From Chelativorans petroleitrophicus (lineage in GTDB: Bacteria; Pseudomonadota; Alphaproteobacteria; Rhizobiales; Rhizobiaceae), in contig NZ_JAODNV010000023.1 of NCBI RefSeq assembly GCF_025398195.1, forward strand, positions 1 through 42,720: a DNA stretch of 42,720 bases. Direction: 5' to 3'. Below, piece by piece: positions 1 to 42,720 of this stretch. The notes under the pieces are model-generated. The model did not search any database. It saw only the letters and a program-made list of their open reading frames with translations, and had not been told where the DNA came from. A program made the position numbers and the translations under genes. Within the stretch, counting starts at the first letter, position 1, and each line of letters begins with the position of its first letter.

Positions 1-24
1 GGTATTGCCGTTCCGTTTCGTCAT
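1..24 (-). CDS. 5' end of a leftward gene cut by the window edge
   Basis: Reading leftward, an ATG at 24-22 is preceded by a good ribosome binding site (AAGGAGCC, about 6 bases upstream) and opens a frame that starts MTKRNGNT before the window ends. It diverges from the AlpA-like gene and integrase to its right, so it is probably cargo or a control gene of the same integrative element. Only eight codons are visible, so nothing can be said of its function. Confidence 0.4.
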
Positions 25-182
25 GATGGCTCCTTAATCTCAAGAGGGGGAGCCTCCGGCAATCCCGGCGCGGTTCAATGATTGTACGCAATCGGTTCGG
101 CACAAAGCCCTTTCAGGCTGCTGTGCGGTCAGTGAACCGGCCCGTCCTGGTATCCACTCCGCCTGGGTCCTGGCCATTGCAG

Positions 183-395
183 ATGCGAGCGGAAACCGCA
201 GCAGCATTTTGCGATGAGCCGAGCGTTTCTTCCTTCCTGCGTAAGGTCGCGCTTGGCCATTACAGCCCGCCGGTCAAGATCCCTGGAAGCCATCCGAAGT
301 GGCATCGGAGCCAACTTGAGAACGACATCGCCAGGCTCCACGGGCTTGAAGCACCGTATCCGATTCCGCTGGAGGACATCCGGAGGCTGATCTAA
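183..395 (+). CDS. AlpA/excisionase-like small DNA-binding protein
   Basis: This 70-residue protein begins MRAETAAAFCDEPSV, followed by a basic stretch and PVKIPGSHPKWHRSQLENDI. That is the layout of the small MerR/AlpA-type winged-helix proteins that sit in front of integrases in rhizobial islands and act as excisionase or regulator. The ATG at 183 is preferred over the frame's earlier ATG at 78, because residues before it do not resemble the family. Its stop codon overlaps the integrase start by one base (TAATG), so the two are probably translationally coupled. The exact role is inferred from family and position. Confidence 0.6.
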   Translation: MRAETAAAFCDEPSVSSFLRKVALGHYSPPVKIPGSHPKWHRSQLENDIARLHGLEAPYPIPLEDIRRLI

Positions 396-1606
396 TGCCT
401 CGTTCAAAACCTCTAGGTTGGCCCCGTTACATGATTGCGAAGCGCACGAAGAAGGGCGTGGTTTCGTACTACTGGAACTTACCCACGTGGGCCGACCAGA
501 AGGGATGCCCCCTCACCCGCGAAGCTCTTGGATCGGACTATGCAACAGCAAAGAAGCGCTGTGACGATGTCCTGAACCCGCAGTTCGACGCGTGGCGTAA
601 GGGCTCCGATCCAGAGCCGATTCTTCGCAACTTGAAAGGAACATTTGGTTGGCTGGTCATCAGGTTCCAAGATACCCCCCAGTATCGGAGAATTGCTGAG
701 AAAACCCAGGCAGACTACAGCTATGTGCTTGAAAGGCTCGCGAACTACCAGCTGAAGGATGGTCGTCGGTTGGGGAACGTGCATCTGAACTCGGTTACGC
801 CGGGCGTGGCCGACCTCCTATACGAAGCGCTCAAGAAGCCCACACAGCCTGGCGGGAAGGAAAGAACCCGAACCGCGGTAAAGGCGATGGTCATAGCCCG
901 ACGTGCATGGAATGCTGTCCATCGGGCTGAGTCGGATATTGTTCCGTTCCAGAATCCCTTCGCAAAGATGGAACTGAAGTACAAGGCGAAGCCCACCCGC
1001 CTCGTCCGGCATCATGAACTCATGCGCATGGTCGAGGTCGCGGACAGGTTCGGACTATACAGCATTGGGACCGCGATGATGATTGCGTACTACTGGCTGA
1101 TGCGAGAGGAGGACATCCTGAAGCGACTGACCTGGAACCATTACCGTCCCGCGGACCGGCCGGATGTCGTAAGGATAATACACCACAAGACCGGAGAGCT
1201 GGTCGACATTCCGCTTTACGATGAAGATGGCACCCCCTTGTGGCCTGAACTTATGGAGAGGCTGGACCGGGCTCCACGCTACGGGCCTGTGATAACAACT
1301 CGCGAGACGCCGGATCGAAAGAGGAAGACCCATCTCCCTTGGGAGCCGGACTATTTCCGCCACCAGTTTGTCAAGATCCGAGAGGAAGCAGGCCTGCCGC
1401 CAGACGTGACGTTCAGTGGACTGCGTCACGGGGGAATCACCGAAGGCGCCGACGCAGGACTGAGCGATGCCCAGATGCGGGCCTTGAGCGGCCATCTCAC
1501 CTCTGCCGCGCTGCTCAGGTACGCTCAGAAGACCCAGAAGCAACGACTCGATGCCGCGCGGCTCAGGCGTGAGGCACGAACCAAGCAGCAACGAATGTCA
1601 GAATGA
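395..1606 (+). CDS. tyrosine recombinase (integrase) of a tRNA-Lys island
   Basis: This is a site-specific recombinase of 403 residues. The catalytic set is visible in the C-terminal half: Arg237 (in LMREEDIL), Lys265 (HHKTGE), Arg344-His345 (SGLRHGG), His367 (LSGHLT) and the nucleophile Tyr376 (LLRYAQ). The first residue of the HxxR box is Ser, as is common in this subgroup. The gene reads toward tRNA-Lys and ends 46 bases from the 3' end of that gene, the usual place for an integrase acting on a tRNA attachment site. The island therefore lies to the left and continues beyond the window. It looks complete, with no frameshift. Confidence 0.92.
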   Translation: MPRSKPLGWPRYMIAKRTKKGVVSYYWNLPTWADQKGCPLTREALGSDYATAKKRCDDVLNPQFDAWRKGSDPEPILRNLKGTFGWLVIRFQDTPQYRRIAEKTQADYSYVLERLANYQLKDGRRLGNVHLNSVTPGVADLLYEALKKPTQPGGKERTRTAVKAMVIARRAWNAVHRAESDIVPFQNPFAKMELKYKAKPTRLVRHHELMRMVEVADRFGLYSIGTAMMIAYYWLMREEDILKRLTWNHYRPADRPDVVRIIHHKTGELVDIPLYDEDGTPLWPELMERLDRAPRYGPVITTRETPDRKRKTHLPWEPDYFRHQFVKIREEAGLPPDVTFSGLRHGGITEGADAGLSDAQMRALSGHLTSAALLRYAQKTQKQRLDAARLRREARTKQQRMSE

Positions 1607-1652
1607 CACTACCTTCGTGTCAGAATGGATTCTGCTAAGTCTTTGAAAAAAT

Positions 1653-1728
<76 letters not shown>

Positions 1729-1916
1729 GCCCTGTTTGGCGCCGCCATTCTGCAGCAATCGCCCGAAACGCTCCGCGACACCGTCGGAACGGGGCGCTCT
1801 TACCGTGTTTAGCCCGGGCGCGCAAGCCCGTTCCGGCACCTTCATGAATGGAGGGCTGCGCCCGTGCCTCCATTCGGCGGTCCATATAGTATATGGCTGC
1901 TCGGCGTCAAAGCGGC

Positions 1917-2834
1917 TCAAAGAAAAAGTTTGCCCTCGGCCACCTTCACCGCGCTGCCGCCGATGCGGCCCGCCGTGATCGCGCCGCTCGCGACATCGAT
2001 TTCCAGCCGGATGCGCGACGGCCTACCCATCTCGATCCCCTGCTCGATCCAGTAGCCGTGCTCGCCATCCACCGGTGCATCATGGCTGAGTATGGCACCG
2101 GCGAAGGCCGCTGCCGCCGATCCGGTCGCCGGATCCTCGGCGATGCCGTCGCCCGGAGCGAACATACGCGTGTGGAAGGCGCAGTCGTGATTCACCGTCT
2201 CGCGGCAATAGATGTAGGGATAGGCGGTCACCGATTCGACCTGCGGCCCAAGATCTGCCCAAAGATGGGTATCGAACCGCACCCTGCCGGCCGCTTTGAG
2301 GTTGGCGACCGGCACGCAGACATAGGGCACTCCGGCAGACCAGGCGCTGATCACGTGATTCTCGAACCCGATCTCGTGATGCGAGAGGCCGAGCGAGGCC
2401 GCCACCACTTCGGAAGGCGCTTCGAATTCGACGCGCTCGGGCAGACGCGGCAAGTCGAATTCAGCGAAGACGGTGCCCTTGCCGCTCGACACCGCGCAGC
2501 GGACCGGGCCGACATTTTCCTCCAGAACGAGGATCGAGGTGCGCCCACCCTGGCCGATTTCGCCCACCTGCTGCGACAGCGCAATCGCGGTGCCGACGGT
2601 CGGGTGGCCGGCAAAGGGAAGCTCCCGGCCCGGCGTGAAGATGCGTATGCGGGCCGTGTGCATCGACTTTTCGGGCGGCAGGACGAACACGGTTTCCGAC
2701 AGGTTGAACTCGCCGGCGATCCTCTGCATCTCGGCGTCATCCAGGCCATCCGCATCCAGAACGATCGCAAGCGGATTGCCCTCGAGCCGCCGCTGCGAGA
2801 ACACGTCATAGATCATGTACCGACGAGCGCTCAC
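1917..2834 (-). CDS. PhzF-family isomerase
   Basis: This 305-residue protein belongs to the PhzF/diaminopimelate-epimerase-fold family. It has the N-terminal YDVFSQRRLEGNPLAIV segment, a FNLSETVFV stretch with the conserved glutamate, PGRELPFAGHPTVGTA, and near the C-terminus GDGIAEDPATGSAAAA. Family members isomerise small metabolites, but the substrate of most chromosomal copies is unknown and no phenazine genes lie nearby. I chose the GTG at 2834 because AAGGAGGG sits 9 bases upstream. The frame extends to an ATG at 2900, but that start has no comparable site. The next gene upstream, at 2924, points the same way, so the two may be co-transcribed. Confidence 0.86.
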   Translation of the reverse strand: MSARRYMIYDVFSQRRLEGNPLAIVLDADGLDDAEMQRIAGEFNLSETVFVLPPEKSMHTARIRIFTPGRELPFAGHPTVGTAIALSQQVGEIGQGGRTSILVLEENVGPVRCAVSSGKGTVFAEFDLPRLPERVEFEAPSEVVAASLGLSHHEIGFENHVISAWSAGVPYVCVPVANLKAAGRVRFDTHLWADLGPQVESVTAYPYIYCRETVNHDCAFHTRMFAPGDGIAEDPATGSAAAAFAGAILSHDAPVDGEHGYWIEQGIEMGRPSRIRLEIDVASGAITAGRIGGSAVKVAEGKLFL

Positions 2835-2923
2835 TGACTCTTCCCTCCTTGAATGCATTTCGGGCGAACGCCTCTGTAACAGGCGCACCGCCCGGTGCAT
2901 ATAGCAGTGTCCCTACCCGCCAT

Positions 2924-4036
2924 TCAGACCAGATCGAGCGTCACGGCCACCGGGCAGTGGTCGGAAGCCTTGGGTCTGTCCCATCCCGTGCGCGGGAAGC
3001 GCTCCACCTCCTGTCCCGGCGGAAAGATCGTCCGCCAAGGCTGCCCTTGCCGCACTATGTCCGGCACGGCCCTGGCATTGGTGCGCGCAAGCGCGGGCGA
3101 AAGAAGCAGATAGTCGAGCTGGCACAAATGCCGCTCCTCCGGTCCGCGCGTGTGATAGAGCGTCCAGCGATCCATCTCGGGCCGACGTTCGACAATATTC
3201 TCGCAAAAGCCACCCTCGGTGAGCACGTTGACGCTTGACTGCGCCTCCCGTGCGACCCGGAAGCGCCAGCCGCTATATGCATCCCCCTCGATGACTACCC
3301 GCTCGCGATAGTCATTGAGATCCCCGCAGATGAGCCAGCGCTTGTTGGCAGCCCTGCCCGGTCCAAAACGCTCTTCGATGATGCGGCGCACCGCCGCCGC
3401 CTCCGCGATACGGAAAGGCATTGAGGCCTGCCGTCCGTCCATACCGTTCCGGGGCGGACTCATGGCCTTGAAATGAACAACATAGAGGGTGAGTGGCACG
3501 CCGCCGATGCGCAGGTCGATCTCCAGGCAGTCGCGGCGGAATATCCGCTCCGTGCGTCCGACGCCCAGCGCCTCAAGTTCCGGCGTATAAAGGCCGAAAT
3601 CGTCAAAGGTGATATGCGCGTGGCTCGCCAGGCGCTCAAACTCGATCGGCTGACCGTCCGCCGTCTCGCGCCGCATCATGACGGCCACGTCGATTCCGCG
3701 CACATCGTTGCCGGGCGACGAGTATTTCTCGCGATACCCGCTGCCGATCATCTTGAAGAGATAGCCGTACTCGAATGCTTTGAGGGCGGCGAGATTGTCC
3801 ACTTCCTGCAGGCACAGAATGTCCGCGCGCGTGGCCGCAATGGCGAGTGCCGTAAGCTGGCGCGTATCGTCCGTGAGGGCGATGGTGCGCGCCCGCTCTA
3901 GTTCGCGATACTCGGCCTCCTCTTTGATCTCGAAGAGCGTCAGTGCGCGGTCCTGCTGCAGTTCATTGCGGAAACCGGAAAAATCGAACCGGTTCATTAA
4001 GTTCTCGACATTGAAGGTAGCGATCCGCACCGACAT
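2924..4036 (-). CDS. endonuclease/exonuclease/phosphatase-fold protein
   Basis: This 370-residue protein has the EEP-fold motifs in order: RIATFNVENL at the N-terminus (metal-binding Asn), DILCLQEVDN (metal-binding Glu), YVVHFKAMSPP, LICGDLNDY (catalytic Asp-Asn pair) and KASDHCPVAVTLDL at the C-terminus (catalytic His). These enzymes cut phosphodiester or phosphate ester bonds in DNA, RNA, lipids or inositol phosphates, and sequence alone does not say which. I see no signal peptide, so it is probably cytoplasmic. It lies upstream of the PhzF-family gene on the same strand. Confidence 0.86.
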   Translation of the reverse strand: MSVRIATFNVENLMNRFDFSGFRNELQQDRALTLFEIKEEAEYRELERARTIALTDDTRQLTALAIAATRADILCLQEVDNLAALKAFEYGYLFKMIGSGYREKYSSPGNDVRGIDVAVMMRRETADGQPIEFERLASHAHITFDDFGLYTPELEALGVGRTERIFRRDCLEIDLRIGGVPLTLYVVHFKAMSPPRNGMDGRQASMPFRIAEAAAVRRIIEERFGPGRAANKRWLICGDLNDYRERVVIEGDAYSGWRFRVAREAQSSVNVLTEGGFCENIVERRPEMDRWTLYHTRGPEERHLCQLDYLLLSPALARTNARAVPDIVRQGQPWRTIFPPGQEVERFPRTGWDRPKASDHCPVAVTLDLV

Positions 4037-4205
4037 GGCCGCACTCTTGCCTCTTTCCCGTAAAAAGACAACCGAGCGATGCGGGCGTCCGGAGGGGCGG
4101 CGAGCGCACGATTTTCGCGTTCATGCCGTGTTCATCAGCGGTTTGGTTTTTTTGCAGGAAATTATGTGCGGGTCAGCCCGCAGTGAGTGAATTGGAGTTT
4201 CTAAA

Positions 4206-4658
4206 ATGAAGCACACCTTCTCCATGCTCACCATCTCCGGCCTCATGGCTCTGGGGATGGCTGTCTGGGCGCCGCCCAGCCAGGCCTCGGCTATCGCCGG
4301 AAGCGGCGTCGCCAAGACGCTCGAGACGGTGGTAACATCAGACGCCAGCAAGGTCGAGCGGGTGAACCATCGTAGGCGGCACTGGCACCGTCGGCATTTC
4401 CATCCTCATCACCGGCATCACCTCCGCCCGCGTACCGGGTTCTACTTCGAGTTTGGCACCGGCCGGCCGCCCGTGATCGTGCATCCGCCCTATTATGCGC
4501 CACCGCGGGTCCATGTCAGGCCGCGCTATGCGGGGCCCCTGCCGGTCGCCCATGTGAGGTGGTGCTACAGCCGCTACCGCTCCTACCGCGACTGGGACAA
4601 CACCTTCCAGCCCTATAACGGTCCGCGCAAGCAGTGCCGCTCGCCCTATTGGGGTTAA
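4206..4658 (+). CDS. BA14K-family secreted protein
   Basis: This 150-residue protein has a cleavable signal peptide (about residues 1-28, ending at SQASA), a histidine- and arginine-rich middle, and a C-terminal BA14K domain ([27 protein letters not shown]). The family is named for a 14-kDa immunoreactive, lectin-like Brucella protein and is abundant in Hyphomicrobiales. Its molecular role is not firmly known. The His-rich segment could bind metal, which is an inference. A TTGGAG ribosome binding site lies 10 bases before the ATG. The gene converges on ilvC and shares a terminator with it. Confidence 0.9.
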
Positions 4659-4677
4659 ACGCAACGGCGTGAATGTT

Positions 4678-4709
4678 AAATGGCCGCGGCACCAGTCCGC
4701 GGCCATTTT
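4678..4709. terminator. bidirectional intrinsic terminator between the BA14K gene and ilvC
   Basis: A nine-base perfect stem (TGGCCGCGG at 4681-4689 with CCGCGGCCA at 4697-4705) is flanked by AAA on one side and TTTT on the other. It can terminate transcription from both converging genes. Confidence 0.75.
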
Positions 4710-4738
4710 CATGTTTGCCTGAAGGCGAAACCGACGCC

Positions 4739-6443
<1,705 letters not shown>

Positions 6444-6458
6444 CTCCGCGCCTCTATG

Positions 6459-6474
6459 CGTACCGTACGGTACG
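6459..6474. promoter_or_regulatory. 16-bp perfect palindrome, likely TetR operator
   Basis: CGTACCGTACGGTACG is a perfect inverted repeat lying just upstream of the preferred start of the TetR gene. TetR repressors commonly bind such sites to control themselves, so autoregulation is the simplest reading. Confidence 0.5.
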
Positions 6475-6566
6475 GTTCTGACACAGCTTGCGGCGGCTTT
6501 CAAGCCGTCGCGTGGCCATGCGCGGTTTCACAGTTGGTGTGCGCCTATGCCCGGAGGACCGGAGCC

Positions 6567-7331
6567 TCAACCTGCTTGCCCAAGGTCATGGCCCGCAGCC
6601 CTGAGGAAACGCTGCACAGTCTCCGCCATGCCATGCTCCAGGGCATCGGCCGTAAGTGCATGACCAATGGAGACCTCGGCCAATCCGGGAATGCGGGCGG
6701 CAAGGGCAGGCAAATTGGCGACCGTCAAATCATGCCCGGCATTGACGGCCAAGCCCAGCGCGGCCGCTCTTTCTGCCGTTTTGCAAAGTGTTTCGAGAGC
6801 CTTGGCGGCTTTTTCCGGACTGTCGTGGCAGGCGCCGTAGGGGCCTGTGTAAAGCTCCACCCTGTCGGCGCCGGTCGCTTTGGCCGCCCTGAGTGCGGCC
6901 TCGTCCACATCCGGGTCGCAGAACAGCGAGACGCGGAAGCCCCGCTGCTTCAGCCGTCGGACGATCGGCCGGAGGAAATCCGCGTCCCGCACGAAATCCC
7001 ATCCATGATCGGACGTGGCCTGAGCCGGATCGTCAGGCACGAGGGTGACCTGCTCGGGTTCCGCCCCCTCCACCAGTCGCAGAAATTCTTCCGAAGGGTA
7101 TCCCTCGATGTTGAATTCGCGGTCGGGAAACTCATCATCGATGAGCGCGCGGATCTCAGGCAGGTCCGAGAAGCGGATGTGCCGCTGATCGGGCCGGGGA
7201 TGGACCGTAAGTCCATGCGCCCCGGCGCGAAGGGCAATGCGCCCGATCCCGGTGACGCTTGGCCACGGCAAATCGCGGCGGTTGCGCAGCATGGCCACGG
7301 CATTCAGATTGACGGAGAGCTTTGCCGGCAT
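6567..7331 (-). CDS. pdxJ: pyridoxine 5'-phosphate synthase
   Basis: PdxJ condenses 1-deoxyxylulose 5-phosphate with 3-amino-2-oxopropyl phosphate to make pyridoxine phosphate (vitamin B6). The 254-residue TIM barrel shows [14 protein letters not shown] at the N-terminus, the active-site [16 protein letters not shown] (Glu), [19 protein letters not shown] and NAGHDLT (His). The start at 7331 has AGGA 9 bases upstream and matches the family N-terminus. A further ATG at 7349 is less likely. It starts head to head with the SpoIIAA-like gene at 7454. Confidence 0.97.
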
Positions 7332-7453
7332 GGAAAAATCCTGTAACATTCTGGCTTGCTCATCCCTATAGCGGCTCTGCGATGAACCGACAGGGCCAAT
7401 TCGCGTTGTCTTGGGTGACAGCCGCGCATCGGCAGCATCGGGAGAAACGCTGC

Positions 7454-7861
7454 ATGTCCATCAACGATACCCCGCCCAGCGTTCGCCGCATCGAAACGGA
7501 CCGCGACGACGCCTACGCCTTCGAGGTCACCGGGCATATCACGGCCTCCGACATAGAGAACATGTACGGTCTGCTCGAAGGCGCTTATGAGCTGCATAAC
7601 AAGATCGACGTCATCGTGATCATGCATGACTATGAAGGCATCGACTGGGCAGCCGCATGGAAGGAGCAGACGATGCTGGGCAAGACCAAGGCGCTCAAGC
7701 ACATCCGCAAATATGCGGTTGTCGGCGGGCCGAGCTGGGTCAAGGCCATGATTTCGATATTCCGGCCGTTCTTTTCCATGGAGATGAATTACTTCGAGCT
7801 TGAAGAAGTCGCTTCCGCCTGGGAATGGATCGGCGCAAGGCCATTGCCGGGTCCGGCATAG
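7454..7861 (+). CDS. SpoIIAA-like (STAS-fold) protein
   Basis: This 135-residue cytoplasmic protein resembles the SpoIIAA-like family: an N-terminal strand-rich region ([20 protein letters not shown]), then [15 protein letters not shown], a helix, and [17 protein letters not shown] with the conserved tryptophan. The fold is that of anti-sigma-factor antagonists, but these stand-alone members have no proven partner. The start at 7454 (MSINDTPPS) is preferred to the in-frame ATG at 7322, which would overlap pdxJ. GGGAG lies upstream. Confidence 0.8.
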
Positions 7862-7896
7862 CCGGAAAACCGCTGCCGCTTTTCCCGGGATTGCTG

Positions 7897-9024
7897 CTAA
7901 CGCACGATCGTGAGCCTCTCCGCAGCTCGGGTGATCCCGGTATAAAGCCATCGCTGGCGTGTGTCGCGGAAGGCGAAGCTTTCGTCGAACAGCACCACCT
8001 CGTCCCACTGCGAGCCTTGCGCCTTGTGGACTGTGAGCGCGTAGCCGAAATCGAAATCGTTGTAGCGTTTCTTCGTCTGCCAGGGGATATCAGCTTCCGG
8101 GTCCTCGAAAGCAGCCTTGAGAAGCTTGATCTTGGCCACGCCGCGGTCGGGATCGTCTTCCTCCGGTGAAACCAGCAGGTTGATGCCCGGCTTCACAGTC
8201 TCGCGCGAGACGGTCATCACCTTCCAGAGTGAACCGTTAAGCAGCCCCTTGGACGGTTCGTTGCGCAGGCAGACCAGCTTGTCGCCCGCCTGCGGCAGAT
8301 GCGAGGTGAAGCCCTTGAGTTCGCGCAGACGCTGATTGTAGCGCCGCCGCGTGCGGTTGGTCCCAATGAGGACCTGATCGGCCTTCAGCACCGTCTCGCT
8401 GGTCACCTCGCGCCGCGAGATCACCTGCGCGGTGCCATAGTCGCCATACATGAACTCCCGCCCCTCGCGCACGTCGAGCGCCAGCCGGATGATCGGATTG
8501 TCGCGTGCCTGGCGGTGAATTTCGGTCAGCAGATAGTCCGGCTCATGCTCGGTGAAGAAGCCGCCGCCCGAGATCGGCGGCAGTTGCCCCGGGTCCCCTA
8601 GCACCAGGATGGGCGTGCCGAAAGACATGAGATCGCGGCCCAGCTCCTCGTCCACCATCGAGCACTCGTCGATGATGACGAGCTTTGCCTTGGCCACGGG
8701 GCTTTGGCGGTTGAGGGAAAAGGTGGGGGACATGGTTGTCCTGCCCGTCGTCTCGTCCTCCACCTCCTCCTCTCCGCGCGGGCGGTAGATGAGAGAATGG
8801 ATCGTACGGGCATTCGTCGCCCCTTTGGAGCGCAGCACCTGCGCGGCCTTGCCCGTAAAGGCGGCGAACTGCACATCGCCGTCCACATGCTCCGCGAAGT
8901 AGCGCGCAAGCGTCGTCTTGCCGGTTCCGGCATAGCCGAAAAGCCGGAAGATCTGGGACCGCCCTTCCCTCAGCCAACGGGAGACGGCTTTCAGCGCCTC
9001 GTCCTGTTGCGGTGAAAACTTCAT
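7897..9024 (-). CDS. RecD-like ATP-dependent DNA helicase
   Basis: This 375-residue superfamily 1 helicase has Walker A (LFGYAGTGKTTLA, near residue 30), Walker B (LVIIDECSMVD), motif III (LVLGDPGQLPPI), LLTEIHRQ (motif IV region), and at the C-terminus ALTVHKAQGSQWDEVVL and WLYTGITRAAERL (motifs V and VI). It is shorter than RecD or RecD2 and lacks their N-terminal domains, like the single-gene helicases of many Hyphomicrobiales. A role in DNA repair is inferred. The neighbouring GH9 gene diverges from it. Confidence 0.87.
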   Translation of the reverse strand: MKFSPQQDEALKAVSRWLREGRSQIFRLFGYAGTGKTTLARYFAEHVDGDVQFAAFTGKAAQVLRSKGATNARTIHSLIYRPRGEEEVEDETTGRTTMSPTFSLNRQSPVAKAKLVIIDECSMVDEELGRDLMSFGTPILVLGDPGQLPPISGGGFFTEHEPDYLLTEIHRQARDNPIIRLALDVREGREFMYGDYGTAQVISRREVTSETVLKADQVLIGTNRTRRRYNQRLRELKGFTSHLPQAGDKLVCLRNEPSKGLLNGSLWKVMTVSRETVKPGINLLVSPEEDDPDRGVAKIKLLKAAFEDPEADIPWQTKKRYNDFDFGYALTVHKAQGSQWDEVVLFDESFAFRDTRQRWLYTGITRAAERLTIVR

Positions 9025-9115
9025 GCCCCCACAAACCAGATTCTGCGCGCGGTGAATAGGTCACTGCGGGCACTGCCTCGTCCCCGACTTCCCTTTACGC
9101 AATGTAAGGCAGGCC

Positions 9116-11005
9116 GTGAAAAGTTTCATCGAAACGGAGAGCGGCGGAATGGGGCGAGGAATCCTACTTGCGGTGACGGCGGGTGCGGCTGCGCTGCTTG
9201 TCGTTATCGCCCTCCTGCAGGCCTCCGGCGGCGGAACCCGGGCCGGAATGGCCGCGCAGCCGCGCATCACCGTCAATCAGGTGGGGTATGTGCCGGACGG
9301 ACCGAAGCGGGCGACGCTCATTGCGCAGGCGCAGGCCGCTCTTGCGTGGCGCCTCTTGGACACTGAGGGTAAAGAGGTCGCTTCGGGCATGACGCGCCCG
9401 GCCGGGGTCGATCCCACGGCGCGGCTCAACGTCCATGTCATCGATTTCAGCGGCTTCACCCAGGCCGGAGAAGGCTACCGCATCGAAGCGGACGGCGAGG
9501 TAAGCTTCCCCTTCGCCATCGGACGCGGCTTCTATGAGGCGCTTGCGCGCGACGCGCTCAACTACTTCTATCCCGTGCGTTCCGGTATCGCTATCGACGG
9601 CGCGATTGCCGGCGAAGCCTATGCCAGGCCGGCCGGGCACATCTCGGCGCCTGGCAAGGGCGAGATCAATCAGGGCGACCGGGGCGTCCCTTGCCTTTCC
9701 CCGGAACGCTCGGAACGGGTTTATGGGGTTCCCTGGACCTGCGACTACACGCTGGATGTTACCGGCGGCTGGTACGACGCGGGCGATCATGGGAAATATC
9801 TGGTCAATGGCGGCATTTCGGTCGCCCAGCTCATGAGCGCCTATGAGCGCGCGCTTTACGTGGACGGCGCCTCCTTCGCGCATTTTGCCGACGGTGCGCT
9901 CGCCATTCCCGAGGCGGGCAACGGTGTGCCGGACGTGCTGGACGAGGCCCGCTGGGAGCTCGAATTTCTCCTGAAAATGCAGGTACCCGAAGGCAAGCCG
10001 CTGGCGGGCATGGCGCATCACAAGGTGCACGACACCGAATGGACCGGCCTGCCTTCGCTGCCCCACGAGGACGACAAGCAGCGTAGGCTGCACCGGCCTT
10101 CCACGGCCGCCACACTCAACCTGGCCGCAGTCGCGGCCCAGGGCGCGCGTCTGTTCGTCAAATACGATCCGGCCTTCGCAAACCGCCTGCTCAAGGCCGC
10201 CGAGCGTGCCTGGCATGCGGCCCAGGCCCATCCTGATCTCCATGCACCAGAAACAGACAATATGGGCGGCGGTCCCTATGCCGACGACGATGTTGCAGAC
10301 GAGTTCTACTGGGCGGCCGCCGAACTTTTCATCACCACGGGCGCGGTGCATTACCGCGACGCGCTTGTCGCTTCGCCCTATTTTCGGGGAGACGTCTTCC
10401 GCGACAATGGCTTCGACTGGGCTTTCGTCGCACCGCTCGGCAGAATGTCGCTCAGCCTCGTGCCCAATGCGCTGTCGGCAGAAGAGATCGCATTCTTCCG
10501 CGCCTCGATCGTGGAAGCGGGGCGGCGCTTTGCAGCACTGCAGGAGGAACGTGCCTTCGGCCAGATCTACGTGCCCTCAAATGGAGAATATGGCTGGGGC
10601 TCCAACCATTCCTTCGCACAGATCGGCACCATCGTGGCCCGCGCCTACGACTATACGCGCGACCCGCGTCTGCGCGAGGCCGCGCTGGAGGGTGCAGACT
10701 ATCTCCTAGGCCGCAACGCGCTCGGCATTTCCTATATCACCGGATATGGCAGCCACTACGCGCAGAACCAGCATTCCGGCTGGTTCGCCCACCAGGTCGA
10801 TCCCTCGCTTCCCCATCCGCCGAAGGGCGCGCTTGCAGGTGGCCCCAACGCCGCCCTCCAGGATCCGTTCGCGGCCGAAAGGCTTGCCGGCTGCGCTCCG
10901 CAGCGCTGCTACATCGACGACATCGAGAGCTGGTCCACCAACGAAATCACCATCAACTGGAACGCGGCCCTCGCCCAGTTCGCCGCTTTCCTGGCGGAGC
11001 AGTAG
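9116..11005 (+). CDS. glycoside hydrolase family 9 (endoglucanase-type)
   Basis: This is a 629-residue exported cellulase-type enzyme. The N-terminus is hydrophobic (ILLAVTAGAAALLVVIALL), a signal peptide or membrane anchor. It is followed by the Ig-like CelD_N domain (ITVNQVGYVPDGPKRATL) and the GH9 barrel. Visible catalytic elements are GGWYDAGDHGKY (the paired Asp), GYGSHYAQNQHSG (His), and ENEITINWN-like SWSTNEITINWN near the C-terminus (catalytic Glu). It should cleave beta-1,4-glucan. The start may be GTG 9116 (with AAGGCAGG) or ATG 9149 (with GGAGAG, giving a shorter leader). No cellulose-synthesis genes are nearby. Confidence 0.91.
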   Translation: MKSFIETESGGMGRGILLAVTAGAAALLVVIALLQASGGGTRAGMAAQPRITVNQVGYVPDGPKRATLIAQAQAALAWRLLDTEGKEVASGMTRPAGVDPTARLNVHVIDFSGFTQAGEGYRIEADGEVSFPFAIGRGFYEALARDALNYFYPVRSGIAIDGAIAGEAYARPAGHISAPGKGEINQGDRGVPCLSPERSERVYGVPWTCDYTLDVTGGWYDAGDHGKYLVNGGISVAQLMSAYERALYVDGASFAHFADGALAIPEAGNGVPDVLDEARWELEFLLKMQVPEGKPLAGMAHHKVHDTEWTGLPSLPHEDDKQRRLHRPSTAATLNLAAVAAQGARLFVKYDPAFANRLLKAAERAWHAAQAHPDLHAPETDNMGGGPYADDDVADEFYWAAAELFITTGAVHYRDALVASPYFRGDVFRDNGFDWAFVAPLGRMSLSLVPNALSAEEIAFFRASIVEAGRRFAALQEERAFGQIYVPSNGEYGWGSNHSFAQIGTIVARAYDYTRDPRLREAALEGADYLLGRNALGISYITGYGSHYAQNQHSGWFAHQVDPSLPHPPKGALAGGPNAALQDPFAAERLAGCAPQRCYIDDIESWSTNEITINWNAALAQFAAFLAEQ

Positions 11006-11035
11006 GCTTGGCCTGAACCGATAGGCCTACCGGCC

Positions 11036-11632
11036 CTATTGCAGCATCGGCCAGAGCGTGGCCGCGAGCGAGATTCCCATTGCGATGTTGAACCATTTCA
11101 GCCGAACGGGATCGGACAGAAAGCCGCGCAGGGCCAGACCGAAGCCTGCCCACACCGAAACACTCGGGAAATTGACCAGCGTAAAGGTCAGTGTCACGAG
11201 CAGGATCGAAAGGAAGGGTTCCTGCGGGTTGGTGTAGACAGCCATGGCCGTTATCGCCATCACCCACGCCTTCGGGTTAACCCACTGGAAGGCGGCGGCT
11301 TCAAGAAACGTCATTGGCCGGGCGCGGCCTTGTCCATTGGCGCCGACCGCGCGCGACATGGCGATCCGCCAGGCAAGATAAAGCAGATAGGCGGCGCCCG
11401 AAATCTTCAACGCCAGATGGACCTGCGGATAGGCAACGAGCAGCGCCCCAAGCCCCAGGCCAACTGCAACAAGGAGCGAAGCAAAGCCGACGGCTATTCC
11501 CAGCACATGCGGAACGGTGCGAACGAAGCCGAAATTCACACCTGAAGCGAGAAGCATCAGATTGTTCGGCCCCGGCGTCACCGACGTCACGAAGGAAAAA
11601 ACCAGCAGAGCTATGAAGACCTCGGCCGACAT
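11036..11632 (-). CDS. LysE/RhtB-family exporter
   Basis: This 198-residue inner-membrane protein has about six hydrophobic segments and the LysE signature near the N-terminus (FVTSVTPGPNNLMLLASG). The family exports amino acids or similar small metabolites by proton-coupled transport, and the substrate here is unknown. Further family features are AYLLYLAWRIA and FQWVNPKAWVMAI. It converges on the GH9 gene. Its start (ATG 11632) opens directly into the first membrane segment. Confidence 0.9.
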   Translation of the reverse strand: MSAEVFIALLVFSFVTSVTPGPNNLMLLASGVNFGFVRTVPHVLGIAVGFASLLVAVGLGLGALLVAYPQVHLALKISGAAYLLYLAWRIAMSRAVGANGQGRARPMTFLEAAAFQWVNPKAWVMAITAMAVYTNPQEPFLSILLVTLTFTLVNFPSVSVWAGFGLALRGFLSDPVRLKWFNIAMGISLAATLWPMLQ

Positions 11633-11810
11633 GATGCCGTTCCATGCGGAGGTTACCGATTTGATCTACGACTTCGTTCGTCGCGGGGGTTTCAACCCGT
11701 AAACGTAGGCAACTTCAGCTCGCCGCAACGGCCGTTCCGTAGCGTACGCTGCCTGGCGCGTTTCGGCGCTTGGCCCCACCTTTAAGCGAAGTTCCACCGG
11801 TTCGGCTTGA

Positions 11811-12383
11811 TCACATCCCCTCGGGGCCGCGATTCATCGCCGCCACGCCGGTGCGGCAGACCTCGACCAAGCCGAGCGGCTTCATGATGGCGATGAACTG
11901 CTCGACCTTCGACACGCGGCCGGTGATCTCGAAGATGAAGTGCTCCGTATTGGCGTCGATCACCTGCGCGCGGAAGGCGTCCGCGAGCCGGAGCGCTTCA
12001 ACGCGATGATCTCCCGTGCCCGCGACCTTCACCAGCGCAAGCTCGCGTTCAAGCGGACGCTCCTGCCCGCGCTCGCGCGCCATCGCAGTGAGATCCACGA
12101 CCCGGTGTACCGGTACGATGCGTTCGAGCTGGTTCTTGATCTGCTCTAATACGTGCGGCGTGCCGCGGGTCACGATGGTAATCCGCGAAAGGTGCTTTTC
12201 GTGCTCCGTTTCGGAGACGGTGAGGCTGTCGATGTTGTATCCGCGTCCGGAAAACAGGCCGATGACGCGTGCCAGTACGCCTGGCTCGTTGTCGACGAGA
12301 ACGGCGAGCGTCCGCGTCTCGTCCTTCTCGGTCTGTTCGGCGATGAAATAGGCGGAGCCTGTCGGTTGAAGCTGAGCGTTCAT
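11811..12383 (-). CDS. ilvH: acetolactate synthase small (regulatory) subunit
   Basis: IlvH binds the large subunit, raises its activity and gives feedback inhibition by valine. The 190-residue protein has the N-terminal ACT domain (TLAVLVDNEPGVLARVIGLFSGRGYNID split over residues 24-50) and a C-terminal ACT-like half. It lies 57 bases downstream of ilvI on the same strand, so both are under the attenuator at 14,287-14,393. Confidence 0.97.
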   Translation of the reverse strand: MNAQLQPTGSAYFIAEQTEKDETRTLAVLVDNEPGVLARVIGLFSGRGYNIDSLTVSETEHEKHLSRITIVTRGTPHVLEQIKNQLERIVPVHRVVDLTAMARERGQERPLERELALVKVAGTGDHRVEALRLADAFRAQVIDANTEHFIFEITGRVSKVEQFIAIMKPLGLVEVCRTGVAAMNRGPEGM

Positions 12384-12440
12384 GCGCTGGTTCTCATTAT
12401 GAATGCATGGTCATTCCGTCCAAAGGGCTCTCTTCGCGGA

Positions 12441-14243
12441 CTAGACAAGCGCCCTGCCCTCTTCGCCGATGGCGTTTGCCACCGCCTCGTCCGTCGCCTC
12501 GTCGGGCAGCAGCATCTCGTTATGCGCCTTTCCGGAAGGTATCATCGGGAAGCAGTTGGCGAGGTTCGCCACCCGGCAATCGAAGATGACAGGCTTCTTC
12601 ACCTCGATCATCTCGCGTATGGCGTCGTCCAGCTCGCCCGGCTTCTCGCAGCGTATCCCGTGGCATCCATAGGCTTCCGCCAGTTTCACAAAATCGGGCA
12701 ATGCTTCGGTGTAAGAATGGGAGAGGCGGTTGCCATGCAGCAGCTGCTGCCACTGGCGCACCATGCCCATGTACTGGTTGTTGAGGATGAAGATCTTGAT
12801 CGGCGCGTTGTGCTGCACTGCCGAGCTCATCTCCTGCATGGTCATCAGAACCGAGGCGTCGCCCGCAATGTCGATGACCAATGCATCGGGATGCGCGATC
12901 TGCACACCCAGGGCCGCCGGCAATCCGTAACCCATCGTGCCGAGCCCACCTGACGTCATCCAGCGGTTCGGTTTCTCAAAGCCGTAATGCTGTGCGGCCC
13001 ACATCTGGTGCTGGCCGACCTCGGTCGTGATGTAGACGTCGCGGTCCTTGGTCAGCGCGTAGAGGCGCTGGATGGCATATTGCGGCATGATGACGTCGTC
13101 GTTCGGCTTATAGGCAAGCGAGTTCCGCGCGCGCCATTTGCCGATCTGCTCCCACCAGGGCGCAAGCACCGCCTTGTCGGCCTTGGCGCCGGCCCGCCAC
13201 AGCCTCACCATGTCCTCGAGCACCCGGCCCGCATCTCCGATGATGGCGAGATCGACATGCACGTTCTTGTTGATCGAGGACGGATCGACGTCGATGTGGA
13301 TCTTCTTCGAATGCGGCGAGAAGGCATCGACGCGGCCCGTGATGCGGTCATCGAAGCGCGCGCCCACGCACAGCATAACATCGCAATCGTGCATGGCCAT
13401 ATTCGCCTCATAGGTGCCGTGCATGCCGAGCATACCGAGCCAGTTCTTGCCCGAGGCCGGATAGGCGCCCAGGCCCATAAGCGTGGAGGTGATGGGAAAG
13501 CCGGTCAGTTCCACCAGCTCGCGCAGGGCCTGGCATGCCGCAGGCCCTGCATTGATGACCCCGCCGCCGGAATAGATGATCGGCTTTTTGGCCGTGGCCA
13601 TGAGCTGGACGGCTGCCCTGATCTTGTCCTGGTCCCCTTCGACGCGCGGACGATAGCTGGTGCGCGGCGCCGTCTGCGGCGGCGTGTAGATGCCTTTCGC
13701 AAACTGCACATCCTTCGGAATATCGACCACGACAGGCCCCGGCCGGCCGGTGGTCGCGACGTGGAAAGCCTCGTGCAGGATTGCGGCAAGCTGATTGACG
13801 TTGCGCACAAGCCAGTTGTGCTTCGTGCACGGCCTTGTGATGCCAACCGTGTCGCATTCCTGGAAGGCGTCGGAACCGATCAGCGTCGTGGGCACCTGGC
13901 CGGTGATGCAGACGAGCGGAATGGAATCCATTAGCGCATCCTGCAGCGGCGTGACGGCGTTGGTCGCTCCGGGGCCGGAGGTCACCAGCATTACACCGGC
14001 TTTGCCAGTAGACCGGGCATAGCCTTCGGCCGCATGGCCCGCGCCCTGCTCATGGCGAACCAGAATGTGCTGAATGTCGTCCTGCTGGAAAAGCTCGTCA
14101 TAGATCGGCAGCACCGCCCCGCCGGGATAGCCAAAGATGTGCTTGACGCCATTATCCTTAAGCGCCTGCACCACCATCTCCGCGCCCGTCATTTCCTTTC
14201 TGGCAACCTCTTGCCCCTCTCGTGCCGGCGCCTGTGCGTTCAT
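12441..14243 (-). CDS. ilvI: acetolactate synthase large (catalytic) subunit
   Basis: This 600-residue thiamine-diphosphate enzyme joins two pyruvates, or pyruvate and 2-oxobutyrate, in the first shared step of branched-chain amino acid synthesis. It shows IFGYPGGAVLPIYDEL, the activating glutamate in VRHEQGAGHAAEGYAR, TSGPGATN, FAD-domain motifs in the middle, and the C-terminal GDASVLMTMQE...NN diphosphate-binding motif. The N-terminal 18 residues or so are an extension before the conserved MTGAEMVV. Together with ilvH it forms an operon controlled by leader-peptide attenuation. Confidence 0.97.
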   Translation of the reverse strand: MNAQAPAREGQEVARKEMTGAEMVVQALKDNGVKHIFGYPGGAVLPIYDELFQQDDIQHILVRHEQGAGHAAEGYARSTGKAGVMLVTSGPGATNAVTPLQDALMDSIPLVCITGQVPTTLIGSDAFQECDTVGITRPCTKHNWLVRNVNQLAAILHEAFHVATTGRPGPVVVDIPKDVQFAKGIYTPPQTAPRTSYRPRVEGDQDKIRAAVQLMATAKKPIIYSGGGVINAGPAACQALRELVELTGFPITSTLMGLGAYPASGKNWLGMLGMHGTYEANMAMHDCDVMLCVGARFDDRITGRVDAFSPHSKKIHIDVDPSSINKNVHVDLAIIGDAGRVLEDMVRLWRAGAKADKAVLAPWWEQIGKWRARNSLAYKPNDDVIMPQYAIQRLYALTKDRDVYITTEVGQHQMWAAQHYGFEKPNRWMTSGGLGTMGYGLPAALGVQIAHPDALVIDIAGDASVLMTMQEMSSAVQHNAPIKIFILNNQYMGMVRQWQQLLHGNRLSHSYTEALPDFVKLAEAYGCHGIRCEKPGELDDAIREMIEVKKPVIFDCRVANLANCFPMIPSGKAHNEMLLPDEATDEAVANAIGEEGRALV

Positions 14244-14286
14244 CGCTCGTCAATCCTGTTCTGGTCTGTCGCGTCGTTCGGCCATT

Positions 14287-14310
14287 AAAAAAGGCCCCCG
14301 AAGGAGCCCT
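14287..14310 (-). terminator. ilvIH attenuator terminator
   Basis: On the reverse strand the stem GGCTCC (14308-14303) pairs with GGGGCC (14298-14293) around a TTCG loop and is followed by six Ts (14292-14287). It lies between the leader peptide and ilvI, the expected place for an attenuator. An alternative outer pairing is visible upstream (CGCACATG at 14358-14365 with 14316-14323), as is a GGCGGC/GCCGCC hairpin over the end of the leader peptide. Confidence 0.75.
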
Positions 14311-14342
14311 GTTTTCGCACATGAGCGGCTGTCGCCCGGCGG

Positions 14343-14393
14343 CTACGCCGCCTTGCCCATGTGCGTTCGTACTACGAGAATGATCTTCATCAT
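14343..14393 (-). CDS. ilvIH leader peptide
   Basis: This 16-codon frame reads MMKIILVVRTHMGKAA, then TAG. It has five consecutive branched-chain codons (Ile-Ile-Leu-Val-Val), exactly what is expected of a leader peptide that senses charged tRNA for these amino acids. It is followed by an intrinsic terminator and then ilvI. There is no ribosome binding site, and the predicted transcription start falls on or just before the first ATG, so the message is probably leaderless. A leaderless attenuator message is established for the trp leader of Sinorhizobium. Confidence 0.8.
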   Translation of the reverse strand: MMKIILVVRTHMGKAA

Positions 14394-14401
14394 GGCGGGG
14401 G

Positions 14402-14431
14402 ACAATAAGCGCCAACCGCACGCCGTGTCAA
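14402..14431 (-). promoter_or_regulatory. ilvIH promoter
   Basis: Reverse strand: TTGACA (14431-14426), an 18-base spacer, then TATTGT (14407-14402). The start point would fall about 14,393-14,396, at the ATG of the leader peptide. Confidence 0.65.
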
Positions 14432-14556
14432 CGCAAATCAGACCGGGCTGCCCGCGGGTTCCCTACACGGGTTTCCCTGTTAACGGTCCCGCAACCATCC
14501 CCCCTCATCGCCCCTTAACTTCGCTGCGCTAGGGATTGTCCCAACAATTGGGGGGC

Positions 14557-16344
14557 ATGCACATGTATATCGAAGGGAGCCTGGTTCCCGGAGAGGTCAC
14601 ATCGCAGGAGCGCCGCGCTGCGGATCAGCCGCAATCGCGCGTGCTGGGTCATGTCGTGCAATGCGACGGTGCCCGCGCCGTCATCGCCGCCACGATCGGA
14701 ACGGACGAGCTTTCGCTTGCGGCGATCTGGACGGTCGGCAAGATCATCTCGATCAATCTCGGAAAGACCCGCACGGTGGGCCTGATCTACGCGATCGAGC
14801 GCCCGGGACGGCGCTGGGACGACACTGATGTCAATCCCATCATGGTTCATGTCGAACTAATCGGCGAGGTGCGCGACCAGACCGGCACGCCTGTCTTCGA
14901 TCGCGGCATTACCGAATACCCTTACATCGGCGCGCTCGCCCACCGCATCCGCGCGCAGGACCTGCGCGCCATCTATGATCTCGGGGGACGGCGTTCCGTG
15001 ACGATCGGGCACCTTTCGCAGGACAGCTCGATCGATGCCTGCCTGGCGGTGGACGAAACGCTCACCCACCATTTCGCCGTGGTAGGCACCACCGGAGTGG
15101 GAAAATCCACCGCCGTCTCGCTGCTCCTGCGCAAGACCATCGCCGCCCGGCCTGACCTGCGCGTGCTCATCCTCGACCCGCATAACGAATTCGCCGCCGC
15201 GCTGCCGGAGCACAGCGTTCGTATCGATACCTCCACACTCGATCTTCCCTTCTGGCTATTCCGGCTGGAGGAACTGGTGGAGGTGCTCTATCGCGGGCGC
15301 GAGGCAGTGGCGGAGGAAGTGGAAATCCTGCGCGACCTGGTCGCCCAGGCCAAGCACGCCTACCGCAGCCCGGGCACGGCCGGCCTTCTCCGGCGCGGCG
15401 GTGACGGCAGCATTACCGCCGACACACCGGTGCCCTACCGGATGGCCGAAGTGCTGCGCCTCATCGACGAGCGCATGGGGCAACTTGAGTCCAAGGGCGA
15501 CAGGCCGCATTATCGGCAGCTCCGCGCCCGCATAGAGGCCGCTCTCGCTGATCCGCGTTACCGCTTCATGTTCTCCTCGCATCTGATCGAGGATACGATT
15601 CACGAGACCGTCGGCCGCATTTTCCGCATTCCTGGCGACGGCCGCCCGGTAACCTGCTTCGAAATGGCCGGCCTGCCATCGGAAGTGGTGAATTCCGTCT
15701 GCTCGGTTCTCGCGCGGCTCGCCTTCGAACTCGCGCTGTGGGGGGGCGGCAAGCTGAAGCTGCTCATCCTGTGCGAGGAGGCGCATCGCTACATGCCGGC
15801 CGACCCGAGGCTCGGCTTCGCGCCGACGCGCCATGCCTTTTCCCGCATCGCAAAGGAAGGGCGCAAATATGGCTGCTATCTGGGCGTGGTCACCCAGCGC
15901 CCGGGCGATCTGGACCCCACCGTGCTTTCGCAGTGCTCGACCATTTTCGCCATGCGTCTTGCCAATGAGCAGGACCAAGCGATCATCCGCTCCGCGATTG
16001 CCGACTCCTCAGCCTCCACTCTCGCCTTCCTTTCGGCCATGGGCCAGCGCGAAGCGATCGCATTCGGCGACGGCGTGGCCACAACCATGCGCATGAAGTT
16101 CGAGAAACTGCCGGATGCGCTCCTGCCGGGCACGAAAGATAATTTTGGCGACAGGAACCGGGAGCCTGAAGATACCGCCGGACTTGATGACGTCGATCTT
16201 GCGCGCATTGTGGAGCGGATGCGCAATGCGGGCCGGCGCGGCAGGGCAGCCACCTTTACCGGGGAAACGGAGACATCCGGCCCACTGCATGAGCCATCGG
16301 CATTCGGAAGCATCGGCGCTCCCGCCAGCCGCTTTACACGCTAA
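14557..16344 (+). CDS. HerA-like ATPase (DUF87 family)
   Basis: This 595-residue protein has a HerA-type N-terminal barrel (about residues 25-120) and a FtsK/HerA ATPase domain with Walker A (VVGTTGVGKSTAVSLLL) and Walker B (LLILCEEAHRYMP). It also has an arginine-finger region (GRKYGCYLGVVTQRPGDLDPTVLSQC). HerA proteins are hexameric DNA translocases that often work with NurA-type nucleases; no nuclease partner is adjacent. The start at 14557 follows a G-rich stretch, and an ATG six bases later is equally possible. The C-terminus after about residue 530 is low-complexity. It diverges from ilvIH. Confidence 0.87.
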   Translation: MHMYIEGSLVPGEVTSQERRAADQPQSRVLGHVVQCDGARAVIAATIGTDELSLAAIWTVGKIISINLGKTRTVGLIYAIERPGRRWDDTDVNPIMVHVELIGEVRDQTGTPVFDRGITEYPYIGALAHRIRAQDLRAIYDLGGRRSVTIGHLSQDSSIDACLAVDETLTHHFAVVGTTGVGKSTAVSLLLRKTIAARPDLRVLILDPHNEFAAALPEHSVRIDTSTLDLPFWLFRLEELVEVLYRGREAVAEEVEILRDLVAQAKHAYRSPGTAGLLRRGGDGSITADTPVPYRMAEVLRLIDERMGQLESKGDRPHYRQLRARIEAALADPRYRFMFSSHLIEDTIHETVGRIFRIPGDGRPVTCFEMAGLPSEVVNSVCSVLARLAFELALWGGGKLKLLILCEEAHRYMPADPRLGFAPTRHAFSRIAKEGRKYGCYLGVVTQRPGDLDPTVLSQCSTIFAMRLANEQDQAIIRSAIADSSASTLAFLSAMGQREAIAFGDGVATTMRMKFEKLPDALLPGTKDNFGDRNREPEDTAGLDDVDLARIVERMRNAGRRGRAATFTGETETSGPLHEPSAFGSIGAPASRFTR

Positions 16345-16471
16345 AGAGCTGCCACCACCCCGCCGCTCACAGCAGGGTGGCGAGACGCCCGTTCAGAGTT
16401 ATATATCTGGCCGCAAACACGCCGCATTCCGGCCGAATCATCGGCGGGAGACTCAACGGGAGATTGCCGTC

Positions 16472-18007
16472 ATGCGCTTGCCGAGGCTTTATCGTGCCAC
16501 CTGCGGAATCATGACGGCCGCGGCCTTGATAGCGGGGACTGCGATAGCACCGCAGCCTGCACTGGCTCAATCAGCGGCGACCCCGGATACGGCGGCACCT
16601 CAGCAAGATCGCCCCGCACAGCAGGGTCCGGCATCCGTGTCCGCGCTTGCAGAGAGACTGCTGGACGCCGTGGTCAATATCTCGACGACCCAGAACGCCG
16701 GCCCTCGCGGTCCGGGGCGCGTGCCGATGCCGCGCCTGCCCGAAGGTTCGCCCTTCGAGGAGTATTTTGACGAATTCTTCAACGACGAAGGCGGCGGGCC
16801 TCGCCTGCCCGGCCCCGGCTCGTCACTGGGATCCGGCTTCGTGATCGACGGGGCGGAAGGCATCATCGTCACCAACAATCACGTTATTGCCGGGGCGGAC
16901 GAAATCATCGTCAATTTTGCCGATGGCACGACACGGACAGCCGAGCTTGTGGGCGTGGATACCAAGACGGACCTTGCCGTGCTCAAGGTCGATCCGCAGG
17001 GCAAGAAGCTGGCGGAGGTGAGTTTCGGCGATTCCGACGCCATGCGCATCGGCGATTGGGTGATGGCGATCGGCAACCCTTTCGGCTTCGGGGGCTCCGT
17101 GACCATCGGCATCATCTCGGCACGCAACCGGCAGATCGGTTCCGGCCCCTATGACGATTACATCCAGACGGACGCCGCCATAAACCGCGGCAATTCGGGC
17201 GGGCCCCTCTTTAACATGTATGGCGAGGTCATCGGCATCAACACGGCGATCATCTCGCCCACCGGGGGCTCGATCGGCATCGGCTTTGCCATTCCCTCGG
17301 AACTGGCCGTGAACGTGGTCAATCAGCTGCGTGAGTTCGGCGAAACACGCCGGGGCTGGCTCGGCGTGCGCATTCAGACGGTGACAGAGGAAATCGCCGA
17401 GAGCCTTGGTCTACCCGAAGCAAAGGGGGTATTGATCAGCGGTATCGAAAAGGGCGGCCCGGCCGATAACGGCGCCCTTAAGGCGGGCGACATCGTCATT
17501 GGCTTCGAGGGCATCGAAATCAACGACGTGCGCAAGCTGAGCCGCATCGTCGCCGAAAGTCCTGTGGGCAAAGAGGTCGCCATCGATATCCTGCGCGATG
17601 GCGAGAAGCAGACGGTACGGGTGACGCTCGGCCGGCTGGAAGAGGCCGAGAGCGCGTCTGCGCGGGAAGATCAACGCGGCGATGAGAGCGAAGAGGCGCC
17701 GGTTGCGAGCGCCAAGATCTTGGGAATGACCGTGGTCGAACTGGACGAGGAAGGCCGCGCCAAATTCGAGCTCGCTGAAGACATAAACGGCGTGCTCGTG
17801 TCCGAAGTGGAAGAGAATTCGGTGGCCGCCGAACAGGGCGTGCAGGCCGGCGATGTAATCGTCGAGATCGCGTTGCAGTCCGTCTCCACGCCCAAGGACG
17901 TGCTCGATCAGATCGACAGCCTCAAGGCACAGGGACGCAAGAATGCGCTCCTGATGCTCGCCTCCAAGACCGGCGAACTCCGCTTCGTAACGCTGCGGAT
18001 GAATTAG
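16472..18007 (+). CDS. degP: periplasmic Do/HtrA-family serine protease
   Basis: This 511-residue periplasmic protease and chaperone degrades misfolded envelope proteins. The signal peptide covers about residues 1-32 (ends PALAQ). The trypsin-like domain has the triad His137 (TNNHV), Asp167 (KTDLAV) and Ser242 (RGNSGGPL), followed by two PDZ domains (GWLGVRIQTVTEEIAE and, near the C-terminus, GVLVSEVEENSVA). The frame is open from 16115, but the upstream part overlaps the HerA-like gene and lacks a signal peptide, so 16472 (GGGAG upstream) is preferred. Confidence 0.95.
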   Translation: MRLPRLYRATCGIMTAAALIAGTAIAPQPALAQSAATPDTAAPQQDRPAQQGPASVSALAERLLDAVVNISTTQNAGPRGPGRVPMPRLPEGSPFEEYFDEFFNDEGGGPRLPGPGSSLGSGFVIDGAEGIIVTNNHVIAGADEIIVNFADGTTRTAELVGVDTKTDLAVLKVDPQGKKLAEVSFGDSDAMRIGDWVMAIGNPFGFGGSVTIGIISARNRQIGSGPYDDYIQTDAAINRGNSGGPLFNMYGEVIGINTAIISPTGGSIGIGFAIPSELAVNVVNQLREFGETRRGWLGVRIQTVTEEIAESLGLPEAKGVLISGIEKGGPADNGALKAGDIVIGFEGIEINDVRKLSRIVAESPVGKEVAIDILRDGEKQTVRVTLGRLEEAESASAREDQRGDESEEAPVASAKILGMTVVELDEEGRAKFELAEDINGVLVSEVEENSVAAEQGVQAGDVIVEIALQSVSTPKDVLDQIDSLKAQGRKNALLMLASKTGELRFVTLRMN

Positions 18008-18010
18008 GCC

Positions 18011-18062
18011 AAAGATAGCTGGCCAAGCAACCAAAGAAAGATAGCCGGCCAAGCAACTAAAG
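18011..18062. repeat. tandem 26-bp repeat, two copies
   Basis: Copies at 18011-18036 and 18037-18062 are exactly adjacent and differ at two positions (T/C and C/T transitions). Each contains AAAGATAGC and GGCCAAGCAA. They start three bases after the degP stop codon. There is no obvious terminator structure; GGCC is the only symmetrical part. Confidence 0.95.
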
Positions 18063-18288
18063 GTGGTAGCGCGTGCAACCACGGAGCCGTGCGCCGCTAA
18101 ATGCGGAATGAATTCCTGTGAACATCATGACAAACTTTTCAGAAATTTGGCCCCGCTCGCTTATAGAGAAGGCGCGAAGGCAACGGCTGCCCGCCCCTTC
18201 CGCGTCGCGTCAGCGGAAAACGCGATGAAGGCAGTTGCCATTGGTTCCCCACCGAATATTCTATCTCGAAAGTTGTGGGGACTTGGGT

Positions 18289-19740
18289 ATGGATTTCAAT
18301 CAAGTAAAAAATCAGCTGGATTATGCGTCCGCTGTTCCGCTGCCACGCGCCGAGGATGAAATTGCGCTTTCAGATCTCCTCCGAATCATCTGGTCGGGTC
18401 GGGCGCTGATCGTCCTCATTCCTCTGCTTGCAATGGCTGCAACGGCCCTCGCTATAGGAGCCCTTTCCTTGCGGATCGATGAGCCCACCGTGTACTTTGT
18501 CGAGTTGCGGGGAATTGAAAACAGCCGATATCCGAATGGGACCGCATTCTCTCCCAGAGATCTGGTTGCGCCCGCAATCCTGGAGGAACTGCGCAGGCGC
18601 TACAACATTCCGGACGATACAAATTTAAGGGACGGGATAACGGTAACATTCGGGCACCCTGCCACGATCGGGCTGCACCGCCTCTATGAGGAAAAGCTGG
18701 CGGTCTCGAATCTGTCGCCAGCCGAGATCACCAGCATCAACGAGGAATATCGCACCCAGCTGAAGTCCGTTACCGAATCGGCACTGCGCATTGAGGTCAA
18801 TCACCAACTGCTCGGATTGAGCCCGGACGATGGCGCGGTCATAGCACAGGCACTGCCTGAACTATGGTCACAGCACTTCTCCGAAAACGTTCGTATTTTT
18901 GAGGATACACGCCTGTCGCGGGTCGAGATCACTTCCAGCAGCGAGGATTTGCGGACCACAGCGAGCATACTCAATGCCAGGCAGCGTCTGCAGATCATGG
19001 ATCAGGGTTTGGCATTGATGTCCGGTGACAACAGGTTGGCGTTGCTGCAAACGAGTGACGGCGAGACGATCGGGGATCTAAGGCAGGCCCTTCAGCGTTT
19101 TCGTACCGTGCAGTTCGATCCCGTTATGGCCGCCCAGTTCCAGGCGGACGACTTCGTAGGATCTGCCTACATAAAAAGCCTGCAGCTGAAGCTCGGCGAG
19201 CTTCGCATGAAGATGGCGAGCTATGACGATGCTCTGCAGGAGCTCTATAAATTCCAAAATTCAGCTGTCACGGTTGCGGCCCAGTCCGACAGCTCCTTCT
19301 TTCAGAATTCCCTTCAAATCACGGACACTGGTCTTTCCGAAATCGTGGAATTGGCAAAAAGGGCAAATTTGTCGGATTTCACGAGGCAAATGCTGGAAGA
19401 AAAACAGAAAATTGGTGCAGAAATCGCAGAGATAGAGAGTGAGCTTCAGAAAGTGATTCAGGATGCCAAGGCGGCCTCGACGCCTGATTTCCGCGACAAT
19501 GCCGCAGAAACTTTGGCATCTCTGACACGCAGCTATTCGGAGCTCGTGAAAGGGGCAAAGGAGAGACTTCGTACTCAGGCAGGCAAGCTTTATTCATCCA
19601 TGGGGCTGCCCTATACGGTTGGGGCAACGTTCCCCAAGCGCGCGATACTGGCAATCATCCTGGCCGGCGGCTTTGCGGCGCTTCTTACGGTGATATTCGT
19701 ATTGGCTCGCGCGAGTCTGCGGGCACACAGGCCGGCCTGA
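18289..19740 (+). CDS. membrane protein resembling a polysaccharide chain-length determinant
   Basis: This 483-residue protein has one membrane segment near the N-terminus (about residues 36-60, LIVLIPLLAMAATALAIGAL), a long helical periplasmic region with coiled-coil character (for example MLEEKQKIGAEIAEIESELQ), and a second membrane segment at the C-terminus (AILAIILAGGFAALLTVIFVL). That is the layout of Wzz-type polysaccharide co-polymerases, and the segment before the first helix (EIALSDLLRIIWSGR) also fits. No polysaccharide genes are nearby, so the function is inferred from topology. The start at 18289 follows GGGGACTTGGG, and a frame extension to 18235 is less likely. Confidence 0.6.
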   Translation: MDFNQVKNQLDYASAVPLPRAEDEIALSDLLRIIWSGRALIVLIPLLAMAATALAIGALSLRIDEPTVYFVELRGIENSRYPNGTAFSPRDLVAPAILEELRRRYNIPDDTNLRDGITVTFGHPATIGLHRLYEEKLAVSNLSPAEITSINEEYRTQLKSVTESALRIEVNHQLLGLSPDDGAVIAQALPELWSQHFSENVRIFEDTRLSRVEITSSSEDLRTTASILNARQRLQIMDQGLALMSGDNRLALLQTSDGETIGDLRQALQRFRTVQFDPVMAAQFQADDFVGSAYIKSLQLKLGELRMKMASYDDALQELYKFQNSAVTVAAQSDSSFFQNSLQITDTGLSEIVELAKRANLSDFTRQMLEEKQKIGAEIAEIESELQKVIQDAKAASTPDFRDNAAETLASLTRSYSELVKGAKERLRTQAGKLYSSMGLPYTVGATFPKRAILAIILAGGFAALLTVIFVLARASLRAHRPA

Positions 19741-19813
19741 ACCCTCGTACAGGAACTTGTGACGCTGTGTTTCGGCTCGACGGAGGTTTATCCGCATACA
19801 GCTCGCGGATTGG

Positions 19814-20707
19814 CTATGCCCCCGACACGAATTCCTCCTGACGGTATCCCTGCAGAAAGAGCAGCGCCGTCAGATCGCCGTGGTCGATCCGGAGGCGGGC
19901 CTCCGCGGCTACAGAGGGTTTGGCGTGCAAGGCCACGCCGGCGCCGGCCAGACGCAGCATATCGAGGTCATTCGCGCCGTCGCCGACAGCAATGACTTCG
20001 CTGGGTTCGATGTTCCGCTCGGCGGAGATTGCCATCAGCGCATCGGCCTTCGCCTTGCGGCCGAGAATGGGCTCGGCCACCGTGCCGGCAAGCCGCCCCT
20101 CCTCCACGATCAGCCGATTTGCCCTATGGTCGCGGAAACCGAGCTTGGCAGCCACAGGGCCGGTAAAGACGTCGAAGCCGCCGGAGACCAGCACCGTATG
20201 CGCCCCGGCAGCATTCATGGTGGCAACCAGTTCGCGGCCGCCCGAGGCCAGCCGGATTCGATGGGCGATCACCCGGTCCACCACCGCGAGCTCCAGCCCC
20301 TTGAGCAAGGCCACGCGCTCGCGAAGCGCGGGCTCGAAAGCAATCTCGCCGTTCATAGCCCGCCGGGTGATGGAGGCCACGTGGTCCTTGATGCCGATTT
20401 CGTCGGCGAGTTCGTCGATGCACTCCTGCTCGATCATGGTCGAATCCATGTCGGCAATCAGCATCTTCTTCTTCCGCCCCTCGGCCTGCTGCAGGGCGAT
20501 ATCCAACGGAAAACCGGCAAGGGCCGCGCGCAGGGCTTCTTCAGCCTGCTGAGCATCGATGCCTTCCGGCAGACAAATGTCGCAGGCAATTCCTGGGGCG
20601 AGCCACTCAATGCGGCTTGCGTCCACACAGCCGGCAGCCATATTCGCGACGGAGGGATCGAGCGCGCGGGCTTTCGGGTCGGAGATGAGCGTCGCAACAA
20701 TGGTCAT
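19814..20707 (-). CDS. serB: phosphoserine phosphatase
   Basis: SerB makes serine from phosphoserine. The 297-residue protein has an N-terminal ACT-like region and a C-terminal HAD domain with motif I (LIADMDSTMIEQEC, nucleophile Asp), motif II (VLVSGGFDVF) and motif III/IV (VIAVGDGANDLDML). The start is ATG 20707 (MTIVATLISDP), which overlaps the ATG of the divergent miaA by two bases. A longer frame to 20848 would run deep into miaA and is not supported by family length. Confidence 0.97.
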   Translation of the reverse strand: MTIVATLISDPKARALDPSVANMAAGCVDASRIEWLAPGIACDICLPEGIDAQQAEEALRAALAGFPLDIALQQAEGRKKKMLIADMDSTMIEQECIDELADEIGIKDHVASITRRAMNGEIAFEPALRERVALLKGLELAVVDRVIAHRIRLASGGRELVATMNAAGAHTVLVSGGFDVFTGPVAAKLGFRDHRANRLIVEEGRLAGTVAEPILGRKAKADALMAISAERNIEPSEVIAVGDGANDLDMLRLAGAGVALHAKPSVAAEARLRIDHGDLTALLFLQGYRQEEFVSGA

Positions 20708-21617
20708 GAGAAAAACCGCTGATACCGGAGGAAGAAGGCTGCTCAAGGACGTGACCCTGATAGCGGGGCCGACGGCGAGCGGCAAGTCGGCGCGCGCGCT
20801 CGAACTGGCCCGCAAGACGGGTGCCGTCATCGTCAATACCGATTCCATGCAGGTCTACGGGATTCTGTCGATACTGACGGCACACCCGGGCTCGGATGAG
20901 CTTGCGGCCGCTCCGCACCGCCTTTATGGCCATGTCCATCCGGGCCGGAGTTATTCCACCGGAGATTGGCTGCGCGATGTGGCAGCACTCACCGAAGCGG
21001 AAAACCTCAATCAGAAGCCGGTCATCTTCGTCGGCGGAACCGGACTTTATTTCCGGGCGCTCACCGAAGGGCTTTCACCGATGCCGGACGTCCCCAAGGC
21101 GATCCGCGCGCACTGGCGAAACCAGCTGGCGGCGGAAGGCGCGGAGTCGCTCCATAGCTTGCTGAAGGACATAGATCCCGTATCAGCGGCGCGCATCAGG
21201 CCGTCCGACGGACAGCGCATCGTGCGCGCGCTGGAGGTCATGGAAGCCTCGGGCAAGCCGATCAGCCAATGGCAAGCCGAGCCGTCGCAGCCCTTGGTGG
21301 ATACGGCCGCGGCAAAAAAGATCGTACTTGAACCTGACCGTAAGGAGCTTGCACGGCGCATAGATGAACGCTTCGACCGGATGCTGGAGATCGGCGCGCT
21401 TGAGGAGGTGGCGGCGCTGTTGCGGCTTAATCTTTCACCCTCCATGCCCGCAATGAAAGCGATTGGGGTGCGTGAGCTTTCAGCAGCGCTCTCAGGGCAG
21501 ATCAGCCTCAAGGAGGCAGCAGCGCGGGCAAAGGCCGCCACGCGCCAATATGCCAAACGGCAAATGACGTGGTTCCGCCATCAAATCGGGCCGGATTGGC
21601 AACGCCTGCGCGACTGA
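20706..21617 (+). CDS. miaA: tRNA dimethylallyltransferase
   Basis: MiaA transfers dimethylallyl to A37 of tRNAs that read codons starting with U. The 303-residue protein shows the P-loop LIAGPTASGKSARA, NTDSMQVY, FVGGTGLYFRAL, and C-terminal AIGVRELSAAL and RQYAKRQMTWFR. The start is ATG 20706, or ATG 20700 two codons earlier; both lie inside the opposite start region of serB. No good ribosome binding site is visible, so translation may start weakly. The promoter must lie within the serB coding region. Confidence 0.96.
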   Translation: MRKTADTGGRRLLKDVTLIAGPTASGKSARALELARKTGAVIVNTDSMQVYGILSILTAHPGSDELAAAPHRLYGHVHPGRSYSTGDWLRDVAALTEAENLNQKPVIFVGGTGLYFRALTEGLSPMPDVPKAIRAHWRNQLAAEGAESLHSLLKDIDPVSAARIRPSDGQRIVRALEVMEASGKPISQWQAEPSQPLVDTAAAKKIVLEPDRKELARRIDERFDRMLEIGALEEVAALLRLNLSPSMPAMKAIGVRELSAALSGQISLKEAAARAKAATRQYAKRQMTWFRHQIGPDWQRLRD

Positions 21618-21976
21618 GGCCTTATGCCCCCTCCAAGGCGTCACCCGTCACAGGCAAGAGTCTTGCAACGCTTTACATCCTACAGCGCGCGGGCTGGCTT
21701 CTCGGAACTCGCCCTGAAACCTGTTGCTCGGGCGGTTTGCACCTCATCATTTCGGCGTTTCAGGGAACGCTCTAAGTTTTTGACTTTTCACAGCTTGACG
21801 AACGACGGGCGGCCGCTTCTACCGTGGTTCCACTGCGAGCATTGCGGCGAGGCAGGGAAGTTATCCCTAGCAGCCTGTGAATTTACTGTGGTGGCAGCCA
21901 ATCTGCTCAATGCAATTAACCTGGTGTAAGGCGCCATGTGTGAGAAAGCAGGGAGTTGGTTTTGGTTTGGGCGGGC
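21618..21976. other. intergenic region upstream of the diguanylate cyclase
   Basis: There is no convincing gene, RNA or repeat in these 359 bases. Short frames exist, but they have no family features or ribosome binding sites. The promoter of the diguanylate cyclase gene is probably here. Confidence 0.5.
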
Positions 21977-22756
21977 ATGCGTTTCCACAAGGCGGAATCT
22001 GCTTTCTTTGTCTTTATTGCGCTGGTCCTTGGGGCTGGCATCATGCTGTTCTTCGCCTATGGCATCATGCGCACCCACGACCAGATCATGCACGGCAGCG
22101 CGTCCAACCATTTCGCGCAACTGCTGTTCACGACCGGCGTGCTCCTGGCGACGGCTGTCATTTTCGGCATCTTCTTCATCTATCCACTGATCCGCACCCA
22201 GGTGCGCGAGGAAGGAAAGCTGCGCGCCATGACCGAATTGCTCAGCGCGCGCTCCGAATCGCTCGAACATGCGGCTCTCACCGACAGCCTGACGGGAACC
22301 CAGAATCGCCGCTTCTTTGACGACGCGCTCAGGGAATATCTCCTGGAATTCGGCCGAATCGAGAGGCCGGTGGGGTTGATGGTCCTCGACCTCGACCATT
22401 TCAAGCAGGTCAACGACACCTACGGCCATAATGTGGGCGACGAGGTGCTGCGGCAGGTGGCGCGGTGCCTGAAGGAGCTCACGCGCTATCACGACGTGGT
22501 GGCCCGCCTGGGTGGCGAGGAATTCGCCATCGTCGCGCCCAACATGAATCATGAACGGCTGATCAAGCTTGCCGAGCGCATTCGCAAGACGATCGCGGCG
22601 CTCGCCGTGGACGCAGGCAACGTTCGCCTCCGGGTGAGCGCGAGCGTGGGCCTTGCCGTCTGGGACGGTAAGGAAACGGCAGACGAATTCTACCGACGTG
22701 CGGACAAGATGCTCTATCAGGCGAAGCGTCTGGGGCGGAATCGCGTCTGCGCCTGA
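21977..22756 (+). CDS. membrane diguanylate cyclase (GGDEF)
   Basis: This 259-residue enzyme makes cyclic di-GMP from two GTP. Two membrane segments at the N-terminus (SAFFVFIALVLGAGIMLFF and FTTGVLLATAVIFGIFFIY) enclose a short periplasmic loop. A coiled linker and a GGDEF domain follow, with LTDSLTGTQNRRFFD, DLDHFKQVNDTYGHNVGDE and the active-site loop GGEEF (residues 179-183). An inhibitory I-site RYHD (170-173) is present at the right distance, so product inhibition is likely. The start may instead be TTG 21956, but ATG 21977 fits better. Confidence 0.93.
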   Translation: MRFHKAESAFFVFIALVLGAGIMLFFAYGIMRTHDQIMHGSASNHFAQLLFTTGVLLATAVIFGIFFIYPLIRTQVREEGKLRAMTELLSARSESLEHAALTDSLTGTQNRRFFDDALREYLLEFGRIERPVGLMVLDLDHFKQVNDTYGHNVGDEVLRQVARCLKELTRYHDVVARLGGEEFAIVAPNMNHERLIKLAERIRKTIAALAVDAGNVRLRVSASVGLAVWDGKETADEFYRRADKMLYQAKRLGRNRVCA

Positions 22757-22867
22757 CCGGATAGGAACCCGTCAAAGGCTGCCTCCGGCTATCGGCCATC
22801 CTGCTCTAGCGGTATCGGCTGCGGCTCTTGCTCGGGAAATAGGGCTGGTTGAAGGTGACGGCGCCGA

Positions 22868-23053
22868 TCAGCCGCGCACGAGCCAGACGATGAGGACACC
22901 GATGGCCATCACGGCAAGCCCGGTTCCTCGCAACACGCCTTCAGGTACGCTGGCGACCTCCGCAGCCATGCGCTTTGCAAGCTGCGGCAAGCCGCCATAA
23001 AGAAGCCCTTCGATGACCAAGACGAGGCCGAGGGCGGCAAGAAAGTCGCTCAC
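22868..23053 (-). CDS. DUF2065 small membrane protein
   Basis: This 61-residue protein has two hydrophobic segments (FLAALGLVLVIEGLLYGGL and GTGLAVMAIGVLIVWLV). It matches the DUF2065 (YjeT-like) family that commonly follows hflC, as here. Its function is unknown. It ends the hflK-hflC operon. Confidence 0.86.
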   Translation of the reverse strand: MSDFLAALGLVLVIEGLLYGGLPQLAKRMAAEVASVPEGVLRGTGLAVMAIGVLIVWLVRG

Positions 23054-23090
23054 AGGCGCAAGCCCCCACTTCTTCTATCGGGTCCCGGTG

Positions 23091-24086
23091 CTACTGCGCG
23101 GCCCCGGCTTCCGGCTGGTCAGTCCGCAATGCTTCCCGCTGTGGCGGGACCGGTTCGATCGAACCGGTCAAGGGCGCTTCACCGGGAGCCTGCTGGCGCT
23201 GGCCATTGCGCCCTTCGGGGTCACCGAAGAAGCGGAAGAACTCCGAGTCCGGCGTGAGCAGCATGGTGGTGCCTGAAGAGTCCAGCGCACGCTGGTAGGC
23301 GATCATCGAGCGATAGAACTCGAAAAAGCCGGGATCGCGCTGGAAGGCTTCGGCGAATATGGCGTTGCGCTCGGCCTCGCCTTCACCACGCAGGATTTCA
23401 GCCTCGCGCTGGGCTGCAGCCAGAATTTCAACCACCTCACGGTCGGCCTGGGCGCGAATGCGCGCGGCAGCCTCGCGGCCACGGGCGCGCAGGCGCTCCG
23501 CTTCTGCCAGACGCTCCGCCTTCATGCGCTCATAAGTCTGCTGCGAGACTTCGGCCGTGAGATCGGTACGCCGGATACGCACGTCATCAATGCGGATGCC
23601 AAGGGACGCCGCGTCCGGGCGCAGCTGCTCAGCCACCTCGCGCATCATGGAGCCGCGCTCTTCCGAAAGCGCTGCCTCGAACCCGCGCAAGCCGTAGACA
23701 CGCCTCAAAGCGGCGTCGAGGCGGGTCCTTAGCCGCTGCTCGGCCAGCGGAATGCTGCCGGACGCCCGCTGGCGGAAGAGCTGCGGGTTCTCGATCGAAT
23801 AGGCGATGAAGGCATCGACTTCGTAGAACTTGCCGCCGGAGACCTGCACGCGGATATCGTCCAGGTCGAAGCGCAGGATCCGGTCCTCGATGAGCTGCAC
23901 ATTGTCCGCGTTGAAGAAGGCGAAAGGCAGCTTGAAATAAAGGCCCGGCTCCCGTTCCACGCGGACGATCTCGCCGAAGCGCAGCACGATGGCCTGCTGC
24001 CGCTCGTTGACGACGAAGATCGACGAATAAAGCAGGTATAGAACGATGGCCGAAGCAATTAGAACGGACGGGAGGCGGTTTGACAT
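23091..24086 (-). CDS. hflC: FtsH modulator, SPFH-domain membrane protein
   Basis: HflC forms with HflK a large membrane cage around the FtsH protease and tunes its activity. The 331-residue protein has an N-terminal membrane anchor (about residues 7-26), the SPFH/band 7 domain (FVVNERQQAIVLRFGEI, EPGLYFKLPF), and a long charged helix (about residues 185-260). The tail is Pro- and Gln-rich. Its start codon overlaps the hflK stop (TGATG), showing tight coupling. Confidence 0.96.
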   Translation of the reverse strand: MSNRLPSVLIASAIVLYLLYSSIFVVNERQQAIVLRFGEIVRVEREPGLYFKLPFAFFNADNVQLIEDRILRFDLDDIRVQVSGGKFYEVDAFIAYSIENPQLFRQRASGSIPLAEQRLRTRLDAALRRVYGLRGFEAALSEERGSMMREVAEQLRPDAASLGIRIDDVRIRRTDLTAEVSQQTYERMKAERLAEAERLRARGREAAARIRAQADREVVEILAAAQREAEILRGEGEAERNAIFAEAFQRDPGFFEFYRSMIAYQRALDSSGTTMLLTPDSEFFRFFGDPEGRNGQRQQAPGEAPLTGSIEPVPPQREALRTDQPEAGAAQ

Positions 24087-25207
24087 CAGTTGTTCCCCCC
24101 TTGTGCCTGCGAGCCGTTTTGAGCGTTGCCGCCCCGAGCGGGCTGCGACCGGCGCAACTCCGTCAAGGGCAAATAGGGAACGACGCCCTGCCCCGCGTCC
24201 TGGCCGACGATCACTTTGTTTGCGCCGCGAAGTACCTCTTCCATGGTCTCAAGGAAGAGACGCTGGCGGGTAACGTCCGGCGCCTTGGCGTACTCCTCGT
24301 AAACGGAGACGAAGCGCTGCGCCTCGCCTTGGGCCTCAAGCACGACGCGGCTCTTGTAGGCGGCGGCTGCTTCACGGATCTGTGCCGCCTCGCCGCGTGC
24401 CTGGCCAAGCTTCTGGTTGGCGTACTGATTGGCTTCCTCCACGAAGCGGTCCTCATCCTGCTCGGCGCGCTGCACCTCGTCAAAGGCGTCGGCCACCTCG
24501 CGGGGCGGCGCCGCATCCTCGATGGACAGCGCGTTGACGGTCAGGCCCGCACCATATTCGTCAAGCGTCGACTGGATGATGCTGCGCACCTCCTCCGCGA
24601 TGCCCTGGCGGTCGTCGCGGAAAATGTCCTGGGCGGGACGGCGCCCCACCACCTCGCGCATCGCGCTCTCGGCTACCTGGCGCACCATGCCGTCTGGATC
24701 GTCCACGTTGAACAGATATTCGACCGGCTCGGCCACCTGATAGGCAACCGTGAAACGGACATCGACGATGTTCTGGTCGCCGGAGAGCATTAGGCCGGAC
24801 GATGTGTTGCCCCGCGTCTCGCCAATGTCGATGAGCCGTTCGGCCACAGAGACCGTCTCGACAGTTTCAACAGGCCACCAATGGAAATGCAAGCCCGGCT
24901 CCGAGAGCTCAGTCTTTGGCTTTCCCAGCCGGAGCTCTACCGCGAGCTCGTCAGGCTGGACGATGTAGATGGCTTTGAAAAGCCAGAGTCCCGCCAGCAC
25001 CAGCAGGATCAGGCCGATCATGGCTGGGCTCGGCCCTGCTCCGCCTGGCAATACGCGCCTTAGGCGGTCCTGTCCGCGACGGATAATCTCCTCCAGGTCG
25101 GGTGGCGTCCCCTGCGGTCCGGATGGGCCCCGCGGCCCCTGATCCCAAGGACCGCCGCTGCCCCCACCGCCCCACGGGCCGCCGCCACTCTGATTGTTCC
25201 AGGGCAT
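24086..25207 (-). CDS. hflK: FtsH modulator, SPFH-domain membrane protein
   Basis: This is the partner of HflC. The 373-residue protein begins with the typical Gly-, Pro- and Trp-rich stretch (MPWNNQSGGGPWGGGG), then a membrane segment (about residues 58-78, IGLILLVLAGLWLFKAIYIV), and the SPFH domain (EPGLHFHWWPVE, LMLSGDQNIVDVRFTVAYQV). A charged helix with repeated Glu/Ala/Gln follows. ATG 25207 has AAGGA 8 bases upstream and is preferred over ATG 25225. Confidence 0.96.
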   Translation of the reverse strand: MPWNNQSGGGPWGGGGSGGPWDQGPRGPSGPQGTPPDLEEIIRRGQDRLRRVLPGGAGPSPAMIGLILLVLAGLWLFKAIYIVQPDELAVELRLGKPKTELSEPGLHFHWWPVETVETVSVAERLIDIGETRGNTSSGLMLSGDQNIVDVRFTVAYQVAEPVEYLFNVDDPDGMVRQVAESAMREVVGRRPAQDIFRDDRQGIAEEVRSIIQSTLDEYGAGLTVNALSIEDAAPPREVADAFDEVQRAEQDEDRFVEEANQYANQKLGQARGEAAQIREAAAAYKSRVVLEAQGEAQRFVSVYEEYAKAPDVTRQRLFLETMEEVLRGANKVIVGQDAGQGVVPYLPLTELRRSQPARGGNAQNGSQAQGGNN

Positions 25208-25318
25208 TATCGTTCCTTCATTCACCCGCCGGCCTTCCGAGGCGACGGCGCTCGCTTTCGCACGTTATAGGGATGCAAAACCGTGCTTTCAACGCGAAGC
25301 CGTCCGCAGGAAGCTGGC

Positions 25319-25831
25319 CTACACCTTCCGCCGTTCGTAGACCACATAACGCGTTGGGTAAATGTCCTTCTCGCCGGCAGGCACGATATCCTGCGAAACC
25401 GCCTCCCAGATCTCCTCGCTGATTGGCGGGAAGAACACATCGCCTTCAACCTCGGCGTCCACATGGGTCACGTAAAGCCGGTCAGCCTCAGGCAACGCCT
25501 GACGATAAATTTCGCCGCCTCCAATGACGCAGATTTCATCGCCAGCACCACTCTCCTTCGCGATCGCGACCGCTTCATCAAGCGAGCGCGCCGCAGCAAC
25601 GCCTTCCGCGGCGAAAGCCGGATCGCGCGAGATCACCACATTGAAGCGCCCCTGCAAGGGTTTGCCGATGCTTTCCCAGGTCTTGCGGCCCATGATGACC
25701 GGCTTTCCCATCGTGATGGCCTTGAAGCGCTTCAGATCGGTGGGAAGGCGCCAGGGCAATCCTCCTGCGCGGCCGATGATGCCGTTCCGCGCAATCGCGA
25801 CGACAAGTGCGATCCTTGTTGCAGAAGCCAT
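25319..25831 (-). CDS. folA: dihydrofolate reductase
   Basis: FolA reduces dihydrofolate with NADPH and restores the cofactor used up by thymidylate synthase. The 170-residue protein has VVAIARNGIIGRAGGLPWRLPTDLK (the family N-terminus), MGKPVIMGRKTWESIGKPL, a VVISRD strand and ICVIGGGEIYRQAL. It lies directly downstream of thyA: the thyA stop is at 25834-25836 and the folA ATG at 25831. The pair is therefore one operon joining the two reactions of the thymidylate cycle. Confidence 0.96.
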   Translation of the reverse strand: MASATRIALVVAIARNGIIGRAGGLPWRLPTDLKRFKAITMGKPVIMGRKTWESIGKPLQGRFNVVISRDPAFAAEGVAAARSLDEAVAIAKESGAGDEICVIGGGEIYRQALPEADRLYVTHVDAEVEGDVFFPPISEEIWEAVSQDIVPAGEKDIYPTRYVVYERRKV

Positions 25832-25833
25832 AC

Positions 25834-26628
25834 TCACACCGCCACCGGCGCCTTGATATGCGGGTCGGCGACATAGTCTTCCAGCCGGAAGTCCTCGTAA
25901 CGGAAGGAAAAAAGATCATCCACCGCAGGGTTGATCCACATCCGGGGAAGCGGTTTCGGCGTGCGGGTCAGCTGCTCCCGGGCCTGATCGAAGTGGTTGA
26001 AGTAGAGATGCGCGTCCCCAAGCGTGTGCACGAATTCTCCCGGCTTCAACCCGGTCACCTGGGCAATCATCATCGTAAGCAGCGCATAGGACGCAATATT
26101 GAAGGGCACCCCCAGGAAAATGTCAGCCGAGCGCTGGTAAAGCTGGCAGGAAAGCCGCCCCTCCGCAACGTGGAACTGGAATAGGCAGTGGCAGGGCGGC
26201 AGCGCCATGGAGTCAATCTCCGCCGGGTTCCACGCCGTAACGACATGCCGCCGCGAGTAAGGATTCTCCTTCAACGCCTTAAGAAGATTGGCAATCTGGT
26301 CGATGCGCCTACCGTCGGGTGCCGGCCAGGAGCGCCACTGCGCACCATAGACGGGGCCCAAATCGCCATTTTCGTCCGCCCACTCGTCCCAGATGGTCAC
26401 ACCATTTTCCTGAAGATAGCGGACATTGGTGTCGCCCTTCAGGAACCATAGAAGCTCATAGATGATGGATTTCAGATGCAGCTTCTTGGTCGTCAGAGCG
26501 GGAAAGCCCGCCTGAAGGTCGAAGCGCATCTGATGGCCGAAAACGCCCCGCGTGCCGGTGCCGGTGCGGTCGGCACGGTCCACACCGTTTTCAAGGACGT
26601 GGGCGAGCAGGTCGAGATATTGTCGCAT
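25834..26628 (-). CDS. thyA: thymidylate synthase
   Basis: ThyA methylates dUMP to dTMP. The 264 residues match the E. coli enzyme in length. The protein shows [26 protein letters not shown], the nucleophile in [13 protein letters not shown] (Cys), the substrate-binding [20 protein letters not shown], and [14 protein letters not shown] near the C-terminus. It is first in the thyA-folA pair. Confidence 0.98.
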
Positions 26629-26717
26629 CGGGTCGCGGCCGAATCAGGTTGCTCCTTCCAGGATAGGATGAAGCCGGCGGTCGAGAAATGCCTCCGGCTT
26701 CCAAGCCGCGAGCACGT

Positions 26718-27029
26718 CTAGATAGCCTGAAGTTTCCCCAGATGCTTGGCGACCAGATAATAGAACGTCACACGGCTCTTCGTACTGTCGCCGCTCATCG
26801 TCTCGCAGACCTTCTCAATGATCGAATCGCACTTGGCGTCGTCGGTCTCGCCGAACTTTTTCTTGCACCATCTCTCGCGCACGCGCGCGAGCTCCTCCGG
26901 GTCGCTGCAGGAAACCAGAGATGAGTCCCGGTTCCGCAGTGCAATGCCCAGATGCTTGACGATCTTGTCCACAACCGCTGCGTCGGCAGTTGCGTCATAC
27001 TTGCGAATATCAGCGAGATAATCAGCCAT
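26718..27029 (-). CDS. DUF2853-family protein
   Basis: This 103-residue cytoplasmic, mostly helical protein begins MADYLADIRKYD and contains LVSCSDPEELARVRERWCKKKFG, which fits the DUF2853 family of unknown function. ATG 27029 is chosen over the upstream ATG 27119 because GAGGGA lies 8 bases before it and the family starts there. It lies head to head with ssrA. Confidence 0.8.
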   Translation of the reverse strand: MADYLADIRKYDATADAAVVDKIVKHLGIALRNRDSSLVSCSDPEELARVRERWCKKKFGETDDAKCDSIIEKVCETMSGDSTKSRVTFYYLVAKHLGKLQAI

Positions 27030-27162
27030 ATCGTTCCCTCGCAGCCTCTCCTGGTTCAGCCCATCCCTCGCTGCAACGAAACGTCGCATCGCCCCACGGC
27101 CGGAAGCTTCGGCAATCACCCCTGTGGAGTCAACGAAAAATGCGCTTTGGGGCGCCCTGGGG

Positions 27163-27191
27163 TTTTCATTTCAACCGGTTCTCACTATATC
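27163..27191 (+). promoter_or_regulatory. candidate ssrA promoter
   Basis: TTTTCA (27163-27168), a 17-base spacer, and TATATC (27186-27191). Transcription would start near 27,197. Confidence 0.45.
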
Positions 27192-27402
27192 TGATGGCGT
27201 CAGCTTCGGGCTGACTATGGCGATAAACGGCCGATGCAATAAGCCAATCGGACCCGGGGGCAGTGCCCGGCGCCTCCACCAGAAACTGCCGGCCAGCCAG
27301 GAGGGGCGGCTTCTGATGGGGGCGAAACAGGATCGACGATGGTGTAAAGATCGGACCTTCGCCCGGCATGGTACCACCGTTATCGGACCGAACCTAATAG
27401 TT

Positions 27403-27441
27403 GCCAACGACAACTATGCGGAAGCCCGTCTCGCTGCGTAA
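27403..27441 (+). other. tmRNA tag reading frame
   Basis: The tag reads ANDNYAEARLAA then TAA, starting at the resume codon GCC after TAGTT, as in other tmRNAs. The Leu-Ala-Ala end is the ClpX recognition signal, and the ANDNY part is where SspB would bind. sspB is at 38,060. Confidence 0.95.
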
Positions 27442-27496
27442 GCGGCGCGACAGCTTCACTTCAAGTCTCAGGCCGTCGCAGGCCTGAGCGGGGTCC

Positions 27497-27526
27497 GGAG
27501 GCACCTGGCAACAGAAGCCTCCACTT
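27497..27526 (+). terminator. ssrA 3' hairpin, truncated of its T-run by insertion
   Basis: GGAGGC (27497-27502) pairs with GCCTCC (27517-27522). Here it is followed by ACTTCCTTCC, a poor T-run. At the other end of the element the same GCCTCC is followed by ACTTTTTTTG (37841-37856), which is what an intrinsic terminator needs. The original T-run therefore seems to have been moved about 10 kb away. Confidence 0.65.
27514..27526. repeat. attL core
   Basis: GAAGCCTCCACTT, identical to the copy at 37838-37850. It is part of the ssrA 3' hairpin, so the element rebuilds the end of the RNA on insertion. Confidence 0.85.
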
Positions 27527-27568
27527 CCTTCCTTTCCCGCTATCCATTTGATTTTCCACGATTTCCAT
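27527..27568 (-). other. 5' end of the attachment-split gene
   Basis: Just after the integrase stop, the reverse strand opens a frame from ATG 27568 (or ATG 27547) that reads MEIVENQMDSGKGR up to the attL core. In the integrated state it runs on into antisense ssrA. In the excised circle it continues in frame through the core into 37837-37593. The integrase TGA overlaps a TTG in this frame. Confidence 0.55.
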
Positions 27569-27579
27569 TTTCCATTTTT

Positions 27580-28638
27580 TCAACGTTTTACAGCTTTGTC
27601 CTGTTTCCGTTCTTTCAGGCTGAGCAAGATGGCCTGCCCGCCTTTCTTCCGGTCAGCATAGCGGCTGTAGCGTTCGACCATGGGAACGCTCATTCCCACC
27701 GCATCGCTTATCTGCAGGGCGGTGTAGCCTTCCTGCCGCAGCCGGATGACGGCATTCGCCCTGAGACCGTGCCAAACAACGCCCTGTAGCTCGGGATGCT
27801 TTTCCCGCTCCTTATCGAGCATCTTCCACAGGAGATTCGTTGTGAAGGGTCGGCCACTGTCCTGCAGGAGAAACGGGCCAGGCCGCTTCTCCCAGGTCGC
27901 CATTTCCGCTTCCAGCTCAGGAAAGATCGGGCACCACGGCTCGACGCCCGTCTTTTTCTGGCGAAGGCGGAAGCCGCCATCGTCTATGTCGGTCCAGCCA
28001 AGCCGCACAAGATCGCTGATACGCTGCCCTGTGTAGCGCCCCAGCACGTAGGCGCGGCGCAACATGCCGGTGAAATGCTTGTCCGCGAAATCCAACTGCT
28101 CAGGCGTCCAGGGCTTGTGCCCCTCGCCTCTATCGAAATGCGCAACACCATGCGTCGGATCTCGGCTCAGAAGCTCGCGCGGTCCACATGCCCAGCGGCA
28201 CATAGCGCGGAGAGCATCGAGCACATTATTCGCGGTGCCCGGTTTCTTGGCTCCTATCTTCTCGATCAATGCTTGCACATGGGAAGGCCGAAGGCTATCG
28301 GCCGGGAGATTGCCCCAGGCGTCCCGCACGACGCGCAGAGATTGGCGATACTTTTCCTGCGTGCTCTCGCTCAGCTTGCGCGGAAGGCTGGGCCATGCTG
28401 TTTCGTAGGCGTCTATCAGGGCGCCGATTGTGCCCGTAGGAACCGGGCCAACAATGCCCTGCGCCTGCCGCACAGCTTGCCAGAACTCGGGTGAATGCGG
28501 ATCGTTCGGAAGCTTTATGCGCTCGCCCTGGTGGTCGGTGCCCCGGCCTGCCTGATAGTAGAAGTATTCCCGCCCGCGCGAGACGACGCGGTGCACGCCC
28601 TTCGGCAATGAGACTGCTGCTCTACGCCGCCGTTTCAT
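27580..28638 (-). CDS. tyrosine recombinase (integrase) of the ssrA element
   Basis: This 352-residue recombinase has Arg206 (RYTGQRISDL), Lys229 (RQKKTG), His290-Arg293 (HGLR) and nucleophile Tyr324 (MVERYSRY). The N-terminal arm-binding and core-binding domains are present, with full length. It lies 54 bases from the attL core, as expected for an enzyme acting on ssrA. Its start overlaps the end of the AlpA gene by 17 bases. It is the last gene of the operon that starts at about 29,744. Confidence 0.96.
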   Translation of the reverse strand: MKRRRRAAVSLPKGVHRVVSRGREYFYYQAGRGTDHQGERIKLPNDPHSPEFWQAVRQAQGIVGPVPTGTIGALIDAYETAWPSLPRKLSESTQEKYRQSLRVVRDAWGNLPADSLRPSHVQALIEKIGAKKPGTANNVLDALRAMCRWACGPRELLSRDPTHGVAHFDRGEGHKPWTPEQLDFADKHFTGMLRRAYVLGRYTGQRISDLVRLGWTDIDDGGFRLRQKKTGVEPWCPIFPELEAEMATWEKRPGPFLLQDSGRPFTTNLLWKMLDKEREKHPELQGVVWHGLRANAVIRLRQEGYTALQISDAVGMSVPMVERYSRYADRKKGGQAILLSLKERKQDKAVKR

Positions 28639-28879
28639 TCAGAGCCGCCAAGAATGGATCATTGTCGGGTTGCGGACCGTTACCGGCCATTGAAGCAAGC
28701 GCCGCCTCAACCTGAGCCCAGCACCACCGGACTGAACCGCCGATCTTTATCGGCTTGGGAAGCAGGCCGCGCTGCACATAGTCGTCAACTGTCGATTCGG
28801 AAATGTCCAGTTCGGCCGCCAAGGTCGCCTTGGAGACAAAGGAAGGCGGTCGCTGGCCTATGAGAACGGCGCGGGCCAT
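28622..28879 (-). CDS. AlpA/excisionase-type DNA-binding protein
   Basis: This 85-residue protein has a helix-turn-helix of the AlpA/HTH_17 type: FVSKATLAAELDISESTVDDYVQRGLLPKPIKIGG split over residues 14-48, then the conserved VRWCWAQVEAAL. Such proteins help excision or activate island genes. It is typical of phage satellites to carry one beside the integrase. Its start lies two bases after the stop of the unknown gene upstream, so the genes are coupled. Confidence 0.82.
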   Translation of the reverse strand: MARAVLIGQRPPSFVSKATLAAELDISESTVDDYVQRGLLPKPIKIGGSVRWCWAQVEAALASMAGNGPQPDNDPFLAALNETAA

Positions 28880-28881
28880 GA

Positions 28882-29181
28882 CTAACGGCCCCTATTACAT
28901 GCGGTCATGGGTCCACACTCCAGAGATGCTGCCTGCCGACATGACAGACAGATCACCGCAGTGCCCTCCAAGCGACGGACCGCGCGACATGCGTCCCCGT
29001 GGCTCCCGTCCTCGACGCACATCGCAACTTCCTGATACGCGCCCAAGTGCCAATTGGCAAGCCCCTTCAAGTCTGTCCTGTGAATAGTTGCGGCTCGCCG
29101 TTCTTGACCGTCAATCAGCTTCATGCCGACATGGTGCGGCAGGTGATCAGGGGTGTGGAAAGAGGCGGGCGAAAAAATCAT
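28882..29181 (-). CDS. unknown small protein in the integrase operon
   Basis: This 99-residue protein has no family I recognise. It has four cysteines near the C-terminus (CLSCRQAASLEC and a later Cys). Support for a real gene is positional: its ATG overlaps the stop of the MerR-like gene (TGATG style) and its own stop lies two bases before AlpA. Confidence 0.5.
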   Translation of the reverse strand: MIFSPASFHTPDHLPHHVGMKLIDGQERRAATIHRTDLKGLANWHLGAYQEVAMCVEDGSHGDACRAVRRLEGTAVICLSCRQAASLECGPMTACNRGR

Positions 29182-29744
29182 TCGTCGCCCTCTTCGCTGG
29201 ACGAAGCGGCGTCCTTGATCGTGATAATAAGCTTTTCAAGAGCGGCAGTGAGGCTTGCTTCCTCTTCGGCAGACCAATCGTCTAATTCGGAGCCCAACAA
29301 AGCGCGCTGAACTGCCCTCGCCACAACAGGGCTCAGAGCAATCGAAATATAGGCGTCGGGATATTCTCCAGGCTTCATTTCGTCAGCATCGACGATGCGC
29401 ATTAGCCATTCGCCTTGGGAGCGCCAAAGCAAAAGCCGCTCGCCAACAAATCGGACCGCGTGGGCAAAGTGCGTGGCGTTCGGGTCATAAGTGACGCGGT
29501 GCCCCATGATGATCACATTGGCGAAATCGCTTGCTTCTTCGACGGTTAAGCCAAAATCAACCATCTGGCGCACGAGCGCCAATATGGCGACATCAGCAAG
29601 GTTGAACTCACGCCAGCCCGAACCCTCAGAAGTCGTGAGGCTAACCTGCTTACGCTGAAGCCAGTTCCTGAGCGACTTCGGCGTAGCGTCGATCGCATAG
29701 GCCACGTCCGAAAACCGCAATTTCCTGTCCATTAAGGCGTTCAT
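29178..29744 (-). CDS. MerR-like regulator of the element
   Basis: This 188-residue protein has an N-terminal MerR-like helix-turn-helix (LRFSDVAYAIDATPKSLRNWLQR, then GWREFNLADVAILALVRQMVDFGLTV). The C-terminal half is of unknown type and ends in an acidic tail. AGAGG lies 9 bases before ATG 29744. It is first in the operon with the 99-residue protein, AlpA and integrase, and has its own promoter, so it may control excision or itself. Confidence 0.7.
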   Translation of the reverse strand: MNALMDRKLRFSDVAYAIDATPKSLRNWLQRKQVSLTTSEGSGWREFNLADVAILALVRQMVDFGLTVEEASDFANVIIMGHRVTYDPNATHFAHAVRFVGERLLLWRSQGEWLMRIVDADEMKPGEYPDAYISIALSPVVARAVQRALLGSELDDWSAEEEASLTAALEKLIITIKDAASSSEEGDE

Positions 29745-29774
29745 TGGAATGGCCTCTTATGAGCACTTTACGCA

Positions 29775-29803
29775 AATATGCTCCGCTGATGATATTTTGT
29801 CAA
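29775..29803 (-). promoter_or_regulatory. promoter of the regulator-AlpA-integrase operon
   Basis: Reverse strand: TTGACA (29803-29798), exactly 17 bases, then CATATT (29780-29775). The -35 overlaps the stop codon of the zinc-finger gene upstream. An inverted repeat GAGCA/TGCTC flanks the -10 region and could be an operator. Confidence 0.6.
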
Positions 29804-30057
29804 GTGCAGGTCCGCCTCCGCTTCTGCCGACACCGCTCGCTGCAATATTTCTGATGGCTCCGCTTGGCGCCCGTGATCGGCTCGCCGCAGACCACACACT
29901 TGAGCCTGGCGCGCTCTTCCGCTCGGGCTTTCGCCGTCAGGCCGTTGAAGTAGTCGTTCAGGCACTTCCGATCACAGAATATCCGCCGCCAGTGCCTCAA
30001 GTCCGGCAGGCGCTTGCCGCACTGCTCGCACCATCCGGGTTCATGCAGCGTCAGCAT
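29800..30057 (-). CDS. small zinc-finger protein
   Basis: This 85-residue protein has two CxxC...CxxxC pairs: CEQCGKRLPDLRHWRRIFCDRKC-type near the start (residues 10-32) and CVVCG ... YCSERC near the end. These look like treble-clef zinc fingers of the FCS type. The start at ATG 30057 (GAGG seven bases upstream) overlaps the preceding gene by only a few bases. The frame is open to 30186, but that would overlap 136 bases. It resembles the C-terminal half of the next protein, so duplication is possible. Function unknown. Confidence 0.6.
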   Translation of the reverse strand: MLTLHEPGWCEQCGKRLPDLRHWRRIFCDRKCLNDYFNGLTAKARAEERARLKCVVCGEPITGAKRSHQKYCSERCRQKRRRTCT

Positions 30058-30668
30058 GGCCGCCTCGTCATCGCTGAATTGTGCCGATTTGCGCAGACTT
30101 TGCTGCAAAAGCGCCTTCCAGGCCGGGAAGGGCGGAACTTTTGGCCGCACTGCTCGCATGGCTGTTCGGGCTGCTTCGCGGACCAAGCGGCGTACCAGGC
30201 GCGAACGCGAGCGTTCATTGCCTCGCGCTCATGGAGCCGGGAAATCGCGGCTTGGTGGTTCTTCGCACAGATGGATGAACAGTATTTGTGATGTCCATCG
30301 GGCAGCTTCCAGCCGCAGCGTATGCAGCGTGTGCGCTCGAACACCACAACGCCGTCTTGGGTGTATTCAGGCTGGCCTTCCTTCCATGAAGGCCGATACG
30401 CCCCGATGCGATTCAAGGCCGCGTCGACGATCTCTTTCGCTGCGGTTTCGGCCTCGTGCCAGCCCCAGCCTTCCAGGCAGAGATGTTGGCGAAGGCCATG
30501 GCGGCAATCGGCCTCCAAGGCGAATTTCGTCGGTGTGCCCTCTGCGAGAATAAGCGCTGCCGCTTCCACCAGAAGGCGGCGCTTGTCCTTGGTGATGCGT
30601 AGCTTTTTCCGCTTCCGCTCCGTTTCGGGCTTCGGTGTCCAGGGCAACCGGGAGAGCATCAGCCTCAC
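30051..30668 (-). CDS. zinc-finger protein downstream of portal
   Basis: This 205-residue protein starts with a basic region (KPETERKRKKLRITKDKRR) and a helical part, then has two Cys clusters: CIRCGWKLPDGHHKYCSSIC and CEQCGQKFRPSRPGRRFCSKVC. Both look like FCS-type zinc fingers. It overlaps the portal gene stop by four bases (ATGA). Its place in the operon could suit a DNA-recognition role, for example in packaging, but this is speculation. Confidence 0.65.
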   Translation of the reverse strand: MRLMLSRLPWTPKPETERKRKKLRITKDKRRLLVEAAALILAEGTPTKFALEADCRHGLRQHLCLEGWGWHEAETAAKEIVDAALNRIGAYRPSWKEGQPEYTQDGVVVFERTRCIRCGWKLPDGHHKYCSSICAKNHQAAISRLHEREAMNARVRAWYAAWSAKQPEQPCEQCGQKFRPSRPGRRFCSKVCANRHNSAMTRRPC

Positions 30669-31873
30669 TCCTTCGGCGCGCCGGTTTGCTCCCTGTTCAT
30701 GTTGAGCGGGCTCAGGTACGCGTCAGCCTCTGCATCGGTGCGCGGGTTCAGGTTCTCGAATCGCCGGAGATCGTTGGCCGAATAGACGCCCACTTCCCGC
30801 CCTATCCTGTACGCCTGGAAGCGGGTCAAGATGTCGGCCCTCACCAGAAGATCGGTATCGAACTCCACTTCGTGGCTGCGCCGTCCGGCCTCGCTGAAGA
30901 GGTCGCGCATGATGGCTTGCTCCCATCGCACCAACCAGGGCTGCACGGTTCCAGCGGCAAACTGGCGCCTCATCTCCACAACGTTCGAATAGTTCGCGTT
31001 GGAAAGCTCATTCAGAAGCGGCGCGGGGATGTTGAAGATTCTGGCAACCTCAAGCACGGCCAGGCGGCGGGCTTCTGACAGTTCGGCGTCATGCGGCGTG
31101 GCGGAAACCTCTTTCCACTGCATGCCCTCTTCAAGAACGCCAATCTTTCCCGCGTTCTCGCTACCGCCATACAGGGCTTGCAAGCTCTCCCGGAGCGTCT
31201 TTGCTGCTTCCGGCCCGATCTGTTCAGGATGAGTCACGATGCCGCTCAGCCGCGCTCCATTGCGCCACGTAGCGGCTGCGAATCGCTCTGTCGCAACGGC
31301 ACCGCCCAGGGCCTCACGCGCCCTGTCGAGCCGGGAGCGAGGCGTGAAAGGATCGTCCCAACGGTCACGAAGAATGAACACCTCGCCCGGTAGCAGGCGC
31401 CGGGTTCCCACCTCGTCGGAAACTTCAAAGCGAATGCGGCGGGTGCCGGGAATGCGTTCAAGGCTCACCTGCCCCGGATGGATAGGCCATATGGCCGCAG
31501 GATGCCCATTGCCGTTCCGCTCGATCTCGGCAACCGCATAGCCATGAAGAAGGCAGTTTGCCTGCATGGTGGCGATGAACTCGGCAGGTGTCTGAAGCTC
31601 ATTGGGCGCCTCGGTGAAGAGCCTGGCGACGGGATGGCTCGCCTCGGCTTCGCGCACGCCCCCGGCTTCCTTCCGATAGACCAGGAGCGGCAGCATCGCC
31701 ACGGCTTCACTGATGATGGTGATGGCGCTGAAGGCAGCGGCATTGCCCTCCACCACGGCAGGCGAGACGAGGCCGCCCGTGAGGGTCGGGAAGCCAAGTT
31801 GCCCAAGAAGGTCCCAGGAGGTCGGAGCCGCACGGGTTTCCCTGCGGCCCAGGAAGCGGTCAATGATGCCCAT
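30665..31873 (-). CDS. HK97-family portal protein
   Basis: This is a 402-residue portal protein, the ring through which DNA enters the capsid. It has the family features AAFSAITIISEAVAMLPLLVYRK, HPVARLFTEAPNELQTPAEF, LLHGYAVAEIERN, and in the clip and wing region VLEVARIFNIPAPLLNELSNANYSNVVEM. Length is typical. It follows the prohead protease by two bases. Confidence 0.96.
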   Translation of the reverse strand: MGIIDRFLGRRETRAAPTSWDLLGQLGFPTLTGGLVSPAVVEGNAAAFSAITIISEAVAMLPLLVYRKEAGGVREAEASHPVARLFTEAPNELQTPAEFIATMQANCLLHGYAVAEIERNGNGHPAAIWPIHPGQVSLERIPGTRRIRFEVSDEVGTRRLLPGEVFILRDRWDDPFTPRSRLDRAREALGGAVATERFAAATWRNGARLSGIVTHPEQIGPEAAKTLRESLQALYGGSENAGKIGVLEEGMQWKEVSATPHDAELSEARRLAVLEVARIFNIPAPLLNELSNANYSNVVEMRRQFAAGTVQPWLVRWEQAIMRDLFSEAGRRSHEVEFDTDLLVRADILTRFQAYRIGREVGVYSANDLRRFENLNPRTDAEADAYLSPLNMNREQTGAPKE

Positions 31874-31875
31874 TT

Positions 31876-32391
31876 TCAGCAGCTCTCCATCCAGCGGCGG
31901 GCGGCAATGAGGCGAGGCGCGACTGTGGGCCGCCGCCTTGCCTGCACGGTCGTGCCCTCATACGCCGGCCATGCGGACACAATGCTGATCTCGTGAAGGT
32001 TGACGGCCCGGAGCTCTCGCCGGTTATCGGTCCAGCGCTCGCCCTTGTCCCGAACAGTGAACCCGAATGACATGCCACCAATGTCGCCCCTCTCGGCGAG
32101 TTCGAGGAGGTCCCGGCCAATTGACGTGTTCGGCACGTCGAGGTCGAAGTGAAGGCCTCGGCTGTCCTCTGATAGCCTGAGCGTCCCTGAGCGCGTCCGC
32201 GCCAGAACCGCCTTGGGATCGTGGTCAGCAAGGGCAAGCACGTCCCTGCCTTCGCGCAGCGTGTCGGTAAAGGCGCCGGGCAGGATGACTTCGGTGAAGT
32301 CGGAAATGCGCGTGTCGACGCCATAGAGGGCCGCATAGCCCTCCAGGCGCCGCCCCTTGGCCCGCAATTCGAGTGATGCCCGGCGCTCCAC
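31876..32391 (-). CDS. HK97-family prohead protease
   Basis: This 171-residue serine protease processes the capsid after assembly. It has the family N-terminus (LEGYAALYGVDTRISDFTEVILPGAF), then LADHDPKAVLARTRSGTL (catalytic His) and GDIGGMSFGFTVRD (catalytic Ser). The start is GTG 32391 with GGAG seven bases upstream, four bases after the capsid stop. The frame's ATG at 32466 would overlap the capsid gene by about 70 bases. Confidence 0.93.
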   Translation of the reverse strand: MERRASLELRAKGRRLEGYAALYGVDTRISDFTEVILPGAFTDTLREGRDVLALADHDPKAVLARTRSGTLRLSEDSRGLHFDLDVPNTSIGRDLLELAERGDIGGMSFGFTVRDKGERWTDNRRELRAVNLHEISIVSAWPAYEGTTVQARRRPTVAPRLIAARRWMESC

Positions 32392-32395
32392 GCTC

Positions 32396-33697
32396 TTACT
32401 CCGAACCCTCCGAACCCACGGGAAGGTCATCCGCGTAGGCAAAGCTTTCCGGATGCCGGACTGCAATGTCCACGTCCTGCATCGCCCTCACCATGACGCG
32501 GCCCTTGGCGTAGGCCGTTGAGTCGTAGGGGTTGACGAGGAGGTCAATGCCCGTCCAGCGTCCGATAAGAAGCTGCGACCATGCCCCGAAAATGACGGTG
32601 GAATTGTCCGCCTCATCGCCGTCCACATCGGGCAGCGCGGTGGTCGTGACGGCGGCATAACCGGCGAGATTGCCCGGTTCGTTCATCAGGAACCCGGCGC
32701 CCGCGTCCTCGTCCACCTTCAGCGTGGCGCGAAGCTTGGCAACCGCCTTCGGCGTCATGGCCCAACCCATCGATCCGATGTCGGCGTCGGCGCTTTCGAT
32801 GCTGGCGATGAAGTCCAGCACCTCGGCCCAGGAAGGCGTACCGAGCGATAAGGCGTGAACGTTCGAGGTGTTGATGATGCCGGTAGGAATATTGTTTGAG
32901 CCGGAACCCATGAGCGCCGCAGCGTCAACAGCACGGGCGACCACGGCGGCAAGATCGCGGCGAACAATCTGCTCAACCGACGGGACGGCATTGAGCATCG
33001 TGCGACGGCTGAACGAAGTCATGGCCGCAACGGTGTGAGGCGAAAGCGTAACGTCCGAGAACGTCGCATCGGATGAGGTAATGTCTCCCTCTTCGGCCAC
33101 CCAGTAGGCGGCGCTGGATCCAGTCTGTTTCGGGATTTCAATGGTGCCCACAAGCCCGTCCAGCACGGTCGCGCCCAGGCGGCCCGTAACCATGGCGCTG
33201 CGGCGCATGTCAATGAACAGGTCACCGCGATGGACAGTCGGCGCCAGGGAGAAGGCCGCGCCAGGCGATCCGGAATCGCCAACCGTCAGCGTCCGCTTTT
33301 CCGCCAGGAAAACTTCATCAGGTACCGCGATGCCGGAGAAGCTGCGGCCCGTGCGGCGCTGAAGCTCGGCAGACAGTTCGCGTTCCCGGCCATCGTCGAC
33401 ACGCTCGCCCATGGCTGCGCGGATGGCGGTGGTGATCGAAAACTCTCGTGCGCGGTCCTCGAAGGCGCCGTCCTTGCCATTGCCCGAGATGATGGCGGGT
33501 GCGGAACGCTCGGCCTCCTGAACGTCCTTTGCGCGCTGAATCTTAGCGTCCAGCGCGGTGATCTCGGCCTTGAGCTCGCCGTGCCGCTTCTCTTCCTCTG
33601 CCGTGTAGTCGCGCGACTCGGCTTCCACCTGGTCGGCAATCCGGCGCATCTCGGCAACCGCCGCCGCTCGTTTCTCCTGAAGCTCGTGAACTTTCAT
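32396..33697 (-). CDS. HK97-family major capsid protein
   Basis: This 433-residue capsid protein has the coiled scaffold (delta) domain at residues 1-75 (for example YTAEEEKRHGELKAEITALDAKI), then the HK97 shell (GGDSGSPGAAFSLAPTVH-like VGDSGSPGAAFSL, ALMGSGSNNIPTGIIN, GYAAVTTTALPDV, FGAWSQLLIGRWTGID). The protease would remove the delta domain. The start at 33697 (GAGGAAAGAG upstream) is preferred to 33742. Confidence 0.96.
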   Translation of the reverse strand: MKVHELQEKRAAAVAEMRRIADQVEAESRDYTAEEEKRHGELKAEITALDAKIQRAKDVQEAERSAPAIISGNGKDGAFEDRAREFSITTAIRAAMGERVDDGRERELSAELQRRTGRSFSGIAVPDEVFLAEKRTLTVGDSGSPGAAFSLAPTVHRGDLFIDMRRSAMVTGRLGATVLDGLVGTIEIPKQTGSSAAYWVAEEGDITSSDATFSDVTLSPHTVAAMTSFSRRTMLNAVPSVEQIVRRDLAAVVARAVDAAALMGSGSNNIPTGIINTSNVHALSLGTPSWAEVLDFIASIESADADIGSMGWAMTPKAVAKLRATLKVDEDAGAGFLMNEPGNLAGYAAVTTTALPDVDGDEADNSTVIFGAWSQLLIGRWTGIDLLVNPYDSTAYAKGRVMVRAMQDVDIAVRHPESFAYADDLPVGSEGSE

Positions 33698-33960
33698 GCG
33701 TCTCTTTCCTCTTTCGTGCACGAAATAACCGGTAGTGCGCATTGTCGCGCAATAATCTTACGTTATCAAGTCATATAGCGCAAGAATGTTGCGTCGTGCA
33801 GGGGAAGCAGCCCGCCTCGCGCTGCATCGCCAAAGCGGTAACCTCGGTAACCTTTCAGAAGAAAGCTAAGGAAAACAATAGGTTGGGGAGGCGGCAAAAG
33901 TTACCGCCTAAGCCATTAAGCGGTAACCTTGGTAACCTCGGTAACCTTTGTGGCTCTGCT
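33698..33960. other. intergenic gap between terL and capsid genes
   Basis: This 263-base gap is the largest but one in an otherwise packed element. It holds the GGTAACC repeat array and an AT-rich stretch near 33,740-33,790 that could hold the capsid promoter. No gene found. Confidence 0.6.
33837..33946. repeat. array of five GGTAACC repeats with 9-bp period
   Basis: GGTAACC starts at 33837, 33846, 33922, 33931 and 33940, as two clusters with exact 9-base spacing. The reverse-oriented GTTACCGC occurs at 33900-33907. Copies are mostly GGTAACCTY followed by G. They look like binding sites for one protein: an origin iteron, a packaging site or a multi-site operator. Confidence 0.85.
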
Positions 33961-35583
33961 TCAGGCCGCTACGTCCACGGAAAAGACGCCCCGAGAGCGG
34001 TACACCGATTGTTTCTTCGGAGGCGTTCGGGAAGCAAGGCCGACGGCCATAGCGGTTGCCTGAAGGCCATCAATTCGGCCCGTGCTCTTGGCTTTGTCCA
34101 GCTTCCGCCCGCCTGCCGGATTCATGACGGCCACGGCATTGGACACACACCAGTCGAGCACCGGGTTCTTCGGGTGGCGAAGTTCCTTTTGCAGAACAAG
34201 CTTTTCCAGCGCGTCGAGCGCGGGACTCATATCCTGAAAGCCCTGCCCCCATGGGATCAGATCGAGGTTGATGCCTTCGTCGGCAAGGATGCGCTGAAGC
34301 TCGCCCATGCCCCAGCGGTCGTAGGCGCAACCCTGCACGTCATAGGCGGTGACGATCCCGCCTATGCGGTGCGCCACGAAAGCCTTGTCTATGGCGCGGC
34401 CCGGCGTGGCCTGAATAAAGCCCTGCCGCACCCATGTTCGATACGGGACATGATCCAGCCTCTCGGCCTCGTCGAGTCCTTCGGCGGGTTTCCAGAACCA
34501 CGTGAGCAGGTCGCCGGTATCGGGAAAGAACGCTGCCAGCGCCGTCAAGTCCGTGGTTGAGGATAGATCAAGGCCCAGGAAGCAGCGCTTGCCCTTGAGG
34601 CCCTCGACGTCGATCTCAGCGGCACACGCTCGCCAGTCAGTCGCCGCAAGAAACCGTTCCTCGGCCTCTATGCGCATATTGAGGCGAAGGTTCATGAACC
34701 TCGGCAGGAATGACGGGACGCGCTTTGCCCGCTCTGCCTGAGCGCGAAATTCCGTCTCGTCGAGGAAGATTCCCCATGCCGGGTTTACGGCCTGCCATAG
34801 CGCCTCGTCGAATGGATCGCACCCCTCTGGCGCGGCGGTGAGTTGGATGTACGTGCTTGAATCCGCGCCCTTCAGTGCGTCATCTATGAGCACCGACAAG
34901 GGATGCTGATCCGTGGCGGCCTGGGTCGAGATGACGATGCCAAGGCTTTCCTTCCTTTTGCCTTGAGCCGTCTGGAGGTTATCGAAAAGCTCATCTGTCT
35001 TAACTTGGGCGTACTCGTCATAAACCCACAGCGAGGGCGCAAGACCGTGCCCGCGCCGAACGTCCGCTGACAACGCCTCGTAGATCGAGCCTTTGCCGGG
35101 ACCTTCTAGAACCTCGATTTGCTTATGGAAGCGTATGACGTTTGTGCGAGCGTCGAACTCAGGGACGGCCTCAATGATGGCCGCCATTTCCGCGAACAGA
35201 AGCGCGGCTTGCTTCTTGTCAATTGCCGCCGAATAAATCTCTCCTCTCGGCTCGCTTTCCGGCCCGAGGAGGTGACATAGGCAAAGCCCGGCGATCAGGC
35301 CGGTTTTCCCGTTTCCACGAGGTTCGCTCTTGATCGCAAGCCTTATCTTCCGCCGCCCGTTCTCGTCGAGCCGCCCGTAGACGTTCTCCACGAACTCACG
35401 CTGATTCGGGAGAAGCTTCATCTTCTGCCCGGCAAGGATTCCTTTTGTTATTGGCAGAAATTCGAGGAAAGCAATCACGCGTTCAGCACGGGAAAGCCCG
35501 CGCTTTTCCCACGGCAGCTTGCGAGCGCGGGTTTTCGCCGCCGCGTTCTTCTTCGCCCTCGCCCCTGGTCCTCGAAGTCCCAT
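33961..35583 (-). CDS. large terminase subunit
   Basis: This is a 540-residue packaging motor and nuclease. The ATPase has a variant P-loop SEPRGNGKTGL (residues 86-96) and Walker B LWVYDEYAQ (185-193). The C-terminal nuclease has FLGLDLSSTTDLTAL (metal-binding Asp) and RIDGLQATAMAVG near the end (Asp). The basic N-terminus starts MGLRGPGARAKKN, which resembles the start of P27-type small terminases, but no separate small terminase gene is seen. It is 9 bases downstream of the HNH gene. Confidence 0.96.
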   Translation of the reverse strand: MGLRGPGARAKKNAAAKTRARKLPWEKRGLSRAERVIAFLEFLPITKGILAGQKMKLLPNQREFVENVYGRLDENGRRKIRLAIKSEPRGNGKTGLIAGLCLCHLLGPESEPRGEIYSAAIDKKQAALLFAEMAAIIEAVPEFDARTNVIRFHKQIEVLEGPGKGSIYEALSADVRRGHGLAPSLWVYDEYAQVKTDELFDNLQTAQGKRKESLGIVISTQAATDQHPLSVLIDDALKGADSSTYIQLTAAPEGCDPFDEALWQAVNPAWGIFLDETEFRAQAERAKRVPSFLPRFMNLRLNMRIEAEERFLAATDWRACAAEIDVEGLKGKRCFLGLDLSSTTDLTALAAFFPDTGDLLTWFWKPAEGLDEAERLDHVPYRTWVRQGFIQATPGRAIDKAFVAHRIGGIVTAYDVQGCAYDRWGMGELQRILADEGINLDLIPWGQGFQDMSPALDALEKLVLQKELRHPKNPVLDWCVSNAVAVMNPAGGRKLDKAKSTGRIDGLQATAMAVGLASRTPPKKQSVYRSRGVFSVDVAA

Positions 35584-35592
35584 AACCGACAG

Positions 35593-35964
35593 TCACTTTT
35601 GGTAACTAATTGAATTTTGAGGGTCGCGCGCCGGTGTGAGAGCAGGCGATGCCGTGATCGAACGCCCCCCGCCGGTGTACCATGGGTGCGCTGGATCACG
35701 TGGCGATCCATCCGGAAAGCAGCCTCGGTGTTTTGGTGGCGTCCACGTCCGCCCGGTGCGCTCGGCTGCCGTCTTGGCGTTATGACAATCCTGGCAGAGC
35801 GATTGCCAGTTTGACGACTTCCATATGTCACCGCCGCGCGAGACAGGCACGATGTGATCAACATGCTTCGCTGGCTTGGTGAGACATGCTTCGCACATAG
35901 GCGAACGGCTAAGCTGCATGCGCCTGCATTTCTGCCAGCGCGCCGTATCGTAGAAGCGCGTCAT
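35593..35964 (-). CDS. HNH endonuclease
   Basis: This 123-residue nuclease has CEACL, the HVDHIVPVSRGGD motif and NWQSLCQDCHNAKT, a complete HNH site with a zinc-binding Cys pair. HNH proteins next to the large terminase are required for packaging in HK97-type phages. ATG 35964 overlaps the adaptor stop (ATGA). Confidence 0.94.
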   Translation of the reverse strand: MTRFYDTARWQKCRRMQLSRSPMCEACLTKPAKHVDHIVPVSRGGDIWKSSNWQSLCQDCHNAKTAAERTGRTWTPPKHRGCFPDGSPRDPAHPWYTGGGRSITASPALTPARDPQNSISYQK

Positions 35965-36305
35965 GCGCCACCTGTGCAATCTATAGTCAGGAACCGCTTT
36001 CGCTCATCGAGATTGCGCAGGGATGTGATGTCCAGGGTCTCGCCACGGTAGACCAGACGCCACCCGGTGCGAACATCATCGCGATAGCGGATATGCACTG
36101 CCACGTCATAAGGGCTCGCCAGGCGCCCGGCTATGACGCGCTCCTCGCCCTTCAGTGGCTCGACACGGGCGGCGATTGGGCCAATCTCATGCCATGTCAC
36201 GGTCGTGCCGCCCTGCCCGTCGCTTTCCTCGACTCGCTCCAGAAGGGTCACATGCTCCCGAAGATTGCCGATCCGCTGCGCGCGATATGGCTCCCGACTG
36301 GTCAT
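35961..36305 (-). CDS. head-tail adaptor (head closure) protein
   Basis: This 114-residue protein fits the SPP1 gp16/HK97-type head-tail adaptor family: IGNLREHVTLLERVEESDGQGGTTVTWHEI, then IAARVEPLKGEERVIAGR, VHIRYRDDV and GWRLVYRGETLDI. ATG 36305 overlaps the connector stop. Such proteins prepare the capsid for tail attachment, which fits an element that borrows tails. Confidence 0.87.
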   Translation of the reverse strand: MTSREPYRAQRIGNLREHVTLLERVEESDGQGGTTVTWHEIGPIAARVEPLKGEERVIAGRLASPYDVAVHIRYRDDVRTGWRLVYRGETLDITSLRNLDERKRFLTIDCTGGA

Positions 36306-36616
36306 TCCGTGGTTTCCTCGCAAGGCTCCAGAACGCCACCGCGAAGCTGGGCAATCAGGCTGCGAACATGCAGGGGAACGTTGGCAACGGATGCGTCGAT
36401 CACGACAGGCTCACGCTGTTCGTACCAATGTGTTGCCAGCGACATGACGGCGATTTTCGCTTTTTCCGGCACATCGGCATCGGAATAGCTCTTGCCCGTC
36501 GCCTGCTCGATGAATTCCACCGCCGCCGCAAGCATCGTGGTCAGCGTGGCGTCATCATCATCAAAGTCGACGCGGGCAAATGCTTTCAGCTCCTCGAGGG
36601 TGACGGGCTCAGCCAT
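36302..36616 (-). CDS. head-tail connector, gp6-like
   Basis: This 104-residue protein is of the HK97 gp6-like connector family: VTLEELKAFARVDFDDDDATLTTMLAAAVEFIEQATGKSY, then KIAVMSLATHWYEQREP and the C-terminal NVPLHVRSLIAQLR. ATG 36616 has GGAG about 12 bases upstream. It is the first of four coupled genes with the adaptor, HNH nuclease and terminase. Confidence 0.87.
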   Translation of the reverse strand: MAEPVTLEELKAFARVDFDDDDATLTTMLAAAVEFIEQATGKSYSDADVPEKAKIAVMSLATHWYEQREPVVIDASVANVPLHVRSLIAQLRGGVLEPCEETTE

Positions 36617-37141
36617 GCGTGGCGCTCCGGTTTCATGCAAACTTCTTGCGTAAAGATAGCCGTTTGCGCAAACTTCTGCAATCAATGCCGCCATATCCTT
36701 TTTTTTTCTTCCTTCCCGCCTTCGTTCGCTCGCTTCGGGGCTCGCTCACTTCGGCTCACGCCGCTGGGGACATGCTCGATGGTGAGGGCGGTGGTGAAGG
36801 CATACGTCCCCCTCCGCTTGGGAAGGGGGACTGTCATGCTCGACGGAGCCGGGCGTATGGAGCCTAAAGCATGAGCGGTTTGCCGGATTGCCTCTGGGGG
36901 ACATATGTCCATCGAGGCGCGCGCGAGGGTCAGCCTGTTCGCGCTACCGGTGCATCACAACTGGCGGGCTAAGACGACATGCCAAACCGTCCGACATGTC
37001 GCCACGGGGGAACTTCCCCATCCTTGGACGGCGGTATCCCGCGACGTATCTAAGTGCGTTTTGCCTTCGTGTTCCCCAACGGCCTGGCTAGCCGCTGAGC
37101 ACGAGTCCCGACAGACGGGCTGGGCTATGTCGTGGCACCGC
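36617..37141. other. long noncoding region at the right end of the element
   Basis: These 525 bases hold no convincing gene. They contain palindromes GTTTGCGCAAAC (36662), GGACATATGTCC (36899-36910) and CGACATGTCG (36992-37001), and a stem GTCCCCCT/AGGGGGAC (36806-36813 with 36824-36831). They also contain a T-run at 36,698-36,708. The region probably holds operators, and perhaps an origin or packaging site. Confidence 0.55.
36653..36681 (-). promoter_or_regulatory. candidate promoter of the connector-terminase operon
   Basis: Reverse strand: TTGCAG (36681-36676), 17 bases, TATCTT (36658-36653). The spacer contains a perfect palindrome GTTTGCGCAAAC (36662-36673). GCAAACTTCT occurs twice at 36637 and 36668, exactly 31 bases (three helical turns) apart. 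A regulated late promoter is a reasonable reading. Confidence 0.4.
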
Positions 37142-37372
37142 CTATCTTGCAGGCGGTATCCACTCAAATCTGTTGAACCGATCTACGCGGGCGAACCCGC
37201 GCTTGACGAAGTGCATTCCGATTTTCAGGCCAAGCCATTCCCGATCTCGGAGCCGAGCTCCTCGCGTCTCACCAGCCACAGCGGCAGTGCCAAGGTCGAG
37301 GGCGCTCGCGCATCCCTTCTGTGTCAGGTATCTGAGCGCACGAGATTCGCGCCTGTCGCGGCGGCGGGTCAT
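37142..37372 (-). CDS. small basic protein of the right end
   Basis: This 76-residue protein is rich in Arg, with a helix-rich middle (RALRYLTQKGCASALDLGTAAV) and C-terminal VKRGFARVDRFNRFEWIP, which could be a winged helix. ATG 37372 overlaps the stop of the 74-residue protein upstream (ATGA). No family recognised. Confidence 0.5.
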   Translation of the reverse strand: MTRRRDRRESRALRYLTQKGCASALDLGTAAVAGETRGARLRDREWLGLKIGMHFVKRGFARVDRFNRFEWIPPAR

Positions 37373-37593
37373 GCGACTCCTCCCGCTACGTAGCCGCACA
37401 GCCCCTCGTCTGACAGGCTTTGCCGAATACGGTTCGCCTCGCCCGGTGACTCGCAGAGGATCGTTTCAACCGCGCAGCCGACGCGGTGAATAGTGATAGC
37501 GGTTCCCCTGCCCCAGCGTTCCACCACAAAGTGGCCTTGGGGCTTTGCGGCAAGCCAGTCGCCAACATTGTCGAAGCGAGGTCGCACGGTCAT
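37369..37593 (-). CDS. small unknown protein of the right end
   Basis: This 74-residue protein begins MTVRPRFDNVGDWLAAKPQGHF and has TAITIHRVGCAVETILC. Its ATG overlaps the stop of the attachment-split gene by one base (TAATG). No family recognised. Its tight coupling on both sides supports a real gene. Confidence 0.5.
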   Translation of the reverse strand: MTVRPRFDNVGDWLAAKPQGHFVVERWGRGTAITIHRVGCAVETILCESPGEANRIRQSLSDEGLCGYVAGGVA

Positions 37594-37850
37594 TACCCTG
37601 CCCTCCGGAACTCATTGGCGAGTCGGATGGCGTCGCAGGCCTCTTTTGCCGTTAGCGAGAAGCGCTCGCGCAGGTTGGGCACGATCGGGCGCGGCGGGTT
37701 GGTCTCGCCTGCCAACCAGCGGGCAGCAATTTCCGTTTTACAGTCGGCCGGTTTGTTCTGCGCCCGTTCCTGCTTTTCCGGGTTTCCGCTGAAAAACGCA
37801 TCTTCTTGATTTTCAAGCGGAATTGCCGTTTTAAGCGGAAGCCTCCACTT
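37593..37850 (-). CDS. 3' part of the attachment-split gene (no start in the integrated state)
   Basis: This frame of 85 codons ends TAA at 37595-37593. The last 45 residues look like a small DNA-binding protein (TEIAARWLAGETNPPRPIVP, then ERFSLTAKEACDAIRLANEF). Upstream in the host there is TAA at 37859-37857 and no ATG or GTG start; a TTG inside the frame has no ribosome binding site. The missing start lies at the other end of the element (27568-27527). Excision would give a 99-residue protein. Confidence 0.6.
   Translation of the reverse strand, partial: KWRLPLKTAIPLENQEDAFFSGNPEKQERAQNKPADCKTEIAARWLAGETNPPRPIVPNLRERFSLTAKEACDAIRLANEFRRAG
37838..37850. repeat. attR core
   Basis: GAAGCCTCCACTT, matching attL. 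It is followed by TTTTTTG, the likely original T-run of the ssrA terminator. Confidence 0.85.
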
Positions 37851-38059
37851 TTTTTGTTATGCTTTCCGCAATTTAACTGCCCGACAGGCCTTCCGGCCTC
37901 CAGCCGTTCGCGATCCACGGCGTCAGCCGCAATCGCAAAGAACGCCTGCCCGCAGGAAAATCCATTTTCTTTTTGCCCTTTATCGGTTTACGCCTGCGCT
38001 AACCTTCAGTAGAGCTATGCGGCAAAATTACCGTCGATTCAGAACCGTCCAAGACGCCC

Positions 38060-38587
38060 ATGCCCGAGGACCGCATTCGATACGACATACTTGCCCAGGA
38101 GGCCTTGCGCGGTGTCATGCGCAAGGTGCTTCAGGAAGTTGCGCAGACCGGTCTGCCGGGCAACCATCATTTCTTCATCACCTTCCGGACGGGAGCACCT
38201 GGCGTGCGCATTTCCAGCCGGCTTAAGGAGCGCTATCCTGAACAGATGACGATTGTCCTCCAGTATCAATACTGGGACCTGAAAGTGGACGAGAAAGGCT
38301 TCGAGGTGGTGCTGTCCTTCTCGGACGTTCCGGAAAAGCTGGAAATACCCTTCTCGGCCGTGCGCGGCTTCTACGATCCGGCGGTGAATTTCGAACTTGA
38401 ATTTCTGGATACGGAGGCGCCGCAGCAGGCGGAGGCGGAACGGACCCACGAGGCCAGCGCCAGCGCGGCAACCGAGGCGGCGCCTCCGGCCAGGAAAGAG
38501 GCCCCCTCGGAGAAAAGCTCCGCAGACGGGAACCGAGGGTCAAAGGGCGCAGACGTCGTCTCGCTTGACGCCTTCCGCAAGAAGTAG
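38060..38587 (+). CDS. sspB: SspB-family ClpXP adaptor
   Basis: This 175-residue protein is of the alphaproteobacterial SspB type: IRYDILAQEALRGVMRKVLQEVA, NHHFFITFRTGAPGVRIS, LQYQYWDL, and VSLDAFRKK as the C-terminal ClpX-binding tail. A disordered Ala/Glu-rich linker covers residues 120-160. SspB tethers ssrA-tagged proteins to ClpXP. It would have been close to ssrA before the element inserted. Confidence 0.95.
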   Translation: MPEDRIRYDILAQEALRGVMRKVLQEVAQTGLPGNHHFFITFRTGAPGVRISSRLKERYPEQMTIVLQYQYWDLKVDEKGFEVVLSFSDVPEKLEIPFSAVRGFYDPAVNFELEFLDTEAPQQAEAERTHEASASAATEAAPPARKEAPSEKSSADGNRGSKGADVVSLDAFRKK

Positions 38588-38589
38588 CC

Positions 38590-38790
38590 GTGGGCGAGGT
38601 CGTCAATCTGCGCTTGAGGCGCAAGCAGAAAGCCAGGGCCGAAAAGGAACGCCGCGCGGAGGAAAACCGCCGCCGCTATGGCCGCACGCGCGCCGAGCGC
38701 GAGACGGAGCATCTTGAGCGGGCGCTTGAGAAGGCACGGCTCGACCGCCATCTCCGCTCCGCTCCGGCCGGAGACAAGACGCGGCCATGA
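38590..38790 (+). CDS. DUF4169-family protein
   Basis: This 66-residue, highly charged, helical protein starts (GTG 38590) MGEVVNLRLRRKQKARAEKE and has NRRRYGRTRAERETE, which is the DUF4169 pattern. Function unknown. It begins two bases after the sspB stop and ends overlapping the next gene (ATGA), so it is part of the sspB operon. Confidence 0.85.
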   Translation: MGEVVNLRLRRKQKARAEKERRAEENRRRYGRTRAERETEHLERALEKARLDRHLRSAPAGDKTRP

Positions 38791-39017
38791 CCGGCCCAAA
38801 AAAGCGTTCGGTCGCCATACGCGGCCATCGCACCAGCTTCTCGATCGAGGAGCCCTTCCTGACGGAGCTTGAGCGCCTCGCGCGCGCCCGCGGCATCACG
38901 CTTGCGGCTCTCGTCGCCGAGGTGGATGGGGCGCGGCCTCAGGGGACAAATCTGTCGTCAGCGCTCAGGCTCCATGTTCTGGAGGCCATCAAGCGGGAAA
39001 GCGGCAGAGCCGAATAG
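38787..39017 (+). CDS. ribbon-helix-helix domain protein
   Basis: This 76-residue protein fits the RHH_4 family: KRSVAIRGHRTSFSIEEPFLTELERLARARGITLAALVAEVD split over residues 6-47, then SSALRLHVLEAI. It is probably a small DNA-binding protein. It starts in overlap with DUF4169. The sspB-DUF4169-RHH trio looks like one operon. Confidence 0.82.
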   Translation: MTGPKKRSVAIRGHRTSFSIEEPFLTELERLARARGITLAALVAEVDGARPQGTNLSSALRLHVLEAIKRESGRAE

Positions 39018-39026
39018 CCGGCGGCG

Positions 39027-39491
39027 TTACTTGAAATAAACGTAGTTGCCGTCCGCGTTCTTCTCGCGCTTCAGAACGCCCTTCTTGGCATATCGTGACA
39101 GCGGCCCGGAAAACGCGTTGGACTTGTAGCGCACGTTGAAGTCTTCCTGGCACTTCTTCACGATGTCCCCGATCGTGCGCTTCTGGTTGAAGAAGCCGCT
39201 GTCCACCAGCCCGGAAAGAGCCGCGACCGCGCCGCTCGCGCTCGGAACCTCATCGCGTTTACGTTGCTTGGCTGTCGCGGCGGAGCGCGGCCGGCTGGTG
39301 CGCGCGGGGCGCGTGGCGCGGCCGGGGCCGGCTTCATAGGCGGCTTCATCGGGCTCACCGAATTGCAGACCGCCTGCCTGTTTGAACAACAGCTCGATTA
39401 TGCGAAGCTGCACTGCCTCGGACTCGAACTTGTTGATTGTCTCGGAAAGTTCGCTGAGCTGCTGCTTCAGTTCCTGAAATTGTTTTTGCAT
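39027..39491 (-). CDS. unknown protein with coiled coil and winged-helix-like C-terminus
   Basis: This 154-residue protein has a coiled N-terminus (FQELKQQLSELSETINKFE), a basic, Ala-rich linker (RATRPARTSRPRSAATAKQRKRDE) and a C-terminal domain (TIGDIVKKCQEDFNVRYKSN, then SRYAKKGVLKREKNADGNYVY) that looks like a winged helix. It converges on the RHH gene with a nine-base gap. No named family recognised. Confidence 0.62.
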   Translation of the reverse strand: MQKQFQELKQQLSELSETINKFESEAVQLRIIELLFKQAGGLQFGEPDEAAYEAGPGRATRPARTSRPRSAATAKQRKRDEVPSASGAVAALSGLVDSGFFNQKRTIGDIVKKCQEDFNVRYKSNAFSGPLSRYAKKGVLKREKNADGNYVYFK

Positions 39492-39676
39492 GGATTTCGC
39501 CCCAACTTACAGCCGCGCCGGCGGTCACGATACGGTAAGCTGCTTGCATAGGGATATATAAGTGAGGCTAAAGTCAATAACATCAGTTTAATTGCTATTT
39601 AAAGTGTAGAGAATATCGCAGCTCACGCCTTACGTGCATCTGGCCGATTCCGGGGCTTTCAGCTGGTAAGCGGCCG

Positions 39677-40303
39677 TCAGCTTCCGGCCCATTTGCGCAG
39701 GAAATCCTCGGCCGAAAGCGTCTGAATATCCGGCAATGCCTCGAAAAGCTTTCCGAGCGGCCAGTCCCACCAGCCGAGTGCCTGCAGGCCTTCGGCAACC
39801 GGCTGCGGAAAGCGGGGCCGGATGACATGCGCCGGTATACCGGCAACGATCATGTAAGGCGCGACGTCCCGCGTCACCACGGCATTGGCGCCGACAACCG
39901 CACCGTCGCCTACCGTTACACCCGGCATGATCACGGCGCCGTGGCCGATCCACACGTCATTGCCGATCGTCACCCGCTTCGCCCGGCGTCTTTCCCGGAA
40001 AGCCTCGTCCACGCCGCGATAGCGGAAATATTCGTTCGGCCGGTAGCTCACCTTATGGGTCGTCGCGCGCTCCATCGGATGCTCCAGCGCATTGATGCGC
40101 GTGTTCGCCGCGATCGAGCAGAACTTACCGATCTCCGCGTAAATGCCTTCGGCATTGCGCTCGAAATAGGTGAAGTCCCCTACCTTCACCTCGCGCAGGA
40201 TCACGCGCTCCGCAATCGCGGTATAGCGGCCCAGCCGGCACGACTTCAGCTCCGCCGTAGGGTGGATGCGTGGCTCGGGATTGGTGAAACGCAAGTCCTC
40301 CAT
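39677..40303 (-). CDS. left-handed beta-helix (hexapeptide) acyltransferase
   Basis: This 208-residue protein has hexapeptide repeats ([18 protein letters not shown], then [19 protein letters not shown] and [16 protein letters not shown]) and the catalytic His in [13 protein letters not shown]. It resembles the phosphonate-associated transferase family (phn_thr-fam) and chloramphenicol-type acetyltransferases. No phosphonate genes are nearby, so the substrate is unknown. Confidence 0.86.
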
Positions 40304-40405
40304 GGCCTTCTCTATGCGGCCGCCGCGTGGAAGAGCAAGCCGGCTGACATTCTTGCGACAGTTTGTATCTTTAATCGGCAGCGGCGGCGGAGTATCCTTC
40401 GCGGC

Positions 40406-40564
40406 ATGAAACCGGCGCCCGCCAATCAGCCGCTCATGCTCGCCTTTGCCGCCGCGGCGCTTTCGCTTGCGGTGATTGGCGGGCTAGGTCTGGCCATGTG
40501 GATGGACAAGGGAGCAGCCCTTTTCCTTTCGCTTGTCGAGGCAGGGCTTGCCTGGTGCCTCTGA
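40406..40564 (+). CDS. small single-span membrane protein
   Basis: This 52-residue protein has one or two hydrophobic stretches ([21 protein letters not shown] and [15 protein letters not shown]). It ends 25 bases before the SCO-family gene on the same strand, and the two may be co-transcribed. Function unknown. Confidence 0.6.
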
Positions 40565-40589
40565 TCCTCCCGCTTTCCGATTGCCTCCC

Positions 40590-41168
40590 ATGATGCGCTA
40601 CATTCTTGTCGGCATAATCCTTCTCATGGCCGCCGGGTTCGGCTGGATTGCCTTTGACTGGTACAATGCCGGTAAAGCGGGAGGAGCCTATGGCGCCCCG
40701 TTCGAGCTTACGGACCACACCGGCGAGCCCATAACAGAAGCGGCCTTCCGGGGGCATCCGACCGCCCTCTTCTTCGGCTTCACACATTGTCCCGACGTTT
40801 GCCCCACCACGCTTTTCGAGATGGAAGGTTGGTTCGAGACGCTAGGCGAGGAAGGCGAGGACCTGCGCGCCTTCTTCGTTACCGTCGATCCGGAGCGGGA
40901 CACGCCCGAGGTGATGAAGACCTATCTGGGAAATTTCTCCGAGCGGATCACGGGGATAACGGGCGATCCGCAGAAGGTAGCGAAAATGATCAAGGACTTC
41001 AATATCTTCGCGCGCAAGGTCGAACTGGAGGACGGCGACTACACGATGGATCACACCGCCTCGGTCATCCTGCTTGACCGCGACGGCGGTTTCTTCGGCA
41101 CCATCTCGCATCAGGAAAACCCCGATACGGCTATCGCAAAACTGCGCCGGCTGATAAGAGAGGGCTGA
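40590..41168 (+). CDS. SCO1/SenC-family copper chaperone
   Basis: This 192-residue membrane-anchored, periplasmic thioredoxin-fold protein helps copper insertion in cytochrome oxidase. The N-terminal anchor is YILVGIILLMAAGFGWIAF. The metal site is CPDVCP with the later conserved His (YTMDHTASV). The start at 40590 or 40593 (two ATGs in a row) is preferred over the upstream frame extension. Confidence 0.93.
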   Translation: MMRYILVGIILLMAAGFGWIAFDWYNAGKAGGAYGAPFELTDHTGEPITEAAFRGHPTALFFGFTHCPDVCPTTLFEMEGWFETLGEEGEDLRAFFVTVDPERDTPEVMKTYLGNFSERITGITGDPQKVAKMIKDFNIFARKVELEDGDYTMDHTASVILLDRDGGFFGTISHQENPDTAIAKLRRLIREG

Positions 41169-41195
41169 ATCTTTCCATCGGCCGCTTTCTGCGCG

Positions 41196-42068
41196 ATGCC
41201 CCAGACGCGATTTTATCTCCAATGCTCGGGCGCGCTTGCCCGCCAGGCCTATCAGCTTCTGGAATCCGCCTTTGAAGACGACGGATTCCCTCTGGCCGTT
41301 TTCGCGATCGACGAAGAGCGCGATCTGCATGAAGTCTCCCTTTACGCGAGCGAGACGCCCGATGCCGTCGAAGCGCGCATGAAACATGTTCTGGCCGGCC
41401 TTGAAGGCCTGCCAGCCATCGGGCGCGAGACGCTGCCGGACATCGACTGGGTTGCCCATTCCCTGCAGGGCCTTCATGCCGTGCGAGCCGGACGATTTCT
41501 TATCCATGGCGCCCACGAACACGGCTGCAAACGCGCAGGCGAGATCGGCATCGAGATCGAGGCTGGCCTAGCCTTCGGCACGGGCCACCATGGCACCACG
41601 GCGGGCTGTCTGGAAATGATCGCGCGCCTGCTCAAGGCCGAGCGCCCGAGAAACGCCCTAGATCTCGGCACAGGCAGTGCGGTTCTGGCCATCGCGATCG
41701 CTCGCCTCGCCCGCATCCCGGTTTTGGCCACGGATATCGATCCCGTGGCGGTGCGTGTCGCCAGCTGGAACGTGCTCCTGAACATGGCCGGGGCATGGGT
41801 GAAAACGGTTACGGCACCCGGCTTCCATCACCCGGTCTTCGGACACCGGAAGCCGTTCGACCTGATCGTGGCCAATATTCTGGCCCGGCCGCTCATGAAG
41901 ATGGCACCGGCAATGGCCCACCATCTGGCGCCCGGCGGCTCTCTCATCCTCTCAGGCATCCTGGAGCGTCAGCGGCGCGCCGTCCTCGCCGCCTATGGCG
42001 CGCAGCGCTTCCGCCACATCACCACCTACTCCCGCGAGGGCTGGGTGACAATCCACCTGAAGCGCTGA
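41196..42068 (+). CDS. prmA: ribosomal protein L11 methyltransferase
   Basis: PrmA methylates L11. The 290-residue protein has the N-terminal substrate-recognition domain and the SAM-binding domain with GLAFGTGHHGTT, ALDLGTGSAVLAIAIA, ATDIDPVAV and VANILARPL. It lies 27 bases downstream of the SCO gene. Confidence 0.94.
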   Translation: MPQTRFYLQCSGALARQAYQLLESAFEDDGFPLAVFAIDEERDLHEVSLYASETPDAVEARMKHVLAGLEGLPAIGRETLPDIDWVAHSLQGLHAVRAGRFLIHGAHEHGCKRAGEIGIEIEAGLAFGTGHHGTTAGCLEMIARLLKAERPRNALDLGTGSAVLAIAIARLARIPVLATDIDPVAVRVASWNVLLNMAGAWVKTVTAPGFHHPVFGHRKPFDLIVANILARPLMKMAPAMAHHLAPGGSLILSGILERQRRAVLAAYGAQRFRHITTYSREGWVTIHLKR

Positions 42069-42089
42069 GAACGCGCTCATGCCATGAAG

Positions 42090-42127
42090 GTACCTGCGCC
42101 AGTTGCCAAGCGTAGGTACAACTTTTG
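42090..42127. terminator. terminator after prmA
   Basis: Ten-base stem GTACCTGCGC (42090-42099) with GCGTAGGTAC (42110-42119), one G-T pair, then AACTTTTG. Confidence 0.65.
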
Positions 42128-42138
42128 TGATACGCATA

Positions 42139-42435
42139 TCACCGCGCCGGCTTGATGCTGCCCACCGCCAGCGGAGCCTCAGTGTGAATACCGAGCGCCT
42201 CGAAAGCCCAGTCCTGCATTTCCGGTGACGCGTTGTCCGACTTCAGGATCGAGACGGCCAGCTTGGAAACATCAGGAGCCGGTTTGGCATTGATCACGCC
42301 ATGGGCAAAATACCCGACGGCCATGGCGCATGTGACACAGATCGCCGGCGAGGCGATCAGAGCCGCAAGCCGAAGATATCTTTGCAAGCGATGAAACCGC
42401 CCCTCCCTCGGTAGTTCGTCAGAAATGTCAGTCAT
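42139..42435 (-). CDS. unknown membrane protein
   Basis: This 98-residue protein has one membrane segment (LAALIASPAICVTCAMAVGYFAH) and a soluble C-terminus with WAFEALGIHT. ATG 42435 is preferred over 42450. No family recognised. It converges on prmA, with the terminator between them. Upstream (42436-42720) I see no gene. Confidence 0.6.
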   Translation of the reverse strand: MTDISDELPREGRFHRLQRYLRLAALIASPAICVTCAMAVGYFAHGVINAKPAPDVSKLAVSILKSDNASPEMQDWAFEALGIHTEAPLAVGSIKPAR

Positions 42436-42720
42436 TCCACCTACCCCCATGTAGAACGGCGTCGGTGATACTGCTCAATATTAGTTAAAATGCAGATAAA
42501 GCCGATTTCTGCCGGGCAGAATCTTAAACGGACGGCTTGACCACCCGTATTTGTTCCGTTGCGAGGATATCGAAGAGGTTTAGGTATCCGGCGCTGCATC
42601 ATAGATCGGAACAAAATTTACGCGTGAGGCCGATGCAACATCGGATGATGTCCCGAGAGGTGGTGTAGCTTATGCGATCGCCGTGCCTTCCGGACTGTGC
42701 CGGATCAGCTTGCCGCAGCG

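What the first reader, a model, noticed from the sequence alone, without database searches (positions are those of the whole stretch)
27514..37850. Capsid-only phage satellite (cf-PICI-like) in ssrA
Seen: a 10.3-kb, tightly packed element with a full HK97-type head set (portal, protease, capsid, large terminase, HNH, adaptor, connector), integrase and AlpA, and no recognisable tail, lysis or replication genes. Known: capsid-forming phage-inducible chromosomal islands have this content and borrow tails from a helper phage. Inferred: this is such a satellite in a Hyphomicrobiales host. Gene overlaps and the lack of broken genes argue against a decaying prophage.
Basis: partly seen in the sequence, partly recalled or inferred. 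Interest (0 to 1): 0.87.

Follow-up and report, generated by a model that had tools for sequence, protein, structure and literature searches.

The report
Head-only phage satellite in Chelativorans
A 10.3-kb mobile element encodes a virus head and DNA-packaging machine but no recognisable tail, and many relatives of much the same size in related bacteria suggest that it is a stable kind of phage satellite that borrows tails, not a broken virus.

Summary
Window 27,514-37,850 is a discrete element between two copies of a 13-bp repeat, one at the 3' end of ssrA. It encodes integrase, AlpA-like protein, portal, protease, HK97-type capsid, large terminase, HNH, connector and adaptor; no tail, lysis or replication gene was recognised.

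Of 153 loci fetched with a capsid profile, 110 have capsid-protease-portal order, 1 has phage order, and 33 have long capsids of more distant, probably tailed, phages. Eighteen relatives lie between tRNA-end repeats 9.5-11.2 kb apart, mean 10.4 kb. Two close relatives are circular-looking contigs of 10.6 and 11.0 kb. Pfam scans of 54 non-core ORFs of seven relatives show no tail or lysis family. The same genome holds a second such element, 10,334 bp, at tRNA-Glu.

Best reading: a capsid-forming satellite that works like a cf-PICI. Strict membership is not shown: no Pri-Rep, small terminase unresolved. Excision, particles and helper are untested; of six tail families sought in the genome, one hit, in what I read as a gene transfer agent (GTA). 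New variant of a known kind.

The parts
27159..27525 (+). ssrA (tmRNA), attachment gene
   Evidence: Rfam RF01849 292.6 bits; ARAGORN
27514..27526 (+). attL-side 13-bp repeat GAAGCCTCCACTT at the ssrA 3' end
   Evidence: only two exact copies in the window; reverse-strand control 10 bp
37838..37850 (+). attR-side 13-bp repeat
27580..28638 (-). tyrosine integrase, 352 aa
   Evidence: phrog_1 1.3e-33; Pfam Phage_integrase 1.1e-5, just below its cut-off; close kin in the ssrA elements L036 and L037, 1.2e-174 and 2e-173
28622..28879 (-). AlpA-like excisionase/regulator, 85 aa
   Evidence: phrog_66 7.9e-8; Pfam HTH_17 6.4e-4, below cut-off; kin beside the integrase in L036, L037, M010
28882..29181 (-). 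unassigned ORF, 99 aa; may not be a gene
   Evidence: no family, no relative among fetched loci
29178..29744 (-). MerR-like regulator, 188 aa
   Evidence: MerR_1 9e-7; 57 ORFs (47 distinct) in 135 loci, 53 next to the capsid; AF2 model nearest PDB 7xn2 CvkR, E 7.9e-5
29800..30186 (-). Cys-rich zinc-finger-like protein, 128 aa
   Evidence: phrog_1271 3.3e-12; kin in L123, L125, L141, L147
30051..30668 (-). Cys-rich zinc-finger-like protein, 205 aa
   Evidence: kin in L123, L124, L125, L141, L147, L150 with four invariant Cys
30665..31873 (-). portal protein, 402 aa
   Evidence: PF04860 9.2e-91; phrog_12 2.4e-101
31876..32466 (-). prohead protease (S78)
   Evidence: PF04586 4.1e-42
32396..33697 (-). 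HK97-type major capsid protein, 433 aa
   Evidence: PF05065 6.8e-44; tree places it in a 6-row clade 100/100 with L120, L122, L124, L125, L128
33833..33947 (.). cluster of five GGTAACC repeats between TerL and capsid; candidate operator or origin
   Evidence: pair motif 3 exact hits, 0 in 100 shuffles
33961..35583 (-). large terminase, 540 aa
   Evidence: phrog_9 3.2e-126; PF20441, PF03354
35593..35979 (-). HNH endonuclease
   Evidence: PF01844 8.1e-11
35961..36323 (-). head-completion protein / adaptor (stopper type), 120 aa
   Evidence: PF05521 7.3e-22
36302..36694 (-). gp6-like head-tail connector, 130 aa
   Evidence: PF05135 5.7e-16; phrog_40 2.5e-29
37142..37399 (-). small ORF, 85 aa, winged-helix-like by eye
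   Evidence: no family; relative upstream of HNH in L160, 1.8e-10
37369..37593 (-). small ORF, 74 aa; may not be a gene
   Evidence: no family, no relative among fetched loci
37593..37850 (-). open frame reaching the repeat; far-end gene (first listed start codon at 37,715)
   Evidence: phrog_24797 8.3e-6; kin upstream of HNH in L055, L032/L074, L026, L027

Best explanation
The element is an integrated, capsid-forming phage satellite. Shown by sequence: it has its own integrase and AlpA-like protein, sits between repeats at ssrA, and encodes most of what is needed to build and fill a head (capsid, protease, portal, large terminase, HNH, connector, adaptor) with no recognised tail or lysis gene. 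Inferred: after a helper signal, the MerR-like or AlpA-like regulator turns on excision and the minus-strand genes; the roughly 10.3-kb circle is replicated with host or helper enzymes; small heads of fixed capacity are filled by TerL/HNH and closed by connector and adaptor; a helper supplies tails and lysis; the DNA is injected into a new cell and integrates at ssrA. Which tails it takes is not known.
For: Gene content and repeats. 110 of 153 loci (98 distinct capsid ends) keep capsid-protease-portal; TerL upstream in 61 of the 68 of these with more than 4.5 kb upstream. 18 relatives bounded by 14-51-bp tRNA-end repeats (controls 8-12 bp), 9,509-11,165 bp, mean 10,387, sd 570. The closest capsid clade (6 rows, 100/100) includes contigs L125 (10,999 bp) and L128 (10,583 bp) with identical ends of 125 and 141 bases. 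Pfam on 54 non-core ORFs of 7 relatives: 17 families, none tail or lysis. A second element in the same genome: tRNA-Glu, 16-bp repeat (control 11), 10,334 bp, with integrase, portal, capsid, HNH, TerL and an AAA_25 ATPase. MerR-like gene beside the capsid in 53 of 57 finds.
Against: No particle, excision or helper data. No recognised small terminase or replication gene in this copy, while several relatives have replication families (of 105 ORFs, AAA_25 in 5 and HTH_36 in 6). The 13-bp repeat is short, and of 29 rows tested for repeats 9 gave only 0-11 bp. The connector-adaptor pair sits in an unusual place. 2 of 18 bounded relatives carry a tape-measure-like gene. No resident tailed prophage was recognised. 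Satellite-order capsids are not one clade in the tree (three changes).
Confidence: 0.76

Rival explanations
1. A prophage that has lost its tail, lysis and replication genes and is decaying.
For: Portal and terminase are related to those of phage-like loci such as L025, which has tail-type genes by eye. No replication gene is recognised here. 33 of 153 loci with related capsids are probably tailed phages.
Against: The head-only unit recurs between repeats at a narrow size in 18 relatives, as circular-looking contigs, and as a second element in the same genome. Main ORFs are intact and overlapping. 1 of 153 loci had the gene set in phage order.
Confidence: 0.07
2. A satellite whose tails come from the resident gene transfer agent (GTA), not from a phage.
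For: The only hit of six tail families sought in the genome lies on C9 beside GTA-type head genes (the GTA label is my reading of the cluster). Among 201 genomes the adaptor's best match outside itself is the stopper of that cluster (38%, 4.9e-16) against 2.1e-8 for the C13 element. Relatives in Chelativorans, Pararhizobium and Bosea lie between a GTA-type terL and portal.
Against: The adaptor tree (62 rows, 100 columns) does not resolve the window row; its nearest rows by path are two cyanophages and its highest identity is 41% to satellite-order contig L182. The adaptor matches the solved RcGTA stopper only at E 0.89, weaker than SPP1 gp16 at 1e-8. The tail search was not exhaustive.
Confidence: 0.08
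3. An element that makes capsids but spreads without tails (for instance by vesicles, competence or mobilisation as a plasmid).
For: Circular-looking contigs exist; no relative of nine integrases tested was found in L128 or L165; a 16.9-kb Roseomonas plasmid is annotated with portal, protease, capsid, terminase and HNH.
Against: Connector and adaptor genes, whose known role is to join head and tail, are kept in many satellite-order loci. No lysis gene is recognised, so release also seems to need a partner.
Confidence: 0.06

Closest known systems
[quoted passage not shown]
   Same: Integrase, AlpA, own capsid, protease, portal, connectors, large terminase and HNH, no tails (features from passages of PMC10690885 and PMC10448857).
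   Different: No Pri-Rep and no recognised small terminase; about 10.4 kb instead of an average of 14 kb, and hosts not in the list of main hosts given there (PMC10803314 passages). The founding papers were not held, so no sequence comparison with a published cf-PICI was possible.
cf-PISP satellite-plasmids of Vibrio (PMC13230959, section 10 and passages)
   Same: Head genes, HNH and terminases, no tails.
   Different: Episomal with plasmid maintenance genes, 15.8 kb, found by its authors only in Vibrio; ours is integrated.
Candidate PICIs and phiRv1/phiRv2 elements of Mycobacterium (PMC10654092, passages)
   Same: Integrase plus capsid in a phage-like unit.
   Different: Other phylum; no sequence comparison made here.
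RcGTA-like gene transfer agents
   Same: Portal, protease, capsid, connector and stopper homologues.
   Different: GTA clusters carry tail genes and no integrase (recalled); this element is bounded by repeats and has no recognised tail gene.
HK97-type tailed phages with long capsids (Arya, Persinger, RcRhea)
   Same: Capsids 31-33% identical.
   Different: Capsid genes of 619-685 codons, portal upstream, tail genes after; they fall in a separate clade of 20 phage-labelled rows, 99/97.

Membership tests
cf-PICI | Discrete integrated element with integrase and att repeats | tested here: met
   13-bp repeats at 27,514 and 37,838, integrase
cf-PICI | Own capsid, protease, portal and head-tail connectors | tested here: met
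   Pfam and PHROGs
cf-PICI | Large terminase and HNH nuclease | tested here: met
   phrog_9 3.2e-126; PF01844 8.1e-11
cf-PICI | Small terminase | tested here: inconclusive
   No clear match (the AlpA-like protein touches phrog_57, terminase small subunit, at 1.7e-5, behind excisionase at 7.9e-8, and HNH touches phrog_4581). HNH and TerL are 9 bases apart, whereas L134, L135, L142 and L152 have a 152-191-aa ORF there that looks P27-like by eye. Unassigned small ORFs remain.
cf-PICI | AlpA homologue | tested here: met
   phrog_66 7.9e-8; Pfam HTH_17 below its cut-off
cf-PICI | Pri-Rep replication initiator | tested here: not met
   No significant replication family in 19 window ORFs; no Pri-Rep model was searched by name
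cf-PICI | No tail or lysis genes | tested here: met
   none in 19 window ORFs
cf-PICI | Induced by a helper phage, chimeric particles with helper tails | not testable with these tools
   needs an experiment
cf-PICI | Capsid groups with published cf-PICI capsids | not tested
   no published cf-PICI sequence was at hand; papers not held
Gene transfer agent | Tail genes in the cluster, no integrase (recalled) | tested here: not met
   integrase present, no tail family
Decaying prophage | Broken core genes, or close full-length kin with tails | tested here: not met
   main ORFs intact; 1 of 153 loci with the set in phage order

The most novel reading that the evidence does not exclude
Alphaproteobacteria host a large, old family of head-only satellites of near-fixed 10.4-kb size, and at least some of them take their tails from the host's own gene transfer agent, which would make a domesticated host system the helper; insertion of some relatives between GTA terL and portal would then be a way to couple to, or take over, GTA production.
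Probability: 0.08. Interest if true: 0.92.

Novelty: new variant of a known kind. Interest (0 to 1): 0.66.

Why it matters
If it works as inferred, capsid-making satellites are a common and long-lived way of moving DNA in Alphaproteobacteria, a group that the satellite papers I could read hardly mention, and prophage surveys may have counted them as incomplete prophages. The narrow size of the family predicts a small head of one capacity. One genome with two such elements, a GTA-type cluster and no recognised tailed prophage is a good system for asking where satellites get tails.

Tried and rejected
GTA as the source of the adaptor: suggested by pairwise hits, not supported by the tree, so kept only as the novel case. 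Repeats for the GTA-inserted relatives: three loci tested, best exact repeats 10, 12 and 10 bp against controls of 10, 11 and 11, so their ends are not defined. Small terminase among MerR-like proteins: the AF2 model (pLDDT 79.9) matches MerR-type transcription regulators, best CvkR, and none of the 50 listed of 207 matches is a terminase by title, so I read it as a regulator. The 205-aa Cys-rich protein: pLDDT 77.5, pTM 0.40, best PDB match E 1.0; function open. PDB sequence search for a published cf-PICI capsid: 11 matches, none named so. Plasmid search for cf-PISP-like capsids: 35 records, none from Vibrio. The founding cf-PICI and SatelliteFinder papers were not held; the features used come from passages of other papers. 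Searches listed no paper whose title names such elements in Alphaproteobacteria; I saw listings and some passages only, and this is limited to the held library.

Limits of the tail scans: ORFs were picked largest first and a smaller ORF overlapping by more than a quarter was dropped, so some real genes were replaced by antisense ORFs (for example the MerR-like gene of L034 is absent from the 105). ORFs overlapping core genes were not rescanned. Five of the seven relatives are not shown to be complete. The PHROG tallies show 25 of 91 and 25 of 27 families; one search includes one virion structural protein (phrog_3758, 1.2e-7). The Pfam tallies are complete lists at E 0.001. The phage and satellite labels in the tree are mine, from gene order and capsid length, so their separation is partly built in.

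Full report
Observation. The window is one whole contig (G000:C16) of a 3.96-Mb genome that one search puts in the same genus as G010. The contig of the locus in G010 has the same length as a record titled Chelativorans intermedius (126,225 bases), so I call the host Chelativorans by that match. ssrA lies at 27,159-27,525 on the plus strand. The 13-mer at its 3' end, GAAGCCTCCACTT, recurs once, at 37,838. A control search on the reverse strand gave 10 bp. In two congeners a tmRNA was found within 1.5 kb of the same right flank, too close for such an element between them: 2 of 15 loci examined (L201, L207). The other 13 showed no tmRNA in reach and say nothing.

Content. In order of transcription: far-end small gene, two small ORFs, connector, adaptor, HNH, large terminase, an intergenic stretch with five GGTAACC repeats, capsid, protease, portal, two Cys-rich proteins, MerR-like protein, an unassigned ORF, AlpA-like protein, integrase. 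No tail or lysis family and no significant replication family was reached in the 19 ORFs scanned. A further scanned ORF, 36,682-36,912, has no significant family and no relative and is probably not a gene.

Relatives. The capsid was searched in 397 genomes of the order: 12 match at E 1e-20 or better, the own genome included. Of these, 8 have the capsid-protease-portal order and 4 have capsid frames of about 600 aa or more without a separate protease or portal hit. Across 398 genomes of the phylum the profile matched 15 at 1e-20, not sorted further. A profile of 11 capsids (A1) was then used on named genomes (73 loci, most of them Alphaproteobacteria by my reading of the titles; L073, L078 and L107 are not, and four titles say only proteobacterium) and on viral contigs (80 kept of 290). 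Of these 153 loci, 110 have capsid-protease-portal order, 33 have long capsids without a separate protease or portal hit, 9 are too short or otherwise unclassified, and 1, L162, has portal before capsid. Loci are not all independent: the 110 hold 98 distinct capsid ends. With more than 4.5 kb upstream, 61 of 68 show the terminase upstream. With more than 5 kb downstream, 35 of 51 show an integrase similar to the window's, a lower bound because other integrases are missed. Three known tailed phages with related capsids (Persinger, Arya, RcRhea) have capsid genes of 619-685 codons with the portal before them and tail genes after, so the long-capsid class is most simply tailed phages; I did not annotate those 33 loci.

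Discreteness and size. Among panel loci with integrase and portal hits and a tRNA or tmRNA next to the integrase, 29 rows were examined for a repeat of the RNA 3' end 6.5-16.5 kb away. Two rows are duplicates (L054, L062). Nine gave 0-11 bp, not clearly above control (L036, L037, L051, L061, L076, L080, L116, L117, L119; two pairs of these are the same element, and some contigs end first). The remaining 18 have repeats of 14-51 bp, against 8-12 bp on the control strand, spaced 9,509-11,165 bp, mean 10,387, sd 570. L037, also at ssrA, has only a 9-bp repeat, no longer than its control, but at a spacing of 10,378 bp. The window repeats are 10,324 bp apart. A second element in the same genome, on C23, has tRNA-Glu, a 16-bp repeat and a spacing of 10,334 bp, control 11 bp, with integrase, portal, capsid, HNH, TerL and an AAA_25 ATPase; no tail family in the 10 ORFs scanned.

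Closest kin. In a 75-row capsid tree the window sits in a six-row clade (100/100) with five viral contigs, L120, L122, L124, L125 and L128. Twenty phage-labelled rows form one clade (99/97); 18 of them have long capsids, L162 and L163 do not (lengths and, for four named phages). The 49 satellite-labelled rows need three label changes, so they are not one clade, and L049 falls with GTA and phage rows. L125 and L128 are 10,999 and 10,583 bp and end in identical 125- and 141-base stretches, as circular genomes assemble; with L165 (97 bases) these are the 3 such contigs of 80. L125 has an integrase-type recombinase; none was found in L128 or L165, which may therefore be episomal. L125 shares the two Cys-rich proteins with the window. 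L122 has an adaptor just upstream of HNH, as in the window.

Tail test. From the 18 bounded elements, 105 non-core ORFs of at least 80 aa, picked largest first, were scanned: Pfam lists 21 and 18 families in the two halves. The only tail family is TMP_2, once in each half, in L033 and L086, and no lysis family appears. Fifty-four ORFs of seven relatives (the five clade members, L141 and L147) gave 17 Pfam families, none tail or lysis, and 27 PHROG families, of which the 25 shown include none for tails and one virion structural protein. Replication families occur in the relatives (AAA_25 in 5 and HTH_36 in 6 of 105 ORFs; PHROGs likewise), so their absence from the window copy looks like a real difference.

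Regulation. An iterated profile of the MerR-like protein finds 57 ORFs (47 distinct) in 135 loci with capsid, protease and portal hits. Of these, 53 lie between 60 bp overlapping and 466 bp upstream of the capsid start on the same strand. In the window, as in L056 and L123, it lies downstream instead. The profile was iterated at E 1e-3, so the most distant members are less sure. The AF2 model is closest to the MerR-type regulator CvkR (E 7.9e-5). I infer that it controls the head genes, perhaps through the GGTAACC repeats; this is a guess from position.

Helper. Six tail families were sought in the genome. Only PF06199 matched, once, at C9:74,487-74,882, in one cluster with a capsid, a stopper and a terminase 77% identical to the GTA-type terminase of the C. 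intermedius locus. I read this cluster as a GTA from its layout and from recall; no GTA-specific model was run. PF06791, PF10145, PF09718, PF04984 and PF05939 did not match. This is not exhaustive, and PF09718 and PF05939 ring in only one of 14 control genomes. The phage-like element on C13 has head genes and, by eye, a lysis gene and then host DNA. So the tails come from an outside phage, from a tail type not sought, or from the GTA. The adaptor tree does not decide.

How it works. Shown: an intact head-only gene set in a bounded element, a recurrent architecture and a narrow size. Inferred: excision, replication by other enzymes, packaging into small heads by TerL and HNH, and tail supply by a helper. 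It works like a cf-PICI. It is not filed as a member, because no replication initiator was found, the small terminase is unresolved and no published cf-PICI sequence could be compared. The literature seen is limited to passages of PMC10803314, PMC11389934, PMC10448857, PMC10690885, PMC10654092, PMC11080155, PMC13345588 and PMC8682789, and passages plus section 10 of PMC13230959. PMC11389934 (passage) reports three separate radiations of cf-PICI capsids, so a further origin in Alphaproteobacteria would fit. A survey of Hyphomicrobiales prophages found 1,160 incomplete ones of 1,860 (493 plus 667; PMC11080155 passages); elements like this may be among them.

Noticed in passing
G000:C23 159,155-169,504 (L271, L272): A second head-only element in the same genome: tRNA-Glu with a 16-bp repeat, 10,334 bp spacing, integrase, portal, capsid, HNH, TerL, AAA_25 ATPase.
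   Followed up: partly
L074 (=L043+L032), L055, L118; also viral contig L173, which repeats L055: Relatives in Chelativorans, Pararhizobium and Bosea lie between what I read as the GTA large terminase and the GTA portal. No repeat clearly above control was found.
   Followed up: partly
L033:5186-7618 and L086:7016-9034: Two bounded relatives show no hit to the window's TerL or HNH and carry a tape-measure-like protein (TMP_2 2.8e-16 and 2.3e-15) beside capsid, protease, portal and integrase.
   Followed up: partly
G000:C13 about 7,900-19,900 (L021); L029, L030, L031: Phage-like elements with terminase, portal, connector and adaptor, then by eye a lysis-type enzyme and host DNA; no tail seen by eye. 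L030 also has a pair that looks like DarT/DarG by eye.
   Followed up: no
L220 (CP099479.1, Roseomonas mucosa plasmid pTT14-8, 16,883 bp): A circular plasmid annotated with HNH, portal, protease, capsid and large terminase and no tail gene by name: perhaps a satellite-plasmid.
   Followed up: no
L128 and L165: Circular-looking relatives of 10.6 and 10.2 kb in which no integrase was found with nine integrase queries.
   Followed up: partly
window 33,833-33,947: Five GGTAACC repeats in the TerL-capsid gap; pair motif absent from 100 shuffles.
   Followed up: partly
window 14,276-14,397 -: Rhizobiales sRNA Atu_C8, 94.8 bits.
   Followed up: no
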